Assembly (NCBI RefSeq): GCF_009908315.1
Contig: NZ_JAAATW010000007.1
Location: 1-55,649, forward strand
Direction of reading: 5' to 3'
DNA length: 55,649 nucleotides
DNA from: Paragemmobacter ruber
Lineage (GTDB): Bacteria > Pseudomonadota > Alphaproteobacteria > Rhodobacterales > Rhodobacteraceae
The position numbers and the translations under genes are program-made. The notes under the pieces are model-generated. The model was given only the letters and a program-made list of their open reading frames with translations, had not been told where the DNA came from and did no database searches. Each line of letters opens with the position of its first letter. The first letter of the stretch is position 1. Positions 1-55,649 of this stretch are shown here, one piece after another.

Positions 1-318
1 GGCGGGCTTTTGGCGTTGATGGGGGGCGTGTGGGGGCGTGTGGGGGCGAGAGTGTGGGGTCAGGGATAGGGGCCGGAAAGGGCGTGGGGGGTGGATCGGG
101 GGGCGGGGCAGGATGCGGGGGGCGAGATGGGCGAGCCTTTATTCTGGGCGGGGGCGAGTGCGAGGCAGACGGGACAGGGGCCAGAATAGGGGTCAGGATA
201 GGGGCGTTTTGGCGGGTCGGCAGGCGGGGTGGCAGGCTGGAGTAATGATGGGCGGGTCTTTTGCGCGGGCGGGGGCGGCGGCTTGCGCGCGCCGCCCCGG
301 TTCGGTGCGTTTGGGCGG
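1..318. other. Gene-free, strand-asymmetric G-rich/C-rich stretch
   Basis: I see no credible gene here. The + strand is packed with G runs, including the 10-base unit GTGTGGGGGC twice in tandem near position 30-50. Read in the direction of the imelysin-like gene that ends at 319, the transcript would be C-rich and G-poor, the composition known for Rho loading sites, so a Rho-dependent terminator is possible. The open frames crossing it are proline- or glycine-rich artefacts of base composition. Confidence 0.4.
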
Positions 319-1581
319 TTACTGGAAGACCGCGTCGGGATTGTCGAGGCTGTCGGAGCCTTCGATGGCGATGCCATCGAGACCGAGCGCAGCGATGACG
401 CGTTCGATGGAGCGGGTCTGGGCGATCAGGCCGTCCACCCCGCCCATGATCAGCGCCTCGCCCCCGGCATTGCCGGGTGCCAGCATCTCGTCATAGGCGA
501 AGCCCGCTTCGGCGGCGGTCTTGATGCGTCCGAGCGCGAGGACGGCATCGGTGAGGCGGGCGCGCATCTCGGCATCCAGCGCGGGGTCCTTGGCGGCCAC
601 CAGATCCGAAAGCGAGGGGCCGGAAACGGTGGTGCCATCGGTGCGGGTGTAGCTGCCCAGATAGACCGAGCGGATGCCCACGCCGTTGTAGAAGTGATCG
701 TTGTGGGTGTTGTCGGCGAAGCAGGAATGTTCTTCCTCGGGGTCGTTCAGCATAAGGCCGAGGCGCATGCGTTCGCCCGCCGTCTCGCCATAGGAGAGGC
801 TGCCCATGCCGGTGAGGATGGCGGCGAGGCCTGCGGTTTCGTCGGCCATGAGGGCGGCGCGGGCGGCGCCGTCATCGCCCCATTGCGCGACCATCCAGTC
901 CAGATCGCTGACCAGCAGGTCGGTCGCTGCCGCGAGATAGGCGGCGCGGCGGTCGCAATGGCCGCCGGTGCAGGCGGCGCCGCGGGCGAAATCGGTGGCG
1001 GGGCGCGCGCCCGCGCCATCGCCATGGCCGTTCAGATCCTGCCCCCAGAGCAGGAATTCGATGGCGTGATAGCCAGTGGCGACGTTCGCCTCTACCCCGC
1101 CTGCCTCGTGCAGGGTGTCGCGCAGGAGGGCGGGGGTGATGGCGGTGGCGTCGATCTCTGTGCCCGAGAGGGGGAAGGTGGGGTTGGCGATCACGTTCAG
1201 GGCGGCAAGCTGGTTTTCGTCGGTCGGGCCGCCATAGCCGCCATCGACATAGTCGATCAGGCCTTCGTCGAGCGGCCAGGCGTTCACGCCGCCTTCCCAG
1301 TCATCCACGATGGGATTGCCGAAGCGAAACACCTCGGTCTGCTGATAGGGGACGCGGGCGGCAAGCCATGCGTTGCGGGCGGCGGCGAGGGTGGCATCCG
1401 ACGGGGCGGCGATCAGCGCGGCGGTGGCCTGTTGCAGGGCCTGCGCGGCGGCGAGGCTGTCGGCGTAGTTGGCGGCGGCGATGTCGGCATAGGTGTCGAG
1501 CACGGCGGAGGCCTCTTGCGCGGGGGCGGCCCCGGCGAAGGCGGCGGTGAGCGCCGTGCCGGCGAGAAGCGTGCGGATCAT
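319..1581 (-). CDS. Imelysin-like (peptidase M75 family) periplasmic protein
   Basis: This 420-residue protein belongs to the imelysin/IrpA-like family, usually periplasmic and tied to iron uptake or iron sensing; peptidase activity is doubtful for most members. The N-terminus is a signal peptide with probable cleavage after APAQ near residue 22. The family signature GxHxxE appears as GYHAIEFLLWG, with G170, H172 and E175. A second cysteine-containing segment (CTGGHCD) follows. The start is the ATG whose complement ends at 1581; a longer in-frame extension is arginine/proline/histidine-rich and not credible. An imperfect palindrome 67-90 bases upstream could be an iron-responsive operator. 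No TonB receptor or Dyp peroxidase partner is adjacent, so its exact iron role is open. Confidence 0.85.
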   Translation of the reverse strand: MIRTLLAGTALTAAFAGAAPAQEASAVLDTYADIAAANYADSLAAAQALQQATAALIAAPSDATLAAARNAWLAARVPYQQTEVFRFGNPIVDDWEGGVNAWPLDEGLIDYVDGGYGGPTDENQLAALNVIANPTFPLSGTEIDATAITPALLRDTLHEAGGVEANVATGYHAIEFLLWGQDLNGHGDGAGARPATDFARGAACTGGHCDRRAAYLAAATDLLVSDLDWMVAQWGDDGAARAALMADETAGLAAILTGMGSLSYGETAGERMRLGLMLNDPEEEHSCFADNTHNDHFYNGVGIRSVYLGSYTRTDGTTVSGPSLSDLVAAKDPALDAEMRARLTDAVLALGRIKTAAEAGFAYDEMLAPGNAGGEALIMGGVDGLIAQTRSIERVIAALGLDGIAIEGSDSLDNPDAVFQ

Positions 1582-1647
1582 GGTCTGTCCCTTTGTCTGA
1601 TGTCCGGCCGTGGGGGCCTTTGGATGTTGCGGGAAACTTACTGATTT

Positions 1648-1671
1648 ACTCGGAATATGCAATGTCTGAGT
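1648..1671. promoter_or_regulatory. Imperfect palindrome upstream of imelysin-like gene (possible operator)
   Basis: The 24-base segment has the dyad pattern ACTCnGA-N3-TGCA-N3-TCnGAGT centred on TGCA, in an AT-richer patch between the two divergent genes. Position and symmetry suit a dimeric repressor, possibly iron-responsive because of the downstream gene. I do not match it with certainty to any named iron box. Confidence 0.35.
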
Positions 1672-1809
1672 TTTTTGATCGGTAAATCGTGGGGCGGGTA
1701 GGGTGGGTGGTTCGGGGGGCGGTTGGGGGGCGGTGCTTTCGGCCTTTGTCTTTTGGCGGGAATGGGTAACGCTGTGGGCGAGTTGGGGGGCGTGGAGAGG
1801 GAGATGGGG

Positions 1810-3498
1810 ATGCGCCGCGTTCTGGCCGGGCTGATCGGACCTGCGTCGCTGCCGGGGGTTGCGCTGGGGCTTTTGTTCTTTGCCGCGTCGCTGACGCCAT
1901 CGCTGATCCCGCGGGGGCCGGAGGTGCAGGGGGTGCTGGGCGGCGTGGTGATGGCGCTGGGCTATCTGGGCTGGCAGGTGGTGGCGCTGATCTGGCGGGC
2001 GGCGGACATGCCCTGTCTGCGGGGGCGGGCGGCGGCGGTGGTGTCGGGCGTGGCGGTGGTGGCGTCGGGCGGGCTGTTCCTGTGGGTGCTGGGGGCGAGC
2101 CTTGGCTGGCAGAACGCGCTGCGGGCGAAGATGGGCATGGCGCCGGAAGAGGCGCTGGGGCTGGCCACGATCCTTGGGCTGGCGGCGGGGGTGTTTGCGC
2201 TGTTCTTTCTGATGGGGCGGGCGGTGGCGGGGATGTTCCGCGTGATCCGGGGGCGGCTGTACCGGGTGATGCCGCCGCGGCGGGCCAATCTGTTTGGCGT
2301 GATTGCGGTGGTGGTGATCCTGTTCGTGGTGACGCGGGACGGGATCGTGGATCGGGTCGTGCTGGCGCTGGACGAGAGTTACGAGGCGGCGCAGGCGCTG
2401 TTTGACCGCGCGCCGCCGCCGCCTGCGGAGGCGCGCAAGACGGGAAGCGCGGCCTCGCTGGTGGATTGGGCGGCGATGGGGGCGCCGGGGCGGGATTATG
2501 TGACGGGCGGCCCGGATGCGGCGGCGATCGCGGCCTTTACCGGGCGGCCCGCGCTGGAGCCGATCCGCGTCTATGTGGGGCGCGCCAATGCCGAGACACC
2601 GCGCGCGCGGGCAGAACTGGCGCTGGCCGAATTGCAGCGGCAGGGGGCGTTTGCGCGCCAGGTGCTGATCGTGGCAAGCCCGACGGGGACGGGATGGATG
2701 GACCCGGGCGCGATGGACCCGGTGGAATACATGCATGGGGGCGATATCGCCACGGTGACGGTGCAGTATTCCTATCTGCAATCGCCGCTTGCGCTGATCC
2801 TTGAGACGGATGCGGGGCTGGCGCAGGCGACCGCCCTGCAGGAAGTGGTGCATGGCTATTGGAAGACGCTGCCGCCCGAGGCGCGGCCACGGCTTTATGT
2901 GCATGGCTTGAGCCTTGGGGCGTGGTCGTCGATGTATGCGACGAACCTGTTCCGGCTGCTGGATGATCCGATCCACGGGGCGTTCTGGGCGGGGCCGCCC
3001 TTTCCGTCGGCCTTCTGGAATTACGTGCAGAACCAGCGCAATCCGGGCAGCCCTTGGGTGTTGCCGGTGATCGGGGACGGATCGCTGGTGCGCTATGCGT
3101 CGGCAACCGCCGATGGTTCCGGGGCTGGCGGTGCGGGTGCCGGGGGGTCATGGGGGCGGATGCGGATCATGTTCCTGCAATATTCCAGCGATCCGGTGGT
3201 GTTCTATGATCCGGCATCGCTGTGGCGGGCGCCGCCCTGGATGCGCGAGGCGCCGGCGGCGGACATGTCGGATCATTTCACCTTCATGCCGGTGGTGACG
3301 CAGTTCCAGTTGGCGCTGGACATGACGCTGTCCTTCGGGGCGCCGCCGGGCCATGGGCATGCCTATTTCGCACGCGACTATATCGGCCCCTGGGTGCAGG
3401 TGACCGATCCCGAGGGTTGGACCGCCGCCGATACCGCGCGGCTGATCGCGCGCTGCGGGAAGGCCATGGGAGAGGGATGTCAGGGCGTGGCCGAGTGA
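1810..3498 (+). CDS. Membrane alpha/beta-hydrolase family protein (DUF2319-like)
   Basis: The 562-residue product has about four to five hydrophobic segments in the first 200 residues, then a soluble alpha/beta-hydrolase domain. The nucleophile elbow is VHGLSLGAW, with the serine at about residue 368. Such two-part proteins (N-terminal membrane region plus C-terminal hydrolase) are a known family whose substrate is not established. The ATG at 1810 is preferred because GGAGAGGG lies at a good distance; an ATG six bases earlier is too close to it. The gene is divergent from the imelysin-like gene and followed by a separate efflux pair. A glycine-rich insert near residues 435-450 looks like a flexible loop. 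Confidence 0.75.
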   Translation: MRRVLAGLIGPASLPGVALGLLFFAASLTPSLIPRGPEVQGVLGGVVMALGYLGWQVVALIWRAADMPCLRGRAAAVVSGVAVVASGGLFLWVLGASLGWQNALRAKMGMAPEEALGLATILGLAAGVFALFFLMGRAVAGMFRVIRGRLYRVMPPRRANLFGVIAVVVILFVVTRDGIVDRVVLALDESYEAAQALFDRAPPPPAEARKTGSAASLVDWAAMGAPGRDYVTGGPDAAAIAAFTGRPALEPIRVYVGRANAETPRARAELALAELQRQGAFARQVLIVASPTGTGWMDPGAMDPVEYMHGGDIATVTVQYSYLQSPLALILETDAGLAQATALQEVVHGYWKTLPPEARPRLYVHGLSLGAWSSMYATNLFRLLDDPIHGAFWAGPPFPSAFWNYVQNQRNPGSPWVLPVIGDGSLVRYASATADGSGAGGAGAGGSWGRMRIMFLQYSSDPVVFYDPASLWRAPPWMREAPAADMSDHFTFMPVVTQFQLALDMTLSFGAPPGHGHAYFARDYIGPWVQVTDPEGWTAADTARLIARCGKAMGEGCQGVAE

Positions 3499-3694
3499 TC
3501 GGGGGGGTGATCCGGGGCGCGGGGTGGCGGCGCGGATGCCCAATTCCTGATCGCGGGGGGCCTTTCTGCCGTGCGATGACACCATCGTGAGGTTATATCA
3601 GGTGCCCGAGGGTTGCGCGCCGCGCAAACTGCGGCACTTCTTCGCGCAATCTTTTGGCTTTCGGTGATCCGACCCCGATTTGAGGATTTGCAGC

Positions 3695-4867
3695 ATGGCG
3701 ATGTGGAAGCAACTCAGCCTGAGTGTTGTCGTTCTGATCGCGGCACTGATCGGATCGGCGGCGCTGCTGCCTGCGGCGAATCTGGCGTTGCGGGGGGTCG
3801 GGCTGGGGCCGGTGCTGGATCTGGTGGGGCTGGCTGCGCCCGAGGCGGAGAGCGCGGAGGGTGGCGGGCGCGCGGCGGGCGCGGCGCCCATGGTGGTGGC
3901 GCGGGCGCCGGGCGAGGCGCGCATCGCGGACCGGGTGGCGGCGATCGGCGACGGGCAGGCCATCCGCGCGGTGACCGTGCTGCCCGAGACGCCGGGCCGG
4001 GTGACAGAGGTGCTGGTGCAATCGGGGCAGCGTGTGCAGGAGGGCGATGTCCTGTTGCGGCTGGACAGCGAGGCCGAGACCATCGCGCTGGAGCGCGCGC
4101 GGCTGATGCAGGACGATGCGCGGGCGGCGCTGGAGCGGTTGCAGCAGTTGCAGGGATCGGGCGCCAGCACGGCGGTGCAGTTGCGAGAGGCGGAGCTTGC
4201 GCTGCGGCAGGCCGAGCTTGAGGTGCGGCAAGCGGAGTTCGATCTGTCCTTGCGCGAGATCCGGGCGCCGGTCGCGGGCTGGATCGGCATCCTGAACGCT
4301 GAGGTGGGGGCGCAGGTGACCACGACGACCGAGATCGCCGATATCGACGACCGTTCGGTGCTGCTTGTCGATTTCCGTCTGCCAGAGCGGATGGTGGGGC
4401 GGATCGCGCCCGGCGATCCGGTGACGGCAGAGGCGCTTGCGGGTGGGCTTGGGTCGATCACGGGCGTGGTGAGCGCGGTCGACAACCGGGTGGATCTGAC
4501 GAGCCGGACGCTGCGGGTGCAGGCGCGGCTGGAGAACGGGGATGATCGGCTGCGGGCGGGGATGTCGTTTGCGATCTCGGTCGATCTGCCGGGGGAACCG
4601 GCGCCGGCGGTGGACCCGCTGTCGGTGCAGTGGAGCCGGGACGGCGCCTTTGTCTGGGTGGTGCGCGACGGGGCGGCGGAGCGGCTGTCGGTGCGCATCC
4701 TGCAGCGGTCGGAGACGGCGGTGATGGTGGAGGCCGATTTCCTGCCCGGCGATCTGGTGATCGTGGAGGGCGTGCAGGCGGTGCGCCCGGGCGCGCCGGT
4801 GGAGGTGCGGGGCGAGGCGGCGACGGCCGGGGCAAGCGAGGGCGCGGTGACGCCTGCCAAGCTGTGA
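3695..4867 (+). CDS. RND efflux periplasmic adaptor (membrane fusion protein)
   Basis: The 390-residue protein has an N-terminal membrane anchor (residues about 6-30), a lipoyl-like half-motif (VQSGQRVQEGDVLLRL), a heptad-rich hairpin with glutamine, glutamate and leucine repeats (about 125-180), the second lipoyl half (IRAPVAGWIG), a beta-barrel and a membrane-proximal domain. This is the standard layout of HlyD/AcrA-type adaptors that link an inner-membrane RND pump to an outer-membrane channel. The ATG at 3695 has AGGA eight bases upstream; an upstream TTG in frame is less likely. The pump gene begins 11 bases after the stop, so they form an operon. No TolC-type gene is in the window. Confidence 0.9.
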   Translation: MAMWKQLSLSVVVLIAALIGSAALLPAANLALRGVGLGPVLDLVGLAAPEAESAEGGGRAAGAAPMVVARAPGEARIADRVAAIGDGQAIRAVTVLPETPGRVTEVLVQSGQRVQEGDVLLRLDSEAETIALERARLMQDDARAALERLQQLQGSGASTAVQLREAELALRQAELEVRQAEFDLSLREIRAPVAGWIGILNAEVGAQVTTTTEIADIDDRSVLLVDFRLPERMVGRIAPGDPVTAEALAGGLGSITGVVSAVDNRVDLTSRTLRVQARLENGDDRLRAGMSFAISVDLPGEPAPAVDPLSVQWSRDGAFVWVVRDGAAERLSVRILQRSETAVMVEADFLPGDLVIVEGVQAVRPGAPVEVRGEAATAGASEGAVTPAKL

Positions 4868-4878
4868 CGGGGGGCGGG

Positions 4879-7800
4879 ATGAACCGGACCGAACGCAACG
4901 CACATCTTTCCGGGACGGCGCTGTTCATCCGCCGGCCGATCCTTGCCTTCGTGCTGAACGCGCTGATCGTGATCGCGGGGGTGGCGGGTTATCTGGGTGG
5001 CGAGGTGCGGGAACTGCCCGAGGTGGACCGCCCGGTCATCACGGTGAGCACGGATTATCCCGGCGCCGCGCCCGAGACGATCGACCGCGAGATCACGTCG
5101 GCGATCGAGGGTGCGGCGGGGCGCGTGGCGGGGGTGAGCGACATCTCGTCCAGTTCGCGGTTCGGGCGCAGCCGGGTGACGGTGGAATTCTCGACCTCGA
5201 CCGATCTGGATGTGGCGGCGACCGACATGCGCGATGCCATCGCGCGCATCCAGAACGACCTGCCCGAAGAGGCCGATCCGCCCCGGATCGTGAAGGCCGA
5301 TGCCAATGCCGAGGCGGTGATGCGGCTGTCGCTGACATCGCCGCAGCGCAGCCCCGAGGAGCTGACGCAACTGGCGGAGGATCTGGTGGAGGAGCGGCTG
5401 TTGTCGGTGGAGGGGGTGGCCGATCTGCAGATCTTCGGCGACCGGGCCGAGGTGTTCCGCATCGACATCAACATGCAGCAACTGGCGGCGCGGGGCCTGT
5501 CGCTGGCCGATATGCGCGAGGCGGTGGCGACGGTGTCCTTTGACGCCCCGGCGGGATCGCTGGCGTCGGAGTCGCAGTCGCTGGTGGTGCGGACGACGGC
5601 GGCGATCAATTCGCCCGAGCAGTTCGAGGCTATCATTCTGGGCGACGGGGTGCGGCTGGGCGATGTGGCGCAGGTGAGCCTTGGCCCGGCGCTGGGCGAA
5701 TCCATCCTGCGGTCGAATGGCGAGGCGGGGGTGGGTTTGGGCATCCTGCGGGCGGCGGCGTCCAACACGCTGAGCATTTCGGCCGATGTGAACGCGGCGG
5801 TGGCCGAGTTGCAGCCCCTGCTGCCCGAGGATGTGACGCTGCGGGTCACGTCGGATGATGCCACTTTCGTGGCGGGGGCGCTGAACGAGGTGGTGCTGAC
5901 GCTGATCATGTCCACGGTGATCGTGGTGGCGGTGATCTATGCGTTCCTGTTTGACCTGCGGGCGACGCTGGTGCCTGCCGTCGCGATGCCGGTCGCGCTG
6001 ATCGGGACGCTGGCCACGATCTATATGGCGGGGTTCAGTATCAACATCCTGACGCTGCTGGCGCTGGTGCTGGCGACGGGGATGGTGGTCGATGATGCCA
6101 TCGTGGTGCTGGAAAACATCGTGCGGCGCCGGTCGGAAGGGATGGGCGCGCGGGCGGCGGCGGTGCTGGGGACGCAGCAGGTGTTCTTTGCCGTGGTGAC
6201 GACGACGGCCACGCTGGCGGCGGTCTTCGTGCCGCTGTCCTTTCTGCCCGGCGAGGCGGGCGGGCTGTTCCGCGAGTTCGGCTTTACGCTGGCGATGGCG
6301 GTGCTTCTGTCTTCGGTCGTGGCGTTGACGCTGTGCCCGGTGCTGGCGAGCCGTGTGTTGAAGGAAGAGGCGGCGGGGGCAAAGGCCGCGGGGGATGCGG
6401 CGCAGGGGCCGTTCGTGAAGGCCGGGGCGGCGCTGTCGGGAATGTATCGGCGCAGTCTGGAGGCGGCGCTGGCGGTGCCGGTGGTGGTGGTCGTGGGATC
6501 GGCGCTGTTTGCCGGGGCGGCGGTGCTGGCGGTGGGGACGATCCGGCAGGAACTGACCCCACCCGAGGACCGGGCGACCGTGCTGATGCGGGTCGAGGCG
6601 CCGCAGGGCGTGTCGCTGGACTATACATTTGGCAAGATGCGCGAGGTGGAGGATGCCATCGCGCCCCTGGTCGAGGCGGGCGAGGTGCGCAATGTCTTTG
6701 CCATCGCCGGATCGGGCGGGGCGGCCAATGCGGGCTTCATGGTGCTGACGCTGGCGCCGTGGGGCGAGAGGGAGCGCAGCCAGCAGGAGATCGCGGGCGA
6801 GATCAACCGCAATGTGGGGCAGGTGATCGGGGTGCGGGCCTTTGCGATCCAGCCCAACAGCCTGCGCATCCGGGGCGCGGGGCAGGGGTTGAGCTTTGCG
6901 CTTGTGGGGCCGAGCTATGAAGAGCTGTCCGATCAGGCGGGCGCGCTGGTGGAGGCGATGGAGCAGAACCCGGCCTTCGGGCAGGTGCGGCTGGGCTATG
7001 ACACGACGCAGCCGCAGCTGTTCATCGAGGTGGACCGGGAGCGGGCGTCGGATCTTGGGATCAGCATTGATGGCTTGGGCGAGGCGCTGCAGGCGGTGCT
7101 GGACGGGCGCACGGTGGGGACGGTGTTCATCGGCGACCGGAGCCATGACATCCAGATGATATCGACCGCCGATCCGGTGAACGACCCCAGCGATCTGGAG
7201 CGCATCTTCATGCGGTCGGCCTCGGGCGAGAATGTGCCGGTCTCGGCCTTCGTGCGGCTGGAGGAGCGGGCGGTGGCGCCGGAACTGGGGCGCGAGGCGC
7301 AGCAGCGTTCGGTGCCGATCACGGCGGGGCTGACGCCGGAGCTTTCCCTGGGGCCTGCGCTGGCGGAGGTGGAGCGGCTGGCGGCGGATATCCTACCGCC
7401 CGGAAGCCGGATCGTGCCCCTGGCCGAGGCGGCGGCGCTGAACGAGACGGGATCGGGGCTGTTGATCACCTTCGGTTTTGCGATCCTGATCGTGTTTCTT
7501 GTGCTGGCGGCGCAGTTCGAAAGCTTCATCTCGGCCATCATCGTGATGTCCACGGTGCCGCTGGGGCTGGCCTGTGCGGTGTTCGCGCTGATCCTGAGCG
7601 GGGGGAGCCTGAATGTGTATTCGCAGATCGGGCTGGTGCTTCTGGTGGGGATCATGGCGAAGAACGGCATCCTGATCGTGGAGTTCGCCAACCAGCTGCG
7701 CGATGCCGGCAAGGGCGTGCGCGAGGCGATCCTTGAAGGATCGGTGATCCGGCTGCGCCCGGTGATGATGACCATGGTTTCCACCGTGCTGGGTGGGGTG

Positions 7801-8019
7801 CCGCTGATCCTGTCCACCGGGCCGGGGGCGGAGGCGCGCGAGGCGCTGGGCTGGGTGATCGTGGGGGGGCTGGGTCTGGCGACGGTGGTGACGCTGTATC
7901 TGACGCCGGTGGTCTATCTGCTGCTGGCGGGGTGGTCGGTGCCGAAGGCGGCAGAGGAGGCGCGGCTGCGGCGCGAGTTGGACGCGGCCACGGGGGAGGG
8001 GTCGGTTCCGGCGGAATAG
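4879..8019 (+). CDS. RND-family inner-membrane efflux pump
   Basis: At 1046 residues this has the full length of RND transporters. It shows an N-terminal transmembrane helix (FVLNALIVIAGVAGYL), a large periplasmic domain, a block of helices near 335-540 that contains the proton-relay motif GMVVDDAIVVLENI with the paired aspartates, a second periplasmic domain, and a final helix block with LLVGIMAKNGILIVEF. The sequence is of the multidrug/solvent HAE-1 or MexF-like class rather than the heavy-metal class, because the DD pair is present and no metal-binding methionine set is evident. Substrates cannot be read from sequence. The gene ends inside the loop of a strong hairpin. Confidence 0.92.
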   Translation: MNRTERNAHLSGTALFIRRPILAFVLNALIVIAGVAGYLGGEVRELPEVDRPVITVSTDYPGAAPETIDREITSAIEGAAGRVAGVSDISSSSRFGRSRVTVEFSTSTDLDVAATDMRDAIARIQNDLPEEADPPRIVKADANAEAVMRLSLTSPQRSPEELTQLAEDLVEERLLSVEGVADLQIFGDRAEVFRIDINMQQLAARGLSLADMREAVATVSFDAPAGSLASESQSLVVRTTAAINSPEQFEAIILGDGVRLGDVAQVSLGPALGESILRSNGEAGVGLGILRAAASNTLSISADVNAAVAELQPLLPEDVTLRVTSDDATFVAGALNEVVLTLIMSTVIVVAVIYAFLFDLRATLVPAVAMPVALIGTLATIYMAGFSINILTLLALVLATGMVVDDAIVVLENIVRRRSEGMGARAAAVLGTQQVFFAVVTTTATLAAVFVPLSFLPGEAGGLFREFGFTLAMAVLLSSVVALTLCPVLASRVLKEEAAGAKAAGDAAQGPFVKAGAALSGMYRRSLEAALAVPVVVVVGSALFAGAAVLAVGTIRQELTPPEDRATVLMRVEAPQGVSLDYTFGKMREVEDAIAPLVEAGEVRNVFAIAGSGGAANAGFMVLTLAPWGERERSQQEIAGEINRNVGQVIGVRAFAIQPNSLRIRGAGQGLSFALVGPSYEELSDQAGALVEAMEQNPAFGQVRLGYDTTQPQLFIEVDRERASDLGISIDGLGEALQAVLDGRTVGTVFIGDRSHDIQMISTADPVNDPSDLERIFMRSASGENVPVSAFVRLEERAVAPELGREAQQRSVPITAGLTPELSLGPALAEVERLAADILPPGSRIVPLAEAAALNETGSGLLITFGFAILIVFLVLAAQFESFISAIIVMSTVPLGLACAVFALILSGGSLNVYSQIGLVLLVGIMAKNGILIVEFANQLRDAGKGVREAILEGSVIRLRPVMMTMVSTVLGGVPLILSTGPGAEAREALGWVIVGGLGLATVVTLYLTPVVYLLLAGWSVPKAAEEARLRRELDAATGEGSVPAE

Positions 8020-8030
8020 CGCCGGAACCG
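8003..8030. terminator. Hairpin between convergent genes, stop codon in the loop
   Basis: An 11-bp perfect stem (CGGTTCCGGCG with its complement) encloses the six-base loop GAATAG. The loop holds the TAG stop codon of the RND pump gene. There is no T-run on the + side. It lies between the convergent pump and serine hydrolase genes and could terminate or stabilise both transcripts. Confidence 0.55.
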
Positions 8031-8040
8031 GGGTCATGGA

Positions 8041-9048
8041 TCAGGCCAGAGCCAGAACCGGGCCGTCGATGAGGCGCATGAGGGCGCCGAAATAGCCCTC
8101 GGACCGGGCGGGTTGTGTCGGGTCCGAGGTGATGGCGAGGGCGAGGCCGCGGTCGGGATGGGCGGCAATGACCTGCCCGCCATAGCCGCGGGCGATGATC
8201 CAGCCTGTATCGCTGAGAAACCAGCCGAGCCCGTAGCCGAGGCCCGAAAAGGGCGAGCGGGTCTGCACCTGCCGCGAGGCGGTCACCCAGTCGGGGGCGA
8301 TGACCTGTGCGTCCCCGTAGCGGCCGTTGTCGCGCATCAGTAGCGCCACGCTCAGCATGGCCTGCGGGGTCAGCGCCATTTCGTTGCCGCCGAAATGGAA
8401 GCCCTGCGGATCGCGGGTCCAGTCGGGGATGTCGATGCCCAAGGGTGCGCCCAGCCGTTCGCGCGCCAGATCGCGCAGCGTGGTGCCGGTGGCGGTGACC
8501 AGTGCCGCGCCCAGCACATGGGTGGTGCCGGTGGAATAGATCATGCGCCCGCCATTGGGCGCGATGCGCGGCTGGCGCAGGGCATAGGCGACCCAGTTGG
8601 GCGATGAGACCCAGGCCCCATAATTGCCGCCCGAGGTGCCCTGCAACCCGCCGCGCAGGGTGACGAGATCGTTCATCGTCAGATCGGCCACGCCTTGGGT
8701 GGCGTCGGCGGGGATCAGATCCGGGGCGACATCGCCGAGACGGGCGGAAAGCGACGGCACCTCGCCCCGCGCGATGGCGGTGCCGAGGAGCAGGGCGAGC
8801 AGGCTTTTGGAACAGGATTTGATGTTGGCCGCGCGGTCAAGGCCGCGCCCGCGCGGGGCTTCGGCGAGGATCACCTCATCGCCGCGCTGCACGAGGATGG
8901 CATGGAGTTGCGGCAGGTCGAGCGCCGCGCGGCGCAGGTCGGCCACGGCATCGGTTTGGGCGCGCAGGGGGTGGGCGCGCAGGAGCAGGGGCGCGGCGAG
9001 GCCGCCCATCAGGGCGAGGGTGAAACTGCGGCGGGCGAGGGTGGGCAT
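8041..9048 (-). CDS. Exported serine hydrolase (beta-lactamase class C fold)
   Basis: The 335-residue protein has a twin-arginine-like signal (ARRSFTLAL followed by a hydrophobic stretch, cleavage near LRAQ). The mature part carries the SxxK motif as SCSK in NIKSCSKSLL, a YST tyrosine motif and a GYGGQ box in the place of the usual KTG/HxG. This is the penicillin-binding-protein/esterase-like family (PF00144 type), often esterases or amide hydrolases rather than true antibiotic resistance enzymes. It is the last gene on this strand after the fumarylacetoacetase-family gene, separated by 113 bases that contain phased GTCAC repeats, so it may have its own promoter. Confidence 0.85.
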   Translation of the reverse strand: MPTLARRSFTLALMGGLAAPLLLRAHPLRAQTDAVADLRRAALDLPQLHAILVQRGDEVILAEAPRGRGLDRAANIKSCSKSLLALLLGTAIARGEVPSLSARLGDVAPDLIPADATQGVADLTMNDLVTLRGGLQGTSGGNYGAWVSSPNWVAYALRQPRIAPNGGRMIYSTGTTHVLGAALVTATGTTLRDLARERLGAPLGIDIPDWTRDPQGFHFGGNEMALTPQAMLSVALLMRDNGRYGDAQVIAPDWVTASRQVQTRSPFSGLGYGLGWFLSDTGWIIARGYGGQVIAAHPDRGLALAITSDPTQPARSEGYFGALMRLIDGPVLALA

Positions 9049-9128
9049 GGGCGCGACCTGTGTTTGGGATCCGCGCCGAGAATGACCGCCCGAAGGCGCG
9101 CGGCAAGGGGGGCGCCGGGGGCAAGCCG

Positions 9129-9165
9129 GTCACACCCTGTCACATCCGGGTCACGTTCCTGTCAA
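9129..9165. repeat. Four GTCAC-type repeats spaced by one helical turn
   Basis: GTCAC occurs at 9129, 9139 and 9150, and GTCAA at 9161, with start-to-start spacings of 10, 11 and 11 bases. The set lies 81-117 bases upstream of the serine hydrolase start, and the last copy overlaps the stop codon of the preceding gene. Regular helical phasing suggests cooperative binding of a regulator to one DNA face. Confidence 0.4.
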
Positions 9166-10067
9166 TGCGCGGTGGCGGGGGTCTTTGGCGCGGTTTGCAG
9201 GGGAGCGCGCACCTCGTCGTGCACGGGGCTGGCGCAGATGCCGATGCCTTCGATTTCCACCTCCACCACCTCGCCGGGGCGGAGCCAGCGGGGCGGCGTG
9301 CGGGCATGGCCCACGCCGGGGGGCGTGCCCATGGCGATCATGTCGCCGGGTTCCAGCGTGGTGTATTCCGACAGGGTGGCGATGGTGCGGGCGACGGACC
9401 ACATCATGTCGGCGGTGTTGGCGTCTTGCAGGATTTCCGCACCCACGCGGGTCTGGATGCGCAGGCCGGTGGCGCCGGGGGGCAGTTCGTCTGGCGTCAC
9501 GACGACGGGGCCGATGGCACCGGTGGCATCGAAGTTCTTGCCGGGCGTCCATTGATGGGTCTTGCGCTGATAGTCGCGGATGGAGCCGTCGTTGAAGACG
9601 GTGTAGCCGAAAACGTGGTCGAGTGCGCGGGCTTCGTCGATATGCCGCCCGCCGCGCCCGATCAGGACCATGAGTTCCGCCTCGTAATCCAGCCGTTCGG
9701 AACAGGCGGGGCGGATCATCGGCGCGCCTGCGGGCATGAGCGAGGACAGCGTGCGGATGAAGAGGGCGGGGTAGGTGGGGATTTCGTAGCCGCCTTCCTT
9801 GACGTGATCGACATAGTTCAGGCCAAGGCAGATCACCTTGCCGGGATGGGCCACGGGCAGGGCGGGCTGGATGGCGGTGACGGGCAGGGTGGGCTGGCCC
9901 ATACCTTCGGCGCGGATGCGGGCAAGAAGCGCGGGATCGGTGATCAGGCGCATCAGATCATGGCCGATGCCGGGATGGGCCTGCGTCAGGTTGAAGGCGC
10001 GGTCACCCTGCACAAGGAAGATGGCGTTCGGTTTGCCCGGTTCGGGGGTGCCGACGATGAAACGCAT
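9162..10067 (-). CDS. Fumarylacetoacetate hydrolase family protein
   Basis: The 301-residue protein has a short N-terminal domain and the conserved C-terminal FAH catalytic domain. The metal-binding acidic cluster is visible in LDYEAELMVLIG, followed by YTVFNDGSIRDYQ and the late signature GDMIAMGTPPGVG. Members hydrolyse C-C bonds of acylpyruvates or decarboxylate/isomerise ring-cleavage products, using Mg or Mn. The start has GGAG eight bases upstream on the coding strand. It lies downstream of the ketopantoate-reductase-like gene in the same orientation and is probably the last step encoded by that transport/catabolism operon. The substrate is not deducible. Confidence 0.88.
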   Translation of the reverse strand: MRFIVGTPEPGKPNAIFLVQGDRAFNLTQAHPGIGHDLMRLITDPALLARIRAEGMGQPTLPVTAIQPALPVAHPGKVICLGLNYVDHVKEGGYEIPTYPALFIRTLSSLMPAGAPMIRPACSERLDYEAELMVLIGRGGRHIDEARALDHVFGYTVFNDGSIRDYQRKTHQWTPGKNFDATGAIGPVVVTPDELPPGATGLRIQTRVGAEILQDANTADMMWSVARTIATLSEYTTLEPGDMIAMGTPPGVGHARTPPRWLRPGEVVEVEIEGIGICASPVHDEVRAPLQTAPKTPATAH

Positions 10068-10108
10068 GGGGTGCTCCTTCCATGTGGCGGCTTTGCGCCG
10101 CCGGTCGT

Positions 10109-11086
10109 TCAGTAAAGCCCGGCCACCCGCGCGCGCAGGGTGACGAGGGCGAGGACGGTGTCCACGGTGGGGGTGGGGGTGTCGGTGAGGCTACCGAGTT
10201 CCTGCACCGCGCGCACCAGCGCGTCGATCTCCATCGGGCGGTTGGCGGTCAGGTCCTGCAGCATGGAGGTGCGGTGCGCGCCCACGGCGGCGCCGCCGTC
10301 GATGCGGCGTTCCACGTCGATGGGGAAGGTGATGCCGAGCTTTTCAGCGATGGTCTGCGCCTCGATCATCATGTGGCGGGCGACGTCGCGGGTGCCGGGA
10401 TCGGTGCAGAGCACATCGAGCGTGGCATGGGTCAGCGCGGAGATGGGGTTGAAGGAGAGGTTGCCCCAGAGCTTGATCCAGATTTCATCGCGCAGGCGGG
10501 GGCGGACGGGGGCCTTGAGGCCTGCCGCCTGCAGGGCCTGCGACAGGGCGGTGGCGCGGTCGGATTTCGAGCCGTCGGGTTCGCCCAGCGAGAAGCGGTT
10601 GCCTTCGATGTGGTGGATGGTGCCGGGTTCGCTGACCTCCGCCGCCGGGTAGACGACGCAACCCAAGACGCGGTCGGGGCCGAAGCCGTTCCATTGCACA
10701 TCGCCGGGATCGACGCTGGCAAGGCGGGTGCCGTCGAGCGGGCCGCCATGTTTGTGGAAATACCACCACGGCACGCCGTTCACGCCATGGACCAGCGTGG
10801 TGGCGGGGCCGAAGAGGGGCTGCATCGCGCCGACAACGGGCGGGACGGAATGCGCCTTGAGCGTGAGGATGACGTAATCCTGCGGGCCGAGATCGGCGGC
10901 ATTGGCGCTGGCGCGGACGGGCAGGGTGACGGGATCGTGGCCTTCCTCGATCAGGGTGAGGCCCTTGTCCTGCATGGCGGCAAGGTGGGGGCCGCGGGCG
11001 ACGATGCTGACATCGGCCCCCGCCTGAACCAGCTTTGCGGCCATGTAGCCGCCGATGGCGCCCGCGCCGAAGATGCAGATTTTCAT
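10109..11086 (-). CDS. 2-dehydropantoate 2-reductase (ketopantoate reductase) family oxidoreductase
   Basis: The 325-residue enzyme opens with the NAD(P) fingerprint GAGAIGGYMAAKL and has the family's helical C-terminal domain with the substrate-binding KLWGNLSFNPISAL segment, which contains the conserved lysine and asparagine. The family includes PanE of pantothenate synthesis and many paralogues acting on other 2-oxo acids. Its position between an acyl-CoA ligase and an FAH-family gene argues for a catabolic paralogue rather than the biosynthetic enzyme. It lies 21 bases after the acyl-CoA ligase stop and 41 bases before the FAH gene on the same strand. Confidence 0.85.
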   Translation of the reverse strand: MKICIFGAGAIGGYMAAKLVQAGADVSIVARGPHLAAMQDKGLTLIEEGHDPVTLPVRASANAADLGPQDYVILTLKAHSVPPVVGAMQPLFGPATTLVHGVNGVPWWYFHKHGGPLDGTRLASVDPGDVQWNGFGPDRVLGCVVYPAAEVSEPGTIHHIEGNRFSLGEPDGSKSDRATALSQALQAAGLKAPVRPRLRDEIWIKLWGNLSFNPISALTHATLDVLCTDPGTRDVARHMMIEAQTIAEKLGITFPIDVERRIDGGAAVGAHRTSMLQDLTANRPMEIDALVRAVQELGSLTDTPTPTVDTVLALVTLRARVAGLY

Positions 11087-11107
11087 GGGTCTTTTCCTAT
11101 CGCGGGA

Positions 11108-12640
11108 TCAGGTGGCGGGTGCGAGCCCCAGTTTTTCGGCCAGCCCGATGCGTTGCAGCTTGCCCGTCGCGCCCTTGGGGATTTCATCCAGGATCACCAC
11201 GCGGCGGGGCACCTTGAAATCGGCCATGCGGGTGGCGCAGAAATCGCGGATTTCGCGTTCGGTGGCGGTCTGGCCTTCGCGCAGGACGACGGCGGCGGCG
11301 ACCTCTTCGCCGAGTTTCGGGTGGGGCATGGCGAAGGCCACCACCTGCTGGATCGCGGGATGGTCGAGCAGGATGCCGTCCACCTCGAGCGGGCTGATCT
11401 TTTCGCCGCCGCGATTGATGATTTCCTTCAGCCGTCCGGTGAGGCGCAGATAGCCTTCGTCATCGAGCGCGCCCTGATCGCCGGTGCGGAACCAGCGCAG
11501 GCCGTCGGCCATGAAGAAGTTCTTGCGGTTGGCCTCGGGGTTGCCCTCGTAGCCGGGGGTGACGTTCGGGCCGGAGATGACGACCTCGCCCGTGCCGTCG
11601 ATCAGTTTGTCTTCTACCTCATGCGCGATGCGAAGAAGCGGGCCTGCGGCGATGCCGACAGAGCCGGGTTTCTGGGCGCGGGGCGGCAGGGGGTTGCAGG
11701 CCATCTGATGGGTGGCTTCGGTCATGCCATAGGCTTCGATGACCGGCGCATTGAAGGTGGCGGCCAGTTCCAGCATCACCTGCGCGGGCAGCGAGGCGGA
11801 GGAGGAGCGCAGGAAGCGCAGGGGGTTGGCGGCGATCACCTCGGCGTTGCGGGCGGCGCGCGACAGGATCGCCTGATGCATGGTGGGAACGGCGGTGTAC
11901 CAGGTGGGTTTTACCTCGGCCATCTGGGAGAAGAATTTCAGCGCGTCAAAGCCCGGCGCGCAGGCGACCGAGGCGCCTGCGGCGAGCGAGGCAGAGACGG
12001 CGGCGATCAGGCCGTGGATGTGGAAGAGCGGCATCACGTTCAGGCAGCGGTCGGTGGGCGTGAGCGCGAGCGAGGTGAGGATGTTCTGGGCAGAGGCCGC
12101 GATATTGGCCTGCGTGAGCGGCACGATTTTTGGCCGCGAGGTGGTGCCCGAGGTGTGCAGGATCAGCGCGGTGTCATCCGGCCCGGGCAGGGTGGCAGGA
12201 GCCGGGGTGGCCGCGGCGGGGCCGGTCAGGCGGAAGGTGCCTGCGGGGGCGGCGGGATCGGCGTGCAGGCGCAGGATGGCCATGTTCAGGGGGGTGGCGG
12301 CGGCGAGTGCGGGGCCGTCATAGCCGTCCAGCACCACCAGCGCGCGGGCGCGCAGGTCTTCGAGGTAGAAGCTGTATTCGGCCTGCTGGTAGGCGGGGTT
12401 CAAGGGGGCGGTGACGGCGGCCTGTGCGATGGTGACGAAGGTGGCCGCCATGTCCGGCCCGTTGGGCAGCACGATGGCGACGCGGTCGGTCGCCCCGATG
12501 CCGAAGCCGCGCAACTGGGCGGCCACATCGGCGGAGAGCTGGCGCAGCCCCCCGAAGGTGAGCCAGTCCCGGCCCGGCGCGCCGATGGCGGGGGTATCCT
12601 CCCCGTGGGATGCAATCAGCGCGGCAAGGGTTCGGGTCAT
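11108..12640 (-). CDS. AMP-forming acyl-CoA synthetase / acid-CoA ligase
   Basis: The 510-residue protein has the P-loop-like motif LHTSGTTSRPKIVPLT (about 155-170), the A5 motif EAYGMTEATHQ, the A7/A8 region WFRTGDQGALDDEGYLRLTGR and the C-terminal catalytic lysine segment PKGATGKLQRIGLAEKL. It activates a carboxylic acid as the CoA thioester through an acyl-adenylate. Overall it resembles the oxalate/medium-chain-acid ligase branch by eye, but the substrate is not fixed. The ATG ending at 12640 follows the permease stop by 35 bases, so it belongs to the ABC transporter operon and probably activates the imported compound or a product of it. Confidence 0.88.
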   Translation of the reverse strand: MTRTLAALIASHGEDTPAIGAPGRDWLTFGGLRQLSADVAAQLRGFGIGATDRVAIVLPNGPDMAATFVTIAQAAVTAPLNPAYQQAEYSFYLEDLRARALVVLDGYDGPALAAATPLNMAILRLHADPAAPAGTFRLTGPAAATPAPATLPGPDDTALILHTSGTTSRPKIVPLTQANIAASAQNILTSLALTPTDRCLNVMPLFHIHGLIAAVSASLAAGASVACAPGFDALKFFSQMAEVKPTWYTAVPTMHQAILSRAARNAEVIAANPLRFLRSSSASLPAQVMLELAATFNAPVIEAYGMTEATHQMACNPLPPRAQKPGSVGIAAGPLLRIAHEVEDKLIDGTGEVVISGPNVTPGYEGNPEANRKNFFMADGLRWFRTGDQGALDDEGYLRLTGRLKEIINRGGEKISPLEVDGILLDHPAIQQVVAFAMPHPKLGEEVAAAVVLREGQTATEREIRDFCATRMADFKVPRRVVILDEIPKGATGKLQRIGLAEKLGLAPAT

Positions 12641-12675
12641 GTCAAGCCTCCGGAGGGCGGGGGCGCGGCTGGGGA

Positions 12676-13431
12676 TCAGCCGCGCGAGGATGCGTAGTAG
12701 GATACCTTTCCTTCGAGATAGGCCAGAAACTCCGACAGGGCAAAGGCGAGGCCGAAGAGCACGATCAGCACGGCCCAGAATTCCGCCATCAGGAACTTGC
12801 TGGAGTAAAGCTCGAACAAGGCCCCGAAGCCCACGATCGAGATCAGGAGCTGGCCGATGATCACGCCCTTGACCGCGCGGATCACCCCGATGCGGACACC
12901 GCCCAGGATTTCGGGCAGGGCGGCCCAGAAATAGACCTTGAAGAAGGCATCGAGCGGCGAGGCGCCGAAGCTGCGGGCCATTTCGACCAGCGAGCGGTTG
13001 ATCTGGCGCACCCCGGCGCGGGCGTTCAGGATGATGATCCAGATGGCAAAGAGCGAGGTGGTGATGATCACCGTGCGCGCGCCGAAGCCGAAGAGCACCA
13101 TCAGCACCGGCACCAGTGCGGTGAGCGGGGCCGAAAGGAAGATGTTGACCCAAGGCAGCAGCAGTTCATCGAGGATGCGGCTTTTGCCCATCAGGATGCC
13201 CACCGGGATGCCGATTACGATGGCGAAGAACACGCCCGTGCCGAAGGCGGCTGCCGTGACGCTGAGCGCCTGCAGGAAGGCGGGCGTCGGCAGGAGCGAG
13301 ACGAGGGTGGTCATCACCTCGGAGAACGGGGGGACGAAGAAGGTCAGCTGCAGCTGTCCCACCAGTTCCCACACCATCGCCCAGAGCAGGAGCGAGGACA
13401 GCGCGGGGAGTTTGTAGCCGAAGAGCGTCAT
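12676..13431 (-). CDS. ABC transporter permease (SsuC/TauC/ThiX type)
   Basis: The 251-residue membrane protein has about six hydrophobic helices and the permease coupling loop EMARSFGASPLDAFFKVYFWAALPEI, the EAA-type motif that docks to the ATPase. It belongs to the binding-protein-dependent transporters for sulfonates, nitrate, pyrimidines and similar small molecules. It begins three bases after the ATPase stop. Together with the second permease at 14219-14980 it makes a heterodimeric channel. Confidence 0.9.
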   Translation of the reverse strand: MTLFGYKLPALSSLLLWAMVWELVGQLQLTFFVPPFSEVMTTLVSLLPTPAFLQALSVTAAAFGTGVFFAIVIGIPVGILMGKSRILDELLLPWVNIFLSAPLTALVPVLMVLFGFGARTVIITTSLFAIWIIILNARAGVRQINRSLVEMARSFGASPLDAFFKVYFWAALPEILGGVRIGVIRAVKGVIIGQLLISIVGFGALFELYSSKFLMAEFWAVLIVLFGLAFALSEFLAYLEGKVSYYASSRG

Positions 13432-13434
13432 GGC

Positions 13435-14232
13435 TTACTCCACATAGCTGCGCAGCGAGGCCCAGATCCCATCGACGATGTCGAGATATTCGGGATCGCG
13501 GCGGATGTTGTCCACGCCCTTGTCGCGGAAGCTGGAGGGGCGGATGATTTCCGACACGCGGCTGGGGCGGGGCAGGAGGATGGCGATCTGGTCGGAGACG
13601 TAGACCGCTTCTTCGATGGAATGGGTGACGAAGATGAAGGTCTTCTTTTCCTTCTGCACCAGTTCCAGCATGTCTTCCTGGAACTTGCGGCGGGTCTGTT
13701 CATCCACCGCGGAGAAGGGTTCATCCAGAAGCAGCACCTCGGCATTGACGGACAGGGCGCGGGCGAGACCCACGCGCTGGCGCATGCCGCCCGAAAGCTG
13801 ATGCGGGAATTTCTGTTCGAACCCGGCAAGGCCCACGGCGGCGATGTATTTCTCGGCCACGGCTTCGCGTTCCGATTTGGCCACGCCGCGCAGTTCGAGC
13901 CCGAAGGCCACGTTGCGGATGACCGAGGCCCAGGGCATCAGCGCGAAGTCCTGGAACACGAAGGACCGGTCGGGGCCGGGGCCGGAGACGGCCTTGCCGT
14001 TGATGAGCACCTCGCCCGAGGTGGCGGGAAGGAGGCCTGCGATGATCTTGAGCAGCGTGGTCTTGCCGCAGCCCGAGGGGCCGAGGAGCGAAGTCAGTTC
14101 GCCGCGCGGGAAATCCAGCGTCAGATCCTTGAGCGCCTGAACGTCGCCATAGACCTTGGATACGTTGCGGACGGAGACGGCGCTGTCGGTGGCGGATGTG
14201 ACGTGCCGGGCGTCTGGCTTAATCTGAGACAT
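13435..14232 (-). CDS. ABC transporter ATP-binding protein (SsuB/TauB type)
   Basis: The 265-residue ATPase has Walker A GPSGCGKTT, the Q-loop in FVFQDFALMPWA, the ABC signature LSGGMRQRVGLARAL, Walker B LLLDEPFSAVDE and the switch histidine in FVTHSIEEAV. It powers the two flanking permeases. The ATG ending at 14232 overlaps the upstream permease's stop by 14 bases, which implies translational coupling; a TTG seven codons earlier is an alternative start. The class fits import of aromatic sulfonates, taurine, nitrate or hydroxypyrimidines. Confidence 0.92.
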   Translation of the reverse strand: MSQIKPDARHVTSATDSAVSVRNVSKVYGDVQALKDLTLDFPRGELTSLLGPSGCGKTTLLKIIAGLLPATSGEVLINGKAVSGPGPDRSFVFQDFALMPWASVIRNVAFGLELRGVAKSEREAVAEKYIAAVGLAGFEQKFPHQLSGGMRQRVGLARALSVNAEVLLLDEPFSAVDEQTRRKFQEDMLELVQKEKKTFIFVTHSIEEAVYVSDQIAILLPRPSRVSEIIRPSSFRDKGVDNIRRDPEYLDIVDGIWASLRSYVE

Positions 14233-14980
14233 ATCCACGGTTGTTCCCTTCAAAGAGCATGTTTTCGAGAGCTTCGAGCAGGTTCAGGAAGAGAACCGCG
14301 AGAAGGATGATGGAGAAGATCGCCGCATACATGCTGGGGTAGTCAGCGATGGAGCGGCTGTAGGTGATGATGTCGCCCACGCCCGTGGGCGTGATCTTGA
14401 GTTCTGACAGGATCGCGCCGATGAAGCCTGCCGAGACTCCGAGGCGCAGCCCCGAGAAGATGACGGGCGAGGCGGCGGGAAGGATGATCTTGAGCAGGAC
14501 GTCGCGGTCGGCGGCCATGAAGGAGGTCGCCATCTCTTTCAGCGAGGCGGGCGTGTTGCGCACCGCGCTGGCGGTGTTCAGCACGATCACCGGCATGGCC
14601 ATGATGCAGACGACAAAGACCTTGGAGGTGAGCCCGATGCCGTAGATCATCACGAGGATTGGGATGAGCGCGGCCAAGGGCGCGGCCTGCATGACGATGA
14701 AGATCGGCGCAAACAGCCATTCGAAACCCTTGGACAGGCCGATCCAGAGACCGAGCCCGATGCCGAGGACGGCCGAGATCGCCACCCCCACGACCAGCGG
14801 GCGCAGGGTTTCGGCATAGGCCACGAAGATCGTGCCATCGAATGTCATGCGCGCCAGCGCGGCCATGGATTCAAGGAAGGTGGGGAAGGCGTAGGAGATG
14901 GGGATATGGCCTGCAATCTCCCAGGCGCCGAAGACGATCAGGGCCGAGAGAAGCTTGAGCATGAGGGAGCGGTTCTTCAT
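14219..14980 (-). CDS. ABC transporter permease (second subunit)
   Basis: The 253-residue protein has about six transmembrane helices and the coupling loop EMATSFMAADRDVLLKIILPAASPVI. It is a paralogue of the permease at 12676-13431; two different permeases around a single ATPase is the layout of RibXY/ThiXYZ-like importers. It lies 78 bases downstream of the substrate-binding protein gene. Confidence 0.9.
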   Translation of the reverse strand: MKNRSLMLKLLSALIVFGAWEIAGHIPISYAFPTFLESMAALARMTFDGTIFVAYAETLRPLVVGVAISAVLGIGLGLWIGLSKGFEWLFAPIFIVMQAAPLAALIPILVMIYGIGLTSKVFVVCIMAMPVIVLNTASAVRNTPASLKEMATSFMAADRDVLLKIILPAASPVIFSGLRLGVSAGFIGAILSELKITPTGVGDIITYSRSIADYPSMYAAIFSIILLAVLFLNLLEALENMLFEGNNRGYVSD

Positions 14981-15058
14981 CGAGGACCCTTTGCAGCATC
15001 GGATGAAACGGAGGGTCTGGCCGCCACGCCGGATGCGGGCGGCGGCCAGAAGGGCGGG

Positions 15059-16021
15059 TTACTTCATCGCGGCGTCGAGCGGCGCGAAGTACCAGAAGTC
15101 ATCGGGGTTGAGCGATGCGGGATCGCCTTCAAGCTGGCCCGCCATCGTGTACCATTCGAGATCGGCCATCGCCGCCTCGCGCCCGCCGCCGTTGGGATCA
15201 TAGAGGCCACCGGCCACGGCTTCGCTGTAGAATTTGTCGATGCCTGCCAGAACCTCGGCCGGAAGCTGGCCGATGGGGCCGTTCGGATCGGTTTCGCGGC
15301 TGATGATCGAGGGGTCCTTGGACATGTCCGTCCAGACGCTGTGGAGGGCATCGACGAAGATGTTCACGGCTTCTTCGTTTTCCTGCATCCAGTCGAGATT
15401 GGCAAACAGCGCCTCGTCGCTGGCCTTCACCTCGAACATGGGCAGCGAGTTGAAGCGGTCGCCCGCCTCGGCGATGATCTTGTTGCGGTTGGACAGATCG
15501 AGGATCGTCGCCTCGGCCTGACCGGCGAGCATGGCCACGACGCGGTTGTCGGAACCCGGCACATAGGACCGTTCGCCGAAGGTGATGCCTTCGCGATCCT
15601 CGATCACGTTGGCGATGGAGTCGGTGCCGCCCGCGCGCGAGTGCAGCATGATCGGCACGCCGTCGAGATCCTTGAGCGTGGCGTAATCCTTGGTCGCGAC
15701 CGGGAAGAAGACAAGGCGCGACAGTTGGAAGATGATGCGGACGGGCGCCTTGGAGCGCTGCATCACGGCGTAGGGGGTGCCGAAGGCGATGTCCATGTCG
15801 CCGCTGAGCACGGCCTGGATGGCCAGTTCTTCTTCGGCGAAGGCGGTCCATTCGTAATCGAGGCCCGCCTTCTTGGCGCGGTCGAGTGCGACGAAGAAGG
15901 CCGCCATTTCATCGGACGGCTGTTCGGCCAGCGCGATGCGGATGGTTTCGGCCTGCGCGGCGGTTGCGCCGAAGCAAGCGGCCATGGCGAGGGCTGCCAG
16001 GCTGGTGCGTAGGGTCTTCAT
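15059..16021 (-). CDS. ABC transporter substrate-binding protein (TauA/NMT1-like)
   Basis: The 320-residue protein begins with a clear signal peptide (cleavage after TAAQAE near residue 25) and has the two-lobed NMT1/TauA-type binding fold (IRIALAEQPSDEMAAFF; DMDIAFGTPYAVM). It captures the substrate in the periplasm for the two-permease transporter encoded downstream. It is the first gene of the seven-gene run that ends with the serine hydrolase and lies 88 bases after the GntR regulator on the same strand. The ligand is unknown. Confidence 0.9.
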   Translation of the reverse strand: MKTLRTSLAALAMAACFGATAAQAETIRIALAEQPSDEMAAFFVALDRAKKAGLDYEWTAFAEEELAIQAVLSGDMDIAFGTPYAVMQRSKAPVRIIFQLSRLVFFPVATKDYATLKDLDGVPIMLHSRAGGTDSIANVIEDREGITFGERSYVPGSDNRVVAMLAGQAEATILDLSNRNKIIAEAGDRFNSLPMFEVKASDEALFANLDWMQENEEAVNIFVDALHSVWTDMSKDPSIISRETDPNGPIGQLPAEVLAGIDKFYSEAVAGGLYDPNGGGREAAMADLEWYTMAGQLEGDPASLNPDDFWYFAPLDAAMK

Positions 16022-16109
16022 GATTTCTCCTCCCTGAGAACTCAGTCCTATTTGGTCCGGCGCTGCGATCTTGGTGTCGCGTGGGTGGCCGGGGTGGTTC
16101 TTTCTGCTC

Positions 16110-16784
16110 TTACACCTCTCCGAAAAGGCGGCGCGCGACGGAGCCGATATGTTTGCGCATGGCGTCATGCGCGGCGGCGGGGTCGCGGTTGGCGATGGCT
16201 TCGGCGATCTGGTCGTGTTCGGCGAAGCTGGTGTGGTCGGGCGAGGGGTGGGCGGTGTCGCGCGACACGCTGCCCCAAGCGACGGCGCGGCGCACCTCGT
16301 TCAGGTGATCGAAGAGCGACAAGAGAAGCAGGTTGTCGGCGGCTTCGGCCACGGCGCGGTGGAAATTGTCGTCCTGGATTTCGTATTCGTTCCAGGTCGT
16401 GGCGGCCTTGGCCCGGTCGATGGCGCGCTGCATCCGGGTGAGGGTTTCGCCGGAGGCGTTGATCGCGGCTTCGCGGGCGATGGCGGGTTCGATGGCGAGG
16501 CGCGCGCGGATCATGCGGAAGGGCGTAAGCTGACGGCCCAGTTCGACGGCGGCGTTGGTGGGTTTGAGGGCAGTGTCTTCCGAGACGAAGGTGCCCTTGC
16601 CCACATGCCGCCAGATCAGACCGTCGCGTTCCAGCACATCGAGCGCCTTGCGGATGGTGGCGCGCGAGAGGCCGAGTTCTTCGGACAGCTGGCGTTCGGG
16701 CGGCAGTTTGCCGCCGCTGCCGAAGCCACCGTCGAGGATGTAGCTGCGCAGGCGCGTCACCGGGTCTGTCGTGGGAACATCCAT
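16110..16784 (-). CDS. GntR/FadR-family transcriptional regulator
   Basis: The 224-residue regulator has an N-terminal winged helix (LPPERQLSEELGLSRATIRKALDVLERDGLI) and a C-terminal all-helical FCD ligand domain with the metal-binding pattern D..H (DDNFHRAVAEAA) and later histidines (DHTSFAEHD; MRKHIG). Such proteins usually repress catabolic genes and release DNA on binding an organic acid. It lies between the ABC operon and a divergent FAH-family gene, with a perfect inverted repeat just upstream of its own start, so autorepression and control of both flanks is likely. Confidence 0.9.
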   Translation of the reverse strand: MDVPTTDPVTRLRSYILDGGFGSGGKLPPERQLSEELGLSRATIRKALDVLERDGLIWRHVGKGTFVSEDTALKPTNAAVELGRQLTPFRMIRARLAIEPAIAREAAINASGETLTRMQRAIDRAKAATTWNEYEIQDDNFHRAVAEAADNLLLLSLFDHLNEVRRAVAWGSVSRDTAHPSPDHTSFAEHDQIAEAIANRDPAAAHDAMRKHIGSVARRLFGEV

Positions 16785-16798
16785 GGACCATTCCTTGC

Positions 16799-16814
16799 GA
16801 TTGGTTGACCAATC
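16799..16814. promoter_or_regulatory. Perfect GntR-type operator upstream of the regulator
   Basis: GATTGGT-TG-ACCAATC is a perfect 16-bp inverted repeat of the TGGT-N2-ACCA kind used by FadR-subfamily repressors. It lies between the candidate -10 element of the regulator gene and its start codon, the right place for autorepression. Confidence 0.7.
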
Positions 16815-16828
16815 AGGCTCAGTTTCGA

Positions 16829-16856
16829 GTTATACATCAAAAAATCGCGATATCAA
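16829..16856 (-). promoter_or_regulatory. Candidate promoter of the GntR gene
   Basis: Read on the minus strand, TTGATA is followed after 16 bases by TATAAC. The perfect operator lies 14 bases downstream of the -10 element. Confidence 0.5.
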
Positions 16857-16862
16857 TCCGAA

Positions 16863-16918
16863 ATTGGTCTGATTGGCCGGGAATCTTTGGCGTAATGCGG
16901 GATTGATTTGAACCAATC
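16863..16918. promoter_or_regulatory. Additional ATTGG half-sites upstream of the divergent FAH gene
   Basis: ATTGGTCTGATTGG (16863-16876) carries two ATTGG units in direct orientation. GATTGATTTGAACCAATC (16901-16918) has outer GATT/ACCAATC half-sites in opposed orientation. They resemble the perfect operator nearby and would allow the same regulator to control the + strand gene. Confidence 0.4.
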
Positions 16919-16963
16919 CATGAGCTATGCAGCGACCAGTCCCTGCTCTGGAAGAGGTGAGAA

Positions 16964-17647
16964 ATGGCTGATTTTGTGATCCCCGCGCCGGCGGTGCCGA
17001 CGATTCCCGTCGAAGGTGGCGGCGCGTTCCCGGTGCGCCGGGTCTATTGCATTGGGCGCAATTACGCCGCCCATGCGGTGGAGATGGGCCATGACCCCGA
17101 CCGCGAGCCGCCGTTCTTTTTCCAGAAAAACCCCAACAACCTGGATGCTTCGGGGCGTTTCCCCTATCCGCCGCACACCAAGGATGTGCACCACGAGGTG
17201 GAGTTGCTGGTGGCGCTGAAATCGGGCGGGACGAACATCAAGCTGGAGGATGCGTTGTCGCATGTCTACGGCTATGGCGTGTGCCTGGACATGACGCGGC
17301 GCGATCTGCAGGGCGAGGCCAAGAAGATGGGCCGCCCGTGGGAGATTGGGAAGGCGTTCGAGCTGTCCGGCCCGGTCGGGCCGGTGCAGCCGGTGGCGAA
17401 GGTCGGCCATCCCGACAAGGGCCGCATCGCGGTGACGGTGAACGGCCAGCCGCGGCAGGAGGGCGACCTGAACCAGATGATCTGGAAGGTGCCGGAGATG
17501 ATTTCCTATCTGTCGGAGTATTTCGAGCTGCAGGCGGGCGATGTGATCATGGCAGGCACGCCGTCGGGTGTGGGTGCCGTGGAGCGGGGCGACGTGATGG
17601 ATTGCGTGATCGACGGTGTCGGCACGCTGCGCGTGACCGTCGTCTGA
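16964..17647 (+). CDS. Fumarylacetoacetate hydrolase family protein (fumarylpyruvate-hydrolase-like)
   Basis: The 227-residue single-domain protein is the short FAH form (FAHD1, fumarylpyruvate hydrolase and oxaloacetate decarboxylase group). It shows CIGRNYAAHAVEMG, the metal-binding HHEVELLVAL, YGYGVCLDMTRRDLQ and the late motif GDVIMAGTPSGVGAV. It probably hydrolyses an acylpyruvate such as a ring-cleavage product, or acts on a 2-oxo acid. It is divergent from the GntR gene and preceded by GAAGAGGTGA. It probably works with the minus-strand operon, because operators fill the shared region. Confidence 0.88.
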   Translation: MADFVIPAPAVPTIPVEGGGAFPVRRVYCIGRNYAAHAVEMGHDPDREPPFFFQKNPNNLDASGRFPYPPHTKDVHHEVELLVALKSGGTNIKLEDALSHVYGYGVCLDMTRRDLQGEAKKMGRPWEIGKAFELSGPVGPVQPVAKVGHPDKGRIAVTVNGQPRQEGDLNQMIWKVPEMISYLSEYFELQAGDVIMAGTPSGVGAVERGDVMDCVIDGVGTLRVTVV

Positions 17648-17746
17648 CGCGGCGCGCGGTCTGTGCTGCGGCGGGCGCGGCAAATGCGCGGCGCGGCACA
17701 GAGGCGCTTTCGTTTCCCGCTTAGTCTGACTAGGTTGCAAATCAAG

Positions 17747-17781
17747 GGGCGGCGCGCGGCAGGGCCGTGCGTCGCCCTTTT
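17747..17781 (+). terminator. Rho-independent terminator after the FAH-family gene
   Basis: A 14-bp GC-rich stem with two G-U pairs and the loop AGG is followed by TTTT. It separates the catabolic gene from icd. Confidence 0.7.
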
Positions 17782-17824
17782 GCTTGGCCACGGGCCGTAA
17801 CTGCAAGAGAACACAGGCTTTCCC

Positions 17825-20047
17825 ATGACCGATCGACCGATTCCCGACATCATCTACACCAAGGTGGACGAGGCGCCGCAGCTTGCCTCGGCCTCGCTTC
17901 TGCCGATCATCCGGTCTTTTGCCGCGGCGGCGGGCGTGTCGGTGGGGGTGCGCGACATCTCGTTGGCGGGCCGGATCATCGCGGCCTTCCCCGAGCGGCT
18001 GACCGAGGCGCAGCGCCAGCCGGACGATCTGGCGGAACTGGGGGCGCTGGTGACGACGCCCACGGCCAATGTGGTGAAGCTGCCCAACATCTCGGCCTCG
18101 GTGCCGCAATTGCTGGCGGCGGTGAAGGAATTGCAGGGGCAGGGCTATGATCTGCCGGATTACCCCGAGGATCCGAAGACCGAGGCCGAGCGCGAGGCGC
18201 GCCGCCGTTATGACGCGATCAAGGGATCGGCGGTGAACCCGGTGCTGCGCGAGGGGAATTCGGACCGCCGCGCGGCGGTGGCGGTGAAGAACTATGCCAA
18301 GGCCAACCCCCATTCGATGGGGGAGTGGCGGCCCGACAGCAAGACGCGCGTGTCCACGATGTCGGGCGGGGATTTCCGGTCGAACGAGACTTCGGTCACG
18401 CTGAGCGCGGCGCAGGCGGGGGCGGCGCGGATCGAGCATGTCGCGCCCGATGGCACGGTGACGGTGCTGAAGGACAAGGTGACCTATCACGAGGGCACGG
18501 TGGTGGATGCCACCTTCATGTCGGTCGCGGCGCTGCGGACGTTCCTCGCTGAACAGATCGCGCTGTCGAAGCGCGAGGGGGTGCTGTTCTCGGTCCATCT
18601 GAAGGCCACGATGATGAAGGTGTCGGACCCGATCATCTTTGGCCATGCCGTGCGGGCCTTCCTTGCGCCGGTCTTCGAGGCGCATGGGCCGGCGCTGGCG
18701 GCGGCGGGGGCCGATCCCAATGCTGGGCTTGGCGTGATGCTTGAGCGGATCGCCGAGATGCCCGAGGGCAAGGCGATCCTTGCCGAGATCGAGGCGGTGA
18801 TGGCCGAGCGGCCGCCGCTTTACATGGTGAATTCCGACAAGGGGATCACCAACCTGCATGTGCCGTCGGATGTGATCATCGACGCGTCGATCCCGGCGCT
18901 GATCCGGGCGGGCGGCAAGGGCTGGGGGCCGGATGGCAAGGCGCAGGACACCAATTGCGTGGTCCCGGACAGTTCCTATGCGGCGGTCTATGACGAGACG
19001 GTGGCCTATTTCAAGCAGACCGGCGCGCTGGACCCGGCGACGGCAGGCACGGTGCAGAATATCGGCCTGATGGCGCAGAAGGCCGAGGAATACGGATCGC
19101 ACCCGACGACCTTTGAAATCCCGGCGGATGGCACGGTGCGGCTGATCGCGGCGAATGGGGATGTGCTGCATCAGCACAAGGTGCAGAAGGGCGACATCTG
19201 GCGCGCGGCGGCCACGCGAAAGGCACCCATCGAGGATTGGGTGCGGCTGGCGATTTCGCGGCAGAAGGCCGAGGGCTGCCAGGCGATCTTCTGGCTGGAT
19301 GCGACGCGGGCGCATGATGCGCAGCTGATCAACTATGTGCGCCCGATTCTGGATGCGGCAGGGGTGGCGGACAAGTTCCAGATCCTTGCCCCGCGTGAAG
19401 CGACGCGGCTGTCGCTGGAGACGATCCGCAAGGGCGAAACCTCGATCGCGATCACGGGCAACGTGCTGCGCGACTATCTTACGGACCTGTTCCCGATCCT
19501 GGAGCTTGGCACGTCGGCCAAGATGCTGTCGATCGTCAAGCTGATGCAGGGCGGCGGGCTGTTCGAGACGGGCGCGGGCGGTTCGGCGCCCAAGCATGTG
19601 CAGCAGTTGATGGAAGAGGGCCATCTGCGCTGGGATTCGCTGGGCGAGTTCTGCGCGCTGGGCGAGAGCCTGAAGTTTCAGGCCGATCTGAGCGGGAACG
19701 AGAAGGCGCGCGTGCTGGGCCGGGCGGTGGATGTGGCCACGCAGGGCGTGCTGGATCATGACAAGTCGCCCAAAGGGCGGGTGGGCCAGACCGACAACCG
19801 CGACAGCCATTTCTATTTCGCGCTGTACTGGGCGCAGGCCTTGGCCGCGCAGAGCGAGGATGCCGCGCTGGCCGCGCATTTCGCGCCGATAGCCAAGGCC
19901 TTGGCCGAGAACGAGGCGAAGATCGTGGCCGAACTGGCGGCAGATCAGGGGAAGGCGGCCGATCTGGGCGGGTATTACCACACCGATCCGGCCAAGACGG
20001 CGGCGGTGATGCGGCCGTCGCCCACGTTCAACGCGATCATCGGCTGA
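17825..20047 (+). CDS. icd: Monomeric NADP-dependent isocitrate dehydrogenase
   Basis: At 740 residues this is the monomeric (IDH-II) form, which oxidatively decarboxylates isocitrate to 2-oxoglutarate in the TCA cycle and yields NADPH. Family hallmarks are visible throughout: [19 protein letters not shown], the [16 protein letters not shown] segment, and the late [17 protein letters not shown]. The usual single-domain-per-subunit length of about 740 is met, so the gene is intact. It has its own transcription unit, between terminators at both ends. Confidence 0.96.
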
Positions 20048-20069
20048 CCGTGAGCGCGGGATGAGGTGA

Positions 20070-20106
20070 GGCGGGGCCCTGCGCTGCGGGGCCCTGCCTT
20101 TGTTTT
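20070..20106 (+). terminator. Rho-independent terminator after icd
   Basis: GGCGGGGCCC and GGGCCCTGCC form a 10-bp stem with one G-U pair around a nine-base loop, followed by TTTGTTTT. It lies directly between icd and mtnA. Confidence 0.7.
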
Positions 20107-20121
20107 GCGGAAGGATGCGCG

Positions 20122-21177
20122 ATGGCCTTTCAGACGATGGAATGGATCGGGGCGACGGCGACGCTGCGCCTTCTGGACCAGCGGTTCCTGCCGGAGGTGG
20201 TGCAGTATCGCGACCTTGCCACGCCCGAGGCGGTGGCGGGCGCGATCCGTGACATGACGGTGCGGGGCGCGCCGGCCATCGGCGTGTCTGCCGCCTTCGG
20301 TATCGCGCAGGCGGCGCTGCTGGCCGAGGCGGCGGGGCGGCCCCTGATCCCGGCGCTGGAGGCGGCGGATGGGGTGCTGCGGGCATCGCGGCCCACGGCG
20401 GTGAACCTGTTCTGGGCGCTGGACCGCATGGCCGGGCTGTGGCGGGCGGGCGCGGGGGCGGCGCAGCTCTTGGCTGAGGCGCAGGTGATGGAGCGCGAGG
20501 ATATCGCCGTGAACGAGGCCATCGCCGCCCATGCGCTGGCCATCCTGCCGCAGGAGGTGACGTTCTTTCACCATTGCAACACGGGCGCCTTGGCGGCGGT
20601 GGGGGTTGGCACCGCGCTGGGCATCATCCGGCGGGCGCATGAGGCGGGGCGGAAGGTCTTTGCCTATCTGGATGAGACGCGGCCCCGGTTGCAGGGGGCG
20701 AAGCTGTCATCCTTCGAACTGATGGAATATGGCGTGCCCCATGCCATCGTGGTGGATGGGGCATCGGCCCATATCATGCGGCGGCGGCGGGTGGATATGG
20801 CCGTGGTGGGCTGTGACCGCGTTGCCGCGAATGGCGATACGGCGAACAAGATCGGCACCTATAACCTTGCGCTGGCTGCGCAGGATAACGGGGTGCCGTT
20901 CTATGTGGCCTGCCCATCCTCTACCATTGATCTGGCCACGCCGGATGGCGACGGGATCGAGATCGAGGAGCGCGAGGCGGACGAGGTGCTGCGGATCGGG
21001 GGGCAGAGGGTTGCGCCCGAGGGCGCGCCGGCCTTCAACCCGGCGTTCGACGTGACGCCGAACCGCCTGATCGCGGGGCTGATCACGGAGTTCGGGATCG
21101 TGCGGCCGCCGTTTGATGTGAACCTGCGGGCGCTGTTGGCGGGGCGGGATGGGCGCGTTGTTTCTTGTGGGAAATAA
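20122..21177 (+). CDS. mtnA: S-methyl-5-thioribose-1-phosphate isomerase
   Basis: The 351-residue enzyme converts methylthioribose 1-phosphate to methylthioribulose 1-phosphate in methionine salvage. The RGAPAIG motif is present, the catalytic cysteine lies in HHCNTGALA (C152), and the catalytic aspartate is in VVGCDRVAANGDTANKIGTY (D232). Later motifs (YVACPSSTIDL; NPAFDVTP) also match the family. No other salvage gene is adjacent. GGAAGG precedes the ATG at a proper distance. Confidence 0.95.
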   Translation: MAFQTMEWIGATATLRLLDQRFLPEVVQYRDLATPEAVAGAIRDMTVRGAPAIGVSAAFGIAQAALLAEAAGRPLIPALEAADGVLRASRPTAVNLFWALDRMAGLWRAGAGAAQLLAEAQVMEREDIAVNEAIAAHALAILPQEVTFFHHCNTGALAAVGVGTALGIIRRAHEAGRKVFAYLDETRPRLQGAKLSSFELMEYGVPHAIVVDGASAHIMRRRRVDMAVVGCDRVAANGDTANKIGTYNLALAAQDNGVPFYVACPSSTIDLATPDGDGIEIEEREADEVLRIGGQRVAPEGAPAFNPAFDVTPNRLIAGLITEFGIVRPPFDVNLRALLAGRDGRVVSCGK

Positions 21178-21204
21178 CGCTTGCCTTGTCTGGCGGGGCC
21201 GGGT

Positions 21205-21226
21205 GATATGTTTTGTAGAACATATC
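21205..21226. promoter_or_regulatory. ModE-like palindrome (candidate Mo-box)
   Basis: GATATGTT-TTGTAG-AACATATC is a perfect pair of 8-bp inverted repeats spaced by six bases, with a further flanking CG on one side. It ends 16 bases before the modA start. The N6 spacing and the AT-rich arms resemble molybdate-responsive ModE/Mop boxes, and repression in the presence of molybdate would suit the downstream gene. Confidence 0.55.
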
Positions 21227-21242
21227 GCCGAGGGAGGCCCCC

Positions 21243-22013
21243 ATGATCCGATCGCCTGTCACCCCCCGCGCGGCCCTCTTGGCCTGCGCCCTTTCCCTGC
21301 CGCTGCCGGCGATGGCCGATGAGGTGGTGGTCTTTGCCGCCGCGTCCTTGAAGACGGCGCTGGATCAGGTGGCGGCAGAATTTCAGGCGGCGACGGGGCA
21401 TCAGGTGGTGATCAGCTATGCCGGGTCTAATGCGCTGGCCAAGCAGATCATCGAAGGGGCGCCTGCGGATATCTTCATCTCGGCCGCCGTGAACTGGATG
21501 GATGAGGTGGAGAAGGCGGGACTGGTGGTGCCCGGCACGCGGGCAGATATCCTTGGCAATACGCTGGTGCTGATCGCGCATGGCAAGGGGGCGGCGCCGG
21601 TGGAGATCGGGGCCGGGACGGATCTGGCCGGGATGCTGGGCGGGGGGCGGTTGTCGATGGCGATGGTGGATGCCGTGCCGGCGGGGCAATACGGCAAGGC
21701 GGCGCTGGAGAGCCTTGGGCTTTGGCCTTCGGTCGAGGGGGCGGTGGCGCAGTCTGAAAATGTGCGCGCGGCGCTGGCCTTGGTAGCGTCGGGCGAGGCG
21801 CCCTATGGGATCGTCTATGGCAGCGATGCGGTGGCCGAGGATAATGTGACCGTGGTGGCGACCTTTCCCGCCGACAGCCATCCGCCCATCATCTATCCGG
21901 CCGCACTGCTGACCGGGGCGGCGGATGACGGGGACCGGGAATTTCTGGAGGCGCTGACGGCAGGGCCTGCGGATGCCGCCTTTGCCGCGCAGGGGTTTGT
22001 CGTGCCGGAGTGA
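21243..22013 (+). CDS. modA: Molybdate ABC transporter substrate-binding protein
   Basis: The 256-residue protein has a signal peptide (cleavage after PAMA near residue 25), then the ModA landmarks: FAAASLKTALDQ near the N-terminus, YAGSNALAKQIIEGAPADIFISA, and VPAGQYGKAALE in the hinge region. It binds molybdate or tungstate in the periplasm. No modB or modC follows: the next gene is convergent. It is therefore an orphan component here, either serving a transporter elsewhere or having lost its partners. A ModE-like palindrome precedes it. Confidence 0.93.
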   Translation: MIRSPVTPRAALLACALSLPLPAMADEVVVFAAASLKTALDQVAAEFQAATGHQVVISYAGSNALAKQIIEGAPADIFISAAVNWMDEVEKAGLVVPGTRADILGNTLVLIAHGKGAAPVEIGAGTDLAGMLGGGRLSMAMVDAVPAGQYGKAALESLGLWPSVEGAVAQSENVRAALALVASGEAPYGIVYGSDAVAEDNVTVVATFPADSHPPIIYPAALLTGAADDGDREFLEALTAGPADAAFAAQGFVVPE

Positions 22014-22028
22014 GGGCGCGCGGCTGCC

Positions 22029-22478
22029 TCAGGCGTGGGTGCCGCGCAGCAGGACGGGGCGACCCTCGACCTCGGCTACGAGGCGGGATTCGGGCCAGAA
22101 GCGGAAGAAGACCGTCGGTCCGAAGGCCGGTTGCGGGCGCTGCACGGGCGTGACGATGCGGGCGGAGGCGAGGGCGAGATAGCCATGGCCCACGGCTGTT
22201 TCCACGGGCATGGCGCGCAGGCCCATGTCATCGAGAAGATGCGGCACCAGCGTGGCGCAGGCCATGCCGTCGACGTCGATCAGGCGGCTTGTGGCCAGAT
22301 CCCAGATCGGATCGCCGATGGAGATGTCTTCCACGGCGCAAAGGTCGCCGGGCAGGGGGCCGACCCGCAGGCGAAGCCCTTGCGACAGCATCGTCGCCTC
22401 GACCGCCGGGGCGGCGGATACGGGCATGGCCGAGGCCAATGGTGCGGACAGGGAGGATTGAGGGATCAGGATGCCCAT
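22029..22478 (-). CDS. Hypothetical protein, possibly Hint (Hedgehog/intein) fold
   Basis: The 149-residue product is not firmly recognised. The segments LCAVEDISIGDPIWD, TSRLIDVDGM and LPGDL... resemble, weakly, the beta-rich Hint-type domains common in this bacterial family, but the catalytic N-terminal cysteine and a C-terminal HN/asparagine are not evident. The ATG ending at 22478 is chosen; a GTG 31 codons further upstream would add a cysteine-containing leader and is possible. Neither start has a good ribosome-binding site. It converges with modA, separated by 15 bases. Confidence 0.45.
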   Translation of the reverse strand: MGILIPQSSLSAPLASAMPVSAAPAVEATMLSQGLRLRVGPLPGDLCAVEDISIGDPIWDLATSRLIDVDGMACATLVPHLLDDMGLRAMPVETAVGHGYLALASARIVTPVQRPQPAFGPTVFFRFWPESRLVAEVEGRPVLLRGTHA

Positions 22479-22902
22479 CACAGCGCCCCGCCGTGCTGGG
22501 CCTGCGGGGATCGGCAGACCAGGGCAGAGCCGCGCGCGGCGGCCTTGTTCAAACAGACACTCATTACACACCCCGGCAGCTTGGGTTCGGTCACAGGCTG
22601 GCTTTCCGTCGGGCGATCATGCGGCCCCCACCGCATGCCCACCCTTTGATTGGGAAGGGCCATACCTTTAGTCAAATTGTTACCACATTTCTGCCACCAA
22701 GCAAGGAAATCGGAATGGCGCCGCTGGGGTTGGGCGTCAATCCTGGGCCGTGTCGCGCGGCTTTTCACGGATTGGAAACGATGCGCGCGGCGGGGGTGGA
22801 AAAATCAATAATTGTTAATGATTTTGGCCCTATCGCCATCCGGGCGCGGCCTGTTTCCGCCCCGGATGCGATGTGATTCGGCGGCAGGACGGCCGCTTGG
22901 GA
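22479..22902. other. Gene-poor region with an AT-rich dyad
   Basis: I see no convincing gene in these 424 bases. An AT-rich patch near 22804-22824 has dyad pattern AATCA-N-TAA...TTA-N-TGATT. On the minus strand TTGACT near 22670 could be a -35 element for the gene ending at 22029. The remainder carries only composition-driven open frames. Confidence 0.3.
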
Positions 22903-23262
22903 TCATTCCGTCGGGGTTTCGGGGCCGACGATATGGACGGCGAGGAGGCAGCCGTCGGGGGTGTAGGAATTGTGTTCGGTCCCGTCGGCGTAGAAGACCA
23001 GATCGCCGGGGTTGAACACGGTGCCGTCATCTTCGATCAGCTGGCCTTCGAGGATCAGGAACTGTTCATGCCCGTTGTGGATGTGGCGGCGGGTGCGCAT
23101 CCCGGCGGGCATGCGATAGACGTGGAAGCCCTCGCCCAAGGGTTTGTCGGCATCAAGCTGCAGGATGGCATCCCCGAGCGCCACGCCATCGGGATAGACG
23201 AAGGGGGTGAAGGGCGCCTTGTGGATGTTGGCGATGCGGCGGGTCGGGGCGGTGTCGGTCAT
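22903..23262 (-). CDS. Small single-domain cupin protein
   Basis: The 119-residue protein is one cupin barrel. Motif 1 is HIHNGHEQFLILEGQL (H-x-H-x3-E) and motif 2 is PGDLVFYADGTEHNSY, so a metal site of three histidines and a glutamate is plausible. Small cupins of this kind act as isomerases, dioxygenases or lyases, or as ligand sensors. It starts 15 bases after the amidohydrolase stop and is the last gene of the Rieske/ABC/amidohydrolase operon. Its substrate is unknown. Confidence 0.8.
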   Translation of the reverse strand: MTDTAPTRRIANIHKAPFTPFVYPDGVALGDAILQLDADKPLGEGFHVYRMPAGMRTRRHIHNGHEQFLILEGQLIEDDGTVFNPGDLVFYADGTEHNSYTPDGCLLAVHIVGPETPTE

Positions 23263-23277
23263 GGGATGGCCTTTCTG

Positions 23278-24903
23278 TCAGGTGAAGGGGGCGGCGCGGT
23301 GGACGGCGCGGCCTTGGAAGAGGGTGAGCAGGACCTGCGTTTCAGCGATGGCATAGGGGTCGCAGGTGAGGATGTCGCGGTCGAGCACGATCAGATCGGC
23401 GGAAAAGCCGGGGCGCAGGGTGCCGGTGTGGTGGCTGCGCCAGCAGGCGGCGGCGGCCTGGGTGGTGTAGCCCTGGATCGCCTCGGCCCTTGTGATGCGT
23501 TCGGCCGGAAAGAAGGGCGCTGCGCGGCCCCGGTGGCGGGGCGGTTCGCGGGTGATGGCGGTGCCGATGATTTCGAACGGGTTGAGCGTGGTCACCGCCC
23601 AGTCGGAATTGATGCACCACGGGGCGCCCGCGTCGATCAGGCTGCGGAAGGGGTAGGTCCAGGCCGCGCGGGCGGGGCCGATCATGGCCATGGTGTCATC
23701 GGGAATGACGGGATCGTGGCAGGCCCAGAGCGGCTGAAGGTTCGCCATCACGCCCAGGGCGGCAAAGCGGGGGCGGTCATCGGGGTGGACCAGCTGGCAA
23801 TGGGCGATCTGGTGCAGGGCGGGCCATGGGCCGTTGGCGGCGCGGGCGGCGGCGAAACCGTCGAGCGCGGCGCGGGTGGCGCGGTCGCCGATGCAATGGA
23901 CATGGATCTGGAAGCGCGCGGCATCGAGCGCGGTGAAGAGCGCGGCGATCTGGTCGGGCGCGAACATCAGGGGGGCATTGCCCCCGGGGGCATCGGCGTA
24001 ATCGTCGATAAGGGCGGCGGTGCGGTTCTCCAGCCCGCCGTCGAGGAAGAACTTGGCGGAGTGGAGGTGGAAGCCGTCGCCGCGATGGGCATCGCGCAGC
24101 GCGGTTAGGCGGGACAGCGCGCTGTCCACCGTGTCGGCGGCGGTGACCGACATGGCGCCCGCCACGCGCAGGGTCAGGGCATCGGTGGCGGCGGCATGGG
24201 CGTAGATGCCCACATGGTGGGACTGGATGAAGGGGTCCAGCACGCCGGTGATGCCGTGGCGGTTGGCATGGGCCTGACCGGCGCGCAGGCCCGCGCGGAA
24301 GGTGGCCTCGGTCGTCTTTGGCAGGCGGTCGAGCGCCCAGTAGATCGCGTCTTCGTGCAGCATCCCGGTGGCGCGGCCTGCGGCATCGCGGACGAAATGG
24401 CCATTGGGCGGATCGGGGGTGTCGTCGGTCAGCCCGATCATGCGGATCGCGCGGGCGTTGAGGCAGGCATTGTGGAAGTTGCCGTCATAGATCAGGCAGG
24501 GGCGATCCGGGGTGACCGGATCAAGCACCGCATGGGTGAGGTTCTCATCGCCGAAAAAGCCGCATTGCCAGCCCGCACCCCAGAGCATGGGGCCATCATG
24601 GCGGGCGGCATGGGCGGCCATGGCGGCGGAAATCTCGGCCGTGGTGGTGCAGTCGTAGAGGGGCGCGGTTTCCACCAGATCCGTGCCGCCGTTCAAGAGG
24701 TGGATATGGGCATCCTGAAAGCCCGGCAGGACGAGGTGGCCTTGGGCGTCGATCACCTTGGCGCCGGATCCGGCAAGGGCGGCCATGGCGGGGTGGTCCC
24801 CCAGCGCGAGGATGCGCGCGTCTTCGATCACCAGCGCCTGCGCCACGGGCTGGGCGGGGTTCATCGTCTGGATGCGGGCATGGGTGAGCAGGGTGCGGGT
24901 CAT
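23278..24903 (-). CDS. Amidohydrolase family 3 (YtcJ-like) metal-dependent hydrolase
   Basis: The 541-residue enzyme has the composite beta-sandwich/TIM-barrel layout of amidohydrolase_3 proteins. The N-terminal HxH is in PGFQDAHIHLLNGG. Further metal or catalytic residues are in FHLHSAKFFLDGGLENRTA, VHCIGDRA and the aspartate of INSDWAV. These enzymes cleave amide, formamide or related bonds, mostly on uncharacterised substrates. The ATG overlaps the stop of the preceding DMSP-lyase-like gene by four bases, so the two are translationally coupled. Its place in the operon suggests it processes the imported compound or a downstream amide. Confidence 0.87.
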   Translation of the reverse strand: MTRTLLTHARIQTMNPAQPVAQALVIEDARILALGDHPAMAALAGSGAKVIDAQGHLVLPGFQDAHIHLLNGGTDLVETAPLYDCTTTAEISAAMAAHAARHDGPMLWGAGWQCGFFGDENLTHAVLDPVTPDRPCLIYDGNFHNACLNARAIRMIGLTDDTPDPPNGHFVRDAAGRATGMLHEDAIYWALDRLPKTTEATFRAGLRAGQAHANRHGITGVLDPFIQSHHVGIYAHAAATDALTLRVAGAMSVTAADTVDSALSRLTALRDAHRGDGFHLHSAKFFLDGGLENRTAALIDDYADAPGGNAPLMFAPDQIAALFTALDAARFQIHVHCIGDRATRAALDGFAAARAANGPWPALHQIAHCQLVHPDDRPRFAALGVMANLQPLWACHDPVIPDDTMAMIGPARAAWTYPFRSLIDAGAPWCINSDWAVTTLNPFEIIGTAITREPPRHRGRAAPFFPAERITRAEAIQGYTTQAAAACWRSHHTGTLRPGFSADLIVLDRDILTCDPYAIAETQVLLTLFQGRAVHRAAPFT

Positions 24904-25769
24904 GGCGTGGCCGTCAGGCGCAGGGACTCGAGCGCGGGCCAATCGGGCGCGGGCAGGATGCGGGCGGGGGCGGCGCTGTCGCGCGTCCGGAAGACGAAGG
25001 CGAGGAAGGGGGTGGGGCCGACCTTGATGAGATGGGGGCGGTGCGCGTCGTGCCAGACGGAGCGATGGGCGGGTTTCGTGATCAGCGGGCGCGCGGGGCC
25101 GAAGCGCCAGCCATGCGGGCCGGTGAGGGGAAGGTAAAGCTCGGGCGCGGGATGGCTGTGGTCGCGGCAGAGGATGTGCGGCGCCATCAGGACGAGGCCG
25201 AATTCGGCGTCTCTGCGGCCAAGGCCCGTGTCGGGCGTGATCAGGGGGCAGAAGGCGTGGCCGCCGGCGCAGGCGGGGCCGGTGTGATCGGGCGGGGCGG
25301 GGTCATGGCTGGCCCATGGCAGATGCGGGGCCGCCGCGCCGATGGCTTTGGCAAGGGCGGGATGCGTGGGGGCGAGCGCGGCGAGGGCCGCGGGAAGGTG
25401 GGTGGCGACCACGGGCTGCGGCTGGGGTGCGGGCGGGGTGGCGGTTGCATCGGATTGCGCGATGAGGCGGCGCAGTTCGGCGGCGCCGGGGCAGGTGAGG
25501 GGGGCGAGGTAGGCCCGCACCTCATCCATCAGGCGCTGCCCTGCGGTGGTGGCGGAGGTTGGAGCCAGCGAGTGGGGCGGCAGGCCGTGGGCGGCCAGCA
25601 CCTCGTCCACCGGGCGGGTGTCGGAGGCGGAGGCGATGCGGAAGGCCTCGAGCGTGGCGGCGGACAGCTTGCCCTGCTGATAGAGCGCCATGGCCGCGCC
25701 ATAGCGGATGCGCCCGGCGCCGGGGGTGCCGGGGGGCAGGTGAAGCAGGGTGTCGGGCGTGTCAGTCAT
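24900..25769 (-). CDS. DMSP-lyase-family-like cupin protein
   Basis: The 289-residue protein ends in a cupin domain with a motif layout like DddQ/DddL dimethylsulfoniopropionate lyases: CRDHSHPAPELYLPLTG gives the H-x-H-x4-E-x-Y metal and catalytic set, followed by HDAHRPHLIKVG with the fourth histidine and FVFRTRD. The N-terminal 120 residues are helical and proline/alanine rich, as in longer DddL-like proteins. Known members cleave DMSP to acrylate and dimethyl sulfide. Close paralogues may act on other onium compounds, so the substrate is not proven. The ATG overlaps the upstream permease stop by eight bases; a start eight codons further upstream is possible. Confidence 0.6.
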   Translation of the reverse strand: MTDTPDTLLHLPPGTPGAGRIRYGAAMALYQQGKLSAATLEAFRIASASDTRPVDEVLAAHGLPPHSLAPTSATTAGQRLMDEVRAYLAPLTCPGAAELRRLIAQSDATATPPAPQPQPVVATHLPAALAALAPTHPALAKAIGAAAPHLPWASHDPAPPDHTGPACAGGHAFCPLITPDTGLGRRDAEFGLVLMAPHILCRDHSHPAPELYLPLTGPHGWRFGPARPLITKPAHRSVWHDAHRPHLIKVGPTPFLAFVFRTRDSAAPARILPAPDWPALESLRLTATP

Positions 25770-26601
25770 GGGAGCGGTAGGCCATGCGTTCATCGCGGAT
25801 GCGCCGCGCCTCGGCCCGGTTCAAGAGGATGCCCGCGATCACCACGCCGGTGCCCACGACAAGCACGGTCAGGGTGGCCAGCGCGTTGATATCGGGGGTG
25901 ACGCCGAGTTTCACCTTGGACCAGATCAGCAACGGCAAGGTGGTGTTGCCGGGGCCGGTGGTGAAGGAGGTGATCACCACATCGTCGAGCGAGATGGTGA
26001 AGGCCAAGAGCCAGCCCGACAGGATGGCAGGGAAGATGGTGGGAAGGGTGATGTCCCAGAGCACCTGCCACGGCCGCGAGCCGAGATCCATCGCCGCCTC
26101 TTCGATGGCGCGATCGGCCTGCATCATGCGGGCCTGCACGATGGTCGTGACAAAGACCATGGAGAAGGTGATATGCGCCAGCGTAATGGTGGTGAAGCCG
26201 CGCTGGCCGGGCCAGCCGATCCAATCGGCCATCAGGATGAAGAGCATGAGCGCGGAGATGCCGGTGATCACCTCGGGCATCACAAGGGGCGCGGTGACGA
26301 GGCCGGAGAAGAGGAGCCGCCCCTTGAAACGGGTGTAGCGCGCGAGCGCGATGCCCGCCATGGTGCCGAGGATGGTGGCCACGCTGGCCGAGATGACGGC
26401 GATCTGCAGCGACAGCATCAGCGCGGCGCCAACCTGACGGTTGGACAGGAGCGAGACATACCATTTCGTCGAGAACCCGCCCCAGACCGTGGCGAGGCGG
26501 CTTTCGTTGAAGGAGTAGACGATCATCGACAGGATCGGCACGTAGAAGAAGGCAAAGCCGAAGACGAGGGTGGTGAAGAGGAACCAAGGGCGGCGCTTCA
26601 T
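25762..26601 (-). CDS. ABC transporter permease (PotI/PotC type)
   Basis: The 279-residue permease has six hydrophobic helices and the coupling loop EEAAMDLGSRPWQVLWDITLPTIFPAI. It belongs to the spermidine/putrescine-type importers, which in this lineage also carry opines, betaines and other cationic compounds. Its ATG overlaps the stop of the PotH-like gene by four bases. It pairs with that permease around the ATPase encoded at 27541-28638. Confidence 0.9.
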   Translation of the reverse strand: MKRRPWFLFTTLVFGFAFFYVPILSMIVYSFNESRLATVWGGFSTKWYVSLLSNRQVGAALMLSLQIAVISASVATILGTMAGIALARYTRFKGRLLFSGLVTAPLVMPEVITGISALMLFILMADWIGWPGQRGFTTITLAHITFSMVFVTTIVQARMMQADRAIEEAAMDLGSRPWQVLWDITLPTIFPAILSGWLLAFTISLDDVVITSFTTGPGNTTLPLLIWSKVKLGVTPDINALATLTVLVVGTGVVIAGILLNRAEARRIRDERMAYRSHD

Positions 26602-27536
26602 GGCTGTGTCTGCCCCCCCGGTTTCGCCTCGGCCCCGTCGGCGCGGGCCTGAGCGCGGCTGTAGAGCATGGTGGGCACCACCATCAGCAGAAGGAGCGCC
26701 ACGGCGACGGAAGAGGCCATGGGCCAATCGCGGGCGGAGAAGAACTCGTCCGAGATCACGCGGCCGATCATCGGGCTGGCGGCATCGCCCACCAGCGTGG
26801 GGATGACCAGTTCGCCCGCCGCCGGGATGAAGACCAGAAGCGCGCCCGCCACGATGCCGGGGATGGATTGCGGCAGGGTCACATCGAGGAACACCCGGAA
26901 GGGGCGGGAGCCGAGATCCATCGCCGCCTCGTCCAGCGCGGGGTCGAGCCGTTCGAGGCTGGCGTAAAGCGGCAGGATCATGAAGGGGAGGTAGGTGTAG
27001 ACCATCACCAGCACGACCGCGAAGTTCGAATGCATGAGCGGCAGCGAGGTGACGGCCCAGCCTTCCGGGGTGAGCCAGTTCCATGCATCGGTGAGCATCT
27101 GGTTGAACCAGCTGTTGCGGCCCATCATCCCCATCCAAGCGTAGACGCGCAGCAGGAAGGACGTCCAGAACGGCAGGATGACGAGCATCAGCAGGATGTT
27201 GCGCCACCCCTTGGAGACCCGCGTCAGCCCAAGCGCCATGGGATAGCCGAGCAGGAGGCACAAAAGCGTGGCGACCCCGGCGTTCAGAAGCGATGTGGTG
27301 AAGGCGCGGATGTAGAGATCATCTGTGAAGAGCCGCGCGTAACCATCGAGATTCACGAGCGGATTTTCACCGCCAAAGCCGAAGGGCGGGGCGGTGGGGG
27401 TGCGGGTGGCCACGCTCATGGCGACGACGATCAGGAAGGGCAGCAGGAAGAGGATCAGGAGCCAGAGATAGGGCAACCCGATCAGGATGCCTGCAAAGCC
27501 CCTGCCGTTCAGCCAGTGCGTCAGGCGGGCGCGCAT
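26598..27536 (-). CDS. ABC transporter permease (PotH/PotB type)
   Basis: The 312-residue protein has about six transmembrane helices starting with GLPYLWLLILFLLPFLIVVAM, and the EAA loop DEAAMDLGSRPFRVFLDVTLPQSIPGI. The ATG ending at 27536 is chosen because the ATPase stop lies five bases away; a longer in-frame extension is proline/serine rich and unlikely. The pair of Pot-type permeases plus a Tat-like binding protein is the complete inner-membrane importer. Confidence 0.9.
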   Translation of the reverse strand: MRARLTHWLNGRGFAGILIGLPYLWLLILFLLPFLIVVAMSVATRTPTAPPFGFGGENPLVNLDGYARLFTDDLYIRAFTTSLLNAGVATLLCLLLGYPMALGLTRVSKGWRNILLMLVILPFWTSFLLRVYAWMGMMGRNSWFNQMLTDAWNWLTPEGWAVTSLPLMHSNFAVVLVMVYTYLPFMILPLYASLERLDPALDEAAMDLGSRPFRVFLDVTLPQSIPGIVAGALLVFIPAAGELVIPTLVGDAASPMIGRVISDEFFSARDWPMASSVAVALLLLMVVPTMLYSRAQARADGAEAKPGGQTQP

Positions 27537-27540
27537 CCGG

Positions 27541-28638
27541 TCAATCCCGCAGGAGGATGGCGGAGGCCGGCTCGAAGCTGAGCCAGACGCGATCATACCA
27601 GTCGGGGCGGGCCTCGCCATCGCGGCGGGCGTTGACGGCATGCACGGCCATCAAGCTGCCGCCGGGCAGGGTGATGCGATAGAGGCTGTCCTTGCCGAAA
27701 TAGGCCAGATCCTTCACCTCGCCCGAGATCACGTTGGGGCCGTCGGGGCGGTCGCGGTGGAGTGCCACCTTTTCGGGGCGCAGGCCGAGGGTGAGGCTTT
27801 CGCCGGGGGCAAGGCCGGGCAGGGCGATGGTCTCGACCTCGGTGCCGAAGGCGGGCACGGTGAGGCGCGCGCGGGGGCCGGAGACGGCGGTGACGGTGGC
27901 CGGAAACTGGGTGATGGAGCCCAGGAAATTGGCGACGAAGCGGGTGGCGGGGTGTTCGTAGACCTCGGCCGGGGGGCCGATCTGCTGCACCTGGCCCCGA
28001 TCCATCACGGCGATGCGGTCGGCCAGTGTCATCGCCTCTTCCTGATCATGGGTGACGACGATGAAGGTGACGCCGGTGCGTTCCTGGATCGACATCAGTT
28101 CGAACTGCGTCTGTTCGCGCAGCTTCTTGTCCAGCGCGGCGAGCGGTTCGTCGAGCAGGAGGAGTTTCGGCTGCCGGGCCAGGGCGCGGGCCAGCGCCAC
28201 GCGCTGGCGCTGGCCGCCCGAGATCTGATGCGGCTTGCGCTGGGCGAAGGGGGCAAGCTGGACCAGATCGAGCATGGCGCGGACGCGGTCGGCCCGTTCG
28301 GCCGCCGACATGGCGTCGTGTTTCAGGCCGTAGCCCACGTTCTTTTCCACCGTCATATGGGGAAAGAGCGCATAGCTTTGGAACATCATATGGACGGGCC
28401 GTTCCCAAGGCGGGACGCCGGTCATGTCCTGCCCATCGAGGAAGATGCGGCCTGCGGAGGGGTCTTCGAACCCTGCCAGCATGCGCAGGAGCGTGGTCTT
28501 GCCGCAGCCGGAGCCGCCGAGCAGGGCGAAGATTTCGCCCCGGTCGATGGTGAGAGAGACGTCACGCACGGCCTGAAAGGTGCCGAAATTCTTGGAAACG
28601 CCTTCGATCCGCAGGAACGGCGCCGGAGATGCGGGCAT
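27541..28638 (-). CDS. ABC transporter ATP-binding protein (PotA/PotG type)
   Basis: The 365-residue ATPase has Walker A GGSGCGKTT, the Q-loop FQSYALFPHMTV, signature ISGGQRQRVALARAL, Walker B LLLDEPLAALD, the switch histidine VVTHDQEEAM and a C-terminal TOBE domain (about 280-365). This is the PotA/CUT1-like form. It begins three bases after the stop of the binding protein gene and powers the two Pot-type permeases downstream. Confidence 0.93.
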   Translation of the reverse strand: MPASPAPFLRIEGVSKNFGTFQAVRDVSLTIDRGEIFALLGGSGCGKTTLLRMLAGFEDPSAGRIFLDGQDMTGVPPWERPVHMMFQSYALFPHMTVEKNVGYGLKHDAMSAAERADRVRAMLDLVQLAPFAQRKPHQISGGQRQRVALARALARQPKLLLLDEPLAALDKKLREQTQFELMSIQERTGVTFIVVTHDQEEAMTLADRIAVMDRGQVQQIGPPAEVYEHPATRFVANFLGSITQFPATVTAVSGPRARLTVPAFGTEVETIALPGLAPGESLTLGLRPEKVALHRDRPDGPNVISGEVKDLAYFGKDSLYRITLPGGSLMAVHAVNARRDGEARPDWYDRVWLSFEPASAILLRD

Positions 28639-28640
28639 GA

Positions 28641-29744
28641 TCAGCCGCCGGATTTGATGGTGGTCCAGATCCGCGTGATCTCGCGGTCCTGTTCTTCGGT
28701 CTGGGGGGTGGGGGTGTACATCCGCGCCAGCGTTTCGGCATCGGGATAGACGGCGGGATCGGCGGCGATGGCGGGATCGACGAAGGGCGTCGCCGCCTTG
28801 TTGGCATTGGCATAGCCCGTGAAGTTGGTGCAGGCGGCGATCACCTCGGGGCGCAGGAGGTAATCGACGAAGGCATAGGCATTGTCCAGGTTCGGCGCGT
28901 CGGAGGGCAGGCACAGCAGATCGAACCAGGCCGGCGCCCCGGTCTTTGGGACGTGGTAGGAGAGGTTCATCTCGATCCCCGCCTCGGCGGCGCGGGCCTT
29001 GGCCACGCCGTAATCGCCCGACCAGTTGTTTATGGCGCAAAGCTCGCCATTCGGGATGGCGGGGAGGTAGTTGGAATTGTCGAAGGTGGCGATGTAGTCG
29101 CGGATCGGGGCGAAGGCCTCGGCCATCTTGGCGTATTCGGCGGGGCCTGCGGTGTTGGGGTCTATTCCCAGATAGCTGAGGACCATGAAGCCGATGTCGG
29201 TGGGGCTGTCGAGGATGGAGATCCCGCAATCGGCGAGCGCGGCGGCGTTTTCGGGTTTGAACAGCGTGTCGAGCGAGTCGAGATCGGCATCGGGCAGGCG
29301 TTCGCGCACCATGTCGAGATTGTAGGTGATGCCGACAGAGCCCCACATGTAAGGCACACTGTAGGCGTTGCCGGGGTCGAAACCTTCAACGATTTTCAGT
29401 ATTTGCGGATCGAGATTGGACCAGCCCGACAAGCGCGCGCGGTCAAGTTTCTGATAGACGCCTGCGGCCACGAATTGCGGCAGGCTGAGGCCTGCCATCA
29501 CCACCACGTCATAGCCGGTGGAGCCGGTCAGCATCTTGGCCTGCATTTCCTCGGCGCTGGCGTAGAGGTCGTAGACCACGCCGATGCCGGTTTCGGCCTC
29601 GAAATCCGCGAGCGTGGTTTCGCCGATGTAATCGGACCAGTTGTAGACATTCACCGTGCCGGCCTGCGCCCAGGAGGGGCGGACATAGGGGATCGCCAAG
29701 GTGCTGCCGAGGGTGAGAAGGGCGTTCCGGCGGGTCAGTTTCAT
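28641..29744 (-). CDS. ABC transporter substrate-binding protein (PotD/PotF type)
   Basis: The 367-residue protein starts with a twin-arginine-like signal (LTRRNALLTLGSTLAIPY, cleavage after SWAQA). The mature fold begins VNVYNWSDYIGETTLADFEAETGI, the hallmark of polyamine-type binding proteins; the tryptophan and aspartate typical of amine recognition are retained (NWSDY; DWSG-like NNWSGDYG). It supplies the Pot-type transporter encoded downstream. It lies 46 bases after the Rieske oxygenase gene. A cationic ligand such as a betaine, polyamine or opine is likely; which one is not evident. Confidence 0.92.
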   Translation of the reverse strand: MKLTRRNALLTLGSTLAIPYVRPSWAQAGTVNVYNWSDYIGETTLADFEAETGIGVVYDLYASAEEMQAKMLTGSTGYDVVVMAGLSLPQFVAAGVYQKLDRARLSGWSNLDPQILKIVEGFDPGNAYSVPYMWGSVGITYNLDMVRERLPDADLDSLDTLFKPENAAALADCGISILDSPTDIGFMVLSYLGIDPNTAGPAEYAKMAEAFAPIRDYIATFDNSNYLPAIPNGELCAINNWSGDYGVAKARAAEAGIEMNLSYHVPKTGAPAWFDLLCLPSDAPNLDNAYAFVDYLLRPEVIAACTNFTGYANANKAATPFVDPAIAADPAVYPDAETLARMYTPTPQTEEQDREITRIWTTIKSGG

Positions 29745-29790
29745 GGCGGTCTCCCTGTGGTGTCTGGCCGGTTGATCCGGTCTGTGGGAT

Positions 29791-31014
29791 TCAGGCTATG
29801 CCTGCTTGTCCTTGGGCGACAAGCATTTCCTGATTGAGGGCGGCGATGCGGTCTTCGGGCGGGGCTGTATCGAGGGTGAGGACAGGCAGAAGGGCGCGCA
29901 GGTCGTCGTGATGGCGGCGCAGGCCCCATTCGAGATCGGACAGGTGGAAGCCGTCAAAGGCCGAGGAGCGCATGGATTCGTTTGACCAGATGGAAAGCTG
30001 CTGGTCTTCGGCCGAGGTGTCGCGGTCGATCCGCATGGCGAGGTAGCGGGCGAGCCGTTCGCGGCGCGTCTCTTCCGGGTTGCGGTAGAGGCGTCCGGTG
30101 AGGCACGTGCGGCCGGGGGCGAGCGGGATTTCGTGATAGAATTGAATGCTTTCCGGGGTGAAGGAGAAGACGATTTGGGGAAAGACGCCGTAGTACGTCC
30201 ATGCCCCGGCAAGGTGCGGTGGCAGGTGGTCGCGCGCCTGTGACAGGCGGTTGTACTGGCGCACCGACCAGAGCCGACCCGGGGTGTCCCCGTAGCGGCC
30301 GACCGAGATGTTCAGGCCGTTTGGAAGGAAGATGTCGCGGTAGTCGCGGCCGTAGAGATCCTGCAGGCCAGGATGGGCGAGGGGGACGTGATAGCCTTCG
30401 TTGTCAACGTCGCGGACGGATTTCCAGTTCACCGGCAGGTCAGTGGACCAGTAGGGGGTGGCGACAGGCAGGATGTCGGCCGTGCGATAGGCGGCGAAGT
30501 CGGCATCATAGGGGGCCAGAAGATCGGCGATATCGGGCTGCGGGCCGGGCTGGAAGCGGATGAAGAGAAAGCCGTGGAAGGATTGCAGTTCAATGGGTTT
30601 CAGGCCGAACTTCGTGCGGTCCATATCGCCGAAGCTGCCCGGTTGGGCAGGCCCGCGCAGCGTGCCGTCGAGGTTGTAGACCCAGCCATGGAAGGGGCAG
30701 ATGATGGCGCCCCGGCATTGGCCGCGCGCGCCATCGACGACGCGCGCGCCCCGGTGGCGGCACAGGTTGTGGAAGGCGCGCACGATGCCATCGGCGCCGC
30801 GCATGAGGACGGCGCGTTCGCCCAGCATGTCGAAGGTGATCCAGTCGCCAGGGGCGGGCAGGTCACATTCATGCCCCGCGACCTGCCAATGGGTCAGGAA
30901 GACATGGGTCTTTTCCAGATCGAACAGGGCGGGGGAGTGGTACGTCCAACCCGGCAGGCCACGGCGATCCCAGTCGTTCGGGATCGGGAGTGAGGACAGC
31001 GGATGGGTGGTCAT
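29791..31014 (-). CDS. Rieske non-heme iron oxygenase, alpha subunit
   Basis: The 407-residue protein has an N-terminal Rieske [2Fe-2S] domain (CRHRGARVVDG... then CPFHG, giving C-x-H and C-x2-H) and a C-terminal catalytic domain with the mononuclear iron motif DVDNEGYHVPLAHPG (two histidines and the bridging aspartate). It looks most like the quaternary-ammonium oxygenases of the GbcA/CntA kind, which demethylate betaines or cleave carnitine. No reductase is adjacent, so electrons must come from elsewhere. It is the first gene of the operon, directly behind the palindromic operator and divergent from the BetI-like regulator. The ATG ending at 31014 has AAGG upstream. Confidence 0.88.
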   Translation of the reverse strand: MTTHPLSSLPIPNDWDRRGLPGWTYHSPALFDLEKTHVFLTHWQVAGHECDLPAPGDWITFDMLGERAVLMRGADGIVRAFHNLCRHRGARVVDGARGQCRGAIICPFHGWVYNLDGTLRGPAQPGSFGDMDRTKFGLKPIELQSFHGFLFIRFQPGPQPDIADLLAPYDADFAAYRTADILPVATPYWSTDLPVNWKSVRDVDNEGYHVPLAHPGLQDLYGRDYRDIFLPNGLNISVGRYGDTPGRLWSVRQYNRLSQARDHLPPHLAGAWTYYGVFPQIVFSFTPESIQFYHEIPLAPGRTCLTGRLYRNPEETRRERLARYLAMRIDRDTSAEDQQLSIWSNESMRSSAFDGFHLSDLEWGLRRHHDDLRALLPVLTLDTAPPEDRIAALNQEMLVAQGQAGIA

Positions 31015-31062
31015 GCGACATGCCTTCGTGCTGGGGCGGTGGGGCGGATGGTCGCAAGATTC

Positions 31063-31080
31063 TGATTGAACTGTCAATCA
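31063..31080. promoter_or_regulatory. Perfect palindromic operator between Rieske and tetR genes
   Basis: TGATTGA-ACTG-TCAATCA is a perfect 7-bp inverted repeat with a four-base spacer. It resembles the BetI operator type (TTGATTGAAC...TCAAT). On the minus strand it contains TTGACA, a possible -35 element of the Rieske operon, so repressor binding would block transcription. Confidence 0.65.
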
Positions 31081-31166
31081 AAATGATGAAGCTGGGGGAA
31101 AGGCCTTGTTTTCCAGATGGGATCGGCTATCGACCGGGCCGACGACGCCCCCTGCAGGGAGTTCCG

Positions 31167-31820
31167 ATGGACGATATCACCGATCCGGCAAACCTGCCGC
31201 GCCGCAAGCTGAGCCGCGAGGAGCGGCGTTTGCAACTGATCGAGGCGACGATTTCGGTGATTGCCGAGAACGGGTTTGCGCGCACCACGCTGGGCGAGGT
31301 GGCGCGGCGGGCGGGGCTGTCGCATGGGTTGGCGAATTTCCATTTCGAGTCGAAGGAAAAGCTGCTGGCGGCGACACTGGATCATCTGTCGGACGAGTAC
31401 CGCGCCAATTGGCAGGCGGCGCTGGCCGTGGCGGGGCCGCATCCGGCAGACCGGATTGCCGCGCTGATTGCAGCGGATTTCGCCCCGGTGATCTGCACGC
31501 CGGACCGGCTGGCGGCGTGGTGCGCGTTTTGGGGCGAGGCGCAGAGCCGTCCGCTTTATCAGGCGCATTGCGGATCGAATGACGCGGAGTATCAGCGGCT
31601 TCTGGATGGGCTGTGTCGGGAGTTGCTGGCCCTTGGGGGGTATCCCGGCGATGCGGTGCGGATGGCGCGGGTGCTGCGGGTGACGACCGAGGGTGTTTGG
31701 CTCGATCTGATGACGATGCAGGCGCCCTATGACCGGGACGAGGCGCTGGCCACCGTCTGGGCGGTGGCGGCGGCGTTCTTTCCGCGCCATTTTGGCCCCG
31801 AGGGGCGGCTGACTGTCTGA
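31167..31820 (+). CDS. TetR-family regulator, BetI-like
   Basis: The 217-residue protein has the TetR helix-turn-helix at about 20-65 (RRLQLIEATISVIAENGFARTTLGEVARRAG, with GLANFHFESKEKLL) and a C-terminal ligand domain with the BetI-like segment CAFWGEAQSRPLY. BetI itself responds to choline; this paralogue probably senses a related onium compound. GGGAG lies seven bases before the ATG at 31167. It is divergent from the Rieske/ABC operon across the perfect palindrome and is followed by a flavin monooxygenase gene in the same direction. Confidence 0.88.
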   Translation: MDDITDPANLPRRKLSREERRLQLIEATISVIAENGFARTTLGEVARRAGLSHGLANFHFESKEKLLAATLDHLSDEYRANWQAALAVAGPHPADRIAALIAADFAPVICTPDRLAAWCAFWGEAQSRPLYQAHCGSNDAEYQRLLDGLCRELLALGGYPGDAVRMARVLRVTTEGVWLDLMTMQAPYDRDEALATVWAVAAAFFPRHFGPEGRLTV

Positions 31821-31944
31821 TGCGCGGTTGGTTAGGCCATGCCTAATCAGGGCCGAGCGAAATGCGTGTTTCTGCCGGGGGGTGTTGTCGCCTAGACCAA
31901 GGGGGCGGGGCTGGCCCGCAGGCGGCAGGCGGCAGGGGGCGGTG

Positions 31945-33219
31945 ATGGCGGTGGAGACGGTCGAGACGCTGGTGATCGGGGGCGGGCAGGCGGGGCTTGC
32001 CATGAGCGCGCATCTGGGGCGGCTGGGCCTGCCGCATCTGGTGCTGGAACGCCACCGCATCGCCGAGCGCTGGCGCACGGAGCGGTGGGATTCGCTGGTG
32101 GCCAATGGCCCGGCCTGGCATGACCGTTTCCCCGATCTGACCTTTGATGACATCGACGGCGATGCCTTTGCGCCGAAGGATCGGATCGTGCGGTATTTCG
32201 AGACCTATGCCGCGCAGAACGGATCACCCATCCGCTGCGGGGTGGACGTGCGGCGGCTGGAGCGGATGCCGGACGGGCAGTTCCGGGCCGAAACATCGGC
32301 GGGCGGGGTGATCGTGGCGCGCAACGTGGTGTCGGCCACGGGGCCGTTCCAGAAGCCGGTATTCCCCTGGATGATCCCCGCGGATGCGGGGGTGATGCAG
32401 ATCCATTCCAGCGCCTATCGCAACCCGGGCCAATTGCCCGAGGGGGCGGTTCTGGTGGTGGGGGCGGGGTCATCGGGCGCGCAGATCGCGGATGAGCTGC
32501 TGCGGGCGGGGCGGAAGGTGTTTTTGTCCGTCGGGCCGCATGACCGGCCGCCGCGCGCCTATCGGGGGCGGGATTTCGTCTGGTGGCTGGGGGCCCTGGG
32601 CAAGTGGGATGCCCGCGCCATCACGCCGGGGATGGAGCATGTGACGATTGCCGTTAGCGGGGCCGAGGGCGGGCAGACGGTGGATTTCCGGCGCATGGCG
32701 GCGCGGGGGATGGTGCTGGTGGGGCGGACGGAGGGGTTCGCGGCAGGGCGTCTGCGCTTTGCCCCCGATCTGGCGGCGAACATCGCGCGGGGGGATGCGA
32801 ATTACCTTTCTGTGCTGGATGAGGCCGATGCCTTTGTGGCGCGCGAAGGGCTGACGTTGCCCGAAGAGCCGGAGGCGCGTGTGATCGGGCCGGATCCCGC
32901 CTGCATGACCGATCCTGTCCTGTCGCTGGATCTGGCGGCAGAGGGCGTGGCGGCGGTGATCTGGGCCACGGGCTATGTGCTGGATTACGGCTGGATGAAG
33001 ATCGACGTCTTCGACGCGCAAGGGCGCCCGCGCCATCAGCGGGGGGTGTCGGCGGTGCCGGGGCTGTATTTCCTGGGCCTGCCGTGGCTGTCGCGCCGCG
33101 CGTCAGCCTTCATCTGGGGGGTTTGGACGGACGCGCAGCATCTGGCCGGGCAGATCGCCCGCCGTCGGGAGGATGCGCTGGCCGAAGCTCAGTTCGGGGA
33201 GAGCAGGCCGGGCTTGTAG
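31945..33219 (+). CDS. Flavin-containing monooxygenase-like NAD(P)/FAD protein
   Basis: The 424-residue protein has the FAD-binding fingerprint VIGGGQAGLAMSAHL near the N-terminus, a second dinucleotide motif VVGAGSSGAQIADEL (about residue 172-186) and the late ATGYVLDYGW segment (family ATG motif). The type is YUCCA/CzcO-like class B monooxygenase, which hydroxylates or S/N-oxidises small molecules using NADPH and O2. Its start at the ATG 31945 follows GGCAGGGGGCGG. It is transcribed in the same direction as the BetI-like gene 124 bases upstream and may act in the same pathway; that is inference. The last 31 bases overlap a convergent small gene. Confidence 0.85.
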   Translation: MAVETVETLVIGGGQAGLAMSAHLGRLGLPHLVLERHRIAERWRTERWDSLVANGPAWHDRFPDLTFDDIDGDAFAPKDRIVRYFETYAAQNGSPIRCGVDVRRLERMPDGQFRAETSAGGVIVARNVVSATGPFQKPVFPWMIPADAGVMQIHSSAYRNPGQLPEGAVLVVGAGSSGAQIADELLRAGRKVFLSVGPHDRPPRAYRGRDFVWWLGALGKWDARAITPGMEHVTIAVSGAEGGQTVDFRRMAARGMVLVGRTEGFAAGRLRFAPDLAANIARGDANYLSVLDEADAFVAREGLTLPEEPEARVIGPDPACMTDPVLSLDLAAEGVAAVIWATGYVLDYGWMKIDVFDAQGRPRHQRGVSAVPGLYFLGLPWLSRRASAFIWGVWTDAQHLAGQIARRREDALAEAQFGESRPGL

Positions 33220-33455
33220 CCGTTCTGGCCGAACTGGGCGATCACGCGGGGGCCGATGATGCGCCACATCATCCCGAGGGTGATCACGGCCGCGCCGAGC
33301 GTGCCGGTCAGGGCGGCGAGGATGAGGTCGCCGGTTTCAGAGACGCCGCCGAGGAAATGGGCAAGGCCGATCGTGAGAAGCGGCAGGTGGAGGCCGAGGA
33401 AGGCCACGCCAAGCAGGCGGCCGAAGGTTTCGCAATCACATTTCTGATCGTTCAT
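33189..33455 (-). CDS. Small two-helix membrane protein, unknown function
   Basis: The 88-residue product starts with a cysteine pair (MNDQKCDCETF) and has two hydrophobic segments at about 13-37 and 43-64, then a short polar tail. I do not recognise a family. Its 3' end overlaps the convergent monooxygenase gene by 31 bases. The RuBisCO-like gene upstream on the same strand ends 126 bases away, so co-transcription is possible but not shown. Confidence 0.6.
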   Translation of the reverse strand: MNDQKCDCETFGRLLGVAFLGLHLPLLTIGLAHFLGGVSETGDLILAALTGTLGAAVITLGMMWRIIGPRVIAQFGQNGYKPGLLSPN

Positions 33456-33580
33456 CGCGCTATCCTCCTGTTGTCTGGGTACTGGAGAAAACGACGGGGG
33501 CGAGGATGGATTTATCCATCCTTAGGGATGGCAGGGGGTGGCGAAGGTCTGAGCCATACCGCCCCCTCCGGCATTTCGCG

Positions 33581-34840
33581 TCAGGCGCCGCCCGGTCCGT
33601 AGGCGCGCACCGCCGCGGCAAGGGCGGGGCTGTCTTTGGCGGCAAGGTCGAGGGGGATGCCAGACATGGCCGCGGCCCACGCATCCTGCAGGGCGCGGAC
33701 CCCGGCGGCGGGGCCGTCGGGATGGGCCATGATGCCGCCGCCTGCGGCGAAGATGAGGTCGGGCGTGTGCAGCGCGGCCCATGTGCCATGGACCTGCAGC
33801 GCCGTCTGGCCCGACGAGAAGACCGGCATCGCGGTGGCGGGGCGGCCGGGCGAAAGCGGTGTGGCCAGCGCGCGGGCCGAGGCGATCACGCTGCCGTCGG
33901 CTTCGCAGAACTTGTTGGCGAGCCCGTTGACATGCAGATGATCGGCCCCCGCCAGCCGCCAGAGCGCCGACCATGCGGCATAGTCGAAGCCAAGACCGGG
34001 ATGGCGGGACAGGTAACCCCAGCCATTGCGATGGGTGTGGATGGGAAGCTGGGCGTGGCGGCGCAGGGCCAGCATGCCCGTCAGGCCGATGGAATTGGCG
34101 CTGGCCATGATGCAGGTCCCGCCCAGGGACAGGATCAGATCGTGGCGGGCGCGCATCTCATCGACCTCGCCCGTCAGGTTGAAGGCATACATCACCTTTT
34201 TTCCGGTGCGGTCGGCATGGGCGTTGATGACGGCCATCACGGCGCGGGCGCGGGCGTCGAAGGGGCAGACGGCGCCGTCGGCCTGCAATTCATCATCCTT
34301 TATGAAGTCGATGCCCGCTTGGCAGAGGGTGGCCACCATGGCGGCGGTCTCATCGGGTGAGAGGCCGATGGAGGGTTTGATGATGGTGCCGATCAGGGGG
34401 CGGCCCTGCACGCCGGCCAGCGTGCGGGTGCCTGTCGTGCCGAAGGCGGGGCCGGGGCAGGCGGCGACGAGTTCGGGCGGAAAGCGCAGCGCGGTGAGGC
34501 GGAGGGCGGCGACGCAGTTCAGTTCGAACAGGTTGCCCGCGACGGTGGCGAGGATGTTGGGCAGGCTGGGGCCGGTATTGGCCAGCGGCCAGGACAGGGT
34601 GAGGCGGGCGCGGCGGTGGGGGGCGTGGGGCGTGGCGGCGCCGGGCAGGGCGGGGCCGGGGATGGGGCCAAGATCGGTGATCGCCTCGATGCGGGCGGCG
34701 GAGCGCGCCTTGAGTTCCGCGGTCTCGCCCGGGACGGGGCGGAAGGTGCCGGATGACTGTTCCCCCGCGATGGTGGCTGCCGCCTTTTCCAGCGCGACGG
34801 GGGTTTCGAGGATGTAGTCGGCCTCAAGGCGCGGGGACAT
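33581..34840 (-). CDS. RuBisCO-like protein of the D-apionate pathway
   Basis: This 419-residue protein is a form IV RuBisCO-like protein. By eye it keeps many RuBisCO active-site positions: E27, N103, K155 (GTIIKPS), the carbamylation/metal triad K181-D183-E184 (FIKDDE), H270-R271, H303, K310 (loop 6 spacing of seven from the histidine), S343 and the GGG phosphate loop. The second lysine of KPK is replaced by serine. In characterised loci the partner of OiaK is either OiaT, a 3-oxoisoapionate-4-phosphate transcarboxylase/hydrolase, or OiaX, a decarboxylase. No tetrose-phosphate isomerase is nearby, so OiaT, giving 3-phosphoglycerate and glycolate, fits better. Confidence 0.85.
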   Translation of the reverse strand: MSPRLEADYILETPVALEKAAATIAGEQSSGTFRPVPGETAELKARSAARIEAITDLGPIPGPALPGAATPHAPHRRARLTLSWPLANTGPSLPNILATVAGNLFELNCVAALRLTALRFPPELVAACPGPAFGTTGTRTLAGVQGRPLIGTIIKPSIGLSPDETAAMVATLCQAGIDFIKDDELQADGAVCPFDARARAVMAVINAHADRTGKKVMYAFNLTGEVDEMRARHDLILSLGGTCIMASANSIGLTGMLALRRHAQLPIHTHRNGWGYLSRHPGLGFDYAAWSALWRLAGADHLHVNGLANKFCEADGSVIASARALATPLSPGRPATAMPVFSSGQTALQVHGTWAALHTPDLIFAAGGGIMAHPDGPAAGVRALQDAWAAAMSGIPLDLAAKDSPALAAAVRAYGPGGA

Positions 34841-34866
34841 GGGGTTCCTTTCCGGGGGCGGGGCGG

Positions 34867-36501
34867 TCAGCGCAGCCAGACGAGGGCGCTGTCTGGGGCG
34901 GGGCTGGGCTGGCCGCGTTTTGGAGGCGGGGCTGGGTCTGGCGTGAGGTTGGCGGCCAGACCGCCGTGATCGGTGGTGATCAGGATATGGCCGGCCTGCG
35001 CGGTGATCGTCGCCTCGGCCCCGGCCAGCGCATGGGCCACGCGGAGGACATCGCTCAGCGGCCCGGTGGGGCCGAGGGGGCCGTCGGTCATGGCGAGTGC
35101 AAGGCTGGCGACACCGGCGCAGGCCGCTTCGGCGAGGATGGCCACGGCATAGGCGGCGGCAAAGGCGGTGGGCTGGCGCGGATCGGCCATGGCCATGGGC
35201 AGGCGCAGGCCGTCCGGGTTGGGGGCCGTGGCATCGCCATAGGGGTTGGAGCGCATGCCTATGGAGAAGAGGCCCAGGTGCAGGGGCCTGCCCGCCGCGA
35301 TGGTGCGGGCGGTGGCGAAGATGTCGGGCAGCGCCTCGATCGTCTGGCGGACAGAGAGATCATCGGCGGCATGGACGATGGCCGTGTTGCCGAAGGTGAT
35401 GAAATCCACCTCTGCGGGATCGGGGCGGTGGCGGTTCAATTCGGTGAAGTTGGTCAGGCTGCCCCCGCCGATCAGGGCGGCGGGAAAGGCCCTGCGGAGA
35501 TGGGGGGGAATGTCGGCGGGTTGCAGGCCGGTCGGCCATGGACCATCGGGCTGATGGCTTTTCAGGAAGGGGCGGGGCAGGGCGGTGACGCGGGCGGGTT
35601 GGATGCCCGCGCGCTGGATGCGGGCGATCTGGCGGTGAAGGTCGGGCAGGTCGTCGCAGACGATCTCGATCGCCGGGGGGGCGTGCCGGGCCATGGCGGT
35701 GAGGGTGACGTCGGGTGTTTCCGGGGTGAGGCGGAAAAGGAGCGGCAGGGCGGCGGGGTGCGCGGGGCTGGCGGGGGTGCAGGGCCCGTGTTCATGGGCC
35801 AGCAGGACCTGCGGCAGGCGGGCGCGTGTGGTTGTGGCGGCGGACGGGGCGGCGGCGCTGGCCGTGCCGGGGGTGAGCTTCAGGGTGACGTGCTGGCGGA
35901 TGACCTCGCCTTCCGCCACGGCGAAGGGGAAGGGCAGCGCAAGGGGGCGGCAGTAGGTCTTGAACGAAGCGTCGGACCAGTTGCGCTGATCCTCCATCTC
36001 GAACACGTCGCCCGAGAGGGTGATGTGCAGGGCGAGGCCGTCGATGCTGTGGGCAAGGCCTGCAAGGGTGCGGGCAGGCTGGGCGGGGCTGATGCGCGCG
36101 GGAAATGTGGTGGCGGTCGTGCTGCCATCGGGGTGGTGCAGGGTGAGGGGTTGGCCTGCCACACCCCGGATCGGGTGGAGCAGGGTGAAGCCCGCGCGAT
36201 TGATCTGGGCAGCGCGGCGGAAGGTGAAGGTGACCTCGGCCGCGAGCGTTGCGGGGGTGGTGAGGCGGGCCTCGAAGGTGCCGTGGAAGGCGTCGCCCGG
36301 ATCGCGGAACTGGCGGCGATAGGTGGTGGGGGTGGTTTCCTCGGCCAGCGTTTGGGTGAGGAAGGTGCCCCAGTCGCGGTTGCGGACGGGATAGGTGAGG
36401 GCGCGCAGCACCTCGACCCCCTGACAGGTGACGGCGCCGAGACCGCCATCGCGCAGGGCAGCGGTGAGGGGGCCGAGGGTGAGGATGTGACCGTCAGGCA
36501 T
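34867..36501 (-). CDS. apnL: Putative D-apionate lactonase
   Basis: The 544-residue protein matches in length and context the D-apionolactonase ApnL, which opens D-apionolactone to D-apionate at the start of apiose breakdown. The layout is an N-terminal beta-rich region (residues 1-180: GVEVLRALTYPVRNRDWGTF) and a C-terminal half with barrel-like segments. I recognise the family from context and the opening segment more than from a known catalytic motif. It lies 26 bases upstream of the RuBisCO-like gene in the same orientation, which also has AAGGA before its start, so co-translation from one transcript is likely. Confidence 0.7.
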   Translation of the reverse strand: MPDGHILTLGPLTAALRDGGLGAVTCQGVEVLRALTYPVRNRDWGTFLTQTLAEETTPTTYRRQFRDPGDAFHGTFEARLTTPATLAAEVTFTFRRAAQINRAGFTLLHPIRGVAGQPLTLHHPDGSTTATTFPARISPAQPARTLAGLAHSIDGLALHITLSGDVFEMEDQRNWSDASFKTYCRPLALPFPFAVAEGEVIRQHVTLKLTPGTASAAAPSAATTTRARLPQVLLAHEHGPCTPASPAHPAALPLLFRLTPETPDVTLTAMARHAPPAIEIVCDDLPDLHRQIARIQRAGIQPARVTALPRPFLKSHQPDGPWPTGLQPADIPPHLRRAFPAALIGGGSLTNFTELNRHRPDPAEVDFITFGNTAIVHAADDLSVRQTIEALPDIFATARTIAAGRPLHLGLFSIGMRSNPYGDATAPNPDGLRLPMAMADPRQPTAFAAAYAVAILAEAACAGVASLALAMTDGPLGPTGPLSDVLRVAHALAGAEATITAQAGHILITTDHGGLAANLTPDPAPPPKRGQPSPAPDSALVWLR

Positions 36502-36555
36502 GGCGGGTGCCGGGGGGTGTGGCCGCGATGGCCGGGCGGGGATGGGCGCGGGTAA

Positions 36556-36591
36556 GGGGCGCGGTCGGGGGCGCAGTCGGGGGCGCGGTCG
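36556..36591 (+). repeat. Three tandem copies of a 12-base unit
   Basis: The unit GGGGCGCGGTCG occurs three times in a row, the middle copy with one change (A for G). It lies in the gap between the lactonase and oxidoisomerase genes. It may be simple slippage. Confidence 0.7.
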
Positions 36592-36677
36592 GCCTGCCGG
36601 ACGCGTGGGGATGGCTGACGGCGCGGAAAGAGCCGTGGTTGATCATCGGTCGTCCCCCTTCCCCTGCCGCCCCCGGA

Positions 36678-37508
36678 TCAGGTGATGCGCTTGATGGAGG
36701 CGGTGATTTCGTCCCAGTCGAAGACGCGCTTCCAGTCATCCTTCATCAGCACGGGGATGCCATACTGGATGGCCTTGTTGCAGGCATCCGAAAAGACGCC
36801 GACGCGTTCCTCGAAGATGACCGCGCCGAGGATGTTCATATGGCCCAGAAGGAAGTCGCGGGCGCAGTCGTGGCTGACGCCCGAGCGGCGGACACATTCA
36901 TCCATCGCCTCGCGCATCACTGTCATCAGCGAGGCGGCGACGGTTTCGGACAGGCCCGGTTCCAGCATGGCCATCTGGGCGACCGTCACCTCGTGGCTGC
37001 GCATGACGGGGGCGTAGATGGCGCGGGCGATCTGTTCGCCCGTGGCGTAATGGTCGCGTGGCCCCTGCATCAGGGCGCAGACGATGGCCTGTTTGGCGGC
37101 GATGCCGCCGAAATGGTCGGCCTTTGCCTCGGGTGTCACCTCATCGTTGTAGATGGGCGGGTGGCAGGGATGGGTGATGAAATAGGTGATGTCGGCGCGT
37201 TCGGGCAGGTGGCCCGCATAGGGGGCGGCGGCGTCGAGGATCACGATGATGGTGCCGGGGGCGACCTTGGGGACGACCTCGGCGGCGACGCGGCCGATAT
37301 GGGTATCGGGCACGGCAAGGATGACGGCGGTGGCGCCGTCCAGCGCCTGTTCGGCGGGGAGGCAATCCAGACCTGTCGCCTCTTTCAGGCGGGTGCGGCC
37401 GGCTTCGCTCACCTCGACCGGGGCGGTGATGAAGTCGGTGCGCAGAAGATTGGTGGCGCAGCGGACGCCCATCTTTCCGCCAGCACCGAAGAGGGCGATC
37501 TTGGTCAT
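36678..37508 (-). CDS. apnO: Putative D-apionate oxidoisomerase
   Basis: The 276-residue enzyme has an NAD(P) Rossmann fingerprint at the N-terminus (IALFGAGGKMGVRCATNLL) and a helical C-terminal half containing HPCHPPIYNDE and the GHMNILGAVIFE segment typical of the phosphogluconate-dehydrogenase-like DUF found in ApnO. ApnO converts D-apionate to 3-oxoisoapionate. The kinase gene diverges from it and the lactonase follows in the same direction, so together they form one regulon. The start codon ATG at 37508 faces a short divergent promoter region. Confidence 0.75.
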   Translation of the reverse strand: MTKIALFGAGGKMGVRCATNLLRTDFITAPVEVSEAGRTRLKEATGLDCLPAEQALDGATAVILAVPDTHIGRVAAEVVPKVAPGTIIVILDAAAPYAGHLPERADITYFITHPCHPPIYNDEVTPEAKADHFGGIAAKQAIVCALMQGPRDHYATGEQIARAIYAPVMRSHEVTVAQMAMLEPGLSETVAASLMTVMREAMDECVRRSGVSHDCARDFLLGHMNILGAVIFEERVGVFSDACNKAIQYGIPVLMKDDWKRVFDWDEITASIKRIT

Positions 37509-37533
37509 GGGGCCGTCCTTTCCTGGGAAGTGG

Positions 37534-37562
37534 GTGGTAACTGGTATGACATGTTGATAAGA
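37534..37562. promoter_or_regulatory. Divergent control region of the apionate genes
   Basis: Between apnO and the kinase gene the segment AACTGGTATGACATGTTGAT (37539-37558) is AT-richer than its surroundings and contains the palindromic core ACATGT with flanking TGGTA and TTGAT arms. It is a candidate binding site for the GntR regulator encoded at 38972-39700. The symmetry is imperfect. Confidence 0.35.
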
Positions 37563-37593
37563 TGGGCGTCAAGCAGTGACGGGAGCGGCAGGG

Positions 37594-38961
37594 ATGGCGG
37601 GTGACGGCCCTTGGTTGACGTGGATCGGGGATGATTTCACCGGGTCGGCGGCGGTGATGGAGGTGCTGGCCTTCGCGGGCCTGCCCTCGGTGCTGTTCAC
37701 GGGCCTGCCGGATGCGGCGCTGGCGCAGCGCTTTGCTGGCCTGCGCGGGGTGGGGATCGCCACGACGCTGCGCAGTCAGGCACCTGCAGAGATGCGCGCG
37801 GCGCTGCCGCCTTTGGTGGCATGGCTGGAGGCGCTGGGGGCGGGTTTGCTGCATTACAAGATCTGCTCGACCTTCGATTCCGCGCCGGAGATGGGCAGCA
37901 TCGGCTGTGCGGCGGAGGTGCTGTTGGAGGCGCGGGCGGCGCGGGCGGCGCTGATGCTGACGGCGGCGCCGGTGATGCGGCGCTATCAGGTGTTCGGGCA
38001 TCTGTTTGCGGGGATGGCGGAGGGCGTGTTCCGGCTGGACCGGCATCCGGTGATGGCGCGCCACCCGGTGACGCCGATGGCGGAGGCCGATCTGCTGCGG
38101 CATCTGGCGGGGCAGACGAATCTGCCTGGGGGGTTGATCTCGCTGGAGCATCTGGCGGGGGACGGGCAGGCGCGGCTGGCGGCGCTGGTGGCGGGGGGCG
38201 CGCGGGTGCTGTCGGTGGATAGCATGGATGCGGTGACCGAGGCGGCGGCGGGGCGGCTGATCTGGCAGAACCGGGGGGAGATGCCGGTCGTTCTGGGCAG
38301 CCAGGGTGTGGAATATGCGCTGGTGCGCCATTGGCGGGAGACGGGCCTGATCGGGCCTGCGCCGGAGGTGGGGTCGGCCGGGGCGGTGGCGCAGATCGCG
38401 GCTGTGTCGGGATCGGTATCGCCCGTGACGGCGGGGCAGTTGGGGTGGGCGGGCGCGCACGGCTTTGCGCGGATCGGTTTTGACGCGGCGGCGGTCTGCG
38501 GGCCCGAGGATGGGTTGGCGGCAGAGGAGGCGCGGGTGGTGGACCTTGCCCTGCGGGCGGCGTCAGCGGGGATGAGCCCGCTTGTCCATTCGGCGGCGGG
38601 GCCGGATGATCCGGGCGTGGCGCGGTTTCGCGCGGCGCTGTCGGGCTGCGGGCTGGAGGCGGGCGCGGCGAACCGGCGGATCGGCGCGGCGCTGGGGCGG
38701 GTGCTGGACCGGGTTCTGGCGGCGACGGGGCTGCGGCGGGCGGTGATATCGGGGGGCGATACATCCGGCCACGGGATGGAGGCGCTGGGTTTGCAGGCGC
38801 TGGTGGCGCTGGCGCCCACCGTGCCGGGGGCGGCGCTGTGCCGCGCCCATGGCGCGGTGCAGCATGACGGGTTGGAGATCGCGCTGAAGGGCGGGCAGAT
38901 GGGGACGGAGGACTATTTTGGCTGGATCCGCGCGGGGGGCGGGCCGCGCCCGGCCGCCTGA
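37594..38961 (+). CDS. oiaK: Four-carbon acid sugar kinase family protein, putative 3-oxoisoapionate kinase
   Basis: The 455-residue kinase belongs to the DUF1537/four-carbon acid sugar kinase family. The N-terminal domain begins WIGDDFTGSAAVMEVLAFAGLPSVLF (the family's DDFTG motif), with HYKICSTFDSAPEMGSIG, and the C-terminal domain carries the nucleotide-binding glycine-rich motif SGGDTSGH. OiaK phosphorylates 3-oxoisoapionate for the RuBisCO-like enzyme. The context (lactonase, oxidoisomerase, RuBisCO-like protein) supports that substrate over erythronate or threonate. The ATG at 37594 has GGAG at eight bases; a GTG at 37576 is less likely. It converges with the regulator. Confidence 0.8.
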   Translation: MAGDGPWLTWIGDDFTGSAAVMEVLAFAGLPSVLFTGLPDAALAQRFAGLRGVGIATTLRSQAPAEMRAALPPLVAWLEALGAGLLHYKICSTFDSAPEMGSIGCAAEVLLEARAARAALMLTAAPVMRRYQVFGHLFAGMAEGVFRLDRHPVMARHPVTPMAEADLLRHLAGQTNLPGGLISLEHLAGDGQARLAALVAGGARVLSVDSMDAVTEAAAGRLIWQNRGEMPVVLGSQGVEYALVRHWRETGLIGPAPEVGSAGAVAQIAAVSGSVSPVTAGQLGWAGAHGFARIGFDAAAVCGPEDGLAAEEARVVDLALRAASAGMSPLVHSAAGPDDPGVARFRAALSGCGLEAGAANRRIGAALGRVLDRVLAATGLRRAVISGGDTSGHGMEALGLQALVALAPTVPGAALCRAHGAVQHDGLEIALKGGQMGTEDYFGWIRAGGGPRPAA

Positions 38962-38971
38962 GGCGCGGCTG

Positions 38972-39700
38972 TCAGGGCCGGGCGTAAAGATCGCGGGCGC
39001 GGTCGAGATGGGCGCGCATCCGCGCCACGGCGGCGGGGGCATCATGCGCGGCGATGGCATCGACGATGGCCGCGTGTTCGGCGAGCGTCACATCCTCGTG
39101 CCCGGACCAGTGCAAAAGCGCGGTGTGATATTCGAACAGCCAGCGCAGCATGGCCTGTGACGCGGCGATGATGATGGGATTGCCCGAGATCGCCGCAAGG
39201 CGGGTGTGAAAGGCCATGTCGGCCTGGATGAAGGGCAGGGGATCGCCGCCGCGCTGGGCGGCCTGATGGGCCACGGCGGCGCGCAGATCGGCGATGTCGG
39301 CATCGGTCGCGCGGTCGGCGGCGATGCGGGTGAGGCCAAGTTCGAACATCTGGCGCACCTCTTTGAGGTGCTGCAGGTTGGCGGGCGCGATGTTGAGGAC
39401 GAGGCGGGCGATGTCGTCGCTCTGGTCAAAGAAGGTGCCGGCATCCACGGCATTCACGCGGCTGCGTTCACCCTGTGCGATGGAGATGAGGCCGGTCTGA
39501 TGCAGGGCCTGCAGCGCTTCGCGCACGGCGGGGCGGCCCACGCCGAAGCGATCCATCAGGGCACGTTCCGAGGGCAGGGCGTCACCGGGGCGGAATTCGC
39601 CCGCGCGGATCATGTCGCGCAGCCGGTCAAGCACCTGATCGGAAAGCTTTCGCCGGATGATGCGATCGGGGTTCTGCTGTCGTGAGTGCCGGACGTCCAC
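38972..39700 (-). CDS. GntR/FadR-family regulator of the apionate locus
   Basis: The 242-residue protein has a winged helix (FRPGDALPSERALMDRFGVGRPAVREALQALHQTGL) and an FCD domain with metal-binding residues (DMAFHTRLAAISGN; HEDVTLAEHAAI). It resembles NanR/UxuR-type repressors of sugar acid use. It lies 10 bases after the convergent kinase gene, so the target sites are probably in the apnO/oiaK divergent region. The start is uncertain: a GTG at 39700 is preferred, while a GTG further upstream adds about 15 residues. Confidence 0.85.
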   Translation of the reverse strand: MDVRHSRQQNPDRIIRRKLSDQVLDRLRDMIRAGEFRPGDALPSERALMDRFGVGRPAVREALQALHQTGLISIAQGERSRVNAVDAGTFFDQSDDIARLVLNIAPANLQHLKEVRQMFELGLTRIAADRATDADIADLRAAVAHQAAQRGGDPLPFIQADMAFHTRLAAISGNPIIIAASQAMLRWLFEYHTALLHWSGHEDVTLAEHAAIVDAIAAHDAPAAVARMRAHLDRARDLYARP

Positions 39701-39931
39701 CTTTGCCCCCGTGGCCCCCCGTCGTGCGGGACCGTTGCACGGCACGCTATAGCACGGGCAGGGCGCGGCAACTAGGTGCTGTGGCTGTCACATTCCGTTC
39801 CGCTACGGGCGGGGTGATTTTACCGAAATGTTTCAAGACCTTCAAACAGGCGTCACCGCGCGGCGGCAGAGTATGCGCGACGCGGCGCGGCTTGCGCGCG
39901 GCACAGGTCTGGGCGGCGCAGGAGGCGAAGC

Positions 39932-40765
39932 ATGCAGGCAGAGGCGGGACAGGCAGCGCCGGAGGTGCATCGCACGATGTTCCTGTCGGATCTGCATCTG
40001 GGTGCCCATGGGTGCCGGGCAGAGGCGATCCTGGGCTTTCTGGAGCGCAACGATGCCGAGACGATCTATCTGGTGGGCGATATCTTCGACATCTGGGATC
40101 CGTTGATCCTGCATTGGGGGGCGCGGCAGGAGCGGGTGGTCGAGATCCTGCGCGCGCGGGCCGCGGCGGGGCGGCGGCTGGTCTATCTGGTGGGCAATCA
40201 CGACCGGGCGCTGATGCGTCTGCCGGCCGCGAATTGGCCCGCGCGGGTGCGCCTGCCGGTGGAGCCGCTGCGGCAGGCGGTGCATCGGGCGGCGGACGGG
40301 ATGCGCTATCTGGTGCTGCATGGCGATGTCTGCGATGCGCGGCTGTTGCGGTTCCACATCTGCACGCGGGTGGGCAGCCGGATCGACGGGATCCTGCGGC
40401 TGATCGACAGCGGGCTGCGGGCGCTGCGCCTGCGCTTTGGCCGCGAGGCGCGGGGGCCGATCGAAATGCTTCTGCGCGGGTTGAACGGCGTGTTTTACCG
40501 CAGCCATGCCCATGAGCGGCGGCTGGTGGCGCTGGCCGAGGCGGCGGAGTGCGATGGCATCGTCTGCGGGCATTTCCATCTGGCGGCGCTGCATGACGAT
40601 CTGCGGCGGCGCTATGTGAATTGCGGTGATTGGACGGACAGTTGCACCGCCGTGGTGGAAGGCCATGACGGGCGGTTGCGCCTGTTGTCTTGGGGCGGGG
40701 AAGGGGTGGCTGCGGCCCCGGAGATGCAGCCGGCGCGTCCGCCCGCCATTGCGGAGGTTTTGTGA
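39932..40765 (+). CDS. LpxH-like UDP-2,3-diacylglucosamine diphosphatase family metallophosphoesterase
   Basis: The 277-residue calcineurin-like phosphoesterase shows the metal ligands in order: SDLHLG (D-x-H), GDIFDIWD (GD), GNHD, HGD and GHFH. The arrangement, with an insert before the last motif, is the LpxH branch, which releases lipid X and UMP in lipid A synthesis. Many alphaproteobacteria use LpxI for that step, so this paralogue may serve another lipid nucleotide. The next gene overlaps its stop by one base, making the first of four tightly packed envelope genes. Confidence 0.82.
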   Translation: MQAEAGQAAPEVHRTMFLSDLHLGAHGCRAEAILGFLERNDAETIYLVGDIFDIWDPLILHWGARQERVVEILRARAAAGRRLVYLVGNHDRALMRLPAANWPARVRLPVEPLRQAVHRAADGMRYLVLHGDVCDARLLRFHICTRVGSRIDGILRLIDSGLRALRLRFGREARGPIEMLLRGLNGVFYRSHAHERRLVALAEAAECDGIVCGHFHLAALHDDLRRRYVNCGDWTDSCTAVVEGHDGRLRLLSWGGEGVAAAPEMQPARPPAIAEVL

Positions 40766-41868
40766 TGGAACTGGCGCTGATCGGGCTGGCCGGGGTTCTT
40801 TTGGGCCTGCATCTTCTGTCCTGTGCGGTGGTGGGATGGCGCCTGCGCCGCCCCTTGCCGCCGCGCGTGGACGCGGCGCCGTTCGTGACCCTGCTGCGCC
40901 CGGTCTGCGGGTTGGACCCGCTGGATGCCGAAACGCTGGGATCGAGCTTTGCGCTGGATTATCCGGCCTTCGAGGTGATCTTCTGCGTGGCCGATGCCGA
41001 TGATCCGGTGGTGCCTCTGGTGGAGGGGCTGATCGCGGCCCATCCCGGCGTGGCGGCGCGGCTTTTGATCGGGGAGGCGCGGGTGAGCGCGAACCCCAAG
41101 CTGAACAATCTGGAAAAGGGCTGGCAGGCGGCGCGGGGCGCGTGGGTGGTGATGGCCGATAGCAACCTGTTGTTGCGGCGCGATTATCTGTGGCAGTTGC
41201 TGGCCGCCCGCGGGCCGGAGGTGGGGCTGGTCTCTTCGCCCCCGGTGGGCGTGCGGCCCGAGGGCGCCTGGGCCGAACTGGAATGTGCCTTCCTGAACAG
41301 CAATCAGGCGCGATTGCAACTTTTGGCCGACAGTCTGGGCTTTGGCTTTGCGCAGGGCAAGACGCTGATGTGGGAGCGGGCGTTTCTCGCCGCGCGGGGC
41401 GGGCTGGCGCCGCTGGGGCAGAGGCTGGCCGAGGATGTGGCGTCCACGCGGCTGGTGCGGGGGGCGGGCAAGCGGGTGGCGCTGACGCAGCGGCCCTTTG
41501 CCCAGCCCATCGGGCGGCGGACATTGCGGCAGGTCTGGGCGCGGCAGCTGCGCTGGGCCAAGGTGCGGCGCGAGGGGTTTCCGCTGCTGTTTCCGGGCGA
41601 GGTGCTGAACGGGTCGCTGGTGGCGCTGGTGGCGGCGCTGGCCGGGGGCGGCGCGGGGGTTGCGGCGGGTGTGGCGGTGGTCTGGTACGGGGCCGAGATG
41701 GCGCTGGCGCTGGCCTGCGGCTGGGTGCGGCCGGGGCGAGCGTTGGTGATGCTGCCCCTGCGCGATCTGATGCTGCCCGCGCTGTGGGTGGCGAGCTATG
41801 GCAACACCACCTTTGAATGGCGGGGCAATGCGATGGCGCCCGGTGCCCTGCGCAAGATGGCGGGCTGA
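40765..41868 (+). CDS. Ceramide-glucosyltransferase-like glycosyltransferase (GT21 type)
   Basis: The 367-residue protein has an N-terminal membrane helix, an inverting GT-A domain and two to three C-terminal hydrophobic helices. The GT21 residues are visible: D1/D2 in VADADDP and MADSN, D3 in EDVA, and (Q/R)xxRW as RQLRW. Relatives include bacterial ceramide glucosyltransferases and HpnI. It probably attaches a sugar to a membrane lipid. TGATG links its start to the preceding gene, and GGAGG lies eight bases upstream. Confidence 0.85.
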   Translation: MELALIGLAGVLLGLHLLSCAVVGWRLRRPLPPRVDAAPFVTLLRPVCGLDPLDAETLGSSFALDYPAFEVIFCVADADDPVVPLVEGLIAAHPGVAARLLIGEARVSANPKLNNLEKGWQAARGAWVVMADSNLLLRRDYLWQLLAARGPEVGLVSSPPVGVRPEGAWAELECAFLNSNQARLQLLADSLGFGFAQGKTLMWERAFLAARGGLAPLGQRLAEDVASTRLVRGAGKRVALTQRPFAQPIGRRTLRQVWARQLRWAKVRREGFPLLFPGEVLNGSLVALVAALAGGGAGVAAGVAVVWYGAEMALALACGWVRPGRALVMLPLRDLMLPALWVASYGNTTFEWRGNAMAPGALRKMAG

Positions 41869-41873
41869 TCCGG

Positions 41874-42428
41874 ATGGAGACGGAAGCGATCCGCGCGCTG
41901 TTGCAGGAGCAGGGATTGGCCGTGCTGTTCGTGCTGGCCGTGATCGAGGGGCCGGTTGCGACCGTGGTCGCGGGGGCGCTGGCGGCGGCGGGGCTGTTTG
42001 ATCCGCTGGCCGTGCTGGCGGTGGCGCTGGCGGGCGATCTGGTGGGGGATATCCTGCTTTATGCGCTTGGCCGGTTCTGCCCCGGTCTGGCGCAGCGGCT
42101 GTTTCCGGGGCGGATGCCGCTGCAACCCGCGGGGTTGCAGGCCATGTTCGCCCGGCGTGGCGGATGGCTGCTGCTGATCGGCAAGCTGACCCATGTCGCG
42201 GGCTTTGCGGTGATCCTGACGGCGGGCTTTGCGCGGATGGCGGTGGGGCGGTTCGTCCTGTTCTCGGTCATGGCGAGCCTGCCCAAGGTGGCCGCGCTGG
42301 CGGCACTGGGCTGGGTGTTCGGGATGTCGGTCGGGGCGGGGGATCTGGGGCTGATCCTGATGGGCGTGATCGCGGCGGCGGGGATCGCGGCGCTGGGTCT
42401 GACGATGTGGAGGCGAAGATGCGCGTGA
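41874..42428 (+). CDS. DedA/SNARE-associated family membrane protein
   Basis: The 184-residue protein has about five hydrophobic helices and the DedA-family pattern: FVLAVIEGPVATVVAGALAA with the conserved glutamate and proline, GDLVGDILLYALGRF, and the central re-entrant-loop region GKLTHVAGFAVILTAGFARM. DedA proteins help move undecaprenyl phosphate or phospholipids across the inner membrane. It starts five bases after the glycosyltransferase stop and overlaps the next gene by 10 bases. Confidence 0.85.
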   Translation: METEAIRALLQEQGLAVLFVLAVIEGPVATVVAGALAAAGLFDPLAVLAVALAGDLVGDILLYALGRFCPGLAQRLFPGRMPLQPAGLQAMFARRGGWLLLIGKLTHVAGFAVILTAGFARMAVGRFVLFSVMASLPKVAALAALGWVFGMSVGAGDLGLILMGVIAAAGIAALGLTMWRRRCA

Positions 42429-43138
42429 GCGTGAGTTGCATCATCCCGGCCTGGAACGAGGCGGCACGTCTCCCCGTGGTCCTGCGGGCGGTGCTGGGCC
42501 ATCCGGCCATCGACGAGGTGATCGTGGTGGATGACGGATCGACCGATGACACCGCCGCGGTGGCGCGGTCGCTGGGGGCTGCGGTGCTGCGGCAGGAGCG
42601 CAATCGCGGGAAATCGGCGGCGGTGGCGGCGGGCGTCGCGGCGGCGCGGGGCGATCTGGTGCTGCTTCTGGATGCCGATCTGATCGGGCTGACGCCAATG
42701 GCGGTGATGGACCTGCTGCTGCCGGTCCGGTCGGGGCGGGCGGATGCGGCGATCAGCCTGCGCCAGAATGCGCCATGGCTGTGGCGGTGGATCGGGCTTG
42801 ACTACATCTCGGGCGAGCGGGTGATGCCGCGCGCGATGCTTCTGCCCTATCTGGACCGGATGGCCGGGCTGAAGGGATTTGGTCTGGAAGTGTTCCTCAA
42901 CCGCCTCTGGCTGGCACAGCGTGTGCGGCTGGCGGTGGTCGGGCTGGCTGCGGCGAGCCCGTCGAAGGCGGCCAAGCAGGGGCTTTGGCGGGGCTTGCGT
43001 GCGGATGTCGGGATGCTGCGCGATATCGGGGCGACGGTCGGCGGGATGCAGGTGCTGCGCCAGATCATCGGCCTGCGGCGGCTGCGCCTGCACGAACGCG
43101 CAGGGCGGCCGGTGGCCGCATGGGCCGAGGGCGAGTGA
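42419..43138 (+). CDS. Family 2 glycosyltransferase
   Basis: The 239-residue GT-A enzyme has VSCIIPAWNEAARLP at the N-terminus, the nucleotide-sugar motif VIVVDDGSTDDT and the DxD motif LLLDADLIG. It lacks membrane helices apart from a weak C-terminal one. In context (LpxH-like, GT21, DedA) it probably adds a second sugar or a polar group to the same lipid. It overlaps the preceding gene by 10 bases; AGGCGAAG precedes the ATG. A strong hairpin follows 16 bases after the stop. Confidence 0.88.
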   Translation: MRVSVSCIIPAWNEAARLPVVLRAVLGHPAIDEVIVVDDGSTDDTAAVARSLGAAVLRQERNRGKSAAVAAGVAAARGDLVLLLDADLIGLTPMAVMDLLLPVRSGRADAAISLRQNAPWLWRWIGLDYISGERVMPRAMLLPYLDRMAGLKGFGLEVFLNRLWLAQRVRLAVVGLAAASPSKAAKQGLWRGLRADVGMLRDIGATVGGMQVLRQIIGLRRLRLHERAGRPVAAWAEGE

Positions 43139-43153
43139 CGCTGGCGGATGGGT

Positions 43154-43182
43154 AAGGGGCGCGGTTTGGAACCGCGCCCCTT
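43154..43182. terminator. Bidirectional terminator hairpin
   Basis: A perfect 13-bp stem, AAGGGGCGCGGTT with its complement, closes the three-base loop TGG. The AA/TT ends give short T tracts in both directions. It lies between the convergent glycosyltransferase and coiled-coil protein genes. Confidence 0.75.
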
Positions 43183-43210
43183 GCCGTGATGCATTTGCGA
43201 TGCGACAGGA

Positions 43211-45031
43211 TCAGCTGTTGGCCTGGCCTTCGCCACCGTCGGCGCCGCCATCGGCGCCATCGCCCTGTCCGTCCTGGCCCCCGGCATCGCTTTCGCTGCC
43301 TGCGTCGCCTGCCGCTTCGGCGGATTGATCTCCATCGGCGCTTTCACCTTCGGAGGTGCCGTCGGTGTCGGCAGCGGACGTGTCGGTGTGGCCATCGGCG
43401 GCCAGCGCGTCGTGCAGATCACCGCCCGCGTTCCAGTTTTCGTTCAGCGCCTCGCCCGCCGCATGCAGGCTTTCATCGGTGCCAGCGGCGGCGGTTTCCG
43501 CCGCATCGGCCGCATCGGACATGTCGTCGGCGGCGTCTTGCACCTCGGCGGGAACGTCGGGCAGGGCGGCCACTTCTTCGGCCAGGGCGTCGGCCTCTTC
43601 CTGCGCCACGCCGAGCGCCGCGAGCGCCTTTTGCAGTTCGACCTTGGCATCGTTCACGGCTTCGACCGCCGCCCATTCCTCGGGGCTGCCGGCGAGGGCG
43701 GCCTTGGCATCGGCAAGGGCCTTTTCCAGCGCAAGGCTTGCAGCGGCGACCTCGGCCTCTTCGGCGGCGGTGGCGGCCTTGGCCTCATCCGATGCGGCCT
43801 GCGCCTCGGCCAGCGCCTTGGCGGCTGAGGACAGCAGATCCGCCAGTTCCTGCGACTGGCGCGAGGTGGCATCGGCCAGTTCGCGGGCGATGGCCTCGGC
43901 CGCCTGTGCTGCGGCGAGTGCGGCGGCCTGCGTGGTGTAGTCCTCGTTCAGCTTTGCAAGGCCGAGCGCCTTTTCGATCTTGGCCAGATCCTTTTGCGCG
44001 TCTTCCAGATCGTCGGTCTGCTGTTCCATTTCGTGCTTTGCGGCGGCGAGTTGACCGCCGGCGCGGAAGGCGTCGAGCTTGGCGTTGCGGCAATCGCTGC
44101 CCTTGCACTTGTCATCCTTGGCGAGCTGTTCCTTGAAACGCGCTTCGGCGGCGGCGAACTTCTCTTCGGCCTCGCTGAGGTTCTTGGCGGCGCGGGCGTA
44201 GTCTTTGGTCTCTTCCTCGACTTCCCGTGCGGCGCGTTTGTAACGCTTGTCGTCCATCGCGGAGTTGAGCGCCTTCGTCGCGGCGTCGAAGGCGGCCTCG
44301 GCCGCGGCGATGCGGCCCTCGAGTTCGGCCAGCGACGCCTTAGCATCGTTGAGCGCCTTGTCGAGCAGGGCCTGCTTTTCATCCTTGGTCAGCCCACCCA
44401 GCGCGGCGCCGAGTTCGGCTTCGGCGATGTCGGCCTTGCCGGCCAGTTCCAGCGCGCGCTCCACCAGCGGTTTGGCCTTTTCGTTGGCCTGATCAAGCTT
44501 TTCCTCGGCTTCGGCCAGACGGTCGCGGGCTTCGACATAGGATTCGAGGGCCTTGCGCTTGGCGGTGTTGAAGTCGGGCAGCAGCGTTTCGGCGGTGTCC
44601 GGCTCCATCGCGTAGAGCGCCTGCAGTTCGGCCTCGGAAAGGCCGGTGCGCGTGGCCCGGCGGATGCTGCGATCCAGCGCAACCTGTGCCTTTTGCACAT
44701 TTGCGGTGGCCACGCCGAGATTGCGCGTTGCCGTGTGCAGCCGGTCGATCAGATCGCTGAAATCGGCGGTGGGTCTTTCCTTGCTTTTCTTGTCGGTGCC
44801 CGTTGTGGCGACGACGGAGTTCGTGGCGGTGTTGGTCAAGGCCAGCGCCAGTTCCGGGCAGCGGGTGGACATGCGCAGGATGCGATCGGCGAAGTTCGGC
44901 GCCGCGATGAAGGCGAGGGGATCCCGCTCTGCATCAGCGCAGAGCCCTCCCGCACCAGTGGCAGCTTGGGCGCCAACGGGAAGGAGACAGGCGAGGAGAA
45001 GGGCCGAAAGGGGGGCAGCGGAACGGGACAT
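43211..45031 (-). CDS. Large exported coiled-coil protein, function unknown
   Basis: The 606-residue protein begins with an export signal. SALLLAC could be a lipobox (C15), but cleavage after GAQA near residue 24 is equally possible. From about residue 75 to 500 it is nearly continuous alanine-, glutamate-, lysine- and leucine-rich heptad sequence, with one cysteine pair in DDKCKGSDCRNAKLD. The last 90 residues are acidic and rich in Gly, Asp, Ser and Ala. Two more cysteines flank the N-terminal globular part (CADAERD; STRCPELALAL). I recognise no enzyme domain; an envelope scaffold or periplasmic spacer is a guess. A candidate promoter lies 47 bases upstream. Confidence 0.8.
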   Translation of the reverse strand: MSRSAAPLSALLLACLLPVGAQAATGAGGLCADAERDPLAFIAAPNFADRILRMSTRCPELALALTNTATNSVVATTGTDKKSKERPTADFSDLIDRLHTATRNLGVATANVQKAQVALDRSIRRATRTGLSEAELQALYAMEPDTAETLLPDFNTAKRKALESYVEARDRLAEAEEKLDQANEKAKPLVERALELAGKADIAEAELGAALGGLTKDEKQALLDKALNDAKASLAELEGRIAAAEAAFDAATKALNSAMDDKRYKRAAREVEEETKDYARAAKNLSEAEEKFAAAEARFKEQLAKDDKCKGSDCRNAKLDAFRAGGQLAAAKHEMEQQTDDLEDAQKDLAKIEKALGLAKLNEDYTTQAAALAAAQAAEAIARELADATSRQSQELADLLSSAAKALAEAQAASDEAKAATAAEEAEVAAASLALEKALADAKAALAGSPEEWAAVEAVNDAKVELQKALAALGVAQEEADALAEEVAALPDVPAEVQDAADDMSDAADAAETAAAGTDESLHAAGEALNENWNAGGDLHDALAADGHTDTSAADTDGTSEGESADGDQSAEAAGDAGSESDAGGQDGQGDGADGGADGGEGQANS

Positions 45032-45410
45032 GGCTAGCCTTTTGGATGTGGCGGGGGTGCCTTTGTGTTGCCGCTTTCGGATATTAACCAGCCTTAATGC
45101 TGTCAAATTTTCGCCCAAATTACGGATGTTTAGGCGTGTTCTGGAACCTATGCTTCCCAGCGTTAACGATTGTTTACGTTTGCGTGATGATCGTGCCGGA
45201 TGCCGGTGCGAAAGGGGCGCGCGGATCGAATCACTGTGGCAACTTTGAGGCGAGCGCGGCCTGACCAGCAGGGCCCTTCCCCGGGCAGGTAGGCGACAGC
45301 CGACCGCGCGTGCGGCGCGTGGCATCGGGTGGAGGGCGTTTGTGGCGAGACCGGTCAAGCGGCACGAAATCCCGCGCGCGGACTGTTGTCGCTTCAGGTT
45401 TGGGGATTTT
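45032..45410. other. Intergenic region between the coiled-coil gene and tRNA-Asn
   Basis: No gene is supported in this stretch. It is AT-richer near 45075-45185. Besides the candidate promoter at 45078-45106, TTAACGATTGTTTAC near 45160 resembles a TTAA-N7-TTAC CtrA-type site, which is weak evidence by itself. The rest is GC-rich and without clear structure. Confidence 0.3.
45078..45106 (-). promoter_or_regulatory. Candidate promoter of the coiled-coil protein gene
   Basis: On the minus strand a perfect TTGACA is followed after 17 bases by TATCCG, 47 bases before the start codon. The -35 match is strong and the -10 match is moderate. Confidence 0.4.
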
Positions 45411-45485
45411 TGGCTCCGGCGGTAGGGATCGAACCTACGACCAATTGATTAACAGTCAACTGCTCTACCGCTGAGCTACGCCGGA
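45411..45485 (-). tRNA. tRNA-Asn (anticodon GTT)
   Basis: The 75-base gene folds as a standard cloverleaf. The acceptor stem is TCCGGCG paired with CGCCGGA, the D arm has GCTCAGCGGTAGAGC, and the anticodon loop contains CTGTTAA, giving GTT. The T arm is GTAGGTTCGATCCCTAC, and G-CCA is encoded at the 3' end. Confidence 0.96.
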
Positions 45486-45495
45486 ACACGGGGGC

Positions 45496-45524
45496 CGTAT
45501 AGCAAGGGTGTTTGGGGGCGGCAA
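45496..45524 (-). promoter_or_regulatory. Promoter of tRNA-Asn
   Basis: On the minus strand TTGCCG is followed after 17 bases by TATACG, and a GC-rich discriminator typical of stable RNA genes leads to the tRNA 5' end 11 bases further. Confidence 0.55.
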
Positions 45525-45554
45525 GGGGATAGTCGCAGAAAAGTTGCGGTAGGG

Positions 45555-46451
45555 TCAGATCTGGTGAAAGCGGGCTTGGGCAGAGACAGGACCCTGAGTG
45601 CTGACTTCCTTTTTTTCAAGAAGATCAAGGAGGTGGGCAAGCACGTTCTGCCGTGCTGCAGGGAGAAGCGGCGGGGCGAGGTCTGGATAGAGCCGCTGGG
45701 CAAGGGTGGCCGCGTCGGCGGGGCCTTGGGCCAGTGCGGCGCGGATCTGATCGGCGCGCGCTTCGCGATGGGTGATCAGCGCCCGGACGCGGGTTTGCGG
45801 GTCTGGGATCGGGTCACCGTGGCCGGGCAGGAAAAGCGACCAGTCGGGGCGGTCGAGCCGGGCGAGGGAGGCCATGTAGGCCTGCATGTCCCCGTCGGGG
45901 GGAGAGATGACGGAGGTGCTCCATCCCATCACGTGATCGCCCGAGAACAGCCAATCCCCCGCGGAGAGGCAGAGATGGCCCCCCAGATGGCCGGGGGTGT
46001 GCAGGGCCGTGATCTGCCAGTCCGGGCCGGACAGGCTTTCGCCATCTGCCAGTCGCAGGTCTGGGGTGAAGGCGCGGTCAAGCCCGTCGCCCCCGGCGGT
46101 GAGGCCATCATCCGCGAGCCTTTGCATCATGGGTGAGCGTCCGTCGTCGGCCAGACCGTAGGCGAGGATGGGGGCGCCCGTCGCGGCGCCAAGGGTTGGC
46201 GCCAAAGCGGAATGGTCGCGATGGGCGTGGGTCACGATGATGTGGCTGATGCGCTCGTCCGGGTCGAGTGCGGCGCGGATTGCCGCCAGATGGGCAGCAT
46301 CGTCGGGGCCGGGATCAATGACGGCGACATTGCCGCTGCCCAGAAGGTAGGTGTTCGTCCCGCGAAAGGTGAGGGGGGAGGGGTTCGGGGCCAGAAGGCT
46401 GCGCAGGCGCGGCGGGTTGGATGGGAGGCGGGCGGGGTGGGGCGGGGGCAT
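45555..46451 (-). CDS. Metallo-beta-lactamase-fold hydrolase (LACTB2-like)
   Basis: The 298-residue protein has the MBL-fold dinuclear metal motif THAHRDHSAL (HxHxDH), later ligands in HTPGHLGGHL and FSGDHVMGW, and FLPGHGDPI. A C-terminal helical extension of about 80 residues (LITHREARADQIRAAL) is the winged-helix-like tail seen in LACTB2-type nucleases and thioesterase-like hydrolases. The substrate is unknown. The ATG at 46451 has AGAGGA seven bases upstream. It diverges from the histidine kinase gene with a 49-base gap. Confidence 0.82.
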   Translation of the reverse strand: MPPPHPARLPSNPPRLRSLLAPNPSPLTFRGTNTYLLGSGNVAVIDPGPDDAAHLAAIRAALDPDERISHIIVTHAHRDHSALAPTLGAATGAPILAYGLADDGRSPMMQRLADDGLTAGGDGLDRAFTPDLRLADGESLSGPDWQITALHTPGHLGGHLCLSAGDWLFSGDHVMGWSTSVISPPDGDMQAYMASLARLDRPDWSLFLPGHGDPIPDPQTRVRALITHREARADQIRAALAQGPADAATLAQRLYPDLAPPLLPAARQNVLAHLLDLLEKKEVSTQGPVSAQARFHQI

Positions 46452-46500
46452 GGCGACGTCCTCTTTCCTCCGGGGCGGGGGCAGGCTAGGCTCTGGCCCC

Positions 46501-47817
46501 ATGGCCCGCAAGTCCTTCCTCCCCCGTGGTCTTTTCGGCCGCGCCGCGCTGATCCTGATCGTGCCGATCGTCACGATCCAGCTGGTGGTGTCGGTCACCT
46601 TCATCCAGCGGCATTTCGAGCGGGTGACGCAGCAATTGACGGGTGGGGTGGCGGCCGAGGTTCGGCTGCTGCTGGAAGAGGCCGAGGCGGCGGCGACGGT
46701 GGGGGCGGCGGCGGCGCGGCTGGCCCAGATCGCGGGGCCGCTGGAGGTGGAGGTGGTGCTGCCTGCGCGCAGCGCGGCGCCTGCGGCGGATCGCACCGAA
46801 TGGCTGGATCTTTCGGGGCGTGTGGTGATCCGCACCTTGCGGGAGGAGTTTCCCGCGCTGGAGCCGGTCGATCTGGTGGAGGGCGACGGGATGGTGCGCC
46901 TGCATCACCCGACGCGCTGGGGCGAGATGGTGGTGACGATCAACCGGGCGAGGATGTCGGCGACCAATCCGCATCAGCTTTTGGTGCTGATGATCGTGAC
47001 CTCCGTGCTGATGACGGTGATTGCCTATCTGTTCCTGTCCAATCAGCTGCGGCCCATCGCGCGGCTGGCGCGGGTGGCCGAGGCGTTCGGCAAGGGTCAG
47101 GTGATCCCCTACCATCCGCGTGGGGCGACAGAGGTGCGGGCGGCGGGGCATGCCTTTCTGGACATGCGGGCGCGGATCGAGCGGCAGATCGAACAGCGCA
47201 CGCTGATGCTGTCAGGCGTCAGCCACGACCTGCGCACGCCGCTGACGCGGTTGCGGCTGGGCCTGGCGATGCTGCCCGAAGATGAGGAGACGCGCGCCCT
47301 GCTGGGCGATGTGGCCGAAATGGAGCGGCTGGTGGACGAGTTTCTGTCCTTTGCGCGGGGCGATGCGACCGAGGCAGTGGAGCCTGTGGACCCGGCCGCG
47401 CTGGCGCGGCGGGTGGTGGAGAATGCGCAGCGCGTGGGGGGGCGTGTGGCCTTTCATGCGCCCGATCGCGTGCCTGCCGTGCCTCTGCGCCCGCAGGCGG
47501 TGACGCGGGCGCTGGAGAATCTGGTGAACAATGGCCTGCGCTATGGGCGGCGGGCGGAGGTGGCGCTGGAAATGGGGGCCAACTGGCTGCGCTATACGGT
47601 CGAGGATGACGGTCCGGGCATCCCCGAGGCGCGGCGGGCCGAGGCGGTGGTGCCGTTCAGCCGTCTGGATGCGGCCCGCGATCCGAACCGGGGCGGGGGC
47701 GTGGGGCTGGGCTTGTCGATCGCTGCCGATATCGCGCGCAGCCATGGCGGCGAATTGCGGCTGGGGCGCAGCGAAACGTTGGGCGGGCTTAAGGCGGAAC
47801 TGCTGCTGGCGCGGTGA
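46501..47817 (+). CDS. EnvZ-like sensor histidine kinase, no adjacent response regulator
   Basis: The 438-residue kinase has two transmembrane helices (about 13-33 and 158-180) enclosing a periplasmic sensor of about 125 residues, a HAMP domain, the phosphoacceptor box SGVSHDLRTPLTRLRLGLAM with H242, the N box LENLVNNGLRYG, the D box VEDDGPGIP and the G box GGGVGLGLSIA. This is the OmpR/EnvZ class. Neither neighbour encodes a response regulator, so the partner lies elsewhere or the gene is an orphan. The start at ATG 46501 is preferred over longer frames rich in glycine and arginine. Confidence 0.9.
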   Translation: MARKSFLPRGLFGRAALILIVPIVTIQLVVSVTFIQRHFERVTQQLTGGVAAEVRLLLEEAEAAATVGAAAARLAQIAGPLEVEVVLPARSAAPAADRTEWLDLSGRVVIRTLREEFPALEPVDLVEGDGMVRLHHPTRWGEMVVTINRARMSATNPHQLLVLMIVTSVLMTVIAYLFLSNQLRPIARLARVAEAFGKGQVIPYHPRGATEVRAAGHAFLDMRARIERQIEQRTLMLSGVSHDLRTPLTRLRLGLAMLPEDEETRALLGDVAEMERLVDEFLSFARGDATEAVEPVDPAALARRVVENAQRVGGRVAFHAPDRVPAVPLRPQAVTRALENLVNNGLRYGRRAEVALEMGANWLRYTVEDDGPGIPEARRAEAVVPFSRLDAARDPNRGGGVGLGLSIAADIARSHGGELRLGRSETLGGLKAELLLAR

Positions 47818-47895
47818 CGCGGACAGCTTCTGGGGACGGGTTCTGGGGGTGCGGCACTGCTGCGGGCCGGTACCCGCCTCAGTGCCGCGACGGGG

Positions 47896-48222
47896 CTATT
47901 CGTAGGTGAAGGTCGCGGTTTCGCAGACATTCACCCCGCCGCGTTCAAGCACATCGCCATCCTCGAACTCGGCGCGGAAGTCGAACATGCAGTAACCGGT
48001 GGCATCATCGAAGTTGATGACGACAGAGGAGCCGGAGGGAAGGACATCCTGGCCGAGGATGTCTTCCTGCCAACTGTCGGAGCCGGTGTTGGACCCGTAG
48101 AAGCGGACGATGGTGAAACCGGTATTGTTGATGATCGTCACCCGGCGGTCGAGCGACAGGGCTGGGGCGGCGCTGGCCAAGGCCAACGCGGCGGAAAGGC
48201 TGAGGGCGGGGAAGAGGCGCAT
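47896..48222 (-). CDS. Small exported protein, unknown function
   Basis: The 108-residue product has a signal peptide (cleavage near ALSLDRR, about residue 24) and a compact beta-rich domain with two cysteines (GYCMFDF; NVCETATF) that could form a disulfide. The opening VTIINNTGFTIVRFYGSN is suggestive of a conserved family of small periplasmic proteins in this lineage, whose role is unknown. It is transcribed alone. Confidence 0.7.
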   Translation of the reverse strand: MRLFPALSLSAALALASAAPALSLDRRVTIINNTGFTIVRFYGSNTGSDSWQEDILGQDVLPSGSSVVINFDDATGYCMFDFRAEFEDGDVLERGGVNVCETATFTYE

Positions 48223-48362
48223 GGCAACATCCTTGGCAGCGGTTGAGACCGACAGGGAGGCTAGGCGCAGGCCGGGCAGGAGCCTAGAAAGATCAGCGAA
48301 ATGGAATGTGTTATGTTCGACCTGTGGTCTGCAGGCATCACGGATGCGTGATCGGGGCGTGG

Positions 48363-49145
48363 TCAGGCGGCCAGTTCCACCCAGACAGGGACATGGTCAG
48401 AGGGTTTTTCGCCGGCCCGCGTATCCTTGTCGATCCCGGCCTCGCGCAAGAGGTCGGCGCATTGCGGCGAGAGAAGCAGGTGGTCGATACGGATGCCGTT
48501 GTTCCGCTCCCAAGCACCCGCCTGATAATCCCAGAAGGAGTATTGGCCGGGGCGCGGATCGCGGGCGCGGAAGGCATCGGTCAGGCCGAGATTGACGATG
48601 CGGCGGAAGGCAGCGCGGGTTTCGGGCAAAAAGAGCGCGTCCGTCATCCAGGCGTCGGGCTTGGCGGCGTCCTGCGCCATGGGGATGACGTTGTAATCCC
48701 CGCAGAAGGCGAGCGGCTCTTCGGTGGCCAGGAGCGCCTTCACCCGCGCCTCCATCCGCGCCATCCAGGCGAGTTTGTAATCGTATTTCGGGCCCGGCGC
48801 GGGGTTGCCGTTGGGCAGGTAGAGGCCGCAGACGCGGATGGCGCGCTGCTCTCCGATCACGGTCGCCTCGATCCAGCGGGCCTGTTCGTCGGCCTCGTCC
48901 CCCGGCAGGCCGCGCGAGACGTCCTCCAGCGGCAGGCGGGACAGGATCGCCACGCCGTTGAAGGATTTCTGGCCATGGGTTTCGACGCGGTAGCCCATGT
49001 CTTCGAAGACTTCGCGCGGGAAGGCCTCATCGACCGACTTGATTTCCTGCAGGCAGACGACATCGGGCTTTGCCTGCGCCAGCCATGCGGGCAGGGCCTC
49101 GATCCGGGCCTTGATGCCGTTGATGTTGAAGGTGGCAAGTTTCAT
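48363..49145 (-). CDS. xthA: Exodeoxyribonuclease III
   Basis: The 260-residue endonuclease/exonuclease/phosphatase-family enzyme shows the expected motifs: LATFNINGIKAR (metal), CLQEIKS (catalytic glutamate), a GDYNVIP motif (asparagine/aspartate pair) and the C-terminal SDHVPVWVEL (histidine). It cuts apurinic/apyrimidinic DNA and trims 3' ends in base excision repair. Length and motifs are those of intact ExoIII. Confidence 0.93.
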   Translation of the reverse strand: MKLATFNINGIKARIEALPAWLAQAKPDVVCLQEIKSVDEAFPREVFEDMGYRVETHGQKSFNGVAILSRLPLEDVSRGLPGDEADEQARWIEATVIGEQRAIRVCGLYLPNGNPAPGPKYDYKLAWMARMEARVKALLATEEPLAFCGDYNVIPMAQDAAKPDAWMTDALFLPETRAAFRRIVNLGLTDAFRARDPRPGQYSFWDYQAGAWERNNGIRIDHLLLSPQCADLLREAGIDKDTRAGEKPSDHVPVWVELAA

Positions 49146-49213
49146 GCGCGTCTCCCTGTCCGGTTCCGTTCTAGGCCGGAGGGGCGGGGGGAAACAAGTC
49201 GCGGCGTCAAGGA

Positions 49214-49930
49214 TCAGGCTGTGGCGGCGAGGCCGCTGCGGGCGGCAGTGAGCCACAGCATGTCAAGCCGGCGAAGTTCGGCGGGATCGAAGCGATGGAC
49301 CTCTTCCCAGTAGCGGCCTGTGGGGACGTGATAGCCGAGCGCGTCTTCGCGTTTCATCGCTTCATCGGCAAGGCGCAGATCGAAGGGGGCCGGGCGGGCA
49401 TGGGCGGCGCGGTCGCGGGTGACGCGGGGGAAGATCAGGCGCGAGGGGCCGAAGGAGAGGTTGACCATCGCGCAACCCTCCATCGCGGCGAGGATCATCA
49501 GGCGGGCGGACTTCGCCTCGAGCGACTGGAGCGTGATGTCGGGGCGCAAGGGATCGGCCGTGCCTGCGCCGTAGAAATGGGTCTGGCCCTTGGGGTAGTG
49601 CATGTCGCAGCCGAAGGCCGCAAGGACGCGCGGTTTCAGGGCATGAAGCGCCCAATAGGCGGCGGTGAAGGCCATGGTGCCGCCGGCATAGACGAACCCG
49701 CCAAAGGCATTCTGCGCGGGGACGAAATCCGTCTCTGTCACGGCCGTCTGGCCCGGCCCCGGCTGTGGGCGGCGGTCTTGGGGAAAATCCCACGGGTAGA
49801 TGTGATGCGTCCAGTCCGGCCGCACGGCATGGGCGTTGTTGATGGCGACCACATGGTCAAAGGGGGCGCGGGGCCATTGGGCGGCCTCGGTGACCGATGG
49901 GCCGGAGCCCAGCATAAGGACGCAGGTCAT
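49214..49930 (-). CDS. Unrecognised Rossmann-like protein
   Basis: The 238-residue protein begins VLMLGSGPSVTEAAQW, a nucleotide-binding-like loop, then VVAINNAHAVRPDWTHHIYPWDFP, and later AFGCDMHYPKGQTHFYG. The outline (GSGPS loop, then an aromatic/aspartate segment) loosely recalls bacterial sialyltransferase-like or MptE-like folds, but I cannot assign it. There is no signal peptide or membrane segment. It sits alone between xthA and erpA on the same strand. Confidence 0.6.
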   Translation of the reverse strand: MTCVLMLGSGPSVTEAAQWPRAPFDHVVAINNAHAVRPDWTHHIYPWDFPQDRRPQPGPGQTAVTETDFVPAQNAFGGFVYAGGTMAFTAAYWALHALKPRVLAAFGCDMHYPKGQTHFYGAGTADPLRPDITLQSLEAKSARLMILAAMEGCAMVNLSFGPSRLIFPRVTRDRAAHARPAPFDLRLADEAMKREDALGYHVPTGRYWEEVHRFDPAELRRLDMLWLTAARSGLAATA

Positions 49931-50008
49931 TCAAATCTCTCCACCATCGCTGACGGGGAGGGTAGGGCGGTGCGTCCGCAGGACGAGGGAAAAATGCAAA
50001 TATGCAGA

Positions 50009-50341
50009 TCAGATCGAGAATGACGTGCCGCAACCGCACGAAGAAGTGGCGTTCGGGTTCTGGATGACGAAACGCGCGCCGATCAGTTCCTCGGTATAGT
50101 CGATGACGGCGTTCTGCAGGAAGGGCAACGACACCGCATCCACCAGCACCTGCGCCCCGTCCTGTTCGAGGATCAGGTCATCGCCCGCCGGATCATCGAG
50201 CCGGATGTCATACTGAAAGCCCGAGCAACCGCCGCCCTCCACCGCCACGCGCAGGGCCTTTTGTTCACCCGTCGCCTCGCAGATTTCTTTCAGCCGGGCG
50301 AAGGCGCGGTCGGTGACTTTGGGGGGAAGGGTCAGGTCCAT
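50009..50341 (-). CDS. erpA: Iron-sulfur cluster insertion protein ErpA (HesB/IscA family)
   Basis: The 110-residue A-type carrier has the three cluster-binding cysteines: one in GGGCSGFQY and two in SSCGCGTSF near the C-terminus. It delivers iron-sulfur clusters to apoproteins. It is divergent from the dGTPase gene across 77 bases, which must hold both promoters. Confidence 0.93.
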   Translation of the reverse strand: MDLTLPPKVTDRAFARLKEICEATGEQKALRVAVEGGGCSGFQYDIRLDDPAGDDLILEQDGAQVLVDAVSLPFLQNAVIDYTEELIGARFVIQNPNATSSCGCGTSFSI

Positions 50342-50418
50342 GACGGAATCCGGTTTCCTTGGCAGACGTGCAGCATATAGGATGGCGGCAAAGGTTCAAC
50401 AAGAACAGGCAGAACCGC

Positions 50419-51594
50419 GTGACCCTTGCCCCCTATGCCTGCCAGCCCGATGCGTCGCGCGGGCGGCTGCACCCGGAACGCATGTCGTCCTTCCGGTCGC
50501 CCTTCCAGCGCGACCGGGACAGGATCATCCATTCCAGCGCCTTCCGTCGGCTGAAGCACAAAACGCAGGTCTTTGTCGAACATGAGGGCGATTACTATCG
50601 CACGCGGCTTACCCATTCCATCGAGGTGGCACAGGTGGCGCGCACGATTTCGGGCGTGCTTGGCCTGAACACCGATCTGGCAGAGGCCATAGCCCTGGCG
50701 CATGACCTTGGGCATACCCCATTCGGCCACACCGGGGAGGATGCGCTGGGCCTGCTGATGGAGCCCTATGGCGGGTTCGACCACAATGCCCAGGCACTGC
50801 GGATCGTAACGCGGCTGGAGCGGCACTATGCCGATTTCGACGGGCTGAACCTGACATGGGAGGCGCTGGAAGGGATCGCCAAGCATAATGGGCCTGTTAT
50901 CGGCCCCAACGCCGACAAGAAGCACGAGGGGCCGCTGCCCTATGCGCTGGCCGAGGTGAATGCGGCGTGGGATCTGGAACTGGCCACCCATGCCAGCGCC
51001 GAGGCGCAAGTGGCGGCGATTGCCGACGACGTGGCCTATTCGCATCATGACCTGCATGACGGGTTGCGGTCCGGGCTGTTTTCCGAAGAGGACCTGATGG
51101 GCCTGCCCGTGACGGGGCCTGCCTTTGAAGAGGTTGACCGCCTTTATCCGGGGCTGGACAAGATGCGGCGGCGGCATGAGGCGCTGCGGCGGGTGTTCGG
51201 ACGGATGGTGGAGGATGTGATCGCGGTCGCGCAGAACCGGCTGACGGCGGCGCAACCGAAATCGGTGGATGACATCCGCCACATGGGCACGACGATCATC
51301 CGCTTTTCCAAGCCGCTGTATCAGGAGTTGAAGGCGATCCGGTCCTTCCTGTTCCACCGCATGTATCGCGCGCCATCGGTGATGGCCGAACGGGCGAAGG
51401 TCACCCGGGTGATCAATGACCTGTTCCCGCTGTTTCTGGCGCGGCCGGAATTGCTGCCCGCCGAATGGCGCGCGGATATCGAGGCGGCGCGGGATGAGGT
51501 GACGCTGGCGCGGATCGTGGCCGATTACGTGGCCGGGATGACCGACCGTTTCGCCATTCAGGAACATGCGCGCCTGTGCGGGGGCGGGGCCTGA
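50419..51594 (+). CDS. dgt: Deoxyguanosinetriphosphate triphosphohydrolase-like protein
   Basis: The 391-residue HD-domain phosphohydrolase shows the metal motifs RLTHSIEVAQVAR (H), HDLGHTPFGHTGE (HD) and DDVAYSHHDLHDG (D), with SRGRLHPE and RDRDRIIHSSAFRRLKHKTQV near the N-terminus, as in Dgt-like proteins. It splits dGTP and probably other dNTPs into nucleoside and triphosphate. The start is a GTG at 50419 (VTLAPYACQPDASRGR); an upstream TTG is in frame. It converges with dsbB. Confidence 0.9.
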   Translation: MTLAPYACQPDASRGRLHPERMSSFRSPFQRDRDRIIHSSAFRRLKHKTQVFVEHEGDYYRTRLTHSIEVAQVARTISGVLGLNTDLAEAIALAHDLGHTPFGHTGEDALGLLMEPYGGFDHNAQALRIVTRLERHYADFDGLNLTWEALEGIAKHNGPVIGPNADKKHEGPLPYALAEVNAAWDLELATHASAEAQVAAIADDVAYSHHDLHDGLRSGLFSEEDLMGLPVTGPAFEEVDRLYPGLDKMRRRHEALRRVFGRMVEDVIAVAQNRLTAAQPKSVDDIRHMGTTIIRFSKPLYQELKAIRSFLFHRMYRAPSVMAERAKVTRVINDLFPLFLARPELLPAEWRADIEAARDEVTLARIVADYVAGMTDRFAIQEHARLCGGGA

Positions 51595-51616
51595 CCTTTC
51601 GGGCGCAGCGGTGCGG

Positions 51617-52102
51617 TCAGGACGCGCGGCGATAGGCCGTGATCCAGACCAGGGCAAGCAGGGCCGAGAGGACGACGTTCCAACCTGCCATGGACAGGCC
51701 GAACATGGACCAGGCGATCTCGTCGCAGCGCACGACGGCGCCGACATCGACATCCGGGTTCAGCAGATCGGCGGTGGAGATGCCGCTGATGGATCCTGCG
51801 GTGCAGGAGGCCAGTCCTTCCCACCATTTCTGTTCGACGCCGACATGGAAGGCGCCGATCCCGGCGCTGGCCAGTGCGGCCAGCGCGCCCGCCAGTGGGA
51901 GAAGGCGCCCAAGTACACCGCGGGCAAACATGAGGGCGGGCAGGCCGATCGCAACGGCGATGGCATGGGGCCAGCGCTGCCAGAGGCAAAGCTGGCACGG
52001 TGCAAGCCCGCCCAGATACTGAAAGGCGAAGGCCGCGGCCAGAACGGACGCAGAGCCGCCCGCCGCGATCAGGACGGCAAGGGTGCGGCGGTCGGTGGTC
52101 AT
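51617..52102 (-). CDS. dsbB: Disulfide bond formation protein B
   Basis: The 161-residue membrane protein has four transmembrane helices and the redox cysteine pairs of DsbB: CQLCLW in the first periplasmic loop, and a cysteine in ASCTAG with one in VVRCDEIAW in the second. It reoxidises DsbA by passing electrons to quinone. The N-terminus is short and cytoplasmic. Its start at 52102 faces the metallopeptidase gene. Confidence 0.88.
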   Translation of the reverse strand: MTTDRRTLAVLIAAGGSASVLAAAFAFQYLGGLAPCQLCLWQRWPHAIAVAIGLPALMFARGVLGRLLPLAGALAALASAGIGAFHVGVEQKWWEGLASCTAGSISGISTADLLNPDVDVGAVVRCDEIAWSMFGLSMAGWNVVLSALLALVWITAYRRAS

Positions 52103-52285
52103 GGCGGTCTCCCTTCTTGGCCGCGGGCAGGATGACCATCGCGGCGCGGAAGGCAAGCCGCCGTTACGGGATCGTGAAGCGGGGCGGTGCGGTTTGGGTG
52201 CTGCGCGATGCGAAGGGAAGAATGGGCTTTGGCCGCAGGGTTTGCGGGTGTTAAGCTTCCGCTGTGGAACAGGGAGGAGGCACGG

Positions 52286-53134
52286 ATGGAATGGCGCGGT
52301 CGCCGGGGCAGCCGGAACATCGAGGATCGTCGTGGCATGGGCGGCGGTGGCCGCGGGGCGGGGATCGGCGGCGCGGGCGTGATCGTGGTGCTGCTTCTGG
52401 GGTGGTTCCTCGGCGTGGACGTGACGCCGCTGTTGCAGGGTCAGCCGGGCGGGTCGGCGGTTGCGCCGACCGAAATGACGGCCGAGGATCGCGCGATGGG
52501 CGAGTTCGTTTCCGTCACTCTGGCCGACACGGAAGAGGTGTGGGCGGCGCTGTTTCGCACGCAGCTGGGCCGGGAATACCGGCCCGCAACACTCGTTCTG
52601 TTCAAAGGCTATACCCAGTCCGGTTGCGGCGGCGCGTCCGAGGCGACAGGGCCGTTCTACTGCCCCGCGGATCGCAAGGTCTATCTCGATACCGGGTTTT
52701 TCACGGTGCTTGAAGAGCGGCTTGGGGCAGGCGGCGATTTTGCCGCTGCCTATGTGGTGGCCCATGAGATCGGTCATCATGTGCAGAATGAACTTGGCAT
52801 CCTTGGAGAAACCACGCGGCTGCGCCAGCAAGTGGGGGAGGTCGAGTCGAACGAAATCTCCGTCCGGGTGGAGTTGATGGCGGATTGCCTTGCCGGTGTC
52901 TGGGCGCATGAGGCGGCGGCGCGGTTCGGGTCGATCGAGAGGGGCGATATCGAAGAGGCGATGAATGCCGCCGCCCAGATCGGCGATGATACGCTGCAGC
53001 GCGAGGCCGGGCGCCGCCCGATGCCCGACAGCTTTACCCACGGGTCCAGCGAGCAGCGGATGCGTTGGTTCCTGGCGGGGCAGAACAGCGGTCAGATCGA
53101 AAACTGCGATACCTTCGCGGCCGCCCGCCTGTAG
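52286..53134 (+). CDS. Neutral zinc metallopeptidase (YpfJ family)
   Basis: The 282-residue protein has a short arginine/glycine-rich cytoplasmic head, one membrane helix (about 32-48) and a soluble zinc-peptidase domain with HEIGHH in AYVVAHEIGHHVQNELG as the catalytic site. Two cysteines sit in SGCGGASEATGPFYC. Members are membrane-anchored proteases of unknown substrate. AGGGAGGAGG lies just before the ATG. It is followed by a weak terminator and the tRNA-Leu gene. Confidence 0.88.
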   Translation: MEWRGRRGSRNIEDRRGMGGGGRGAGIGGAGVIVVLLLGWFLGVDVTPLLQGQPGGSAVAPTEMTAEDRAMGEFVSVTLADTEEVWAALFRTQLGREYRPATLVLFKGYTQSGCGGASEATGPFYCPADRKVYLDTGFFTVLEERLGAGGDFAAAYVVAHEIGHHVQNELGILGETTRLRQQVGEVESNEISVRVELMADCLAGVWAHEAAARFGSIERGDIEEAMNAAAQIGDDTLQREAGRRPMPDSFTHGSSEQRMRWFLAGQNSGQIENCDTFAAARL

Positions 53135-53155
53135 CGGGCGGAGCGCGTGGTCTTG

Positions 53156-53177
53156 CCGCCGCGCGGCGGTGCCTTTT
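53156..53177 (+). terminator. Candidate terminator after the metallopeptidase
   Basis: CCGCC-GCGC-GGCGG forms a short GC hairpin 21 bases after the stop codon, followed by TGCCTTTT. Confidence 0.4.
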
Positions 53178-53398
53178 CGGCGGGGCGTCTGCTGCGCGGG
53201 TCTGGCCGGGGGGGGGCGCAGGAACGGGGTCTGGCGGATCCGGGCGGCTTCCCGATCTGGGAGCGGTGCGGCACTGGCCCGATGTAAGGATGGCCCGGGG
53301 CAGGGTTATGCGGGTCCGGGGGATCTTCGGCACGGGCCGTGCGTGGGCGATGCGCCGTCGGGCACGGATCTATGGGACATCCGCCTGTCCGCCCGCCG

Positions 53399-53427
53399 TT
53401 GACGCGGCAGCGCACAGCGGATAGACC
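53399..53427 (+). promoter_or_regulatory. Promoter of tRNA-Leu
   Basis: TTGACG and TAGACC are separated by exactly 17 bases, and the tRNA begins 11 bases after the -10 element. Confidence 0.55.
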
Positions 53428-53438
53428 GCAGGCAGGTG

Positions 53439-53522
53439 GCCCGAGTGGCGGAATGGTAGACGCAGCGGATTCAAAATCCGTCGCCGCAAGGCATGTCGGT
53501 TCGAGTCCGACCTTGGGCACCA
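53439..53522 (+). tRNA. tRNA-Leu (anticodon CAA)
   Basis: The 84-base gene has the acceptor stem GCCCGAG paired with CTTGGGC (one G-U), a long variable arm as expected for leucine tRNAs, the anticodon loop TTCAAAA giving CAA, the T arm with GGTTCGAGTCC, and encoded CCA. Its last nine bases form the start of the inverted repeat that bounds the foreign DNA downstream, so it is the likely integration target. Confidence 0.96.
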
Positions 53523-53589
53523 GCTTAGCCGATATCCCATTGATACGCCTCGGTTTCTTGACGAAACTACGCGGGCGTAGGACATGGCG
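53514..53589 (+). repeat. Inverted repeat, left copy (tRNA 3' end to integrase start)
   Basis: The 76 bases run from TGGGCACCA of the tRNA through GCTTAGCCGATATCC to GACATGGCG, which contains the recombinase start codon ATG at 53584. An identical copy in reverse orientation lies at 55457-55532. With one mismatch the match extends four bases further, to GACC. Confidence 0.95.
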
Positions 53590-54750
53590 TATGACCAATC
53601 GGTCCCCTTTTCGTTCCTTAAAGACGGCGTCTTTTACTTCGAACGCAGAATCCCTCGGGACGTTCAGCATCACTACGACACCCAGAAGATCGCCTACTCG
53701 TTGAGAACGCGGTCTGCGACGGTGGCTGCGTCACGAGCTCGTCGGGCGGCAGATCAACTGGACGAGTACCGGTACCACTTGCGGATCAAAGACACGGCCC
53801 TGCCAGGGAAGCATCGGCTGCGGATTGCCGCCAGCAACCAATCACACCCGCCGACTAAGCCTTTGCAGGAGACCGTGAAGCTCTCCGAGGCAGTTGGGAT
53901 CTATCTGAAGCTCAAGGGCAAGGGACGTCCCGCAACCTTCAAGAGGGCCGCTGAGCGTTCCTGCGGCTACGTGATCGATATCTGCGGTGACAAGGATCTT
54001 CAGGCCTACTCGAAGGCCGATGCAAACCGTTTCCGGGACTCCCTTATCGAGCGTGGTCTGTCGGGGAGCAGTATAACGCGCGTTTTCGGCACTGTTCGAT
54101 CTGTAGTGAACTTCGGTGCAAGTGAGCTGGAGGTCACCATGGCGAACCCATTTGGGAACGTCTACTTTGACCGGCTAGCTGGCGTTAAGGATCGTGTGCC
54201 GCTGCCTGACGATGTGCTTCGCAAAGTTCAGGCCGAATGCAAGCGCATCGATGATGACCTAAGATGGCTGGTAGCCCTCGTTTCGGATACCGGACTGCGT
54301 CTCGCTGAAGCTGCCGGACTTCTACGGGAGGACATTGTCCTGGATGATCAGATGCCCCGAATTGTAGTCAAAGAGCACCCTTGGCGGCGACTGAAGACGC
54401 CGACCAGTGCTTGGGAGGTTCCGCTTGTTGGAGCGGCTCTGTGGGCTGCGAAACGGATCCTCGCACAGACAGACGCAAGCCCATTTGCGTTTCCGCGTTA
54501 CAACAAGTCAGACGAGACGAATTCCAACTCCGCCAGTGCGGCGCTGAACAAATGGATGAAGCCCATGGTGCCAGAACGCTGTTCGATGCATAGCTTCCGG
54601 CACTCCATGCGGGACCGCCTTCGTGCGGTTGAATGCCCATCTGACATTGTGGATCAGATCGGCGGTTGGCAGACAGAGGGTGTAGGCCAAGGTTATGGCA
54701 GGGGATACCCTCTGTCCGTTAAGGCTAATTGGATGCGCCGGATCGCCTAG
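53584..54750 (+). CDS. Tyrosine recombinase / phage-type integrase
   Basis: The 388-residue protein has an N-terminal arm-type and SAM-like core-binding region (about 95-200) and a C-terminal catalytic domain with the arginine in DTGLRLAEAAGL, the H-x-x-R motif in HSFRHSMRDRL, a late tryptophan in IGGWQTEG and the nucleophile tyrosine region GYGRGYPL. It probably catalyses site-specific recombination at the adjacent tRNA-Leu 3' end. Codon use and GC level differ from neighbouring genes. The ATG lies in the last bases of the inverted repeat, so the repeat also carries its leader. Confidence 0.9.
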   Translation: MAYDQSVPFSFLKDGVFYFERRIPRDVQHHYDTQKIAYSLRTRSATVAASRARRAADQLDEYRYHLRIKDTALPGKHRLRIAASNQSHPPTKPLQETVKLSEAVGIYLKLKGKGRPATFKRAAERSCGYVIDICGDKDLQAYSKADANRFRDSLIERGLSGSSITRVFGTVRSVVNFGASELEVTMANPFGNVYFDRLAGVKDRVPLPDDVLRKVQAECKRIDDDLRWLVALVSDTGLRLAEAAGLLREDIVLDDQMPRIVVKEHPWRRLKTPTSAWEVPLVGAALWAAKRILAQTDASPFAFPRYNKSDETNSNSASAALNKWMKPMVPERCSMHSFRHSMRDRLRAVECPSDIVDQIGGWQTEGVGQGYGRGYPLSVKANWMRRIA

Positions 54751-54758
54751 CTGCAAAG

Positions 54759-55442
54759 CTAGGCGCTTCGTTCGAATACTGTCACCGGCTTGAGACCCAG
54801 CAGTTCGACCTGATCAGCGGTTTGAATGTCGAGATAGGGTGACCTTTTCCGTAGCTTCATTTCGATCTGAAGCCTGGGATACATCCCTGCGTCAAGCCAA
54901 TGGCGAAACTGCCGACCGCTTCTTCTAGCATGTTCTTCGGTAACTTCCCACTGGTCGCCGAGGTCGCTCTTGAAGCTGTCTTCAACGATCAGGTCGATAT
55001 CGCCCTATTCCGAAGCCTCGGAGAGGTAGCTGCCGAAAACAGATACTCGGTCGACGAAATGAATGAAGGCTGGGCTGCTGTTTATCTCTGCCACACGCTC
55101 AAGCACCCCTTTAAGCAGGACCTCCGCCGTTGCCCTAGAAACTGGCTTTATGAACTTGGCTTTAGCGAGCGCATTGCCTGTTGTCGTGCGGCTAAAGAGT
55201 TCTCTGCCGTCCGGTAGCGTGCGGTCGAACTCGATTTATCCCGCCATGGCCAGTTCGTTCAGTTTCTCCTTTGCTGCCATAGGTGACAGCGAGAATGCTG
55301 AAGCAAGGTCTTCGGCTAGCAGTCCCCTGCGTCTCTTCATGAAATTGCGAAGTTCCGTGGCTCCTATTCCGCAGATAACGTCGGTCTTCTTTAGTCTAAT
55401 CGTCGTCTTTAGTCGTCTTGTCTCGGGGACGGCGGCTGGCAA
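54759..55442 (-). pseudogene. Nucleotidyltransferase-domain protein, broken by two in-frame stops
   Basis: One continuous frame encodes an N-terminal helix-turn-helix-like region (RNFMKRRRGLLAEDLASAF), a middle part (GNALAKAKFIKPVSRATAE), a nucleotidyltransferase signature (VFGSYLSEASE, stop, GDIDLIVED) and a C-terminal tail. A TAA (55236-55238) and a TAG (55005-55007) interrupt it, yet homology-like sequence continues in the same frame after both, with no frameshift. The G-S-x-(stop)-G-D-I-D-L context suggests single-base nonsense changes. The best start is a TTG at 55442. The family occurs on mobile elements; this copy is probably inactive. Confidence 0.75.
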
Positions 55443-55456
55443 GCCTCGATAGAACC

Positions 55457-55532
55457 CGCCATGTCCTACGCCCGCGTAGTTTCGTCAAGAAACCGAGGCG
55501 TATCAATGGGATATCGGCTAAGCTGGTGCCCA
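55457..55532 (-). repeat. Inverted repeat, right copy
   Basis: This is the exact reverse complement of 53514-53589. It also ends with an ATG-GCG, here leading into a 17-codon frame that stops quickly, and the broken nucleotidyltransferase begins just beyond. The rest of a tRNA is not present on its outer side. Confidence 0.95.
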
Positions 55533-55649
55533 GGGTCTGTTGTTATGTTCCCGTTACGGGCACCTCTGCCGTTGATGGCCTCAGTAAAACAAGGGGTAGC
55601 AAAGGGCTGGAGTCACGGTCAACAGGCACGTTTTGTCCTACGGGGCCTG
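55533..55649. other. Window end beyond the right repeat
   Basis: The last 117 bases are less GC-rich than the chromosome. A + strand frame from ATG 55461 stays open to the window end (about 63 codons), and a minus-strand frame reads into the repeat; neither is recognisable. CCCGTTACGGG near 55551-55561 is a short palindrome. No tRNA body is seen here. Confidence 0.35.

Follow-up and report, generated by a model that had tools for sequence, protein, structure and literature searches.

A conserved repressor-flanked operon of Rhodobacteraceae that may import and oxidatively degrade a small N-methylated dication

Introduction

The closest described counterparts of the locus analysed here are the E. 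coli putrescine importer PotFGHI, the group V Rieske oxygenases, the cupin DMSP lyases, the choline-responsive repressor BetI and the stepwise demethylation systems. The Rieske oxygenases carry, at CntA position 203, a Tyr or Phe in clade Va and an Asn in clade Vb. In the binding protein PotF, E185 is conserved in 96% or more of the homologues. The catalytic set of DddQ is made up of Tyr120, His123, His125, Glu129, Tyr131 and His163, and the DMSP-lyase-like (DLL) cupin family is reported to include members of unknown function. The BetI1 box, ATTGACG-CGTCAAT, spans a -35 box. Besides the TMAO demethylase and the DMSP demethylase DmdA, the dimethylglycine-type FAD plus GcvT enzymes are further stepwise demethylation systems.

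No publication on the gene set described below was found in a search of the open literature, and the conserved set is apparently uncharacterised.

Results

The DNA came from Paragemmobacter ruber (Rhodobacteraceae; GCF_009908315.1, contig NZ_JAAATW010000007.1, positions 1 to 55,649), and this whole stretch of 55,649 nucleotides is called the window. An initial annotation had described eight packed minus-strand genes opposite a divergent regulator gene. All nine were intact, and neighbouring genes of the eight-gene operon overlap by up to 8 bases or lie up to 46 bases apart. There was no Rieske reductase gene inside the operon, as had also been noted. A flavin monooxygenase gene (31945-33219) was rejected as a member of the operon, since in L071 and L072, two close relatives, 7 called genes lie between its counterpart and the repressor gene.

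The four importer genes, all on the minus strand, encode a PotF-type periplasmic binding protein (28641..29744), a PotG-type ATPase (27541..28638), a PotH-type permease (26598..27536) and a PotI-type permease (25762..26601). The top PDB chains for the binding protein are those of PotF (E about 1e-98), and it scored 348.8 bits against the PotF model NF007962, below the cut-off of 636. The ATPase (ABC_tran and TOBE_2) passed the cut-off of TIGR01187 (376.8 bits against 355.6) and scored 435 bits with the NCBIfam PotG model, below the cut-off of 613, while the two permeases (both PF00528) had PotH and PotI as top NCBIfam models, at 291 and 322.2 bits, below the cut-offs of 489 and 476, respectively. 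Nine residues of the binding protein (W36, D38, Y39, D183, W241, D244, W273, D275 and Y311), which map to the proximal acids, the aromatic box and the distal acids of PotF, were kept in 70 to 72 of 72 rows. Comparison with the proximal acids D39/D247, the box W37/W244/F276 and the distal acids E185/D278 of PotF showed that D38, D244, W36, W241 and D275 are kept, while F276 is changed to Trp and E185 to Asp. All four acid positions are acidic, a third one being conservative, and six of the 12 listed ligand residues of PotF are identical in the window. The changes of the distal end are fixed in the clade: all 72 rows have Asp at the place of E185 and Ser at that of A182, and 62/72 have a hydrophobic residue at that of S87. 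The acids at both ends of the pocket argue for a dicationic amine and not for DMSP, so that the sulfonium substrate allowed for by the initial annotation is unlikely.

The Rieske oxygenase (Rieske-1; 29791..31014, minus strand, 407 aa, PF00355 and PF00848) was given the ATG at 31014 as its start, instead of the TTG of the listed ORF. The bridging glutamate, E205 in CntA, aligns with E206 of this enzyme and is present in all 77 Rieske-1 sequences. At CntA position 203, Rieske-1 has Asp204, which is neither the Tyr/Phe of clade Va nor the Asn of clade Vb, and an Asp is found in 37/37 rows of its clade, some of them identical. The enzyme scored 124.3 bits against the NCBIfam GbcA model NF058607 (cut-off 670). 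Its structure model had a pLDDT of 88.5, and fold comparison did not discriminate between substrate types. With Asp204 outside the published clades Va and Vb, the enzyme is not typical of the "quaternary-amine-type" as which it had been labelled. This label fits better a second enzyme, Rieske-2, which is absent from the window genome; rows of the Rieske-2 type combine Tyr203 and ECxHC, as in CntA, in 21/21 cases. The window genome contains GbcAB-like genes, the GbcB-like reductase gene lying near 673 kb on contig C2, as well as a TMAO demethylase and a DmmA-family protein.

The DLL cupin (24900..25769, minus strand, 289 aa) matches Pfam DMSP_lyase PF16867 with 60 bits (cut-off 27). Its earlier description as a DMSP-lyase-fold cupin was borne out for the DddQ fold and the metal ligands, but the protein is eroded in the window lineage: five of the six DddQ catalytic residues are present, a Cys (C201) replaces Tyr120, and dN/dS is 0.38-0.39, whereas the repressor, Rieske-1, Pot, amidohydrolase and ChrR-type cupin genes range from 0.07 to 0.25. 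In the DLL of L073, the Tyr131 equivalent is gone. Across 62 loci (window included), the whole catalytic set was found in 47 and three to five of its residues in 5, while no full-length DLL was aligned in 10, among them L076, which was scored as lacking DLL since only a 166-residue piece was called. At 95 conserved columns, the DLL departs from the consensus 15 times in the window, 18 times in L071 and 10 times in L073, compared with 5 times in the sister locus L074 of Rhodobacter kunshanensis, where Rieske-2 is kept and the DLL is intact. The window Rieske-1, PotF, amidohydrolase and ChrR-type cupin depart at 1, 1, 4 and 2 conserved columns, with clade medians of 5, 5, 7 and 2, respectively. 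A coupling of DLL integrity to Rieske-2 was not retained: the cupin is intact in 41/50 loci with Rieske-2 and in 6/12 without it (Fisher p 0.054), which is suggestive at most, the rows being related.

The last two genes of the operon encode an Amidohydro_3 family metal-dependent hydrolase (23278..24903, minus strand, 541 aa, PF07969 at 294.5 bits) and a small ChrR-type (Cupin_7) cupin (22903..23262, minus strand, 119 aa, PF12973 at 38.9 bits, cut-off 27). The hydrolase residues H66, H68, K284, H334, H364 and D434 are kept in 29/29 rows and the cupin residues H60, H62, H65, E66 and H97 in 20/20, the window being included in both counts. The closest solved chains of the hydrolase, 3icj and 3igh, are uncharacterised hydrolases.

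The divergent gene (31167..31820, plus strand) encodes a TetR-family repressor of 217 aa (PF00440, 47.5 bits) with a BetI-type C-terminal domain (PF13977, 50 bits). Its scores against BetI models were 107.5 bits (cut-off 201.3, NCBIfam TIGR03384) and 100 bits (second BetI cut-off, 118). Between this gene and Rieske-1 lies an operator-like inverted repeat, TGATTGA-ACTG-TCAATCA (31063..31080); the perfect palindrome described earlier is an inverted repeat whose two 7-base arms match perfectly around a 4-base spacer. Its looser form, TGAYTG-N6-CARTCA, occurs once in the 3,955,066 bases of the window genome (reversed control, 0). It was found in the repressor gap (small margins added) of 54/59 relatives, while the remaining 1.11 Mb of these loci gave 3 plus-strand matches. 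The count of 54 is partly dependent on the loci that had supplied the pattern, several of the relatives being the same genomes as the first ten (pairs L083/L048, L084/L046, L101/L051, L106/L052, L130/L053 and L144/L055). Two of the 3 matches outside the gap immediately precede Rieske-1, where the called repressor gene extends too far, and the third is just behind Rieske-1. The single genomic occurrence, the empty control and the recurrence in the repressor gaps of relatives show that the repeat is not due to chance. A TTGACA on the operon strand falls within the repeat. The consensus scan matched no full sigma-70 promoter, and the 5 terminators found are about as many as shuffled sequence would give (4.6 expected).

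The gene order, which the initial annotation had proposed to look for in other Rhodobacteraceae, is kept there. The 80 best of 558 confirmed loci were named, and 77 were usable once L113, L130 and L140 had been dropped; 52 of these 77 extend from the repressor to PotI. L071 is outside the 52 through a strand miscall, though its gene order is that of the window. Genes of relatives were called with a simple caller, which gave no calls for L042 and L044 (2/26 loci). The operon is present in many Rhodobacteraceae genera and in a few other alphaproteobacteria. Among the ten close relatives first examined, Rieske-2 precedes Rieske-1 in all ten, and in eight Rieske-2 is itself preceded by genes for a GcvT-like protein and two FAD oxidoreductases. 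Fuscovulum ytuae is one of the species with Rieske-2. The top NCBIfam match of the GcvT domain is the TMAO-demethylase model, at 259.5 bits, below the cut-off of 1100. The window operon is a reduced derivative of this longer conserved operon: no close copy of the five upstream genes was found in the window genome, where the best matches were at 36% for Rieske-2, 40% for GcvT and 31% for the aminotransferase, and reached only E 7.6e-9 and 4.7e-6 for the two FAD oxidoreductases. The state of Rieske-2 changed at least 4 times on the tree. Elsewhere, an MttB-family protein is encoded in a separate cluster near the Rieske-1 of L051, FMN oxidoreductases, presumably TMADH-like, are found in the cousin loci L034 and L058, and the cousin cluster L030 encodes a member of the amine-oxidase family, for which the four nearest solved structures are those of lysine-specific demethylase 1B.

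Among the 52 complete loci, the ChrR-type cupin is present in 14/25 operons without GcvT and in 0/27 with it, whereas a methyltransferase is present in 17/27 operons with GcvT and in 0/25 without it. A functional exchange of the cupin and GcvT is not established, as L131 and L090 (outside the 52) carry both and the tree-aware test left one well-supported independent pair only. The coupling of the methyltransferase with GcvT was equally unproven by this test.

Discussion

Import and stepwise breakdown of an onium compound had been proposed for this locus. The locus is one conserved unit next to a divergently oriented repressor gene and is suited to cation import and oxidative breakdown, in agreement with this proposal; the sulfonium variant of the proposal is unlikely. 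We suggest, with a probability of about 45%, that this repressor-controlled operon imports a small cation with two positive ends, one of which is probably N-methylated, and starts its oxidative breakdown. The conserved unit, the operator footprint, the PotF pocket, the Rieske residues, the methyl-handling partners, the GbcAB-like, TMAO demethylase and DmmA genes of the same genome and the low dN/dS all point to this reading, in which we infer the substrate class, the order of the steps, the electron donor and the regulation. The PotFGHI-type importer would take up the dication, and Rieske-1 would attack a carbon adjoining the nitrogen, most likely that of an N-methyl group, with release of formaldehyde. 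Its electrons would come from a reductase encoded elsewhere in the genome, for which the GbcB-like protein is a candidate. In the full operons of relatives, Rieske-2, of the Tyr203 type, may act on a quaternary stage, the FAD oxidoreductases and the GcvT-like protein may transfer one more methyl group to tetrahydrofolate, and the last amine may be taken off by the class-III aminotransferase. The window genome, which is without those five genes, would follow a shortened route or start from a substrate with fewer methyl groups. A wider reading, to which we give low credence, is that Rieske-1 represents a third amine-oxidising Rieske branch, marked by the invariant Asp, that demethylates N-methylated diamines or polyamines, and that it forms with Rieske-2, the split FAD/GcvT set and the aminotransferase an undescribed methylated-polyamine pathway of Rhodobacteraceae, in which the DLL cupin cleaves a nitrogen analogue of DMSP.

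The importer and repressor could instead serve ordinary polyamines (putrescine, spermidine or agmatine), with Rieske-1 oxidising an unmethylated amine or an unrelated compound. The identical half of the PotF ligand residues, the conservative third acid, the top models of the four subunits and the amine-oxidase-family protein of L030 are consistent with this, but the clade-fixed distal changes, in contrast to the conservation of E185 among PotF homologues, and the regular pairing with a Rieske enzyme and, in relatives, with methyl-handling enzymes speak against it, and we consider it unlikely. That the window copy is a decaying remnant, eroding after the loss of Rieske-2 and the GcvT module had ended the pathway, seems improbable. 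The drift and raised dN/dS of the DLL cupin and the missing upstream genes suggest decay, yet the DLL alone looks relaxed, the other four proteins depart from the consensus at or below the clade medians, and their dN/dS is low. Furthermore, if the changes in the state of Rieske-2 were losses, reduced operons arose repeatedly and persist, and are therefore probably still working.

Cleavage of imported DMSP, or of another sulfonium, by the DLL cupin is hardly credible. The DddQ fold and the five catalytic residues would permit it; however, the Tyr120 equivalent is lost in the window and the Tyr131 equivalent is lost in L073; L112, L125 and L137 share the importer and the Rieske gene yet have no called DLL gene, and a two-ended acidic site would suit a dication rather than zwitterionic DMSP. 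That the operon represents a branch of homarine (N-methylpicolinate) catabolism, a pathway described recently and one in which Rhodobacterales reportedly take part, is very unlikely, since a PotF-like dication pocket would be ill suited to a monocationic aromatic acid.

The spread of the operon through the Rhodobacteraceae and into some other alphaproteobacteria suggests that the substrate of the proposed dication pathway is probably not rare. The binding protein, the repressor and the Rieske enzyme form a defined unit for finding it, the operon gives DMSP-lyase-like cupins a testable function, and its full, intermediate and reduced forms are a natural series for deducing the order of the steps. 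Should a methylated polyamine prove to be the substrate, the operon would add a route to the turnover of methylated nitrogen compounds.

The operon resembles several known systems and differs from each. The repressor shares the TetR_C_6 domain with BetI, and its putative operator spans a TTGACA that may correspond to the -35 box covered by the BetI1 box, but both scores are below the BetI cut-offs, the symmetry of the operator is different and the operon has no choline genes. The DLL cupin has the fold and metal ligands of DddQ; unlike DddQ, DddW and DddK, it has an N-terminal part beyond the DddQ-matched stretch, evolves faster, has lost the Tyr120 equivalent and lies in an amine-type context. 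With the stepwise demethylation systems (TMAO demethylase, DmdA and the dimethylglycine-type FAD plus GcvT enzymes), the full operon seen in relatives shares a GcvT-type folate domain, here next to FAD oxidoreductases, but its GcvT and CrtO/CrtI-like FAD proteins, absent from the window genome, are separate and joined to two Rieske enzymes. Rieske-1 has the Cys/His ligands, bridging Glu, 2-His-1-Asp iron site and overall fold of group V enzymes (CntA of clade Va; GbcA and the stachydrine demethylase Stc2 of clade Vb), but it carries an Asp at position 203, the substrate-sensing one, reads EGYHV instead of ECYHC and has no partner reductase gene. Finally, the importer has the four subunits of PotFGHI in the order F-G-H-I, with all four below the equivalog cut-offs, and its binding protein differs from PotF by the changes E185 to Asp, A182 to Ser, S85 to Ala, S87 to Leu and L348 to Pro at the distal end and by a Trp at F276.

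Gene content and conservation of the operon

Domain scans showed that the eight minus-strand genes encode a Rieske oxygenase (Rieske-1, with Rieske and ring-hydroxylating catalytic domains), an ABC importer of the PotF/PotG/PotH/PotI type, a cupin of the Pfam DMSP_lyase family (DLL), an Amidohydro_3 hydrolase and a small ChrR-type cupin, and that the divergent TetR regulator has a BetI-type C-terminal domain. All of these genes are intact where the initial annotation had placed them. The intergenic spacings from Rieske-1 through the last cupin are 46, 2, 4, -4, -8, -4 and 15 bases. Among the NCBIfam models shown, the single cut-off passed by the operon and repressor was that of the polyamine-transporter ATPase subfamily, by PotG; none of the equivalog cut-offs for PotF, PotG, PotH, PotI, GbcA and BetI was reached.

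A Rieske-1 relative was present at E 1e-60 or better in 27 of 198 same-family genomes and at 1e-100 in 6 of 385 genomes of the class, the window genome being counted in both. In the ten close relatives read first (loci L046-L055, 64-73% identical), a second Rieske gene (Rieske-2, 23-32% identical to Rieske-1) was always found immediately before Rieske-1. It was preceded by genes for a GcvT-like protein and two CrtO/CrtI-like FAD oxidoreductases in eight of them and additionally by a class-III aminotransferase in six, these upstream genes running divergent from the TetR gene. One of the ten, L051, had neither the GcvT, FAD and aminotransferase genes nor the TetR gene at that place. Fuscovulum ytuae plasmid NZ_CP124537.1 is publicly annotated with the same gene order, the last genes being those for a dimethylsulfonioproprionate lyase family protein, an amidohydrolase and a methyltransferase.

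The scan of named genomes confirmed 558 loci; the 80 best of them (63-90% identity, judged by title mostly Rhodobacteraceae) were taken, and 77 of these were usable. Conservation of the gene order, which the initial annotation had proposed to check, was borne out by the 52 of these 77 loci that reach from the repressor to PotI. Within the 52, Rieske-2 was present in 41, GcvT in 27, DLL in 42, the amidohydrolase in 24, the ChrR-type cupin in 14 and the methyltransferase in 17. The initial observation is real and the operon is a conserved unit, with a fair chance of being a new pathway.

Reduced form of the operon in the window

On the Rieske-1 tree (53 repressor-to-PotI rows, window included), the minimum number of changes was four for Rieske-2 and nine for GcvT; they were read as losses because the deepest rows have the full operon. 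The nearest kin of the window (L071, L072 and L073) are likewise without Rieske-2. L071 and L073 have the window's gene order down to the ChrR-type cupin, and the L072 contig stops after PotI. The sister of these three, L074 (Rhodobacter kunshanensis), kept Rieske-2. Queries with the F. ytuae proteins found none of the five upstream genes in the entire window genome. The best matches were 36% for Rieske-2 (a GbcA-like protein), 40% for GcvT (within TMAO demethylase) and 31% for the aminotransferase, and the two FAD oxidoreductases gave only E 4.7e-6 and 7.6e-9. The window operon is therefore shortened, with Rieske-1 as its first gene. The DLL cupin of locus L078 (8105-8956), where Rieske-2 is present, is a second case of erosion, apparently of separate origin: two metal ligands (E210T and H246L) and Tyr201 are lost.

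Substrate class and ligand pocket

The initial annotation's import of a cation followed by oxidative breakdown is right in outline. Its description of Rieske-1 as a typical quaternary-amine enzyme was wrong, and a sulfonium substrate is unlikely. Rieske-1 cousins (45-57% identity) occur with varying combinations of other Pot-type importers, omega-aminotransferases, GcvT-like proteins and FMN oxidoreductases, and a cluster near the Rieske-1 of L051 (70% identical) includes an MttB-family protein. These neighbours support methylated amines as the class.

At L030, an amine-oxidase-family FAD protein (7509-8783), whose best solved matches are lysine-specific demethylase 1B, adjoins a Rieske-1 cousin and PotFGHI genes. 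The Rieske and DLL genes lie side by side, without PotFGHI between them, at L099, L100, L101 and L119, and a different Pot-type binding protein adjoins the pair at the first three; these two enzymes may switch importer.

The solved proteins closest to the window binding protein are PotF. PMC8666671 gives the PotF ligand residues as S38, D39 and D247 (proximal), W37, W244 and F276 (box) and S85, S87, A182, E185, D278 and L348 (distal). In an alignment read by hand, the window equivalents are S37, D38 and D244, W36, W241 and W273, and A84, L86, S180, D183, D275 and P345, respectively, so that 6 of these 12 positions are identical. The proximal end is retained, all four acid positions hold an acidic residue, and the distal end is altered clade-wide (all 72 rows have Ser and Asp). 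Such a pocket would suit a ligand in which one end is a primary ammonium and the opposite end carries another kind of cation, perhaps a methylated one. The ligand may instead be an ordinary polyamine, since PMC8666671 reports the acids to be at least 96% conserved among PotF homologues and Trp at the F276 position in one third of them.

As initially annotated, no reductase gene lies within the operon. The window genome encodes two FAD_binding_6 proteins. One adjoins the GbcA-like gene and scores best with the GbcB model, at 363 bits (below the cut-off of 500); the other adjoins a DmmA-family protein. It also encodes a TMAO demethylase (1214.6 bits, above the cut-off of 1100), so methylated-amine products could be used.

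Other genes in the window

A flavin-dependent oxidoreductase (31945-33219), for which the MSMEG_0569 family model scored best (359 bits against a cut-off of 498), lies directly downstream of the repressor gene and is further from it in close relatives. At 33581-38961, a RuBisCO-like protein has OiaX as its best match (426 bits, cut-off 700), a second protein matches D-apionate lactonase ApnL (350 bits against 750) and a kinase matches OiaK (458 bits against 700); a PGDH_C dehydrogenase lies between. Judged from these matches, all below the equivalog cut-offs, this would be an apiose/isoapionate-type sugar-acid cluster. The 606-residue protein at 43211-45031 had no Pfam match at 1e-5; inspected by eye, its sequence looks rich in Ala and coiled-coil-like and opens with a signal-like segment.

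Inverted repeat and regulation

The inverted repeat (31063-31080 in the window) sits between the repressor and the first gene, whether this is the aminotransferase, an FAD oxidoreductase, Rieske-2 or Rieske-1. Its position was read visually in the window and nine relatives. As the pattern TGAYTG-N6-CARTCA it matched in 54 of 59 repressor gaps (20.4 kb with margins), versus three plus-strand matches across the other 1.11 Mb. Of these three, two (L107 and L117) are directly before Rieske-1, within overlong repressor calls, and the third (L083) is between Rieske-1 and PotF. The whole window genome has the inverted repeat at a single place. The natural interpretation is a repressor that acts locally and responds to an amine. 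Scanning for consensus promoters turned up no complete one. The common form of the repeat on the operon strand, TGATTGACAG-NN-CAGTCA, includes TTGACA; in Ruegeria pomeroyi, according to PMC12442346, the BetI1 box (ATTGACG-CGTCAAT) overlies a -35 box.
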